Origin: Planctomycetia bacterium
GTDB lineage: Bacteria > Planctomycetota > Planctomycetia > Pirellulales > PNKZ01
Assembly: GCA_021413845.1 (NCBI GenBank)
Contig: JAIOPP010000085.1
Coordinates: 1 to 36,587, forward strand
DNA length: 36,587 bases
Direction of reading: 5' to 3'
Translations under genes and position numbers: made by a program
Part shown: piece by piece, positions 1 through 36,587 of the stretch
Numbering within the stretch: the stretch's first letter is position 1
How the letters are laid out: the number at the start of each line of letters is the position of its first letter
Notes under the pieces: generated by a model
The model's database searches: none
What the model saw: only the letters and a program-made list of their open reading frames with translations
What the model was told of the DNA's origin: nothing

Positions 1-2
1 TG

Positions 3-125
3 ATCCGCAGCGCGGCGGAGCGAACCGTCGCAGGCTTGTGGCGCCGCTGCGGCGAACTCGTCACCCGCTTCCAAGAATCCGAATGCCGAAACTACTTCCG
101 AAACTCAGGATACCGCTACAATTAA
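3..125 (+). CDS. IS630-family transposase, C-terminal fragment
   Basis: An open frame enters from the window edge and stops at TAA 123-125, giving 40 residues. It ends in a pattern typical of IS630/Tc1-type (DDE_3) transposases: an ERTVAGLWRR helix, then E-C-R-N-Y-F-R-N-S-G-Y close to the stop (compare the usual P-x-E-C-x-N-Y-F-x-x-x-G-Y ending). Such enzymes are nuclear-type DDE transposases that insert at TA dinucleotides. Only the tail is visible, so it cannot be told whether the element is intact, and no terminal inverted repeat could be defined in the following 90 bases. The family call rests on this short motif alone. Confidence 0.6.
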   Translation: MRSAAERTVAGLWRRCGELVTRFQESECRNYFRNSGYRYN

Positions 126-217
126 TTGCAATGCGCTCTAATTCATCGAGCGCCGGCGTCGCAGCGCTTCCGTCGGCAGCTAGAATCATGTCGCGAACCT
201 CTTTACAAGGAGCAGCG

Positions 218-1357
218 ATGAGAGCGACGATCGGATTTGCCGCGGCATGTTTATTGTTACTCGGCGCAGGGGCAGATGCCGACGAGCAAGCCGCCGCCCG
301 CGCGTTGCCTCCGATCGAGACTGCTGATTACGACGAGCAAGCTCGGTTCCGAGTCAACGGTCGCCCCTTCTTTCCGATTCTGCTTTACGACGCCCCGACC
401 GACGACACGACCTTGGCGATGTTGCGCGAGTTCGGCTTCAACACCCTGACTTGCAAGCCCGACGCTACCGGCTCGTTGCCGGAGAAAGGTTTCTACGGCG
501 CGGTGCACGGCGCGAAGACGACGGTGGAAACCTCGGGCATTCTGCTGGTGCTCGGGCCCGATAGCCCGGCGCTCTATTACAAGCAGGACTTATTGGAGCG
601 TGTCGCCCAAGAGAACGGCAAAGCGAAGGGAGCGGTGCCGGGCCGACCGGTGATGAATGCGATCGGCTATTGGGAGAACGAGCCGAAAGGGGTCGTTGCC
701 GGAGAACTTCCGTCGAAGTCCCATTACGAAGATCTCGTGGCGGCGATCGAAGTTTCGGCCCCTTATCTCTACCCAGTGCCGTATCAACCCACGGCGAGCG
801 TCGGCGAGGCCGTTGCTCGCGCTAGGTCGGCCACGCAAGGAAAGAAACCGATCTTACCGATCCTGCAACTCTTCGCCTGGGAGGCCGGCACGCGCTACCC
901 GACGGTGGCCGAGTTGCGCTCGATGACGTTTCTGGCGCTGGTCGAAGGGGCGAGCGGCATCGGCTACTACTCTTTCGGCTCGGTCACCGGCCGACCGAAC
1001 CGGACGATCGCCGAGGTCGAGCCCGAACTCTGGCGGAGCGTGAAGCAACTCAATCGGGAAGTTGCGGAGATCGGGCCGCTGCTGCTCGGAACGAACGCCG
1101 CGCCGGCGCTATCGCTCACCGGCGGCGCTTCGACCGTGAAGTTCAAAGCGGCGAGCACCGGCGCCGGTTTTCCGGCCGTCGTCGTCAACTCCGCCGCGAC
1201 GACTCAAGAAGCCACTCTCACGGCACGCAATATCACGACGGGAAACATCACGCTCGACGACGGGCGCACGATCGACGTTCGCGAAAGCACCGGCCGAATC
1301 ACATTGAAGCCGTTCGAATCGCTAATCCTCCGCCGGTTAGACGAGCGCCGGCGTTAG
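218..1357 (+). CDS. secreted glycoside-hydrolase-like (TIM-barrel) protein
   Basis: The 379-residue product starts at ATG 218, chosen because AAGGAG lies at 207-212 with 5-base spacing and because the protein then opens with a clean signal peptide (MRATIGFAAACLLLLGAGADA). The frame stays open upstream to 38, but that part overlaps the transposase tail and reads as low-complexity basic sequence. The mature part begins with a strand reading FRVNGRPFFPILLYDAP followed by LREFGFNT, the usual first strand and helix of glycoside-hydrolase-type TIM barrels. It later has WEAGTRYPTVAELRSMTF and GASGIGYYSFGS, a pattern seen in uncharacterised exported GH-like proteins where a strand of the barrel is followed by a C-terminal beta-sandwich (about residues 285-379). 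No specific GH family or catalytic acid pair can be assigned. It is probably exported and acts on polysaccharide, but the substrate is unknown. Confidence 0.72.
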   Translation: MRATIGFAAACLLLLGAGADADEQAAARALPPIETADYDEQARFRVNGRPFFPILLYDAPTDDTTLAMLREFGFNTLTCKPDATGSLPEKGFYGAVHGAKTTVETSGILLVLGPDSPALYYKQDLLERVAQENGKAKGAVPGRPVMNAIGYWENEPKGVVAGELPSKSHYEDLVAAIEVSAPYLYPVPYQPTASVGEAVARARSATQGKKPILPILQLFAWEAGTRYPTVAELRSMTFLALVEGASGIGYYSFGSVTGRPNRTIAEVEPELWRSVKQLNREVAEIGPLLLGTNAAPALSLTGGASTVKFKAASTGAGFPAVVVNSAATTQEATLTARNITTGNITLDDGRTIDVRESTGRITLKPFESLILRRLDERRR

Positions 1358-1793
1358 ATCTATGTCTTGGTAGCGGATTTTTCATTCCCGGTCTTCAGCG
1401 AGAGTGTCCCTACATCGCTGGGCCTGCGTTCTGCGGATGTAGTCGGATATGAGAAGCTGATTCACAAGTGCCTTGAAGTAAACTTGCACGGTGATTCGAG
1501 GAAGGCCGAAGACGCCGAAATACCTTCGGCCTGTGATACCGGGATGGACTCGCGCTCTAAAGAGGGTGTTTCGTCCACCAAGGTCAGTCGGGGCGACGGG
1601 GCGCCATTAGAACCGCTGTTGTTCGATGCGGTAGCATGGCCCGGGCATCTAGTCAGAGCGGTAAAGATTTTAGGACTTCGGAAAACCCAACCGACGCCGC
1701 TTTCGACTGGGAGAGAAAGGCGTTCGTTGTAAGGGTTGTAGGCCTTCTTTTGGTGATGGCGCTTTTCTTGGTTGTTCCAAAGCCGATACGCCG

Positions 1794-1808
1794 GCGACAA
1801 TTTGTCGC
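1794..1808. promoter_or_regulatory. 15-base palindrome upstream of the autotransporter
   Basis: The sequence gcgacaatttgtcgc is a perfect inverted repeat of seven bases around one central base, about 150 bases before the autotransporter start. Its position fits an operator. Perfect seven-base-arm palindromes are expected about twice by chance in a window of this size, so this is only a candidate. Confidence 0.2.
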
Positions 1809-1839
1809 AGACGCAACTGGTCAATTCCGAACCACTCCC
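1804..1839 (+). repeat. short degenerate repeat, copy 1 (inverted partner at 5092-5129)
   Basis: The core gtcgcagacgcaactggtcaa-ttcc matches the minus strand of 5104-5129 at 22 of 26 aligned columns, and both copies continue to ACTCCC. In one frame both read V-A-D-A-T-G, and the two differences inside that peptide are synonymous (GCA/GCG twice). The copies lie on either side of the autotransporter gene in opposite orientation. They may be remnants of a dispersed genomic repeat or of a small decayed gene. Confidence 0.4.
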
Positions 1840-1955
1840 TATACACGAGTATTTAATATTTAACTTTTGCGCCGTTGGCAGTTTCGATCCGAACGGATCG
1901 CGATCTCACCCGTCCGCGCATCTTGTTTAGCAACTTGGTTAGCAAAGGGTGGACC

Positions 1956-4613
1956 ATGGACGGTTCCAGCGATCGTAGCGATTCTTCCGGCAGCCGAAGT
2001 CGTTCGACTTCGGGACGCACCCGAACTCGGGCGAGTTGGGCTACGAGCATCACGCTTGGCGTGCTGACGACGCTCTTGAGCGGGTCGACGGCGTGGGGGG
2101 CGAACCACGACGTCAATTCCGACGCGCAGCTCCGCAGCGCCATCACCAGCGCGGTCGCCGGCGACACGATCACGTTCACAGGCGACATCACGATCGCGGC
2201 CACCGATCTGCCGGCCGTGCAGACGAACGTCACGATCCTCGGCAACAATCATGCGCTCGATGGCGCCGGCGCATTCCGCGGGCTCTTCGTCGGCGCGTGG
2301 ACGCCGGGCACCGCGACGCAGACGGCCGTCACGGTCGGCATCCAGGACCTCACCATCCAGAACGCCAAGGCGCTCGGTGGAGCCGGCGGTTCCAGCGGCT
2401 CCCAGGGGGCCGGGGCGGGAGCCGGCCTGGGAGGCGCGCTCTTCGTCGCAAACCAGGCCCACGTCACACTGACCAACGTCAATCTCGCCACGAACAACGC
2501 CGCCGGCGGCACCGGCGGGGGATCGACCGGGGTTGGCTTCGGCGGCGGCGGCGGGCTCGGCGGCAACGGCGGCAATGGTTCCATTGGGACCTTTGGTGGC
2601 GGCGGCGGGCTCGGAGTCGGCGCCAATGGCGGCACGAGTGGTGGTGCCGGATCGTCCGGAATCGCCACCGGCGCAGCGTCCGGTGCTGCGGCCCCGGGCG
2701 GCAGTGCCGGCGGCAGTGACGGCGGCGGCGGCAGCAGTGGGTTTATAGGGGGCGGCGGTGGGGTTAGCGGAGCTAGTCAGTCGGGCGGTTTCGGCGGCGG
2801 CGGTGCTGGTACAGGCGGCAACGGCGGCTTCGGCGGCGGCGGCGGCCCAGGCTTCGGCGGCGACGGCGGCGACGGCGGCTTTGGTGGTGGTGGTGGTGGT
2901 CGTGCTTTGGGCAATAGCGGCGTCGGCGGCTTCGGGGGTGGCGACGGTGGACTGGTCGTCAACGGCGGCGGCGGCGGCGGTCTCGGCGCAGGGGGCGCTA
3001 TCTTCGTTCAGCAAGGGGGCACCCTGCTCGTCGGGGGCGCGCTCACCGTCAACGGCAACACGGTCACCGCAGGCGCCGGTGCCGGCGGCGGCGCCAATGG
3101 CTCGGCCTACGGCAGCGGCCTCTTCTTGCAGGGCAACGGCGGCACGATCAACTTCGCCCCCGGCAGCGGCCAGACCCAAACGTTCGCCGATGGAATTTAT
3201 GACCAGACCGGAGTCACCGGAATCGCGGGAAATAGTTGGTCGCTCAACAAGAGCGGCGCAGGAACCTTGGTACTGAGCGGCACGAACGGCTACAGCGGCG
3301 GCACGACGGTGGATGCCGGACGCCTAGCCGTCAACGGCCTGCTCAACGGAAATGTGCTCGTGAATTCCGGCGGTACGCTCGGCGGCAACGGCTCGATCGC
3401 CGGCGACCTGATGAACAACGGTACCTTCGGGCCCGGCAACTCGATCGGCGCGCTGACGTTAACGGGCAACTACGCTGCCGGCAACGGCTCGACGACCGAA
3501 ATCGAAATCAACAACGGCGGCACCACGGCCGGCGTGAACAACGACCGGCTGAACGTCACCGGCAACCTCACGCTCGATCCCGGCAGCACGCTGGCCGTCA
3601 AAGCCGCGCCGGGCACCTACGCCAACCACACGACCTATCGGATCATCACATTCACCGGCACGCGAACCGGCATGTTCGGCACCGCCACGATCGACCTGGC
3701 GAACACGAACTTGAACGTGCTGTACCTGTCGGGAGCGATCGACATCGAGCTGCTCATCGCCAGCTTGACCAACTACGCCGCGCTGGGCCAGACGGGAAAC
3801 CAGATCAACACCGGCGCGTATCTCGACTCGCTCGGCGGCAGTCTGCCGACCGGCTTGGACCAAATTCAGTCGTTGTCGCCCGCCGCCGCGGCCAACGCTT
3901 TGCAGCAGTTGGGGACCGAGGTCAATGGTTCGCTGGCCCAGTTGGGCGCGCAGAACTCGATCTTCCAGTTCAACCTGCTCAGCCAACGTGCCGGCTCGGG
4001 ATTGCCCATCGGCACGGACGGCACCTCGCTCGCGGCCGACGAGGATTGGTTCGACGATTCGGGCAGCACGGCCCAGGTGTTTCAAGTTTCGTACAACCAG
4101 CCAAGCGGCTCGCCCGCCGGTTCGAGCTTGTTCCGCGCCGCCCCGCGCCGCCCGATCTGGGGCGGCTGGGTGAGCGGCTATGGTTTAGGAGGCACGGCCC
4201 AAAGCGACGGCAACGCGAGCGGCGGCAGTTACGGACTCGGGGGCACGATCTTCGCCCTGGAACGCCGCTTGGACGAGTATCGCGTGCTGGGCCTGCTGGG
4301 CAGCTACTCCTACATGAACTTGAAGCTGAACCAGGTGAGGCAATCGTCGAACGTCAACTCCGGCCAGTTCGGCACGTATCTGCTCACGCAAGACGGGGCG
4401 AGTTACAACTTGCTGGCCGGCACGCTGGGCTTCGACGGCTATAGCAGCCGCCGGCAGATCAACTTCGGCGGCGTCAACGCCGTGGCCGACGGCGACTACA
4501 GCGGCTGGCAATCGAACGTCTACTTCGAGCGCGGCTGGAAACTATCGACGGGCCGGTGGTTGCTGCAACCGTACGGCGGCTTGCAATACAACTACCTGCG
4601 ACAGAACAGCTAA
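1956..4613 (+). CDS. autotransporter-type protein, beta-barrel truncated by TAA
   Basis: The 885-residue product starts at ATG 1956, preceded by GGGTGG. The frame is open back to a TTG at 1875, but the ATG gives a long basic leader and a signal peptide ending in AWG-A (about residues 1-55), as is common for autotransporters. Residues about 60-140 form a right-handed beta-helix-like start (TITFTGDITI, VTILGNNHALDG). Residues about 141-388 are extremely glycine-rich. Residues about 430-600 contain autotransporter-associated beta-strand repeats (SLNKSGAGTLVLSGTN, YSGGTTVDAGRLAVNG, TLGGNGSIAGDL). From about residue 731 (IWGGWVSGYG) an autotransporter beta-domain begins, a 12-strand outer-membrane pore in this family. 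After only about 155 barrel residues the frame meets TAA at 4611-4613; the remaining barrel follows in the same frame. As written, the product cannot form a complete barrel. Confidence 0.85.
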   Translation: MDGSSDRSDSSGSRSRSTSGRTRTRASWATSITLGVLTTLLSGSTAWGANHDVNSDAQLRSAITSAVAGDTITFTGDITIAATDLPAVQTNVTILGNNHALDGAGAFRGLFVGAWTPGTATQTAVTVGIQDLTIQNAKALGGAGGSSGSQGAGAGAGLGGALFVANQAHVTLTNVNLATNNAAGGTGGGSTGVGFGGGGGLGGNGGNGSIGTFGGGGGLGVGANGGTSGGAGSSGIATGAASGAAAPGGSAGGSDGGGGSSGFIGGGGGVSGASQSGGFGGGGAGTGGNGGFGGGGGPGFGGDGGDGGFGGGGGGRALGNSGVGGFGGGDGGLVVNGGGGGGLGAGGAIFVQQGGTLLVGGALTVNGNTVTAGAGAGGGANGSAYGSGLFLQGNGGTINFAPGSGQTQTFADGIYDQTGVTGIAGNSWSLNKSGAGTLVLSGTNGYSGGTTVDAGRLAVNGLLNGNVLVNSGGTLGGNGSIAGDLMNNGTFGPGNSIGALTLTGNYAAGNGSTTEIEINNGGTTAGVNNDRLNVTGNLTLDPGSTLAVKAAPGTYANHTTYRIITFTGTRTGMFGTATIDLANTNLNVLYLSGAIDIELLIASLTNYAALGQTGNQINTGAYLDSLGGSLPTGLDQIQSLSPAAAANALQQLGTEVNGSLAQLGAQNSIFQFNLLSQRAGSGLPIGTDGTSLAADEDWFDDSGSTAQVFQVSYNQPSGSPAGSSLFRAAPRRPIWGGWVSGYGLGGTAQSDGNASGGSYGLGGTIFALERRLDEYRVLGLLGSYSYMNLKLNQVRQSSNVNSGQFGTYLLTQDGASYNLLAGTLGFDGYSSRRQINFGGVNAVADGDYSGWQSNVYFERGWKLSTGRWLLQPYGGLQYNYLRQNS
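2376..3118 (+). repeat. glycine-rich low-complexity GGC/GGN repeat tract
   Basis: About 740 bases made largely of GGC, GGT and GGA codons encode runs such as GFGGGGGLGGNGGNG and GGFGGGGGPGFGGDG inside the autotransporter passenger. Short units (GGCGGCGGCGGC, ggtggtggtggtggt) repeat in tandem, so the tract is prone to slippage and length change. The base skew keeps stop codons out of other frames and creates long false open frames rich in Ala, Pro or Arg on both strands. Confidence 0.85.
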
Positions 4614-4985
4614 GCCGAAACGGGAGCCGGCGGGCTCGATCTGGCGGTCGGCGGCACCGACTCGCACGCGCTGCGGAGCCTGCTGGGCCTGCGGACCTCG
4701 CGTCCCTGGGTGACGCGCGGCGGCCAGGTAATTGCGCCCCAACTGCGGGCCCTCTGGCTACATGAGTATCTGAACCCCGCAACCACGTTGAACGCAGGCT
4801 TCGCCTCGGCCGGCGGCAGCTTCAACACGCAAGGCCTGAACATGGGCCGCGACTGGGCCGTGCTGGGCACCGGCCTCACGTGGCAAGCTAACCGGCACCT
4901 GAGCGCGTTCGCCAACTACGACGTGCAGACCAACGCCAACCAGACGTTCAACGTCGGCTCCGGCGGCTTGCAGTGGGTGTGGTAA
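4614..4985 (+). pseudogene. C-terminal part of the autotransporter beta-barrel, in frame after TAA
   Basis: Directly after the TAA at 4611-4613 the same frame stays open for 123 codons. It reads as the missing half of the barrel: AETGAGGLDLAVGGTDSHAL, then LRSLLGLR, IAPQLRALWLHEYL, NMGRDWAVLGTGLTW, NRHLSAFANYDVQ, and the terminal strand GSGGLQWVW before TAA at 4983-4985. Alternating aromatic strands and a terminal aromatic residue are what the assembly machinery recognises in autotransporter barrels. With the stop ignored, the barrel would be about 278 residues, the normal size. The single nonsense codon is therefore either a real inactivating mutation, a sequencing error or a readthrough site. 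A GTG at 4710 could start translation of a fragment, but nothing suggests it does. Confidence 0.8.
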
Positions 4986-5368
4986 GCGGAGTCCTCTGCT
5001 CTCGTCCGACCACGTCGGCAATCGTTCGCATGCTCAACGGCCGCGCCACATGCATGAGACTTAATTCGTTGGTGCGGAGGCAGGTCGGGTCGGGAGTTGC
5101 GTAGGAAGTTCACCAGTCGCGTCCGCGACCCAGCCCACTGCGGCGGGTGAGCAGCCCGACCTCGGGCCACTGCCTTCCCTTTCAAGATTCTGCCGTCGGC
5201 ACGCAAGCCGGTCGAGTTCGCTCGGCGCATCGCCGCCGACATGTCGAGCGTTCGAGTACCGATCAGGCGCAATAAAAAGGTAACGACGGGACGCCTTTAG
5301 AACTGGCCTGCGATGACTCAACAGGTTAGTCCAGCAAACCGATAACGAAACTTGTCGCACACGCGAGG
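4986..5368. other. intergenic stretch without a convincing gene
   Basis: This 383-base gap lies between the convergent ends of the autotransporter and the pentapeptide gene. Open frames on the minus strand (4916-5272 and 5061-5360) have no ribosome site or family match. The latter contains the reading PAAVGWVADATGELPTQLP, which pairs with the copy at 1804-1839. No stem-loop followed by a T-run is seen, so no terminator can be called. Confidence 0.5.
5092..5129 (-). repeat. short degenerate repeat, copy 2 (inverted partner at 1804-1839)
   Basis: Read on the minus strand, gtcgcggacgcgactggtga followed by acttcc aligns with 1804-1829, and the match resumes at ACTCCC. It encodes W-V-A-D-A-T-G-E in the shared frame. 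Within the copy, gtcgcg-tc-cgcgac at 5116-5129 is also an inverted repeat. Confidence 0.4.
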
Positions 5369-6214
5369 TTATGGTTTGTTGGGTTTCGAGCGGCCGGCGA
5401 TGAATTCCGCTTTCGTGACGTCGCCGTCTTGGTCGATGTCGAAAGCCACGAACGGTTTCGCTTCTTTGCCGGAAAGGACGCCGTCTGCGTTCGTATCGAG
5501 AGAGGTGAATTGCCGCTCGAGCGAGGCGGAAGCGGGAGCGTCGGGCACCGTGGTCGGCGAAGCGGGCAAAGGATTCACCGCGGGCTTTTCCTCGGCTGCG
5601 GCCGGCGGATCTTCCGTGAGCACCGCGTGGGCGGCGACCGGGTCGAACCGCGCGGGCCAGCGCGTTCGCCGGCTATATTTCGCCCCGCGATATACCGGCG
5701 GCGTGCCGTAGTCGGAGCTGCGCGAGAGATCGGCGCCGCGTAAATCGGCACCGCTGAAGTTGGCCCCGTTTAGGTTCTCGAATCCGCGGGCGTCGAAGAG
5801 CTTCGCTCCCATCATGCGCGCGTTTTGCAAGCTACAGCTTTGAAAGTTGACGCCCGTAAAGTCGGCATCCTTCGTAATGGCTCCCTGTAGGCTCGCGTTC
5901 GCCAGATTCGAGAAGCGGAAATCGGCGCCCGTCAGGTCGGCGTTGTTGAAGGCGGCGCTGATGAGTTTCGCCGCTTGAAAATTGCACCGCTGCAGAACCG
6001 CTTCGCGAAAACCGGCGAGGAACAGCGTGCTGTTTTCGAAGTTCGTGTCCGACATCTCTTTACCGTCGTACGTCTCTCGGGAGAGATCGGTGTTACTGAG
6101 ATCGAGCTTATACTTCTTCACCTGCTCTTGAGCCGGCAGCACGTGGGCGAACGCCATGATCGACACGAGCACGACGCAGCATCGCACTCGATTCGGAGTC
6201 GGGAATCGCCGCAT
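5369..6214 (-). CDS. secreted pentapeptide-repeat protein with C-terminal EF-hand pair
   Basis: The 281-residue product starts at the ATG complementary to 6212-6214, with AAGGAG at 6221-6226 six bases upstream. A signal peptide covers about residues 1-29 (cut after LPAQ). Residues about 36-165 are pentapeptide repeats of the A-x-[LF]-x-x type (NADLTGADFRFSNLANASL, GANFSGADLRGADLSR), which build a right-handed quadrilateral beta-helix. A W-P-A-R-F-D-P segment at 186-192 resembles the end commonly seen after such helices. An Ala/Pro linker (about 193-230) leads to two canonical EF-hand loops at 240-251 (DTNADGVLSGKE) and 259-270 (DIDQDGDVTKAE). It is the third gene of a minus-strand cassette, 85 bases after the caspase-like gene. 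The binding partner is unknown; export and calcium binding are likely. Confidence 0.88.
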   Translation of the reverse strand: MRRFPTPNRVRCCVVLVSIMAFAHVLPAQEQVKKYKLDLSNTDLSRETYDGKEMSDTNFENSTLFLAGFREAVLQRCNFQAAKLISAAFNNADLTGADFRFSNLANASLQGAITKDADFTGVNFQSCSLQNARMMGAKLFDARGFENLNGANFSGADLRGADLSRSSDYGTPPVYRGAKYSRRTRWPARFDPVAAHAVLTEDPPAAAEEKPAVNPLPASPTTVPDAPASASLERQFTSLDTNADGVLSGKEAKPFVAFDIDQDGDVTKAEFIAGRSKPNKP

Positions 6215-6233
6215 GGGAATCTCCTTACGTCAC

Positions 6234-6260
6234 GGATGAATAAACAATGGGATGAATAAA
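6234..6260. repeat. paired 11-base direct repeat GGATGAATAAA
   Basis: GGATGAATAAA occurs at 6234-6244 and again at 6250-6260, a 16-base period, in the 85-base gap between the caspase-like gene and the pentapeptide gene. It lies just upstream of the pentapeptide ribosome site (on the coding strand TTTATTCATCC twice). It could be a protein or RNA-processing site, or a chance duplication. Confidence 0.3.
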
Positions 6261-6299
6261 GGCTGGATACGAATTTCTTCTCGATGCACGCTGGGTCGC

Positions 6300-8666
6300 C
6301 TACTGGGTCTTAGGTTCCTCGCCGGGCGCATCCTTCACTTCGCAAAGCACGCGAAACCCCAACGCCTTATAACGATAGTCGGGCGCAAACGATCTCCGCG
6401 CCGCTCGACGGCAGAAGCCGACGTCCGAAGTGTAGTCTCCCCCACGCGCGGAACGCTCACGCCCTTCCTTCGGGCCGGCGTAATCCTTCGCCACGAGATT
6501 CTGAGCCGCATAGGCGAACCGCTGGGGGTCGTACCAGTCGAGGCACCACTCCGAGACGTTGCCGTGCATATCGAACAAACCTTGCGCGTTGGGCGCATAA
6601 GATCCGACGGGCTGCGTGCGCCCGAGCGACGCACTCAACGGCGAATCGGCATAAGGTCGATCGCCGCGAATGTTGGCCTGTTCGGACGTGATTTGATTGC
6701 CGCAGTGAAACGGCTTCAACTCTCCTCCCGTGCAAGCGAATTCCCATTCGCATTCGGTCGGCAAACGATAGAACCTTCCGGCGGCGATCTCGACCGGCAG
6801 CTTGTTAAGCCGGACGCAAAAATCGATCGCCTCGTTCCAACTCACCTGTTCGACCGGATGCCGATCGGTGTATCCGGCAGCGGGAGAAAAGAGAGCCGGG
6901 TTTTTTCCCATGACCTTGAGGAACTCCGCTTGAGTGACCTCGTAAGAACCAAGAAAGAACGGCCGGCTCGATTGCACGGGCTGGAGCCGTTCATCGTCTC
7001 GTCGGGTCGGCTCCTCGTCCGGCGAACCGCTTACATAGGATTTGTCCATACTCAGGCGGACGAACTTCATGCCGATGGAATTGACCATCTCTCCCTCCGA
7101 CAACCCGAGATCCTTCGCAACGTCGGCAGCGTGGGGGCCGGCCTGCTTCACTCGCAACACGCCGAACGAACCGGTTGGGCCGGGCCCGCTGATGCGCCGC
7201 GGAGTTTGCTCGGTGCCGGGCGCGATGCGCTGGGCGGAATACGGAACGGCGAGTTTCAAGTACGCATAGAGCTCGTCATCGTCGACGATTCCATCGAGGT
7301 TGAAATCCGCCTTGCCCGACCATGCCGCTGCCAACGCTAAAGTAAAGGTCCCGTAAGTCCGTGCGGCAGACTCCGCGGGCACTTCCCCCGATCGACAACT
7401 GAGAATCGTGGTGATTCCGGGAGCGTAGGTCAGCGGCTTTTCGAACGACGCACCAAGCGGTCCCTCGGCATTCGTCGGCTGTTCGGCGTAGGTGAATCCT
7501 TCGAGCAACAGCAACTTGCGACGGGTCTTAAACTTGCCGATCGATTTAATCACGTCTTCGATGCTCACGCCGGTTTGGGCAGGTTGCTCGGCATCGAAAT
7601 CGAGCGGGCAGAGATAACCTCGTCCGTCGAACGTCGTCACGCGTCCCGAGAAGTAGAAGATCGCCGTATCTTGCTCCACGGCGCGCTTCGACCTATTCGA
7701 ATAGAGAATCGGCAAGATCGTCTTGGTCGGATGATTATCCTCGTCCTTGTCGTCGTCGGCGGAAACGAGTACGTCGATCTTCGTTTTGCCGAGGCCGAGC
7801 TTCGCGACCGTGGCCTCCATAAGATGAATATCGGGCGTGCCGCAGGGGAGCTTGCGATCCGGATATTGCGTCACTCCTCCGAGCGCGATCCAGACCTTAC
7901 CGGCATCGAAGCGACTCACGAGTTCTGATTCCTCGCTTGGCTTCGAAGCCGACTTCTTGCGTTCCAGCGCGCTGCCGATCAGGAACTCCTCGCGCGTGAC
8001 ACGTCCGTTAGCGTCGACGTCGAACGTCTCTAATCCGAGCATTTCGCTTCCCGACAATCGGCCGTCTTCGTTACCATCGAGTTGCAGGTAGCGCTGAAGA
8101 TCCTTCTGCTTCATCGCGTCGAGCGCCTCCGTGTCGCCGAGAGTCTCCTCGGAAAGTGCCGCGAAGTTCGCAGGCTTGAGAGCAGCCGGTTCCATCGCGC
8201 GACCGGCGCGAAATTCATCGAGTACGATTCGGCCGTCGCCGTTCGCGTCGTACTTTTCGACTCCTTTCTTTTCGGTTCCCGTGAGGATGCCGTCTTCCGA
8301 GATGTCGCGGACTCGAAACGCTTCGTCGTCTTCACGTTCACGCACGACCTCGGCGAGCATGCGGCGCTCGCGCTCGTGCATCGCGAGAAATTCATCGCGG
8401 GTCAGAACATCGTCGCCATCGGCGTCGCCGTAGTCGGGAAAGTTTTCACGCTCTTTGCCGGTGAGCATTCCGTCGGCGTTCAGATCGGCGGCGACGAAAC
8501 GGGCCTCCAAGTCGGAATTCGGCGTCGCCGGCGGCTCCGCCGCGAGCGACAGTTGAATCGCTCCGTGAACGAGGACGAATGCGGCGGCCGTGAAGAATCG
8601 GCAGCCGAAGGCCGTAAGCCGCCGTCCGTTCAGTCTGCTTCGAAAGAAACGCTTGCAAGGCTTCAT
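6300..8666 (-). CDS. EF-hand / degenerate caspase-like / FGE-like (SUMF1) fusion protein
   Basis: The 788-residue product starts at the ATG complementary to 8664-8666, with GAGGAG at 8674-8679. A signal peptide (about 1-43) is followed by six EF-hand loops at 61-72, 81-92, 121-132, 140-151, 197-208 and 216-227. Residues about 255-480 form a peptidase C14 (caspase-like) fold: WIALGGVTQYPD, AIFYFSG, KLLLL, then YGTFTLALAAAWSGKADFNLDG with a seventh EF-like loop at 454-465. The catalytic His motif FSGHG is FSGRV (R342), and the Cys motif D-C-C-H-G is E389-G-F-T-Y, so it should be proteolytically dead. Residues about 528-775 are an FGE-sulfatase (SUMF1) fold with NSIGMKFV, GSYEVTQAEF, RLPTECEWEFA, HGNVSEW and RGGDY...GFRV. 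Of the two FGE copper-binding cysteines only C752 remains; the other position is S747. The protein is probably exported and acts by binding rather than catalysis. Confidence 0.9.
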   Translation of the reverse strand: MKPCKRFFRSRLNGRRLTAFGCRFFTAAAFVLVHGAIQLSLAAEPPATPNSDLEARFVAADLNADGMLTGKERENFPDYGDADGDDVLTRDEFLAMHERERRMLAEVVREREDDEAFRVRDISEDGILTGTEKKGVEKYDANGDGRIVLDEFRAGRAMEPAALKPANFAALSEETLGDTEALDAMKQKDLQRYLQLDGNEDGRLSGSEMLGLETFDVDANGRVTREEFLIGSALERKKSASKPSEESELVSRFDAGKVWIALGGVTQYPDRKLPCGTPDIHLMEATVAKLGLGKTKIDVLVSADDDKDEDNHPTKTILPILYSNRSKRAVEQDTAIFYFSGRVTTFDGRGYLCPLDFDAEQPAQTGVSIEDVIKSIGKFKTRRKLLLLEGFTYAEQPTNAEGPLGASFEKPLTYAPGITTILSCRSGEVPAESAARTYGTFTLALAAAWSGKADFNLDGIVDDDELYAYLKLAVPYSAQRIAPGTEQTPRRISGPGPTGSFGVLRVKQAGPHAADVAKDLGLSEGEMVNSIGMKFVRLSMDKSYVSGSPDEEPTRRDDERLQPVQSSRPFFLGSYEVTQAEFLKVMGKNPALFSPAAGYTDRHPVEQVSWNEAIDFCVRLNKLPVEIAAGRFYRLPTECEWEFACTGGELKPFHCGNQITSEQANIRGDRPYADSPLSASLGRTQPVGSYAPNAQGLFDMHGNVSEWCLDWYDPQRFAYAAQNLVAKDYAGPKEGRERSARGGDYTSDVGFCRRAARRSFAPDYRYKALGFRVLCEVKDAPGEEPKTQ

Positions 8667-8721
8667 GCGCAGTCTCCTCGGTGCCGCATCTTCTTCGGAA
8701 TCCGACGATCTTGCGGTCGAG

Positions 8722-10170
8722 CTACTTCGCCGCTTTCATACTGAAGCTCGTGATGTGGGCTTTCAGGCCCACGATTTGAAACGTGATCGTGGCGGTTACG
8801 GGAGTCTTTTCGGCTTCGATGTCGTATTCAATTTGAAAGTTCGGCCGCGGTTTCCCTTGGTCGTCGAGTCGACTGATCACGCCGTTCCATTCCACACTCT
8901 TAACCTCCCCCATCGCCAAACGATTTCGCTTGAAATAGGCCTGCACCTTCTCGAAGCCGAGTTGTTTTTGAACTTCGGGATAGAAGAGCGCAAACGCTTC
9001 CTGGTCTTTCTCCGCGATAAGCAACTCGATAAACCGCTTCCCTTTCGGGCCGTAGAACTCACCGAAGCGCAAAGCCGTCGGTTTGCCGTTCTCAGTCAAC
9101 AGTAAGGCCGACAACTTTTCGTTGATGTCGTCCGCTAGCGGGGCTCTGATTTGTAGCGCCTCGATGCGCCCATCGACGGTGCCGGTTCGCAGTTTGGCTT
9201 TGCCTTGCGCAAATGTGGCGTCAACGACCGTTTCTCGGAGGCGTTCTCCTTTGAGCTCGAGATCGGCCTCAACGACCAAGTCGTTTTTTCCCGGCATCGT
9301 GATCTCGCCGTACTCCGAGCGAAACGTGTCGACGAGAAACTGCACGACGAGTTCATCGATTTCCGATTTCCCGCGTTCGTTGATCTCCGCAAACAGCGGC
9401 TTGACATCCCCGGTTTGAAATGCCGAAACCAAAACACCGATGTACTTCGGCAACGTCGACGGCTCATCCGTGGGCACATTCTTCGGCACGGCGGCTCCTG
9501 CATCCGAAGACGTGGGCTTAAGCATTCCAGCGACGAATTCGGCTTTCGTAACGCGGCCATCTTGATCGGTGTCGAAGGCTTTATACACGGGCCTTAATTC
9601 GGAACCGCTCAGTCGATCGTCTTCATTGCCGTCGGCGACGCGGAACATCTGCTCGGCGCGGGCGCTATCGGCGGATCTCAGGGCCGATGCGGCGGCCGCA
9701 CGTTGGGCTTCCGCTCTCATCAGGGCGGCAGAGGGAGAAGTTATGTCCGGCACCGGCTCCGACTTCGACTTCGACTTCGATGCGAAACCTCTCAGGAATT
9801 CTTGCTTGGTGACTTGCCCATCCTGGTCGGCGTCGAATTTCTCGAAGCCCTTCACTTCCTTGCCGGATAAAAATCCATCTTCCGTGATGTCTCGTTGAGC
9901 GAACAATTTCACGGGATCGATCGACGACCCTTCGTTCGGAGACGATGCTTTCTCGTATTCGGCGCGTGTGACCTTGCCGTCGCCGTCGGCATCGCGAGCC
10001 GCGACGCCTTTTGCCTCTAGGCCCGAGAGGACTCCGTCTTCATTGATGTCGAGTCGCTCGAACGACTCGGCGGCGGAAGTCTGGGCACCTAGGCTTCTCG
10101 GAAAACATGCGGCAACGCAGAGCACCGCGAGCAACAGTCGACTTCGATCGAACATCTCACGGCATCTCAT
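8722..10170 (-). CDS. secreted EF-hand protein with two DUF3887-like units
   Basis: The chosen start is the ATG complementary to 10168-10170 (482 residues), with GGAG at 10179-10182; the frame is open to 10227. A signal peptide (about 1-30, MFDRSRLLLAVLCVAACFPRSLGAQ) precedes six EF-hand loops at 41-52, 60-71, 94-105, 113-124, 180-191 and 200-211. The fifth (DGNEDDRLSGSE) has Asp where loop Gly is usual. Residues about 240-480 hold two alpha+beta units resembling DUF3887: AFQTGDVKPLFAEINERG...SEYGEI, then RFIELLIAEKDQEAFALFYPEVQKQL...LAMGEVKSVE. The whole layout recurs at 30756-32048, including AFQTG, NERG and FQIVGLKA, so the two are paralogues. It is the first gene of the minus-strand cassette, 55 bases before the caspase-like gene. 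The function of the C-terminal units is unknown; calcium binding by the N-terminal part is likely. Confidence 0.87.
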   Translation of the reverse strand: MRCREMFDRSRLLLAVLCVAACFPRSLGAQTSAAESFERLDINEDGVLSGLEAKGVAARDADGDGKVTRAEYEKASSPNEGSSIDPVKLFAQRDITEDGFLSGKEVKGFEKFDADQDGQVTKQEFLRGFASKSKSKSEPVPDITSPSAALMRAEAQRAAAASALRSADSARAEQMFRVADGNEDDRLSGSELRPVYKAFDTDQDGRVTKAEFVAGMLKPTSSDAGAAVPKNVPTDEPSTLPKYIGVLVSAFQTGDVKPLFAEINERGKSEIDELVVQFLVDTFRSEYGEITMPGKNDLVVEADLELKGERLRETVVDATFAQGKAKLRTGTVDGRIEALQIRAPLADDINEKLSALLLTENGKPTALRFGEFYGPKGKRFIELLIAEKDQEAFALFYPEVQKQLGFEKVQAYFKRNRLAMGEVKSVEWNGVISRLDDQGKPRPNFQIEYDIEAEKTPVTATITFQIVGLKAHITSFSMKAAK

Positions 10171-10584
10171 GGTTGTCGCTCCGAAAATGAATGGCCTTGT
10201 AGGATAAGAATCGCGACATGCCGACATGCCTCTCGGCGAACGAGTCCCGCCCTTGAATTCGCCGACGGTCGAAACTTAACGATTCGTTATCTTAACAACC
10301 CCCACGTTGTAGGGACGAAAAATCTCCTTTTTAATCGCTTTTGCTGCGTGCGGCGCCGCACGAATCGAACCGTCCGTTTAACCCGACACACCAGATGATT
10401 AATATCAGCCGATTGGGACGGTCGATCTCAACGGCGCAACTCGGCCGCATGAACAGGTCCGATATCAAGGCCTGCTACGCATGATGGCACCGGCCATTCT
10501 TCCGTCGAAGGTCGCATCGAGAGCATAGCGGAAGCAACTCGAGGCCGCTTGAAGCCCCGACATCATCGCGAACCACATATCCCA
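10171..10584. other. divergent intergenic region
   Basis: About 410 bases separate two divergent gene groups and should hold promoters in both directions. It contains an AT-rich stretch at 10273-10340 (aacttaacgattcgttatc, then tcctttttaatcgctttt) with CTTAAC at 10273-10278 and 10289-10294, and a 16-base palindrome at 10347-10362. No gene is supported; the minus frame at 10475-10858 overlaps the hydrolase gene and has no support. Confidence 0.5.
10347..10362. promoter_or_regulatory. 16-base perfect palindrome in a divergent promoter region
   Basis: CGTGCGGCGCCGCACG is a perfect eight-base inverted repeat midway between divergent operons. The expected number of such perfect 16-base palindromes in this window is about 0.5 for random sequence and higher at high GC. 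It is a candidate dimeric-regulator site, not more. Confidence 0.25.
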
Positions 10585-12423
10585 ATGAACGTCGAGAACC
10601 TAATGAATCTCCATCGGCAACGAATCCAGAAGACGTTGATCTTGGGGATGATTCTGATCGGCCCGAGAGAATTAGCCGCACAGCCTCCTCAGGCCGGCAA
10701 ATACTCGGCGCCGGACTACCAAGTGATCGAGGCGCGCAACGAAAAGGTCCGGATGCGCGATGGCGCTCAGTTGGTCGTCGACATCTTTCGACCGGACGCC
10801 GAGGGGCGGCATCCCGCCGTGCTCTGTCAAACGCCGTACAACAAAGACGGCCTCGCAACGCGGGCCAAGTGGTTTGCGAGTCGCGGCTATATCGTCGTGA
10901 ATTCCGATTCGCGCGGACGGTTCAACTCCGAAGGAGAATGGGATCCGTTTTCCTCGCTGCACAAAACCGACGGTTACGATCTCGTCGAGTGGATCGCGAA
11001 ACAACCTTGGTGTAACGGGCGAGTCGGTACTTACGGATCGTCGTACATGGGTTGGACCCAGTGGTGGACTGCCACGCAGGCTCCACCGTCGCTCAAGTGC
11101 ATCGTCCCTGAAGTCGCGCCGCCCGATCAGTTCTTCAACGGCCCATATCAGAACGGTATTCTCGTTAGCTGGGCCGTCGACTGGGCCGGGGCGATGGCCG
11201 GCCGCACGCCGAACATCATCGGCAAGGGAGCCTACGGGGGCTTCGCCGCGACGCGTGACGTCGACTATCGGCTGACTCCCTACCTCGAACTCGACGATCG
11301 TCGCAAGCACGGCCATACCAAGTGGTTCGATACTTGGATCCGGCAGAACACGGCCGCAGGCGACTACTGGAAGGCCATCGCCTACCAAACACCGGCCGCT
11401 TACGCTCGTGTGCAGGTTCCGTCGCTGGCGATTTCCGGCTGGTTCGACGCCAACTTCCCCGGCACGCCGATGAACTACTCGGCGATGAAACGCTATGGCG
11501 GCACGCCCGAAGCGCAGCGCCCGAGAATGGTCATCGGACCGTGGGACCACAGCGTCAACCGCAATCGGATCGCCACGGGAGTTGACTTCGGAGCGCAGGC
11601 GATCATCGACTGGGACGGCTACGTCTGTCGCTGGTTCGACTACCACCTCAAGCAACGCGACAACGGCTTGCTCAACGACCCACCGGTCCATGTGTTTGTC
11701 ATGGGACGAAACGAGTGGCGAGCCGTTGCCGATTGGCCGCTCCCCGAAACACGGTGGACGAAGTTCTATTTTCACAGCGGCGGCAAGGCGAATAGTTCCG
11801 CCGGCGATGGGATACTCAGCACCACCGCTCCCCAAGACGAGCCGCCCGATCATTACACGTACGACCCGGACGATCCCACACCATCGGCACCATTCGCCAA
11901 CGGCCACATCGACGGTCCTCGCGACGTGAAGGCTAGCGCGGCGCGATCCGACGTCTTGGTCTACACCACGCCCGTCTTGGAAGAGGAAGTCGAAGTCGTC
12001 GGCCCGATCGTGGCCCGACTTTTCGCAGCCAGCAGTGCGCGGGATACCGATTGGATGGTCCGTCTGATCGACGTGCATCCGGACGGTACCGCCGCCTTTT
12101 TGAGTGAAGGGGTGATGCGGGCGCGGCATCGCGATCCCCATCGCGACGGCGCATTCAACGCCGAGGTCTTAAGCACGCTGGAACCGGACGTAACCTATCC
12201 CTACACGATCGAATTCTGGCGCCCCACCGGCAAAGCGTTTGCCAAGGGACATCGGATTCGTGTCGAGGTATCGAGCAGTTACTTCCCGTTCTACTTGCGC
12301 AACCTCAACACGGGGGCCGATAACATCGGCCTGGAAACGAAATCCGTGGTCGCACGACAGACCATTCATCACGATCGCGAGCGAGCGTCCTACCTCATGC
12401 TTCCGATCATTCCGCTTCGTTAA
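10585..12423 (+). CDS. CocE/NonD-type hydrolase (X-Pro dipeptidyl-peptidase S15 family)
   Basis: The product is 612 residues from ATG 10585, or 606 from ATG 10603; neither has a strong ribosome site, and both give a signal peptide ending LAAQ. An alpha/beta-hydrolase domain has the family landmarks: MRDGAQLVVDIFRPDAEG, the oxyanion region QTPYNKDG, the nucleophile motif G-S-S-Y-M-G (Ser codon 11041-11043, about residue 153), Asp in GWFDANF (codon 11446) and His in GPWDHS (codon 11548). The C-terminal beta-sandwich (about 415-605) includes SDVLVYTTPVLEEEVEVVGP and GHRIRVEVSSSYFPFY, the typical X-Pro peptidase jelly roll. The catalytic triad is complete. Members hydrolyse peptides or esters such as acylated compounds; the substrate here cannot be told. 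It may head the plus-strand group up to 17579 (the next gene is 140 bases away). Confidence 0.92.
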   Translation: MNVENLMNLHRQRIQKTLILGMILIGPRELAAQPPQAGKYSAPDYQVIEARNEKVRMRDGAQLVVDIFRPDAEGRHPAVLCQTPYNKDGLATRAKWFASRGYIVVNSDSRGRFNSEGEWDPFSSLHKTDGYDLVEWIAKQPWCNGRVGTYGSSYMGWTQWWTATQAPPSLKCIVPEVAPPDQFFNGPYQNGILVSWAVDWAGAMAGRTPNIIGKGAYGGFAATRDVDYRLTPYLELDDRRKHGHTKWFDTWIRQNTAAGDYWKAIAYQTPAAYARVQVPSLAISGWFDANFPGTPMNYSAMKRYGGTPEAQRPRMVIGPWDHSVNRNRIATGVDFGAQAIIDWDGYVCRWFDYHLKQRDNGLLNDPPVHVFVMGRNEWRAVADWPLPETRWTKFYFHSGGKANSSAGDGILSTTAPQDEPPDHYTYDPDDPTPSAPFANGHIDGPRDVKASAARSDVLVYTTPVLEEEVEVVGPIVARLFAASSARDTDWMVRLIDVHPDGTAAFLSEGVMRARHRDPHRDGAFNAEVLSTLEPDVTYPYTIEFWRPTGKAFAKGHRIRVEVSSSYFPFYLRNLNTGADNIGLETKSVVARQTIHHDRERASYLMLPIIPLR

Positions 12424-12563
12424 CTTGCATATTCGGGCCAAGCGGCGAGTGCCGTTCGCGGATTGAGTTCAACTCGCACAGGGGACTTTTAGTTGCGGCG
12501 TGGCGAGCCGGGCAATAGATTAGTATCGACTGATGTGTTCCTGCCTTTATCAAGGTTCCGCCG

Positions 12564-13973
12564 ATGCTGACCATCCCCGGAGCGGATTCCTACTCCCGCG
12601 ATCGCATCTCTCGCCGCAGCTATCTGCAAATCGGCGGGCTGGCGCTGGGTGGAATGTCGCTGGCCGAAATTCTTAAGGCGGAAACGGTTGGCTCGCGCAA
12701 GACGGCCAAGGGCATCATCATGGTGCTGCTGCCCGGCGGGCCTTCGCATATCGATACGTTCGATCCTAAGCCGGAAGCTCCGGTAGAAATCCGCGGCGAG
12801 TTTCGGCCGATTGCGACCAACGTTCCCGGAATCGACATCTGCGAGTTGCTGCCCAGGCTGGCGAGCATGGCCGACAAACTGACGCTCGTTCGCTCGCTCG
12901 TCGGCTCTCGCGACGACCATAACACGCATTGGTGTACAACCGGTTGGGAGTCGCACCCTGCGATGGATGCGTCGCCGGTGATCCCCGGATTTCCGCCGGG
13001 CGATTGGCCGTCGATAGGATCGGTTCTGTCGCGGCAGTTCGGATCGCGCGTCGCCGGAATTCCGCCGTGCGTGGACCTTACCCCGATCGATATCGATGCC
13101 AAGTTCATTCTGCGCACGCCTCCTGCGCAGCCCGGGTATATGGGGGCGGCGCATGCCGGGTTTCAGGTCAACGCAGTCGATCGCCGGAACATCATGCTTA
13201 ACGACGTAAGCCTGCAACGGCTTTCCGACCGACGCACTTTGTTGGCCGGGTTCGATCGATTTCGTCGGCAGGTCGAGCGAGACGGCGTAATGGATGGGAT
13301 CGACGAGTTCAATCGACAAGCGTTCGAGGTGCTTACGTCGCCGCGATTGGCCGAAGCGCTGGACCTTAGCCGCGAAGATCCAGCGACGCGCAGCCGCTAC
13401 GGCTTGGATCGGAGTTACCCTACCGAGCGCAACGGCAAGACGTTGCTCGATCAGTTTCTTTTAGCGCGGCGGGTCATCGAGGCCGGTGCGCGATGCGTTA
13501 CCTTGGCTTTCAGCCGTTGGCCGTTCGGTCGTATTCTCAAAGGAGATTACAACTGGGACTGGCACAAGGACTTGTTTTCGCACGCTCGCGGAACGCTTCC
13601 TTTGTTCGATCTCGGCCTGTCGACCTTGATTCAAGACCTAAACGAACGAGGCTTGCTGGACGATATCGCCGTGGTTGCTTGGGGCGAATTCGGGCGGACG
13701 CCGAAGATCAATGCCGATGCCGGCCGCGACCATTGGCCCAAAGTCTGTAGTGCGCTGCTGGCAGGAGGCGGTTTGCGCTGCGGCCAGGTCATCGGCTCGA
13801 CGACACGTTGGGGTGAAGAGCCGAAGACCCGGCCGGTTCATTTCCGCGAGGTGTTTGCCTCGCTCTATCAGCGATTGGGGATCGATGTTGCCACCGTCCA
13901 ATTCAAGGATTTAGCAGGTCGGCCGCAATACCTCGTGGGCGATCACCGGCCGATGCCGGAGCTCGTAAGTTAA
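12564..13973 (+). CDS. DUF1501 protein with Tat-type leader
   Basis: The 469-residue product starts at ATG 12564 with AAGG at 12552-12555. The leader contains S-R-R-S-Y-L-Q followed by a hydrophobic stretch (IGGLALGGMSLAEIL), a twin-arginine export pattern. The body matches DUF1501 (PF07394), an alkaline-phosphatase/sulfatase-fold family abundant in planctomycetes: GIIMVLLPGGPSHIDTFDPKP near the start, LPRLASMADKLTLVRSL, and FGRTPKINADAGRDHWPKV near the end. These are usually paired with a DUF1549/DUF1553 gene, but here the neighbours are an S15 hydrolase and a Kelch-type gene, so this copy is an orphan. The biochemical activity of the family is not established. Confidence 0.93.
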   Translation: MLTIPGADSYSRDRISRRSYLQIGGLALGGMSLAEILKAETVGSRKTAKGIIMVLLPGGPSHIDTFDPKPEAPVEIRGEFRPIATNVPGIDICELLPRLASMADKLTLVRSLVGSRDDHNTHWCTTGWESHPAMDASPVIPGFPPGDWPSIGSVLSRQFGSRVAGIPPCVDLTPIDIDAKFILRTPPAQPGYMGAAHAGFQVNAVDRRNIMLNDVSLQRLSDRRTLLAGFDRFRRQVERDGVMDGIDEFNRQAFEVLTSPRLAEALDLSREDPATRSRYGLDRSYPTERNGKTLLDQFLLARRVIEAGARCVTLAFSRWPFGRILKGDYNWDWHKDLFSHARGTLPLFDLGLSTLIQDLNERGLLDDIAVVAWGEFGRTPKINADAGRDHWPKVCSALLAGGGLRCGQVIGSTTRWGEEPKTRPVHFREVFASLYQRLGIDVATVQFKDLAGRPQYLVGDHRPMPELVS

Positions 13974-14047
13974 ACCACTCGCCGGGAAGATCTAGCCGCG
14001 TCGGGCCGATCGTAAGACTGCTCAATCTACTTCCGAGGGCTAACGCG

Positions 14048-16363
14048 ATGACTCGAAGCGCAGCGACCATCGTTCGCGTCACGATGCTCGGAGTCCTATT
14101 CGCGACGACGTTCGACTCTCTCCCGGCCGGCGAATGGTCGAAGTTGGTGGAAGACGGGATCGGACCGCGGCAGTCGCCGGCTCTGTTTTGGTCGCCCGAA
14201 CGAGGACGGTTCGTGCTCTTGGGTGGCATCGTCTCACATGAGCAGAAGGGGACATATCCGTACGGCGTGCTGACGTTCGATGCCGCTAGGCAGCAGTGGC
14301 AAAACGACCTGCCGCCAGGTGCCGAGAAGCGTGGAGGCGAAGTCGGCCCGGTCATCGATCCCGGCTTCAAGTCGCCGTACTTCGAACTCATCGATCGCGA
14401 TGGAATCGTGCGGCCGCATCCCCATCATGCGCTGCTCGGCGATCAATTCGCTTACGCTCCTTGGGACGGCAAAGTCTATGCCTTGATTTGCGGTCGCACG
14501 CTTCGCTACGATCCCGTCGCGCGCGGCTGGCTCGATCTTCAGCCGACCGGCGGCCCGGCCCCGCTCAGTCGCAGCTATAAGGAATCGCTTAACTGGGGCG
14601 CGCTGTGCGCCGATCCCGTAAATCGCGAGATCGTGCTGTGCGGCGGCTGCGGTTTGTCCGTCGACGGGGCCGGCCCGGGCACGTGGGTCTATTCGACCGA
14701 GAAGAACGAGTGGCGAGATTTGAAGCTGCGCGTGCAACCTCCGTCGCGAGCCTTGTCGCCGCTGGTCTTCGATCCCGTTTCGAAGAAGATCTTGCTCTTC
14801 GGCGGCGACGGCCTCGACCAGTTGCGGGCCGACACTTGGCTCTACGATCCGGCCACGCGCACTTGGGAAGAACGGACCCCGCCGATCGGCCCGTCTCCCC
14901 GCTTCGGCCATGCCCTGCTGTACTTGCCGCAGAGTCGCAAACTGCTGCTGGTCGGCGGCAACGGTTACACCTCCTCCGTTTCATATCAGGCCTTGCTCTA
15001 CCGTCCGTTGCCGTGGGAGATGTGGACGTACGACGCGGTCGCCGACGCTTGGGAGCTGATCCAACACGCCGAGCAAGACGTGCCGCGGCCGAATCCAGTG
15101 CGCGAGTTAGCGGCAGCGGTCAATGATCGAGACGAACTATTGCTCGTCACGACACGCCAAGGAAATCAAACACCGCCGGCAACCTGGCGCTGCGCGGTCG
15201 ATACCAGTCGCACCGATCGCGCGGCAACGCTTCGCCGCGGTGTGAAGCCGCACACGATCGAGCATCGCACCGGTCCTTATGATCCCGCGTGGTACGAGCA
15301 GGATGTTCCTCCCGCCGACCCCAAGGAGACCGCAACCATTTTGGAGCGGCTGCCCGTCAATCGCTGGACGGCGATCGAATGCCCGAAGTGGCCGCACAAC
15401 CGGATGGGAGGAGGTTGGAGCACCGTCGCCTTCGATTCCGATCGGGATCAAATTCTGCATCTCGGCGGCGGACACAGCTCGTACTTCGGCAACGACGTCG
15501 CCCATTACGACATCGCCACCGCCCGCTGGAGCATCGCCTGCCGACCGCAGTTTGCCCTGAGCTACAACTACGACTTAAGCGGGCCCGGTCCCTGGGCTTT
15601 CAACAACGCACCGTGGGGGAATCACAACTATCGGGCCTACACCTACGATCCCGTCTGCAAACGTTTGGTTAATCTCCGCGCACCGAACCACACGCTCTGT
15701 TACGACCCGATCGCGCGCAAGTGGCCCAGCGGCGAGCAAGTGGCTGCGCCCTGGCCGGTTTCCAAATACACCTCCGTCGTTTGTTCGACGCCGCGCGGCG
15801 TGGTCGCTTGGGTACAGAATCCGGATCAGTGGAAGATGGGTTTGTTTCTACTTGAAAAAGGCCGGATCTGGACTCCGCTGCCGGTGAACGGCGACTCACT
15901 GCCGCACACGGTGACCGACGGATCCACTTTGACTTACGATGCCAAACGGAATCAACTTTTGATGACCACGAGCAGCGATCAGGAGCCGCTAGGACAACTA
16001 TGGACCTACGATCTGACGACCGGCCGAGTCGTGAAACGAAATCCGATCGGGATGAAAGCCCTGCCCGGAAAACGATTTGCCCGCGAAGCAGTATTTCTTC
16101 CTCACGACGACTTGGTCCTGTTCGGATACCGGTTCAACGGCGCGACACCGATTTACGATCCCACAAGCAATACTTGGTCGACGGTGGAACTGCCGGGAAG
16201 CGAATTCATGACTCGCACCGAGCCTGGAGCATCGGTCGATCTGGGACTCGCCTACGATCCGAAGCGAGGCTTGGTATGGGCCGTGATGTGTCAGCTCAAG
16301 CCTGGCGCGCTGCAACTATTGCGAGTCGACCGTTCGTCGCTCTCGTTGAAGCCTTTGGAATGA
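14048..16363 (+). CDS. secreted Kelch-type beta-propeller protein
   Basis: The 771-residue product starts at ATG 14048 with GAGGG at 14035-14039. A signal peptide (about 1-28, ending LPAG) is followed by two sets of Kelch-like blades. The N-terminal half has FVLLGGIVSH, LLFGGDGLDQLRADTWLYDPATRTWEE (about residues 254-280) and LLLVGGNGY; the C-terminal half has ILHLGGGHSSYFGNDVAHYD, AYTYDPVCKRLVNLRAPNH and LFGYRFNGATPIYDPTSNTW. The repeated pattern of a Gly-Gly pair, a Tyr and a Trp spaced by beta strands is typical of Kelch/galactose-oxidase-like propellers. The protein may form two propellers or one large one. No catalytic copper-site residues could be placed, so a binding role is more likely. 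It follows the DUF1501 gene by 74 bases. Confidence 0.85.
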   Translation: MTRSAATIVRVTMLGVLFATTFDSLPAGEWSKLVEDGIGPRQSPALFWSPERGRFVLLGGIVSHEQKGTYPYGVLTFDAARQQWQNDLPPGAEKRGGEVGPVIDPGFKSPYFELIDRDGIVRPHPHHALLGDQFAYAPWDGKVYALICGRTLRYDPVARGWLDLQPTGGPAPLSRSYKESLNWGALCADPVNREIVLCGGCGLSVDGAGPGTWVYSTEKNEWRDLKLRVQPPSRALSPLVFDPVSKKILLFGGDGLDQLRADTWLYDPATRTWEERTPPIGPSPRFGHALLYLPQSRKLLLVGGNGYTSSVSYQALLYRPLPWEMWTYDAVADAWELIQHAEQDVPRPNPVRELAAAVNDRDELLLVTTRQGNQTPPATWRCAVDTSRTDRAATLRRGVKPHTIEHRTGPYDPAWYEQDVPPADPKETATILERLPVNRWTAIECPKWPHNRMGGGWSTVAFDSDRDQILHLGGGHSSYFGNDVAHYDIATARWSIACRPQFALSYNYDLSGPGPWAFNNAPWGNHNYRAYTYDPVCKRLVNLRAPNHTLCYDPIARKWPSGEQVAAPWPVSKYTSVVCSTPRGVVAWVQNPDQWKMGLFLLEKGRIWTPLPVNGDSLPHTVTDGSTLTYDAKRNQLLMTTSSDQEPLGQLWTYDLTTGRVVKRNPIGMKALPGKRFAREAVFLPHDDLVLFGYRFNGATPIYDPTSNTWSTVELPGSEFMTRTEPGASVDLGLAYDPKRGLVWAVMCQLKPGALQLLRVDRSSLSLKPLE

Positions 16364-16391
16364 ACTCCGTTTTCTTTCAAGAGATGCCGCC

Positions 16392-17579
16392 ATGCGATCC
16401 ATTGCCCCGTTCGTCGTTAGAAATCGCTCCGTTGCCGGCCGGTGTCGTGCGACGTGGCCCGCTATGATCGTCGCGGCCTTGCTCATGAGTTCATCGTCTA
16501 CTTGGTCTCAGCAGGCGGCGCCGGCTCCGGAGGCGCGGGTGGATTTGTTCACGCGCTTGGACTTGAACAAAGACGGCAAGGTAACGCGCGAAGAACTTCC
16601 CGAGCGGCAGAAGCCGAACTTCGGCCGCATCGACACGAACGCCGACGGCGCGATCTCGCGCGAAGAGTTGACGAAATACGTCGGTCCGTCGAGGCCGCAA
16701 GCCGACGCCGCGCTGAAGCCGACGCATGCCGACGTCGCTTACGGCCCACACGAGCGAAACAAAATCGACCTGTATCTTGCCGACTCGAAGACGCCGACGC
16801 CGCTAGTGCTCTTCATCCACGGCGGCGGCTTCATGACCGGCGATAAGCGATCAGTCGGCTCCGGGACGGTGGGAGGCTACAATGCGCAAGGCTGGTCCGT
16901 CGCCGCGATCAACTATCGCTTCACCGACGTCCTTCCCGCGCCGGGCCAGTATCTCGATTGCGGTCGCGCCCTTCAGTTCATCCGGCACAACGCCGAGAAG
17001 TGGAACATCAATCCGAAGCTGATCGCCTCGACCGGCGGCTCGGCCGGGGCCGGCACCTCGATGTGGTTGGCGTTTCACGACGACCTCGCCGACCCGAAGA
17101 GCGACGACCCGATCGCACGGCAATCGACCCGGCTGACATGCGTGGTCGTGTCGAACGGTCAATCATCTTACGACCCACGGTTCGCGGAGAAGGCCGGCAT
17201 CCCGCGCCCCAACTTCGAGCGGCACGGCTTCTTCGAACCGTTTTACGGCATCAAGCGCTCCGAGGCCGATACGCCCGAGGCCTATCGCCGCTACGACGAG
17301 GCGGCACCCATCACCTATCTGACGAAAGAGGATCCGCCGGCCATGCTCGTCTATTCCTACGCGAACGAAGAGGTGACCGCGACCAGCGACCTCGGGCTGG
17401 TCGTGCATCATCCCAAGTTCGGCATCGCGCTCAAGGAGCAGATGGACAAGCTGGGGATCGAGTGCGTGGTGCAATATCGCAACTCGACAGGAAACGGAAT
17501 CGTCCGCCACGGCGGCGGAGAACCAACCACAGGAGTCGGCTTTATACTCAAGCACTTCGCAGCGGCAAGTAAGCCTTGA
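16392..17579 (+). CDS. EF-hand / alpha-beta hydrolase (esterase) fusion
   Basis: The 395-residue product starts at ATG 16392 with AAGAG upstream; an internal ATG at 16464 would give a shorter, cleaner signal peptide (MIVAALLMSSSSTWSQ). EF-hand loops lie at 57-68 (DLNKDGKVTREE) and 81-92 (DTNADGAISREE). The hydrolase domain has the oxyanion motif H143-G-G-G-F and the nucleophile elbow G-G-S217-A-G, fitting the BD-FAE/HSL-like carboxylesterases common in planctomycetes. A C-terminal RHGGG supplies a likely catalytic His (about 373). The segment where the acid residue normally sits reads MLVYSYANEEV instead of a G-x-x-D pattern, so the acid may be Glu or lie elsewhere. It is 28 bases after the Kelch-type gene and is the last plus-strand gene before a convergent operon. 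Confidence 0.88.
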   Translation: MRSIAPFVVRNRSVAGRCRATWPAMIVAALLMSSSSTWSQQAAPAPEARVDLFTRLDLNKDGKVTREELPERQKPNFGRIDTNADGAISREELTKYVGPSRPQADAALKPTHADVAYGPHERNKIDLYLADSKTPTPLVLFIHGGGFMTGDKRSVGSGTVGGYNAQGWSVAAINYRFTDVLPAPGQYLDCGRALQFIRHNAEKWNINPKLIASTGGSAGAGTSMWLAFHDDLADPKSDDPIARQSTRLTCVVVSNGQSSYDPRFAEKAGIPRPNFERHGFFEPFYGIKRSEADTPEAYRRYDEAAPITYLTKEDPPAMLVYSYANEEVTATSDLGLVVHHPKFGIALKEQMDKLGIECVVQYRNSTGNGIVRHGGGEPTTGVGFILKHFAAASKP

Positions 17580-17641
17580 CCTACGCGAAGCGAAACAAAA
17601 CAGTCTTGGAACGAACTCCGGGATCGCAACATCCGACGAAT

Positions 17642-19579
17642 TCAATCGACGTAGGCGAACTCGTTCAGATTGAACAGCGCCAAGCAAAGATCGGCGAGGC
17701 CGGCGCCGTTTGAGGCGACGAGCGCTTGGGCGTCGACGACTTCGGCATCGCTCGGCCGACGCCCGAGACAAGCGAGATACAACGTTTCAATCTGCCGTTG
17801 AACTTCGCGCGGAGCGTCCTCTTGGAGTTTCGCGGCCGAGTCTGCCGCCGCTTGCAGGGCGAATTCCGAGTTCAACAACACCAGGGCCTGTGGGGCCGTC
17901 GTCGAATGGTTTCGTTTCGGACAACTCGCAATCGTGTCGGGTCGGTCGAAGGCGTCGAGCATCGGAAGCCGCAGATTGCGCCGCACGAACAAGTAGATGC
18001 TGCGACGACGATGATCTGCTTCGTTGGGGCTGGTTTTCCAATGGTCCTTACGAATGGCGGACAACAACTCTTTTGGCAACGGCGGCATCACCCCAGGCCC
18101 CCCTCCTTGGCGATTCAATCGACCGGAGATCGCCAACATCGCGTCTCGAAGCTCTTCGCCGTCGAGCCGCCGGCGAGGGTAGTGCGACAGCAGCCGATTG
18201 CCCTGATCCTTCGCTGCCGATTTCGCGCCCGCCTGACGATAGACCGACGACGTGACGAGCAGCCGGTGCATCTCCTTGAGATTCCATTTTCGCGCCACCA
18301 ACTCCGTCGCCAGCCAGTCGAGCAACTCGGCATGGCTCGGCTCGTCGCCGAGGTAGCCGAAGTCGCTCGGTGTCCGCACCAAGCCTTCGACGAAGTGTTG
18401 CTGCCAAATGCGGTTGATCAACACGCGAGACGTCAGCGGATGGTCGGACCTCGTCAACCAGCGGGCCAATGCCGTGCGCCGACCGCTGCCCTCCATCCGC
18501 CGCGAGTCGATCGGCTTCGACTCCGTCGTCAACGACACTTGCATCGGATTAGCTACGCGCGGAAAGCCCGGGTCGACCGCGGGGCCGGGACTTTGAAAGT
18601 CGCCTCGCAGCAACATCCGGCTCGCCGGCCAAGGGCCCGGCGTCTCACGAAACATGCGCCTCACGTCCGGCTTGCCGTCGTCCTTCGCGTCGTCTTCTTC
18701 TTTGAGTTGCTTCGAGAGAAAACTCGCCGTTTCGAAGCAGGCCCGCAGACGATAGAAGTCGGCTTGGCTGAGCGGCTCGTACTTGTGATCGTGGCATTGA
18801 GCGCAGCCGAGTTGCAGCCCCAGCAAGGTCGCACTCACGGTGCCGGTCAACTCGTTCAGCAGCATGCTCCGGCGCTCGTCTTGCCGATTTAGGTCGGGCA
18901 TGTCGGGCCCGCACAACAAGAAGCCGGTGGCGACTGCCGCTCCGGAATCGTCGGGCCGAAGCTCATCGCCGGCGATCTGCAACCGAATGAATTCGTCGAG
19001 CGGCAGATTGCGGCGAAAGGCGTCGATCACCCAATCGCGATAGCGCCACGCATCGGGCCGAACGTTGTCGTGCTCATAGCCGTCGGTATCGGCATAGCGA
19101 GCCAAGTCGAGCCAGTGTTGCGCCTGTCGTTCGGCGTAGGCATCCGAGGCAAGCAATCGATCGATGACGGCAAGATACGCCGCATCGATCGCAGACGCAG
19201 AACGGGCTTCGATCGCGCCGGTAAACTCTTCGATTTCCTGCGGCGTCGGCGGGAGTCCGGTCAGGTCGAACGTCACGCGTCGCAATAGCGCCGCGGCAGC
19301 GGCCGGCGGAGCGGGCGTTAACCTTGCGGCTTCCAGCTTCGCCAAGATGAACCGATCGATCGGCGTACGGCACCAAGCGACGTTTTTTACCTCGGGTAAA
19401 GCCGGTCGCACCGGCGGCACGTAGGCCCAATGCTCGCGATCGGAATCGTTCAGAGGAAGCTCGGTCTTCGCGGCCTCATCGGCGCGGCCGATGTTCCGTG
19501 TTGTGCATACCAACAGCACAAGCAAGCTCGCGAGAAAGCAAGACAGCGCGCGGCAGAGATGAATCGGCGGAGTTCTCAT
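17642..19579 (-). CDS. DUF1549/DUF1553 protein with c-type haem motif
   Basis: The 645-residue product starts at the ATG complementary to 19577-19579, inside an ATGA overlap with the upstream DUF1501 gene. The frame runs further to 20485, but that extension is the opposite-frame shadow of DUF1501. A signal peptide (about 1-33) is followed by DUF1549 (about 68-275; TPIDRFILAKLEAARL, RRVTFDLTGLPPTPQEI, HWLDLARYADTDGYEHDNVR), a C259-A-Q-C262-H263 haem-c motif and DUF1553 (about 365-620; ARWLTRSDHPLTSRVLINRIWQQHF, LLVTSSVYRQ). It lacks the N-terminal PSCyt1 cytochrome-like domain often present in longer members. The DUF1501-DUF1549/1553 pair is a planctomycete hallmark, proposed to act in periplasmic redox or sulfate-ester metabolism, but not proved. 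Confidence 0.93.
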   Translation of the reverse strand: MRTPPIHLCRALSCFLASLLVLLVCTTRNIGRADEAAKTELPLNDSDREHWAYVPPVRPALPEVKNVAWCRTPIDRFILAKLEAARLTPAPPAAAAALLRRVTFDLTGLPPTPQEIEEFTGAIEARSASAIDAAYLAVIDRLLASDAYAERQAQHWLDLARYADTDGYEHDNVRPDAWRYRDWVIDAFRRNLPLDEFIRLQIAGDELRPDDSGAAVATGFLLCGPDMPDLNRQDERRSMLLNELTGTVSATLLGLQLGCAQCHDHKYEPLSQADFYRLRACFETASFLSKQLKEEDDAKDDGKPDVRRMFRETPGPWPASRMLLRGDFQSPGPAVDPGFPRVANPMQVSLTTESKPIDSRRMEGSGRRTALARWLTRSDHPLTSRVLINRIWQQHFVEGLVRTPSDFGYLGDEPSHAELLDWLATELVARKWNLKEMHRLLVTSSVYRQAGAKSAAKDQGNRLLSHYPRRRLDGEELRDAMLAISGRLNRQGGGPGVMPPLPKELLSAIRKDHWKTSPNEADHRRRSIYLFVRRNLRLPMLDAFDRPDTIASCPKRNHSTTAPQALVLLNSEFALQAAADSAAKLQEDAPREVQRQIETLYLACLGRRPSDAEVVDAQALVASNGAGLADLCLALFNLNEFAYVD

Positions 19580-21015
19580 ACCAGGATCTCCGTCACCACG
19601 CGCCCCGCGACATCGGTCAGCCGTTCGTCGCGGCCGTTGTGCGCGTAGGTCAACTTCGTGTGATCGAAGCCGAGGATGTGCAAGATCGTCGCATGCAGGT
19701 CGTGAACGTGGACGGGATTTTCGACGGCTCGCAAACCAACGGCGTCGGTCGCTCCGTAGGCCATGCCGCTCCGCACGGCGCCGCCAGCCAGCCAGATCGT
19801 ATAACCCCACGGGTTGTGATCGCGGCCGGTTCCCTTTTCGTTCATCGGCATCCGACCGAACTCCCCTCCCCAGATGACGAGCGTATCGTCCCAGAGGCCG
19901 CGGCGTTTCAAATCTCGCAGCAATCCCGCGATCGGTCGATCGACCGCGCGACACAATGGACCGTGGTTCTTGTCGATGTCGTTGTGAGCGTCCCAACCGT
20001 TCGTGTCGCCCGAGTAGAGTTGTACGAAGCGGACGCCTCGCTCGATCATTCGCCGCGCCAACAGACACCGCGTGCCGAACTCCTTCGTCTCTTTGCGATC
20101 GAGGCCGTAGAGTCGCTCGGTCTCTTCCGTCTCGTGCGAAAGGTCGACGAGCTGCGGCGCGGCCGACTGCATGCGGTATGCAAGCTCGTAGGCTCGAATG
20201 CGCGCCGTGAGTTCGTCGTCGCCGGCGCGGATCGCGAGATGCTCGCGGTTGCGACGGGCGATGAAGTCGAGAATGTTGCGCTGCCGCTCGGCAGTCAACG
20301 TCGCCGGAGGTTGCAGATGCAAGATCGGATTCGCGCCGGGCCGCACCGGTGTTCCTTGATGCGAGGCGGGGAGGTAGCCGGAACCGTAAGCAGGCGGCCC
20401 CCCTTTCAAACCGCCGGCCGGGTCGGGCATCACCACGAACGCGGGCATGTCGGTATTCTCGGTCCCAAGGCCGAAGCTGATCCAACTGCCGAGGCTCGGC
20501 TTACCGGTGAGAATGCTGCCGGTGTTCATCTGATAGACCGACTGCGGATGGTTCACGCTGTCGCCATGGCAACTGCGAACGACACACAGGTCGTCGGCGA
20601 GGGCGGCGATCTCCGGCAGATAGTCGCTTACGTGTAGGCCCGACTGCCCGCGAGGGCGCAACGGACGAACCGGCGGTAAGAGCGGGTTCGTCGCCACTTT
20701 ACGCCGCGTCATCACTTCGCCGAACTCGGCCGGCAATGGTTGCCCGGCATAACGAATCAGGTCGGGCTTCGGGTCGAACAGATCGACATGACTCGGCCCG
20801 CCGTGCATGAACAAATAGATGACGCGCTTCGCCCGCGGCGCGAAGTGTGGGCCCGGCCGTATCGCGTCGGTCGAGGCCGCAACGCCTTCATCTCCCAGCA
20901 GCGCGGCAAGCGCGACCGCGCCGAAGCCGCCGCCGACCTCGCGCAGAAACGTTCGTCGCGACGAACCACCCACCGGCGGCGCGGACCTGGACTCCGTGCT
21001 AAGGTTGCGAGCCAT
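19576..21015 (-). CDS. DUF1501 protein with Tat-type leader
   Basis: The 479-residue product starts at the ATG complementary to 21013-21015; the open frame to 21366 lies over the upstream gene and is not used. The leader has S-S-R-R-T-F-L-R then VGGGFGAVALAALLG, a good twin-arginine pattern. The DUF1501 body includes VIYLFMHGGPSHVDLFDPKPDL, CHGDSVNHPQSVYQMNTGS, WDAHNDIDKNHGPLCRAVDR and WGGEFGRMPMNEKGTGRDHNP, the conserved metal-site-like His/Asp/Arg segments of this alkaline-phosphatase-fold family. It is the third gene of the operon, 47 bases after the large GH42-like gene, and its stop overlaps the next start by four bases, so the two should be made in fixed ratio. It is only distantly similar to the DUF1501 protein at 12564. 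Confidence 0.94.
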   Translation of the reverse strand: MARNLSTESRSAPPVGGSSRRTFLREVGGGFGAVALAALLGDEGVAASTDAIRPGPHFAPRAKRVIYLFMHGGPSHVDLFDPKPDLIRYAGQPLPAEFGEVMTRRKVATNPLLPPVRPLRPRGQSGLHVSDYLPEIAALADDLCVVRSCHGDSVNHPQSVYQMNTGSILTGKPSLGSWISFGLGTENTDMPAFVVMPDPAGGLKGGPPAYGSGYLPASHQGTPVRPGANPILHLQPPATLTAERQRNILDFIARRNREHLAIRAGDDELTARIRAYELAYRMQSAAPQLVDLSHETEETERLYGLDRKETKEFGTRCLLARRMIERGVRFVQLYSGDTNGWDAHNDIDKNHGPLCRAVDRPIAGLLRDLKRRGLWDDTLVIWGGEFGRMPMNEKGTGRDHNPWGYTIWLAGGAVRSGMAYGATDAVGLRAVENPVHVHDLHATILHILGFDHTKLTYAHNGRDERLTDVAGRVVTEILV

Positions 21016-21062
21016 TTTTAGGTTCCATTCACGACTCCGAACCGTCTGCGCGCGATAAGCCG

Positions 21063-24000
21063 TTAGCGTAAGATGATCGAGTCGACGACCATCGCGGCGG
21101 GAGGGGGCGTTTCGATTTCGATGCGGCCGTCGTGTAGTTCCCATTTCAACGGGCCGTGCAAGGCCGAGGTCACTTCGCGAACCGGTCGATCGACTTGCAC
21201 CGACAAGCGGCCCGGCGCCTTCGAGAGCTCTTCCGGCTTGCTCGTGTAGATCGCGATCAGTACGGCGGTGCCCGAGGCGTGGTCGAACCGCGTTACTTCC
21301 GACTCGGGACAATCGAACTCGGTTTGCGAGCGGCCTAATTGTCTCAACACCGGCGCCGCCAGCCATGCACGGGCCGGACTTTTCGCACCGCCGCCGACGC
21401 GGAACGTTTCCCCCGTCGTGACGCCGAGCAAAATCGTTCGTCCTCGGCCGAGCGCGTTCACGACGACCGCTCCTTCGCCGCCGTCGTAGCGGGCGATTAG
21501 TTTGCCGGTCGTCGGAGTGAGAATATATTTCTGATCTCCGGCCGCGGCGGCCGGCAAATCAATCGCCGCGTATTCGTCCGAGGCGTCGAACATGATCCGC
21601 GTGCGCGATTTCGTATCGTCGACGGTCGCCAAGCGCTGCGCAGCTCCGAACAATTCGACGGTCTCCGGCATCCGATCGCCGTAGACGTCGTCGAGCGCGG
21701 CGCCGGCTGAACCGATCAGCAAACCTCCTTGTTCGACCCAACGACGAACTGCCGCCAGATGCCGCCGCTCTAAATTCAATCCCCCGATGAAGAGCGCTTG
21801 GTACGACGCGAGTGTCGCATCCGTGAGGTCTTCTTCGATCACTACGTCGACCGGGATCTGCGAGTTTCGCAAGCCGAGGAACGTCCACATCCAATCTCGA
21901 TTGAGCCAGACTTGCTTACCGCTCACGATCTCATGGCTGCGGTTGTATAAGATGGCGGTGCGTCGCGGTTCACGCTTCCCTTTGCCGACGATTTCATCCG
22001 CCGGCCCCAGAGCGTGCGTTCCTTGCATGACCGAGAGATATTGGCCCTCCATCTCGCTCCACGCGTTGCTTCCTTCGGCCCAAGCGTCGATCGGCCCCCA
22101 ATCGTAGAGGTGTAGAATCGAGATCCCTTGGCTGACGCAGGAAAACATTTTTTGCGCAGAGTAACCGCAATTGCTGCCGACGTAGAAGCCCGCCGGATAG
22201 CCGCGCGTTCGCACTCCGCATTCGACGATCGCCGCGTAGAACGTGGTGCATTCGGTCGCCGGAGTATTCAAGCCCCAACTCCCGCCGGTGGCCCAATCTT
22301 CGCCCCAACCCAAAGTCTGCGCGCCGGCGCGCGGTAGCAAGAACCAATCGGAGCCGTTCATGTCACGGCCGGTCAAGAAGAGCGGATGGGGCGAATAGTT
22401 GTTATAGATTTGTGCGCCGGGCGTTTTCTTTTCGACGGCCTTCACGAGCCGCGCGTAATGTGGAATCGTCGCCACGTGACAGTAACGCTGCGAGCAGTAG
22501 AACAAGCGCCGCTCGAAGCGACCCGCATCGTCCGGTAGCACGTCCAAGCAATCGACGTGGCGTAGATCGTCGACACCGAAGAACGTCCGTAGATCGGTCC
22601 CGAGCAGCCGGACTTGCTCGCGTAAATAGTCATGGAACCCGGCGCGTAGGAAAGGGTCGGCGTTGATCGTCGCCGCGGCGGTATGCGTCGAAATCTCGTC
22701 GCCGAGTTTGACCTTCTTCGACTGCGCGTCGTCGAAGAGATCGTATTTTTCATTGACTGCGCGCGGCGCGCCGGGGACCCAATTCACGCCGAGCTTGGCG
22801 AGCATCTCGGCGGCGCGAGCGATATGGGCCGGGCCGGTGCGGCAACTCGACAACACATGAATGTGTTTCGGCTTAGGATGATCGGCCTTCACGCCGAGCG
22901 TGCGGGCCGCTTCCTCCGCCCAAGAAAAATACTTTTCGACGATCGCTTCTTCGGGAATGAACGCCGCAATGAGTTCTTTATTCCAAACGCCGCTCATCGC
23001 CGCAGCGGCCGACTCGCGATGGTGAAAGCTGCCGTGCGGCATGCGGAACATGCACCACTTGTCGCCGACCGCGGTTTGCAACGTGCCGACGACCGATGCT
23101 GGGTGCGGATACCACGCGAGTTGCACTTCGACCTTCCCGCGCTCGAGACCGGTGAACGACGTGCGCCACGTCGACCAGGGCCCTCCGCCGGGGAGAATCT
23201 GCTCGCGAACGTCGATGAACGGCGACCACTCCGTCGCCGGAACCTTTGCGGCGCCGGGGACCGAGTCGTACCACAGGGGTTCGGTGCCGCTCGGCACGCG
23301 ACGGCCGGCCCAGTGATAGGTCAGATTGACATGGAACGAAACCGGCTGCTTCGCGCCTTCGAGCACGCGGTAGCGAAGGAAGACCCCGGCCAGAGTGTTG
23401 TCCTTTTTCACTTCGGAAAAGCTCGGGCGAAACGTGAGAGACGGCGTGAGGAAGACCGCATCGATGCGAGCCGTCGGGTCATTGCTTGCCAAAGAGAGTC
23501 GCTGCGGCCCGGTAGGGAGTTTCAGTTCCCAGTATTCCCAGACGAACATTCCCCTGTCGGGCAACGTGTTCAGTTGCACTTCCGACTCGAATCGGATCGG
23601 TAATTTCCGCTCCTGCTCTTTGCCGAGCGCGTTATCGATCAGCCGCACCTTGCCGAACGTGTGCGATGCGGCGGCTCCGGCCGAAGCGTAGGTCGCCGGC
23701 TCGGCGGTTCCTTCGCGGCGAAGCGGCTCGAGCGTTGCCGTCGCCGGATGCGATTCGGCGATGCCGATCCAATGACGGAGATATATCCGATAAGTTCCCG
23801 GCTTGGGCACGTCGATCAGCGTCGAGATCGGCTGGCCCTCGCGCGGCGAGACGAACCCGCGCTCTTCTTTCCAGCGATAGTTTTTGCCTGGCGACTTCCG
23901 GCGCGCATCCAGCGGTTCGACCCCTTCCCAACTTGCAAGCAGCGTGAGATGGCTGTCACGCAAACCGTCGAGGTCGTCGGTAGTCGCTTTGCCTTTGAGA

Positions 24001-24146
24001 TCGCTCAAGATGTCGGACGTCAGGTCATCATCGAGTCCGCCGCGCGGTTTTTGGGCCGGGGCCGGAGCGACGACGAATAACGTAGCGCAAACGAACGTGA
24101 TCCAAGTCGAAGCACGAGAAAAACGGACTAGAGGCAAACGAGTCAT
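21063..24146 (-). CDS. large secreted GH42-like multi-domain protein
   Basis: The 1027-residue product starts at the ATG complementary to 24144-24146, in an ATGA overlap with the PQQ-type gene, with GGAG at 24157-24160. A signal peptide (about 1-33, ending APAQ) is followed by a beta-rich N-terminal region (about 55-300; a carbohydrate-binding-like sandwich with TYRIYLRHWIGI and PTGPQRLSLASND). A large central region (about 400-720) carries an alternating strand/helix TIM-barrel-like pattern (HIHVLSSCRTGPAHIARAAEML, GVNWVPGAP). A class-I-amidotransferase-like region follows (about 727-880; RTAILYNRSHEIV, YQALFIGGLNLERRHLAAVRRWVEQGGLLIGSAG), like the trimerisation domain of GH42 beta-galactosidases. 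The C-terminal sandwich (about 900-1027) completes that resemblance. No acid pair could be assigned, so catalysis is unproved. Probably a secreted or cell-envelope carbohydrate-active protein. Confidence 0.78.
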   Translation of the reverse strand: MTRLPLVRFSRASTWITFVCATLFVVAPAPAQKPRGGLDDDLTSDILSDLKGKATTDDLDGLRDSHLTLLASWEGVEPLDARRKSPGKNYRWKEERGFVSPREGQPISTLIDVPKPGTYRIYLRHWIGIAESHPATATLEPLRREGTAEPATYASAGAAASHTFGKVRLIDNALGKEQERKLPIRFESEVQLNTLPDRGMFVWEYWELKLPTGPQRLSLASNDPTARIDAVFLTPSLTFRPSFSEVKKDNTLAGVFLRYRVLEGAKQPVSFHVNLTYHWAGRRVPSGTEPLWYDSVPGAAKVPATEWSPFIDVREQILPGGGPWSTWRTSFTGLERGKVEVQLAWYPHPASVVGTLQTAVGDKWCMFRMPHGSFHHRESAAAAMSGVWNKELIAAFIPEEAIVEKYFSWAEEAARTLGVKADHPKPKHIHVLSSCRTGPAHIARAAEMLAKLGVNWVPGAPRAVNEKYDLFDDAQSKKVKLGDEISTHTAAATINADPFLRAGFHDYLREQVRLLGTDLRTFFGVDDLRHVDCLDVLPDDAGRFERRLFYCSQRYCHVATIPHYARLVKAVEKKTPGAQIYNNYSPHPLFLTGRDMNGSDWFLLPRAGAQTLGWGEDWATGGSWGLNTPATECTTFYAAIVECGVRTRGYPAGFYVGSNCGYSAQKMFSCVSQGISILHLYDWGPIDAWAEGSNAWSEMEGQYLSVMQGTHALGPADEIVGKGKREPRRTAILYNRSHEIVSGKQVWLNRDWMWTFLGLRNSQIPVDVVIEEDLTDATLASYQALFIGGLNLERRHLAAVRRWVEQGGLLIGSAGAALDDVYGDRMPETVELFGAAQRLATVDDTKSRTRIMFDASDEYAAIDLPAAAAGDQKYILTPTTGKLIARYDGGEGAVVVNALGRGRTILLGVTTGETFRVGGGAKSPARAWLAAPVLRQLGRSQTEFDCPESEVTRFDHASGTAVLIAIYTSKPEELSKAPGRLSVQVDRPVREVTSALHGPLKWELHDGRIEIETPPPAAMVVDSIILR

Positions 24147-26095
24147 CGTTGCTTCGCTCCGGGAGGCGAGAGTCGATACAAAAATCCGTCGGCGTCGGTC
24201 GTCAGAAAAAACGTTTGCCGCTGCACCGAATCCGCAGCGATCGCGGCCACGAGGTCTTCCGCCGACGGGGCCTTTTCCGGCTGTGTCCAGGTGACGGGCA
24301 GCGACGTCACGACAGGTCGACCCGTCGGACGCGAGGCGAGACGAACTTCCCATTTCGGCTTCAGATCGTCGCCGAGCAGCACCGCCTTGCCGTCTAAGTC
24401 GAGCAGCGCCGGACGCGGCGCTCCGTCTTGCACGACGATCTCGACGCCGACGATCCATGTCGGCCGTGTGGTCTCGACAAGGATCGAGCCCGTCTGCGGA
24501 TCGAGCGCGACGATCCGATTTTGTTTCGTGACGACAAGCACGCGCCCTGCATGTTCCAACGGCGGTTGCAGTAGTCGATCGCCCGCCGCGAACCGCCACT
24601 TAGTCGAGCCATCACGCGGGTCGATTGCCGAAAGGGTTTCCTCTTTGGGGGAAAACACGAGCCGCAAGCCGCCGGCTTTTGTAATCGGTCCGGCAACGCT
24701 GCCGGCGAGCGCGACGCGCCAGAGCGGCTTACCGTCGGCCAGCGCGAGAGCGAACAATTCGCCCCGCTCGTTCCCCGCTACGACGCGATCACCGTCGATT
24801 TTCGGTTGTGTCGTGATCGGCGAGGTTTCGGTTGCCCCCCAAACTTCCTTGCCGGCGATATAACGAGTCAGTCGCGCGCCTGCGACCGTGACGGCACCCG
24901 ACTTGTCGTCTACATCGAAGGCCCAATTCGCCGCCACGGCGACGGGAGCCAGAGGAGTTTCTTTACCGTCGGTCCAAGCGATCTCGGCCAGCGATTTCGT
25001 CCAACGAAACAGCCGCGGCTCGGTGCCGTTCGTCCCTCGGACGGTGTCGTTCGCCCCTGGGCTCACGACATATTGCTCGATCCGCTTGGCTCCCGCGGCC
25101 GGAGCTTTCGGAATGCGAATTCGCCAAGCTTCGCGGCCGGTCGCCGCATCGAGGGCCGCAAGTTCATCGTCGACCAAGTACGCTAACCGGTTCCCGTTAG
25201 CGGCCAACAGAGCGACGCGCGCCGGGGCGAGTCGGACGAAATCGTGAATCCGTTTGTCTCCCAACGGCAGGCGAAAGAGGGCCGTGAGTTGTTCGTGGAA
25301 CTCTTCCCAGGGGACACGCTCTTTGACGATGACCGATTCCGAACCTTCTTGCGAGAACGTGACTCGAAATCGACACGCTTGATCGAGAACCTGTATTTCG
25401 ACGACGGCTCGCGCAGGGATCGGTTGTGAAGAGGCGGACGACAACGTCGGCGACCAACCGGCGCTGCATGCCGCGGCCAGCGTGATCGCTTTCAGAGGAG
25501 GCACGATCTTTTCGCGTCCGACCGTGAGGGCATCGCCGAATCCCGGCTTGTCGGCGATCTTGGCCGCGTTCGCGACGACGACTTCGCGAAATTCGATTTG
25601 CAGGGGGAGCGGTGCGGACGGCGAGGCGGCTCCGTAGCCGATGCGGAATCCATTCAGCAAAGTGACGAACGGTGAGTACCAATGCGGCACGCCGCTCAGC
25701 GTTCCTTTCGGATTGGGAGCATGGGCGATCAGCCGCGCGGTCCCTTGCGGACCGTCGAACATCAGAGCATACGCTTCGGCCTGGTTGCCGTAACCGACCG
25801 TGACGATGCTGAGCCATTGCTTCGGGTCGACGCCGGCCGGCACTTCGTTCCAGACGCGCGCCGTCGCCAGCGGCTTAGCCGAGCACCATTCTTGAGCATT
25901 TAGTTCAGCGGCCATTTCCTGAGCCGTCCCGCGAACTTGATCTACGGTTCCGAGGTCGAAGCAGGAGACGACGAAGTTGGGGACCGTTACGGTTTCGGCG
26001 GCAAACGTGCTTGAGCAGAAAACGTTGATCGCGAGGACTATGAAGAGATGCGTCGCCGTACAGCGGTGCGAAATCGAGGACGAACGAGGGAGCAT
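24143..26095 (-). CDS. PQQ-type beta-propeller protein
   Basis: The 650-residue product starts at the ATG complementary to 26093-26095; the frame continues upstream to 26335 without support. A signal peptide (about 1-32, HLFIVLAINVFCSSTFAAE) leads to an N-terminal domain (about 35-290) with no clear family. A quinoprotein-like propeller follows (about 310-640) with repeated blade motifs: LAALDAATGREAWRI, LFALALADGKPLWRVALAG, LSAIDPRDGSTKWRFAAGD, IVALDPQTGSILVE. These A-x-D-x-x-T-G-x-x-x-W elements are those of PQQ-like repeats, which in many exported proteins serve as a scaffold without bound PQQ. It is the first gene of the minus-strand operon; its stop overlaps the next start (ATGA at 24143-24146). 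The ribosome site is weak. Confidence 0.88.
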   Translation of the reverse strand: MLPRSSSISHRCTATHLFIVLAINVFCSSTFAAETVTVPNFVVSCFDLGTVDQVRGTAQEMAAELNAQEWCSAKPLATARVWNEVPAGVDPKQWLSIVTVGYGNQAEAYALMFDGPQGTARLIAHAPNPKGTLSGVPHWYSPFVTLLNGFRIGYGAASPSAPLPLQIEFREVVVANAAKIADKPGFGDALTVGREKIVPPLKAITLAAACSAGWSPTLSSASSQPIPARAVVEIQVLDQACRFRVTFSQEGSESVIVKERVPWEEFHEQLTALFRLPLGDKRIHDFVRLAPARVALLAANGNRLAYLVDDELAALDAATGREAWRIRIPKAPAAGAKRIEQYVVSPGANDTVRGTNGTEPRLFRWTKSLAEIAWTDGKETPLAPVAVAANWAFDVDDKSGAVTVAGARLTRYIAGKEVWGATETSPITTQPKIDGDRVVAGNERGELFALALADGKPLWRVALAGSVAGPITKAGGLRLVFSPKEETLSAIDPRDGSTKWRFAAGDRLLQPPLEHAGRVLVVTKQNRIVALDPQTGSILVETTRPTWIVGVEIVVQDGAPRPALLDLDGKAVLLGDDLKPKWEVRLASRPTGRPVVTSLPVTWTQPEKAPSAEDLVAAIAADSVQRQTFFLTTDADGFLYRLSPPGAKQR

Positions 26096-26881
26096 GTGAG
26101 AGCCGTTGTGAAGATCGAGCGGCGTGCCGATACGGAACCCGAGCGGTCGCCATTCTAATAACGGGTCGCTCGCAACTGCATCAGAAAAACCGTGGGAATC
26201 CCTGCCTCGATTCGCGGTATCCGAAGGGATTTCGGAGGCGTAGCGCCGCAACTCGGCTGGATATCCCGGAAGAGAGTCACGCTCCCGTTCTATTGACGAG
26301 TCAGCGCGGTATCGAGTGGCTCCTGACGCCGCCATCTATCTCCACGATGCGATCATCGATTCCCATCTAACCACCACGCAAGAACGCACACTTTTCCATT
26401 CGCAGATGGCCTACCTCGCATACTGGCCGGCGAGTCTCGCCCATTGGTCCACGGAGCGGCTTACAACTCCGGCAATCCCAACATGACTGACGCGCAAATG
26501 GGAAAGAAGCGAGGCGGGCTTCGTGGATGGTTTCGATTCGGCTCTAGTAGCGTGAGCCCGTTCGGCCGGCCGAAGCGTTGCGATCGGCGGACGCTGCCGC
26601 TGCAACTTAACGCCCGCCCAGTCGAAATGTCGGATTTCGAATCCTGCGGAAAATTCGTCATCAGCGCCCCCCGATGCTTCTCGGCAAGATTTTGGCAATA
26701 AATTTGCCAACGCCTTTGAGGGGGCGATACGATAGCGAGGATTACTCCTTTTTAACTATTGGTTGCTCAACGACCATTAACCTGCGGCGACCCGCAAGTT
26801 ATGGCACTTAAACAGCGATTGCATACCTCTTTGATCGTCGGCCGCGTCCTAAGTCCCCTTTATTAGCAGAGTAAACGAACC
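26096..26881. other. long divergent intergenic region
   Basis: About 790 bases separate the minus-strand operon from the plus-strand eight-gene run. Minor open frames (26411-26710 minus, 26444-26701 plus, 26461-26661 minus) have no ribosome site, no family match and unremarkable composition. The part nearest 26882 is AT-rich (tactcctttttaactattgg at 26744-26763; aagtcccctttattag at 26850-26865) and is the likely promoter area for the plus run. The arms tgcgg and ccgca at 26781-26794 could form a short five-base stem. Confidence 0.5.
26561..26574. promoter_or_regulatory. 14-base perfect palindrome in the divergent region
   Basis: TTCGGCCGGCCGAA is a perfect seven-base inverted repeat, located about 320 bases before the plus-strand run and 470 bases before the minus-strand operon. 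About two such sites are expected by chance in the window, so the assignment is weak. Confidence 0.15.
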
Positions 26882-27448
26882 ATGTTTGCCAAGGTTGCCC
26901 GTTGGTTTTCGATCGTCGCCTTTCTCGTCATCGCCGCGTCGCTGGCGTTTCAGCAATGGAGTACGAGCAAAGCGAACGGCCTCGTCGCCGAGCAGGGCAA
27001 GCATATCGACGCCGCGAACGCGTTGATCACGCAGGCGGCGCCCAAGCTCGACGAACTGACAAGTGAAGCCACGATCGCCGCTTTTCCTGGAAATCGCGCG
27101 CAGCTCGAAGCCAACGTCCGATCGACGGGTGAATTGTACGACAAGGCCGCCGTCGAGTTTCGCCACGCTTCGACGAAGCTCGATGAAGCTTCGAAGGTGA
27201 TGACGGAAGCAAAAGTCGTCGAGTACTTCGCGACGATGCGCGACCGCTGGGCGAACAAGGCGAAGCAAATGGAGCTTCTGCGCGATTACGTTTCGGCTCT
27301 TGTCGATTCGAAGATCGAAAATGCCGAGTCGCTCAGAGCGCGGCACGCCGAACTCAATACCCTCGCCAAAAGCCTCGACGCCGCTGAAAAAGAGCTGAAG
27401 GCGAAGTCCGACAAGATCCATGCCGAGTATCCCGACCTGCTGAAGTAA
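26882..27448 (+). CDS. membrane-anchored coiled-coil protein
   Basis: The 188-residue product starts at ATG 26882; only weak AGAG-type pairing is seen upstream. One N-terminal membrane segment (about 6-24, ARWFSIVAFLVIAASLAFQQW) is followed by about 160 residues of charged, Ala/Glu/Lys-rich helix with heptad-like spacing (LVAEQGKHIDAANALI, LRARHAELNTLAKSLDAAEKELKAKSDKI). No family is recognised. The shape resembles LemA-like or other periplasmic coiled-coil proteins, but the resemblance is structural only. It is the first gene of a plus-strand run; the next gene starts 53 bases later and encodes a DUF3592-type membrane protein. A scaffold role in the envelope is possible. Confidence 0.8.
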   Translation: MFAKVARWFSIVAFLVIAASLAFQQWSTSKANGLVAEQGKHIDAANALITQAAPKLDELTSEATIAAFPGNRAQLEANVRSTGELYDKAAVEFRHASTKLDEASKVMTEAKVVEYFATMRDRWANKAKQMELLRDYVSALVDSKIENAESLRARHAELNTLAKSLDAAEKELKAKSDKIHAEYPDLLK

Positions 27449-27501
27449 GCGTTCTCCATCGTCGTTTTCCCAGGAACCGTTGCGCACCAAGGATTTCGGC
27501 T

Positions 27502-28368
27502 ATGAACGCGCCTTCGAATACTGCTGCCGCCGCGGCCGCCGATCACCAACTGGCTTTGGTCGTGCGAACGCCGCCGCCGCGAAAGGTGCGAGCGAAGACC
27601 GGCACGCGAATCTATTACGCCGTGATCATCGCCGTGTTCTTCGTCGCTCCGGCGCTCACCTCGGCCTGGGGGCAGTGGCAATTGCACAAGGCGAACGTGC
27701 TGCGCAACCGGGGCGTGGCGACGATGGGCCGTGTCGTCCATTCGGAGACGACGACCAGCAGCAGTCGTCGCGGACGCAGCACGTACGGCACGACGACCGA
27801 ATTCGAATTCGAAGCCGACGGCCGAACCTATCGGTTTCATACCAACTATCCGGGAAGCGGCCGCGACTATCCGGGCAAAACGGAGATCGTGTATTTGCCG
27901 GAGAACCCAGCTGAGGCTTCGTCGCGAATGTTTTTGGATCTCTCCGGCACGCAGACTTACGGTTTCAACCTGTCGATCGTGGGCTTGGTGTTGTTCGTCG
28001 CTTTGTCGCCGCTCTGGATGCTGCTGCTTTATCCGACGCTTCGTCGCCGGCGCCTCTTGATCTCCGGTCTGCCGATTCGTGGTACGGTCACGCTAGCCAA
28101 GACCGAAGGGATCTTTTGGGGCGTGCATTACGAATTCATGCTCGAGGGCGCGCTGTATGTCGCCGCCGGCCGGATGGCGACGAAGTACGAGAAGGAGATT
28201 CCGACCGGTGCTTCCGTGCTGATCCTGTACGACCCGCGGAAGCCGAAGCGTTCCGAACTCTATATTCCCACGGCCCGATGCTATGAAATCATCCCGACCG
28301 TCGTATCGTCGCAAGCCGCTCCCACGGCCCGACCGAACGCGGCCGCCGCGACGGGGAGAAACGCATGA
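27502..28368 (+). CDS. DUF3592-type membrane protein
   Basis: The 288-residue product starts at ATG 27502 with AAGGA at 27489-27493. A polar N-terminus (about 1-34) leads to a membrane segment (about 37-57, IYYAVIIAVFFVAPALTSAWG). Then comes a beta-rich domain of DUF3592 type (about 65-145): NRGVATMGRVVHSETT, TEFEFEADGRTYRF, and a P-G-K-T-E-I-V-Y-L-P-E-N-P strand close to the membrane. A second membrane segment (about 153-177) precedes a related domain (IRGTVTLAKTEG, VLILYDPRKPKRSELY). In DUF3592 proteins the pattern Y-x-P-x-x-P ends the extracytoplasmic domain. Its stop overlaps the next start (ATGA at 28365-28368), and the next protein has the same two-domain layout, so the pair is probably a diverged tandem duplication whose products may associate. 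Confidence 0.83.
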   Translation: MNAPSNTAAAAAADHQLALVVRTPPPRKVRAKTGTRIYYAVIIAVFFVAPALTSAWGQWQLHKANVLRNRGVATMGRVVHSETTTSSSRRGRSTYGTTTEFEFEADGRTYRFHTNYPGSGRDYPGKTEIVYLPENPAEASSRMFLDLSGTQTYGFNLSIVGLVLFVALSPLWMLLLYPTLRRRRLLISGLPIRGTVTLAKTEGIFWGVHYEFMLEGALYVAAGRMATKYEKEIPTGASVLILYDPRKPKRSELYIPTARCYEIIPTVVSSQAAPTARPNAAAATGRNA

Positions 28369-30026
28369 GCACGATCGATCCACCGGCCGACGAACGACCG
28401 TTTCCGCCGGAGCTTTTGATTGCGCCGCCGCGCACGATCGTCAAAGGATGGCGCGTGCGCTTGGCGAGTTGGTTGTTTTTGACGCTGGTTTTCCTTCTGC
28501 CCGGCGCGCTGAGCTTCATGGGCTACCTTTCCCAAGCGACGTTTCAACGGTTGCTCGATCACGGTGCCAAGACGACGGGCAAGGTCGTCGAAAAATGGCC
28601 GCCGCGAGATAAATCGTCGCCGAGCTTGGTGTACGAATATGTCGTGAGCGGAGAATCGCATCGCGTCTCGGAACCCCGTTCGCGCGAAGACTGGGCGGCG
28701 ACCGCCTTAGGGACCGAAGCGCCGATCGTCTACCTGCCCGAAGATCCCGGTTCGGCTTACACGGAGCACGCGATCGTGGTCGCCGGGAAGACGTCTACCA
28801 CGGCCCTGGCGCTCTGGATCATCTCGGGAGTACTCGCGGTGTGTACCTTGCCGTTCTGGATCTACATCGGTCGCAGGCACGGCAAGATTGCGCAGTTGGC
28901 CCGCTCCGGCATCCCGACGAACTGCACGATCACATCGGTCGAACGAATCAGCATCTCAAACCACGATCATTGGACGCTGAAGTACTCGTTCTCCACGCCA
29001 GGCAAAGGCGCCCGAGAAGGCAAGTCGTACGTGACCGGAGCCGAAGCCGGGCTAGCCGGCGGCGAAGGAGCACAAACGGCGCTGCTCTACGATCCGGCGA
29101 ATGAGGGGAACTACGAGTTGTATGTCGTCGTCGGCCGGCAGTATCGCATCGTCGTCGACGACTTCGCCGTTGTGCGAACTTCAGGCGGATTTCGTTCCCA
29201 CGCGCTACTGGCGGCGCTGCTCGTTGTGGCGGTCGGAACCCGACCGCAGACTACTTGTGCGCAAGCGCCGGCCGCGGCACCGACGGCCATCGCGAAACCC
29301 ACGAGCACGACACCCCAGATTTCGGAAGAAACCATGCGGCGCATGCAGCGACAATTGCAGCGCATGGAAATGGGAATGTCGCCGGACCCGCTCTTTCAAC
29401 CGGAGACCGGCGACGGCATCGCCCGCAAATTGGAGACGGGCGAGTATCGCATCGATGTCGATCGGACTCCTTGGTACTCCGACATTTATTGGCTTACGAG
29501 AATCGGCTTCACGATCTTTGCGTTCGTCATGTTCATCATTTCGCTCGTCCGATATTTTGCGGCGAAGAATCCCCAGCAGGTCCAGGTAGCGCAAGCGGAA
29601 GTGAGTCGAGCGAATCAAATCGCGAAGCAGGCAGGCGCGAAGTATCAGAGCCTTGTTCATCAAGCCGACCACAAGCATTTTGCCGAGCAACGCGATGCGC
29701 TGGCCGCCGCAGGGACGGAGACCGAAGCGTTGTTTCGCCAAGCCGCCGAAAGATATCGCGCGGCGTCCGAACAGTTTGCTCAGGCCGGCGATCCGGAGAA
29801 TCCTTCGGCCTATGAAAAGGCTCGCGTTCGTGCGCGAGCATACAAGGCGTTGGCCGAGTCGCAGTCGACGATGGCTGACATCGCCGGGCTATTGCGTGAC
29901 ACGACGGTGACCTCGGCCGAAGATTTTATCAGTCGGGCGAAACCGCTGCTCGCGGCCGCAAAAGCGTCGGGCGACACCTGCCGCAATCTGTTGGCTCAGG
30001 TCGGCGATGCGAAGGGCACCGCTTAA
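28365..30026 (+). CDS. DUF3592-type protein fused to a membrane coiled-coil region
   Basis: The 553-residue product starts at ATG 28365 with GGGGAG at 28353-28358 inside the preceding gene. Residues about 33-55 are a membrane segment; 60-130 form a DUF3592-type domain (KTTGKVVEKWPP, YEYVVSGESHRVSEP, APIVYLPEDPGSAY); about 145-165 are a second membrane segment; 170-270 are a second related domain (ALLYDPANEGNYELYVV). At about 277-300 the text RSHALLAALLVVAVG...TTCAQA looks like a complete signal peptide in mid-protein. A Thr/Pro-rich stretch, a segment with FQPETGDGIARKLETGEY, a third membrane segment (about 375-397) and a long helical region (about 400-550) follow. This looks like a fusion of a DUF3592 gene to a formerly separate exported protein whose tail resembles the coiled-coil protein at 26882. 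Confidence 0.82.
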   Translation: MSTIDPPADERPFPPELLIAPPRTIVKGWRVRLASWLFLTLVFLLPGALSFMGYLSQATFQRLLDHGAKTTGKVVEKWPPRDKSSPSLVYEYVVSGESHRVSEPRSREDWAATALGTEAPIVYLPEDPGSAYTEHAIVVAGKTSTTALALWIISGVLAVCTLPFWIYIGRRHGKIAQLARSGIPTNCTITSVERISISNHDHWTLKYSFSTPGKGAREGKSYVTGAEAGLAGGEGAQTALLYDPANEGNYELYVVVGRQYRIVVDDFAVVRTSGGFRSHALLAALLVVAVGTRPQTTCAQAPAAAPTAIAKPTSTTPQISEETMRRMQRQLQRMEMGMSPDPLFQPETGDGIARKLETGEYRIDVDRTPWYSDIYWLTRIGFTIFAFVMFIISLVRYFAAKNPQQVQVAQAEVSRANQIAKQAGAKYQSLVHQADHKHFAEQRDALAAAGTETEALFRQAAERYRAASEQFAQAGDPENPSAYEKARVRARAYKALAESQSTMADIAGLLRDTTVTSAEDFISRAKPLLAAAKASGDTCRNLLAQVGDAKGTA

Positions 30027-30045
30027 GTTCTCAGGAGAATCGTAC

Positions 30046-30711
30046 GTGAGTGAAGTCGCCTTGAGTACGGAGCCCGTCGTCGCGCCGCTTGGTCCGCTGA
30101 AGTCGGCGCTCGGCGTCGGCGATCGCGTGGCTCAATTGTACGTCGTCGTCGAATCGAGCGACGAGCGCTTACGATACCGCACGCAAGATTGGTTGCTGCT
30201 GCTCACGGTACCGCTGTCGATCATCGGCCTGTTTTGGAACATCCTCTACTGGATATTTATTCTCGGTCTGCCGCGCTGGGCCGGTAGCGCGCTGCGCGAT
30301 GCCGGCCTCTCGATGCCGCTGTCGTCAGTGCTGGGCATCATCTTTTTGGGCCGGAGCTTCGACTTCGATCGTCGTCGCGGCACGGTTGCCGTACGACGTT
30401 TCTACCTTTTCGGTCCGACGATCTCGTTTGCCGACGTGCAAGCGGTCGAGATCTGCGTGACGCCGCCGGATGCTTCGGTAACCGCGACGAAATCGGACCA
30501 GGTGCGCGTCGGGTTGGTCGACCGCCAAGGTGCCATGCTCGCCTCGCTGGACGACGGCTTTTACGACGTGGCGGCCTGGCAGTCCGCCGCCCCTTGGTTC
30601 GCCCAAGTCGGTCGCCTCGTCGGCTGCTCGCTCCGCATCGCCGGTTCTCCGCAGCAACTTTGTCCTGCAGTTCGCACCCTGCTCGAAGCGGCAGTTGCGG
30701 GCATTCACTAG
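30046..30711 (+). CDS. two-helix membrane protein, unknown family
   Basis: GTG 30046 is chosen as start because AGGAG lies at 30033-30037 with eight-base spacing; the frame runs back to 30007 but overlaps the preceding gene. The 221-residue product has a membrane segment at about 50-75 (WLLLLTVPLSIIGLFWNILYWIFIL) and a weaker one at about 88-102. After them a beta-rich domain reads FDFDRRRGTVAVRRFYLFGPTISFADVQAVEI, a strand pattern like bacterial PH-type domains, in which a membrane protein's own cofactor-free barrel follows two helices. The C-terminus is helical (LRIAGSPQQLCPAVRTLLEAA). The PH comparison is by eye only. It lies 19 bases after the fusion gene and 44 before an EF-hand gene. 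Confidence 0.78.
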   Translation: MSEVALSTEPVVAPLGPLKSALGVGDRVAQLYVVVESSDERLRYRTQDWLLLLTVPLSIIGLFWNILYWIFILGLPRWAGSALRDAGLSMPLSSVLGIIFLGRSFDFDRRRGTVAVRRFYLFGPTISFADVQAVEICVTPPDASVTATKSDQVRVGLVDRQGAMLASLDDGFYDVAAWQSAAPWFAQVGRLVGCSLRIAGSPQQLCPAVRTLLEAAVAGIH

Positions 30712-30755
30712 CTCTACATCAAGATCATCCTCAATCTCAATTCGGAGTACTATCC

Positions 30756-32048
30756 ATGATCGGTCCTCTGCTTTGCCATGGTCGACGCCTGTTCGCAGCG
30801 GCGGCAATCGTCTGTTGCGGAGCCGGTTTCGTCGCTGCGCAAACGGCCGCATCTCCCAAGTTCGAAAATCTCGACGTCAACGAAGATGGAGTGCTTTCGG
30901 GCAGCGAGTTGAAATCGGTTTCCGGCCGAGATAAGAACGGCGACGGCCGCGTGACGCCTGCGGAGTTCGCTCCGGCTGCGGAGCCCGCCCAGCCCGACCC
31001 GCTGAACAGCAACACGAAATCCGACGAGAAGAAATTTGCCGAACTCGACGTGACGGAAGACGAGTTTCTGTCCGGCCGGGAGTTGCGCGGCGTCGAAGCT
31101 TACGACGTCGACCGCAACGGGCGCGTGACGAAGGAAGAATATCTTCAAGGCGCGGCTGCCGCTCGGCGGAAAGCCGGCGTTCCTGCGCCCGTAGCCCCCA
31201 TCACTAGCCTTCCCGTGGCGCTGGCCCTGCCGCCGTTGCCTCCGCTTCCACCGCTCCCGCAGGGTACTTTGCCTGCGCTGCCTGTTCCGCAACCTAAAGC
31301 TCCCGCCGGCGCGACGAGCGATCTCGATCCGCTGGTCTGGGCGTTTCAAACCGGTGCGATCCAACCGCTGTTGTCGAGCCTGAACGAGCGAGGTCGCAGC
31401 TGCGTCGATGCACCGGTCTTGCAGTTCGCGGTCGATGCCCATCGAAAAGAGTACGGCGACATCGTCGCTCCGAAAGTCGGAGACGTCACCGTCGTCGAAC
31501 AGAATCGGAATGGCGTGGTGTGGAAAACCAACCATGCGGAAGCGGCGTTTACGCGAGGGAAGGTGGCATTGTTCGCCGTGACGGCCGGCGGAGCCATCGA
31601 AGACGCCGACGTCATTTCGCAGCTCATGGACGAAATCCCGAAGCGCTATTCCGCACAACTGCTCGTGCCTGAAGGAGAAGCACTCGCAGGGAAGACGACC
31701 GATCACTTCGGTCCCCAGGGAGAACGGCTGCTGCGATTGATACTCACGGGTAAAGATCGAGAGGCGTTCGAGTGTTTCTTTTGGGAGACTCGGGATAAGC
31801 TCGGCTTCGAAACGTTGGCGGCCTATTTCGCTCAAACTCGCGCAGCGCTCGGCACGGTCGAGAAGATCGAATGCACGGGCGTGGCCGCCGAAACCGACGC
31901 CGACGGGAAGGTCAAGCCGACCTTCGACGTGCAATACGAACTAACGTCTTCGATCCAAGGTACGGTCAAGGGATGGGTCTCCTTCCAGATCGTCGGGCTG
32001 AAGGCCCGCCTCATGACCATGCAACTCAAGAAGGCCGAAGAGAAATAA
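30756..32048 (+). CDS. secreted EF-hand protein with two DUF3887-like units
   Basis: ATG 30756 with GGAG at 30744-30747 is chosen; the longer frame to 30594 overlaps the preceding gene. The 430-residue product has a signal peptide (about 1-29, ending FVAAQ), EF-hand loops at 40-51 (DVNEDGVLSGSE), 59-70, 98-109 (DVTEDEFLSGRE, with Glu instead of the loop Gly) and 117-128, then a proline-rich linker (about 142-185, LPPLPPLPPLPQG). Residues about 190-430 are two DUF3887-like units: AFQTGAIQPLLSSLNERG, then GERLLRLILTGKDREAFECF and FQIVGLKARLMTMQLK. It is a full-length paralogue of the protein at 8722-10170, which has six EF loops and no proline linker. Exported calcium-binding protein; the role of the C-terminal units is unknown. 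Confidence 0.87.
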   Translation: MIGPLLCHGRRLFAAAAIVCCGAGFVAAQTAASPKFENLDVNEDGVLSGSELKSVSGRDKNGDGRVTPAEFAPAAEPAQPDPLNSNTKSDEKKFAELDVTEDEFLSGRELRGVEAYDVDRNGRVTKEEYLQGAAAARRKAGVPAPVAPITSLPVALALPPLPPLPPLPQGTLPALPVPQPKAPAGATSDLDPLVWAFQTGAIQPLLSSLNERGRSCVDAPVLQFAVDAHRKEYGDIVAPKVGDVTVVEQNRNGVVWKTNHAEAAFTRGKVALFAVTAGGAIEDADVISQLMDEIPKRYSAQLLVPEGEALAGKTTDHFGPQGERLLRLILTGKDREAFECFFWETRDKLGFETLAAYFAQTRAALGTVEKIECTGVAAETDADGKVKPTFDVQYELTSSIQGTVKGWVSFQIVGLKARLMTMQLKKAEEK

Positions 32049-32117
32049 GCGCGCCCTTACTTCTCTGATTCGCCGAAACCCAAATCAATCATCTATCATC
32101 TACCTCGGAGATCGCTC

Positions 32118-33923
32118 GTGAAACTCTCATCACTCTCCTTCGTCGCCTTCACGGCGACCTTACTCTCCGCCGCCGCGCTCCGAGCACAGGCCCCCGCCGG
32201 CAACGAGCTCACCAAGTTCGACGCCGCGCTCTTCGCTAAGTTCGACGACGGCGATGGGACGCTGACCAAGGAAGAGGTCGGGGCCTATCCCTGGCTGCGC
32301 TACGACACCGACGGCGACGGCGCGATCTCTAAAGCGGAGTTCCTGCTCGGCAGACTACAAGACCGGCTCGGTGCGCAGCTCGCACCGAACACGGCCGGCT
32401 CCTTCGCCTTGCTCGACTGGACCAACGACGGCAAGCTCTCGGGCGTCGAACTAGATAACGGCCTCTGGCTCAAGTTCGACCTCAACGGCGATAAGATCGT
32501 CGACAAGGGGGAATACCTGACCGGCGGCGGGACCACGCCGACGAATGTTCCCGACGCGCTTCCTAAAGCCGATGCGACGGGCACCTGGAAGAAGCATGTC
32601 GCCGACATTCTGGAGTTCGAGATGCCGGGCGCGCCGGAGCCCACGAAGAAGTCGGCCGAAGAAGTCGGATACCGCTACAGGCTCGACGGCGGCCAAGCCT
32701 CGTACCATGTCTCGGTGAAAGTTCTCAAGAGCGCCCCGGCGGATCCCGACGCGATGCTCGTCAAGGTGTGCGATGCCGTGGCGGCGACGATCCCGGGCGG
32801 ACAGGTCGTCGGTAACGAGAAGATTGCGCTCGGCGGTAATCCCGGTCGCGAACTGATGATCGGCATTCCCGGCAAGCTTCGCTTTCGTCAACAAGTTTTT
32901 ATCGCCCAATCGCGGCTGGTGATAGGAATCGTCCAAGCGAGCGGCGAGACGAGCGTCACGCCTGCCGACGTCGAGCGCTTCTTCGGTTCGCTCAAGTTCG
33001 TCGCCGCCGACAAGCCCGTCCCCGCGCCGGAAGTCGCTACCACGGTGACGCACGCGAAGTTCGTCAAGGCCGTGGCCGACGATGACGACCGCGCGATCAT
33101 CGCGATGTTTCACCCACAAGTCGCTGCCAAGATCAATCCGGCGATGGTTCAGATGCACTTCGACATCAACAAGACCGAGATGGGGGAGATCACCGATACG
33201 AAGTCGTCGCCTCCCGAGATCAAAACCGAAACGATCGACGGCATCGATTACGTGCAGGGCAAACAGACCGTGCAATGCGCCAACGGGCCGATGCAAGTCA
33301 CCACGAGCATCGCCGAGGGAAAGTTGGTCGGCTTTCAACTCGACTCGCCGCGCATCACTCCGGAAATCGTAAATCAACGGATATACGAATACCTCAACGC
33401 CTTGTTGAAAAAAGGAAACGACTCGAAGGATTTCGCCGACAACTTCACGCCCGAATGCGAGAAGTTCGTCCGCACGCTCTTCGATCAAGGTTCCGATCAG
33501 GCCTTGGCGTTGCTCGACCCGCGAGTGGAAAAAGGGTTGAAAGAGAGAGACGAAGTGGCCGACCTCACGCGTGTCCGCAAAACGTTCGGGCCGGTAACGA
33601 AGCTGGAACTAGTGACGTTCCGCGTCGAAGGTACGCCGGAAAAGGGTTTGGATAAATTCAAGCTCGGCTTCGAGGCGACTCGTCCCGGCAAAGCTCCCGC
33701 CACGATCACGATCTTCTACGAAACCGAAGGATTACAAGCGTTCATCATGGGTTATTCGTTCGACGACGAGTTGACCGAAGGTGTCGTCCCGCCGGCTTCC
33801 GGAGTTCCTGCACCTCCGCGTACCGCCCCTCCGCGAGTTGCGCCTCCGTCGACCGACGACGATGTTCCGCCGCCGCCGAAAGCTTCCGCGCCGCCGAAAG
33901 CTCCGGCACCCCCGATTCCCTAA
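32118..33923 (+). CDS. secreted EF-hand protein with PsbP/DUF1795-like insert and DUF3887-like units
   Basis: GTG 32118 is the start, with GGAG at 32107-32110. The 601-residue product has a signal peptide (about 1-24) and four EF loops: the first divergent (FDDGDGTLTKEE, about 42-53), then DTDGDGAISKAE, DWTNDGKLSGVE and DLNGDKIVDKGE (to about 130). Residues about 155-295 read like a PsbP/DUF1795-type beta domain: ILEFEMPGAPEPTKKSAEEV, YHVSVKVLK, ALGGNPGRELMIGIPG, RQQVFIAQSRLVIGIVQ, ERFFGSLKFV. Two DUF3887-like units follow (HAKFVKAVADDDDRAIIAMF..., CEKFVRTLFDQGSDQALALLDP...), then a proline-rich tail ending PAPPIP. The next gene is a tandem duplicate without the PsbP-like insert. Confidence 0.86.
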   Translation: MKLSSLSFVAFTATLLSAAALRAQAPAGNELTKFDAALFAKFDDGDGTLTKEEVGAYPWLRYDTDGDGAISKAEFLLGRLQDRLGAQLAPNTAGSFALLDWTNDGKLSGVELDNGLWLKFDLNGDKIVDKGEYLTGGGTTPTNVPDALPKADATGTWKKHVADILEFEMPGAPEPTKKSAEEVGYRYRLDGGQASYHVSVKVLKSAPADPDAMLVKVCDAVAATIPGGQVVGNEKIALGGNPGRELMIGIPGKLRFRQQVFIAQSRLVIGIVQASGETSVTPADVERFFGSLKFVAADKPVPAPEVATTVTHAKFVKAVADDDDRAIIAMFHPQVAAKINPAMVQMHFDINKTEMGEITDTKSSPPEIKTETIDGIDYVQGKQTVQCANGPMQVTTSIAEGKLVGFQLDSPRITPEIVNQRIYEYLNALLKKGNDSKDFADNFTPECEKFVRTLFDQGSDQALALLDPRVEKGLKERDEVADLTRVRKTFGPVTKLELVTFRVEGTPEKGLDKFKLGFEATRPGKAPATITIFYETEGLQAFIMGYSFDDELTEGVVPPASGVPAPPRTAPPRVAPPSTDDDVPPPPKASAPPKAPAPPIP

Positions 33924-33984
33924 CGACGTGCGCGTTTCACACCCTCTTTGCTTCGACAGAAACATTTTTTCTCGGGAGATCGTC

Positions 33985-35280
33985 GTGTTCCGAATATTTG
34001 GGATGGTTCTTGCCGTCGTCGCGGCGCTGTGCTGCGGCGATTCCGGAAGCGTGCTCGCTCAGCAGCCGGGCATCGCCGGACTTTCGAAGCTCGACGCTAC
34101 GCTTTTCGCCAAATTCGACGACGGCGATGGCGCGCTGACCAAGGAGGAAGTCGGCGAGTATCCCTGGCTCCGTTACGACGTCGACGGCAACGGCGCAATC
34201 TCGAAAGATGAGTTCGTCCTCGGACGATTGCAAGACCGCGTCAGCGCGAATCTCGCACCGAGCACCGCCGGCTCCTTCGCGCTGCTCGATTGGACCAACG
34301 ACGGCAAACTGACCGGAGCCGAGCTCGACGGCGGACTCTGGCTCGAGTTCGACGGCGACGGCGACAAGGTCGTCGACAAAGCCGAATACCTCGCCGGTAA
34401 GAAGTCCGCGCCCCGCACTTCGCCGGACGACGTCGTCCCGGCCCAACATGCGAAGCTGATTAAGGCGCTGACTTCGGACGACGATCGAACGACCCTGGCC
34501 ATGCTGCATACGTTTGCGCGCTCGCGCATCCCGCCGCGCCTCATGCGAATCTATTTCGACATGATCAAATCGGAGATGGGGGCCTTCACCGCCGCCGACG
34601 CCGCCCCCGTCTACAACACCGAAACGATCGAAGGGACCGAATTTCGACGGGCACGACACCGACTTCAGTACGCCAACGGGCCGGTCAACCTCACCGCTTC
34701 GTATCTTCACGGAGTCCTCGCCGGCTTCGATATGGATTCGCCGCAGCTGACCCCCGAGGCGGTTGAAGCCTTTAAATACAAGCGCATCTATGAAATACAG
34801 TTGAGTGATAATCGCAAGGATTTTGTCCGCGAATTCTTACCCCAGTGCGAAAAATTCCTCGGCACCTTGATCGACGTCGGCGCCGACGGCGCGCTGGCCT
34901 TGCTCGACTCCGAATCACAACATACGCTTCGCAACGACGGAACGTTGGAACGGTTGGAGCGCGCACGCCGGACACTCGGACCGATCGCGCGATGGGAACC
35001 GGCGACTCTACTGGTAGACGGCGCAAGAAATAATTGCGTCGAAAAAATCAGCGTCTTTTACGATCTGCATCGAACCGGCAAAGAAGCAGCGTTCGTCGAG
35101 TTCAACTTTATCCTCGAGGGACTGCAGGTAAGCATCATTAATTGCAAAATCGCCGATCCGCTGCAGACTCCGTCACCGGCCGTTCCCGCAGCTCCGGCAG
35201 CACCCGCGCCGCCGCAACTCCCGGCCCCTCCGCGCATCGCTCCGCCGCGAACTTCGTTGCCTGCTCCCCCGATTCCGTAA
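33985..35280 (+). CDS. secreted EF-hand protein with DUF3887-like units (tandem duplicate)
   Basis: GTG 33985 is chosen, with GGGAG at 33974-33978; the frame extends to 33781 over the preceding gene without support. The 431-residue product has a signal peptide (about 1-26, ending VLAQ) and four EF loops nearly identical in order to those of the gene before it: FDDGDGALTKEE, DVDGNGAISKDE, DWTNDGKLTGAE, DGDGDKVVDKAE. It lacks the PsbP-like domain and passes directly into two DUF3887-like units (HAKLIKALTSDDDRTTLAML, CEKFLGTLIDVGADGALALLDS), then a Pro/Ala-rich tail that also ends PAPPIP. It is 61 bases after its duplicate and 59 bases before the caspase-like gene. Confidence 0.87.
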   Translation: MFRIFGMVLAVVAALCCGDSGSVLAQQPGIAGLSKLDATLFAKFDDGDGALTKEEVGEYPWLRYDVDGNGAISKDEFVLGRLQDRVSANLAPSTAGSFALLDWTNDGKLTGAELDGGLWLEFDGDGDKVVDKAEYLAGKKSAPRTSPDDVVPAQHAKLIKALTSDDDRTTLAMLHTFARSRIPPRLMRIYFDMIKSEMGAFTAADAAPVYNTETIEGTEFRRARHRLQYANGPVNLTASYLHGVLAGFDMDSPQLTPEAVEAFKYKRIYEIQLSDNRKDFVREFLPQCEKFLGTLIDVGADGALALLDSESQHTLRNDGTLERLERARRTLGPIARWEPATLLVDGARNNCVEKISVFYDLHRTGKEAAFVEFNFILEGLQVSIINCKIADPLQTPSPAVPAAPAAPAPPQLPAPPRIAPPRTSLPAPPIP

Positions 35281-35339
35281 CTCCCGACCGGAAACCGATC
35301 AAGGCGACGATGAGACACGATGCTAGGTTTCAAAGGACG

Positions 35340-36587
35340 ATGCGAGTGAATCGTAAATGGGTTTCCATATCGGCGTGCGTCGCGTTGCTGATGGCCTCAT
35401 GGAGCGCCGCGGCGGCCGCGCAAGACAACGTAGCGATAGATAAAGTCGAGTGGAATCGCCGCTTGGCCGCGCAGTTCGAGACCGGCATTCGGACGGCGAT
35501 CGTCATCGGAGTCGAAGGCCCGGATCTGTCGAAGATCGGGATGACCATCAAGCGCGAGCAAGGGCCTGCGCCGAAAGCCTGCGCGAACAACGCCGAGCTT
35601 TTCGCCACGCTTTTGACGGAGAATCTCGGCTACCCCCAAGACCAAGTCTTGCTGATGACGCCCGCCGGGGCCGACGACATGCAGCCGCGCCAAGAGAACG
35701 TGGCGCGAGTGCTCAAAGCACGGCTCGATGCCTGCAAGCCCGACGACATAATCCTCGTTTATTTTTCCGGGATGACCGTAGAGCAGGCCGCGCTCTGTTT
35801 GTCCGACTTTCCTGCGAACTTCAACGGCGAACGTGAGAAGGCCGATGCAAGCATGTTGCGGCTCGACGGACTACGCGGGCTTCTGCATCAGTGCCCCGCT
35901 CGGCGGAAGCTGCTCCTCATCGATTGCTGTCACGGCGGTAGGGCCGATCAATTCACGCACGCTTGGCATTCGGTAGCGTTAGGCACCGAATTCCAACAGA
36001 CGACCGGGCTCCTCACCTTGGTGGCGGGTGCTCCCGAAGAAACTCCGAAATCCTACGGCGGATATGGACTCTTCACGAAATCGGTGGCGCGCGGACTCGC
36101 GGGCTCGGCCGATTTCGACCGTAACGGCATCGTCGACAGCGACGAGCTCTATCGCTATCTACTGACGGATGTTTCTTCGGCTATTGCGCGTCTCGACGCA
36201 ACTCTGACGCAAACGCCGACGCGCGTGCTTGGGCAAGACGTGGTCGGGGTATTCGCGCTTTCGCGTCCCACGGGGACGCGACTGCCGCTGCTTAAGGAGC
36301 CGCGGCGCCCCAAGCCCGGCGAAACCTGGACGAATTCGCTCGGCATGAAGTTCGCCTACGTTTCGTCCACGGCGGCGACCCCGATCGGTTCGCCCGAAGA
36401 AGAACCGGCGCATGAAGCCGACGAGTATTTGCACGAGGTCGCGTTGACGAAGCAGCTTTACTACGGCGTCTACGAGGTGACGCAGTCGGAGTATCGGAAG
36501 GTGATGGACGCCGAGCCGAGCTTCTTCTGCGCCGCAGGCGCAGGACGCGATAAAGTCTCGGGACTCGACACCGGCAACTTTCCGGTC
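35340..36587 (+). CDS. caspase-like / FGE-like fusion protein, cut by the window end
   Basis: The frame is open from ATG 35340 to the last base (416 codons). GTG 35346 is an alternative start with better spacing to AAAGGA at 35332-35337. A signal peptide (about 1-28, ASWSAAAAAQ) leads to a caspase-like (C14) domain (about 50-320). It keeps the Cys motif D195-C-C197-H-G-G after KLLLI, but the His motif reads Y141-F-S-G-M145-T, with Met where FSGHG has His. The segment YGLFTKSVARGLAGSADFDRNG contains an EF-like loop followed by ELYRYLL, as in the protein at 6300-8666. From about residue 340 an FGE-sulfatase fold begins (NSLGMKFAY, YYGVYEVTQSEYRKVM) and is interrupted by the window edge. Unlike its paralogue it has no block of N-terminal EF hands; three EF-hand genes precede it instead. 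Confidence 0.87.
   Translation, partial: MRVNRKWVSISACVALLMASWSAAAAAQDNVAIDKVEWNRRLAAQFETGIRTAIVIGVEGPDLSKIGMTIKREQGPAPKACANNAELFATLLTENLGYPQDQVLLMTPAGADDMQPRQENVARVLKARLDACKPDDIILVYFSGMTVEQAALCLSDFPANFNGEREKADASMLRLDGLRGLLHQCPARRKLLLIDCCHGGRADQFTHAWHSVALGTEFQQTTGLLTLVAGAPEETPKSYGGYGLFTKSVARGLAGSADFDRNGIVDSDELYRYLLTDVSSAIARLDATLTQTPTRVLGQDVVGVFALSRPTGTRLPLLKEPRRPKPGETWTNSLGMKFAYVSSTAATPIGSPEEEPAHEADEYLHEVALTKQLYYGVYEVTQSEYRKVMDAEPSFFCAAGAGRDKVSGLDTGNFPV

Follow-up and report, generated by a model that had tools for sequence, protein, structure and literature searches.

This locus raises the question of whether eight closely spaced genes at the end of a planctomycete contig encode one system. 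A sequence-only reading had offered the hypothesis of a single operon whose products, DUF3592 membrane proteins, EF-hand proteins and a caspase-like protein, would form a calcium-responsive envelope complex.

The run and its contig

The stretch of DNA analysed here, hereafter the window, is the whole of contig C85 (36,587 bases), from a draft genome of 7.08 Mb in 167 contigs. ORF calls place eight plus-strand frames, g1 to g8, at 26882–36587 in the layout described before (Table 1), and their coordinates bear out eight same-strand genes separated by at most 69 bases or by an ATGA overlap, the gaps from g1 to g8 being 53, -4, 19, 44, 69, 61 and 29 bases and the overlap falling at the g2/g3 junction. 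The remark that most of the genes have good ribosome sites holds as well, with a GGAG/AGGA-like site, judged by eye, lying 5' of six of the eight starts (weak for g1 and g8). Because the window ends where contig C85 ends, g8 is cut off and its FGE part is incomplete.

Close spacing is weak evidence for a single transcript, since short gaps are common in the window: by our own gene calls, gaps of 100 bases or less also separate 6 of the 10 other same-strand neighbour pairs. A consensus scan of the region returned one promoter-like site (2.5 expected) and eight terminator-like sites (11.1 expected), neither above chance, and a megablast search of 26800–36587 against PLSDB gave no match that would point to plasmid origin. 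Judged from sequence, the run looks like two parts, with g5–g8 coming from a cassette and g1–g4 apparently unrelated to it.

Table 1. Genes of the eight-gene run (g1–g8) and of the minus-strand cassette copy (a1–a3); positions are those of the window.
Gene	Position	Strand	Product and features
g1	26882-27448	+	Small protein; one N-terminal TM-like stretch and coiled helix
g2	27502-28368	+	DUF3592 membrane protein; PF12158 E 5e-13, 50 bits
g3	28365-30026	+	DUF3592 part fused to g1-like TM/coil part; PF12158 E 2.4e-7, 31.7 bits
g4	30046-30711	+	GTG start; membrane protein of no recognised family
g5	30756-32048	+	EF-hands, DUF3887-like C-terminal part, N-terminal hydrophobic stretch
g6	32118-33923	+	GTG start; EF-hands, PsbP/DcrB-like domain, tandem DUF3887/NTF2-like domains, N-terminal hydrophobic stretch
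g7	33985-35280	+	GTG start; tandem duplicate of g6 without the PsbP-like domain
g8	35310-36587 (window end)	+	ATG start; caspase-like part and start of FGE-like part, N-terminal hydrophobic stretch
a1	8722-10227	-	EF-hand and DUF3887-like protein, second cassette copy
a2	6300-8666	-	EF-hands, caspase-like and FGE-like parts, second cassette copy
a3	5369-6214	-	Pentapeptide repeats and EF-hand pair, second cassette copy; PF00805 E 4e-22

The membrane-protein half

Hydropathy, which here means a simple scale with a threshold and no signal-peptide program, gives 1, 2, 3 and 1 TM-like stretches in g1, g2, g3 and g4, and both g2 and g3 exceed the curated cut-off of PF12158 (25.3 bits), which upholds the description of four membrane proteins. 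The g4 product had nothing above the Pfam cut-off and no match among the 10 other genomes checked. The g1 product shares 22% identity with the C-terminal part of g3, which is matched at 29493–30020 by a model made from g3 itself (A3). Because g3 fuses a DUF3592 part to a g1-like part, this arrangement suggests that g1–g3 belong together. A literature match for DUF3592 was, by its title, a paper on a beta-lactamase.

Matches to g3 were found in two of seven family genomes, to g2 in two of 77 order genomes and to the g1/g3-C model in three of 297 class genomes, and a profile search of genome contigs with g3 yielded no relative. DUF3592 itself was matched in 8 of the 11 genomes searched and adjoins the cassette only in the window, a count in which some contigs are short enough for more distant linkage to escape; the single-contig genome G525 had no DUF3592 match. 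In G005, a member of the same genus, the g1-like gene (31% identity to g1) lies on contig C403, where none of its neighbours matches a window cassette gene, while the g2/g3-like gene lies on C154 and the cassette on another contig. It seems that g1–g4 are a separate membrane-protein block standing in front of the cassette by chance, perhaps sharing a transcript with the cassette genes in the window species.

Two copies of one cassette

The window also carries a minus-strand set of three genes (10227–5369), which is absent from the finding of the sequence-only reading. Pairwise comparison and tree building make g5 a paralogue of a1 and g8 a paralogue of a2, and g7 aligns with g6 at 75% identity across 116 EF-hand residues and at 36% elsewhere. 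Outside the window, g6 shares 49% identity with the protein encoded fourth in the G005 cassette, a2 shares 42% identity over 738 residues with the G005 caspase protein, and g8 shares 37% identity with the dyad-intact caspase-FGE protein of G281. One planctomycete cassette is shown to occur here twice, with g5–g8 and a1–a3 as its diverged copies or derivatives. Its content is an EF-hand/DUF3887-like, a caspase-FGE and a pentapeptide-EF protein, to which a g6-type EF-hand protein is added in two genomes of this genus.

Domains of the cassette proteins

Pfam matches place EF-hands in g5, g6 and g7 and a C14 domain in g8, and hydropathy finds a single N-terminal hydrophobic stretch in each of g5, g6, g7 and g8. 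The earlier account of exported EF-hand and caspase/FGE-like products thus stands for these domains, export being judged by hydropathy only, but not fully for the FGE-like part of g8, which is cut by the contig end, has no PF03781 match and is recognised at its start by alignment with a2 and L075. The FGE-sulfatase family PF03781 is matched by a2 (E 1.6e-43, 149.7 bits) and by the L105 caspase protein (121.9 bits). Formylglycine-generating enzymes proper have an active-site cysteine pair; in an alignment of the cassette proteins, a2 and L044 each keep one Cys, within their RGG segment. No hydropathy stretch reached the threshold in the EF and g6-type proteins of L044, the pentapeptide protein of L075 or the EF and caspase proteins of L106, and no N-terminal hydrophobic stretch was found in the L105 caspase.

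Canonical 12-residue EF loops number three in g5, two in g6, two in g7, five in a1 and two in a3, and a2 has six plus one within its caspase domain; one further pattern match each in g6 and g7 fell outside the EF region and was discounted. More generally, EF-type loops occur in the cassette EF and pentapeptide products, and one lies inside every cassette caspase domain, while the caspase proteins of L105, L106 and L089 are without N-terminal EF-hands. Because such loops are present, a calcium response is plausible.

The DUF3887 assignment of a1 scored 20.4 bits against PF13026, under its curated cut-off of 31.8. For g6, an AlphaFold2 model built from six sequences (pLDDT 69.6) predicts EF-hands and then two further domains: residues 155–295 are PsbP/DcrB-like and resemble 2xb3 (Z 13.7, rmsd 3.5 over 137 aligned positions), and residues 311–408 are DUF3887-like and resemble 4hyz (Z 12.2, rmsd 1.9 over 95 aligned positions). 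Behind them lies a putative second NTF2-like domain with weaker matches (Z about 8). The corresponding model of a2 (pLDDT 42.3) was too poor for a structure search.

A caspase domain with a broken dyad

The g8 product matches Peptidase_C14 (PF00656) at E 4.8e-7 and 30.1 bits, above the cut-off of 21.4, and has no other Pfam domain. Its best NCBIfam model is caspase_w_EACC1 (NF047832; E 2.6e-18, 66.3 bits), which is also the only caspase model matched by a2 (21.6 bits; no PF00656 match at E 1); both scores lie below the curated cut-off of 140. In the alignment, the His-Cys dyad is intact, as SGH...D[CS]CHS, in the cassette caspases of L075, L105, L106 and L089, all four of them from outside the genus (genomes G281, G525, G501 and G404). 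By comparison, g8 reads SGM...DCCHG (DCCHGG), with His replaced by Met and Cys kept; a2 reads SGR...EGFTY, with His replaced by Arg and Cys lost; and L044 of G005 reads AGR...DLCNF, with Arg for His and Cys kept. The dyad is therefore broken in all three copies seen in the genus (two genomes), Cys being retained in two, and the term 'modified caspase' used earlier proves apt in that the catalytic His is lost.

When ten caspase domains are placed in a tree, rooted for drawing at its midpoint, a2 pairs with the G005 protein at high support (100/100), and g8 falls among the others on a long branch within an unresolved fork. The His may thus have been lost more than once, to Met in g8 and to Arg in the a2/G005 pair. 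Because the dyad is broken in every genus copy seen, the caspase in this genus is probably a non-cutting binding module. On other contigs, the window genome has three genes for dyad-intact caspase-like proteins (motifs SGHG and DAC), two on C142 and one on C87, which the tree sets apart from those of the cassette (86/97).

The cassette in other planctomycetes

The three cassette genes occur together in G005 (L044), in G525 (L105) and G501 (L106) of the window's order, and in G281 (L075) of the same class and another order. The G005 contig carries, in a row, EF/DUF3887, EF/caspase/FGE, pentapeptide-EF and g6-type genes; a profile search of genome contigs with the g6-type alignment gave this contig as its one match (JAEUIN01, 'Planctomycetaceae bacterium isolate new MAG-44'). 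In G525 and G501 the EF/DUF3887 gene comes first, then caspase-FGE and pentapeptide-EF, whereas G281 begins with caspase-FGE and pentapeptide-EF and ends with EF/DUF3887. Of the neighbourhood whose conservation in related genomes the sequence-only reading had named as its test, the EF-hand/caspase-FGE link is kept across two planctomycete orders; the DUF3592 link is not, an outcome that the reading itself had listed as refuting.

Sigma or kinase genes adjoin several of these cassettes (Pfam). ECF sigma and Ser/Thr kinase genes lie divergently from the cassette in G525 and G501, a kinase-FGE protein adjoins that of G281, and in the draft genome G404 a contig of 4.6 kb carries a caspase part, an EF gene and a divergent ECF sigma gene, together with a gene whose first 199 residues are kinase-like by eye and have no Pfam match. 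A Pfam-confirmed protein kinase gene thus stands beside three relatives' cassettes and an ECF sigma gene beside three. The caspases of G404 and G525 share 76% identity, though the two genomes belong to different orders; transfer and bin contamination are both possible, so G404 was not counted as an independent case. Neither a sigma nor a kinase gene turned up in the neighbours scanned at the G005 cassette (MgtE, amidohydrolase and transglutaminase-like) or at the window copies (an S15 peptidase at 10549–12423 and a PQQ/BamB-like protein at 24143–26335).

The cassette is rare. With about 9 kb inspected on each side, an EF-hand and DUF3887-type gene had at least one adjoining cassette partner in six of eight genomes (G000, G005, G281, G404, G525, G501, G324 and G191), the EF gene being without partners in G324 and G191. 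The DUF3887-type model matched 10 of 297 class genomes, 8 of 170 in the order of G281 and 11 of 346 in the window's order, several matches being short ORFs without an EF part; of 77 order genomes, 9 held a match to the g6 protein, chiefly to its EF-hand or central portion; and with a threshold of E 1e-30 the pentapeptide-EF model matched 6 of 297 class genomes, near full length only in G000 and G281. Models A7, A9 and A11 were made from cassette members, which match them by construction. Within the genus, G006 had no g6 match, and G004 had a weak one (5e-4) and a 254-residue DUF3887 ORF without an EF-hand match; the cassette check of these two used g6 and DUF3887 searches. The match neighbourhoods of G004, G263, G228 and G089 contained no cassette, this inspection leaving aside weaker matches in G058, G048, G517, G364–G366 and G179, and L107 (G223) and L108 (G509) had no tblastn match to 11 window proteins at 1e-4.

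Mechanism and alternatives

With slightly better than even confidence, we read g5–g8 and a1–a3 as an exported, calcium-binding EF/caspase/pentapeptide cassette that is non-cutting in this genus, with g1–g4 separate. Its products would be exported, as hydropathy suggests, and their similar EF-hand pairs, to go by the loop motifs, would bind calcium outside the cytoplasm, while EF-hand, pentapeptide and FGE-like parts may hold the proteins together as one envelope assembly. In the ancestral form, a kinase would sense a condition, an ECF sigma factor would turn the cassette on and the caspase would cut a target; in this genus, where the catalytic His is gone from each copy seen, the role may have become one of binding, as a scaffold, trap or regulator. 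A more specific version, in which EF-hand/DUF3887, caspase-FGE and pentapeptide-EF proteins form an exported envelope complex, assembled by calcium and controlled by a kinase and an ECF sigma factor, that cuts a surface or outside target, and one genus turned it into a duplicated, non-cutting, calcium-binding scaffold through loss of His in separate copies, is offered tentatively and is rather unlikely as a whole. The rarity of the cassette and the lone EF genes of G191 and G324 count against our preferred explanation, as does the chance that the dyad-lost proteins are decaying rather than repurposed. Further points against it are the scanned neighbours of the window copies and of the G005 cassette, which are not sigma or kinase genes, the kinase-like G404 gene that has no Pfam match, the caspase proteins of L105, L106 and L089 that have no N-terminal EF-hands, and the cassette relatives in which hydropathy showed no stretch.

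Decay, in which the cassette of this genus is simply duplicated, scattered and stripped of its dyad, would account for the differing replacements in the three copies, for the failure of g6 and DUF3887 searches to find the cassette in two of four genus members (G006 and G004) and for the lack of sigma or kinase genes among the scanned neighbours. We consider it unlikely, given long open frames without stops, retained EF-hand loops, the 42% identity that a2 keeps with the G005 protein over 738 residues and the tandem duplication of g6 and g7. By analogy with pseudo-enzymes, the dyad-lost copies might instead regulate or decoy the SGHG/DAC caspase-like proteins encoded on C142 and C87; these are present in the genome, yet they group apart from the cassette caspases and lie on other contigs, and the idea appears highly improbable. 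The eight-gene operon proposed at the outset draws on the common strand, the short gaps, the ATGA overlap and a number of terminator-like sites in the region that does not exceed chance. It is nevertheless quite improbable, as short gaps are frequent in contig C85, its halves lie on different contigs in the sister species G005, no DUF3592 match adjoins other cassettes and g4 is without a match in 10 genomes. One coherent eight-gene system was rejected on the contig split, the DUF3592 distribution and the isolation of g4: because DUF3592 genes are not kept beside the cassette, the eight-part envelope complex is unsupported and a three- to four-part cassette is supported.

Relation to known systems

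The kinds of component are known; the cassette as a set is undescribed in the literature searched, most subscription papers being outside reach. A catalogued anti-phage defence system was considered and set aside, as a PADLOC scan (E 0.01) of g1–g8, a2 and the L105 caspase matched no system's model set and gave the 'caspase' model as its sole match (g8 24.5 bits, L105 caspase 61.7 bits), a1 and a3 lying outside the scan. An ECF sigma gene accompanies most of the EACC2 neighbourhoods described in the portion consulted of the work on EACC1/EACC2 caspase conflict systems (PMC8195603). The best NCBIfam model of g8 comes from this group, yet g8 falls short of its cut-off; unlike the proteins of those systems as described there, g8 has no additional Pfam domain and the cassette proteins look exported. 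ECF sigma factors linked to Ser/Thr protein kinases, such as ECF43 and ECF59, are likewise known (PMC8103513, in part), and related cassettes share with them an adjoining pair of ECF sigma and Ser/Thr kinase genes; unlike those systems, the window copies show no such pair among their scanned neighbours. For g6, the predicted domains share the folds of 4hyz and 2xb3 but are fused to EF-hands; the likeness does not point to a function.

Pseudo-orthocaspases, i.e. bacterial caspase folds without the catalytic dyad, are described in the sections consulted of PMC6426788, together with archaeal orthocaspases to which an FGE part (8 proteins) or an EF-hand (7 proteins) is added. There, Tyr and Ser replace His and Cys, whereas in the window genus His has given way to Met or Arg and two of three copies retain Cys; the string 'Planctomycet' does not occur in that text. 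A further precedent is the 2012 survey of Asplund-Samuelsson (PMC3501461), which, in the parts covered, lists 33 sequences with caspase and FGE-like domains in one protein, the architecture shared by the cassette, and offers speculation only on the role of these fusions. It further reports a His-Cys dyad conserved in 64% of Planctomycetes, so that dyad loss is known, sigma factors in metacaspase operons of other groups, and pentapeptide repeats within some cyanobacterial metacaspases. The term EF-hand does not occur in its text, and in the parts covered separate EF-hand/DUF3887 and pentapeptide-EF partner genes go unmentioned. Relative to these fusions, the cassette keeps the caspase-FGE protein with the same calcium-binding partners, and so provides a defined partner set to test; in several genomes it stands next to an ECF sigma or kinase gene, and its dyad-intact and dyad-lost members form a natural contrast.

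EF-hand-like loops, caspase-like genes and neighbouring loci

The caspase domain of g8, the caspase-like/FGE-like gene that is cut by the contig end, contains an EF-hand-like loop, DFDRNGIVDSDE (window 36111-36146). This loop pattern is present in nine of the ten caspase domains scanned, with locus L053 as the sole exception, and its carriers include both domains that have lost the catalytic His-Cys dyad and domains in which it is intact. Two adjoining dyad-intact genes were observed on another contig of the window genome (see table).

Adjoining dyad-intact caspase-like genes on opposite strands in genome G000
Feature	Contig	Locus and positions	Strand
Caspase-like gene 1	C142	L052 7514-9244	opposite to gene 2
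Caspase-like gene 2	C142	L052 9259-11361	opposite to gene 1

EF-hand-like loops also lie close to the N-terminus of what is probably an alpha/beta hydrolase, as assigned by eye (window 16392-17579); its relative in G005, a genome of the same genus, is 40% identical and directly follows a DUF3592 gene in L045 (9183-10115). The cassette of G281, from another order, is adjoined by a protein, truncated at the locus edge and still 1400 residues or longer, that combines a Ser/Thr kinase domain, FGE-like domains and leucine-rich repeats (L075 3-4202).

Horizontal transfer or bin contamination is a possible origin of the G404 cassette contig (L089), because its caspase is 76% identical to that of a genome from another order.

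At window positions 2061-4985, a long glycine-rich ORF (ending at 4613) is followed 96 bases on by a second ORF on the same strand, whose match to the autotransporter beta-domain (PF03797) spans the end of that domain, positions 186-255 of 255; both may represent a single gene split by a frameshift or stop.
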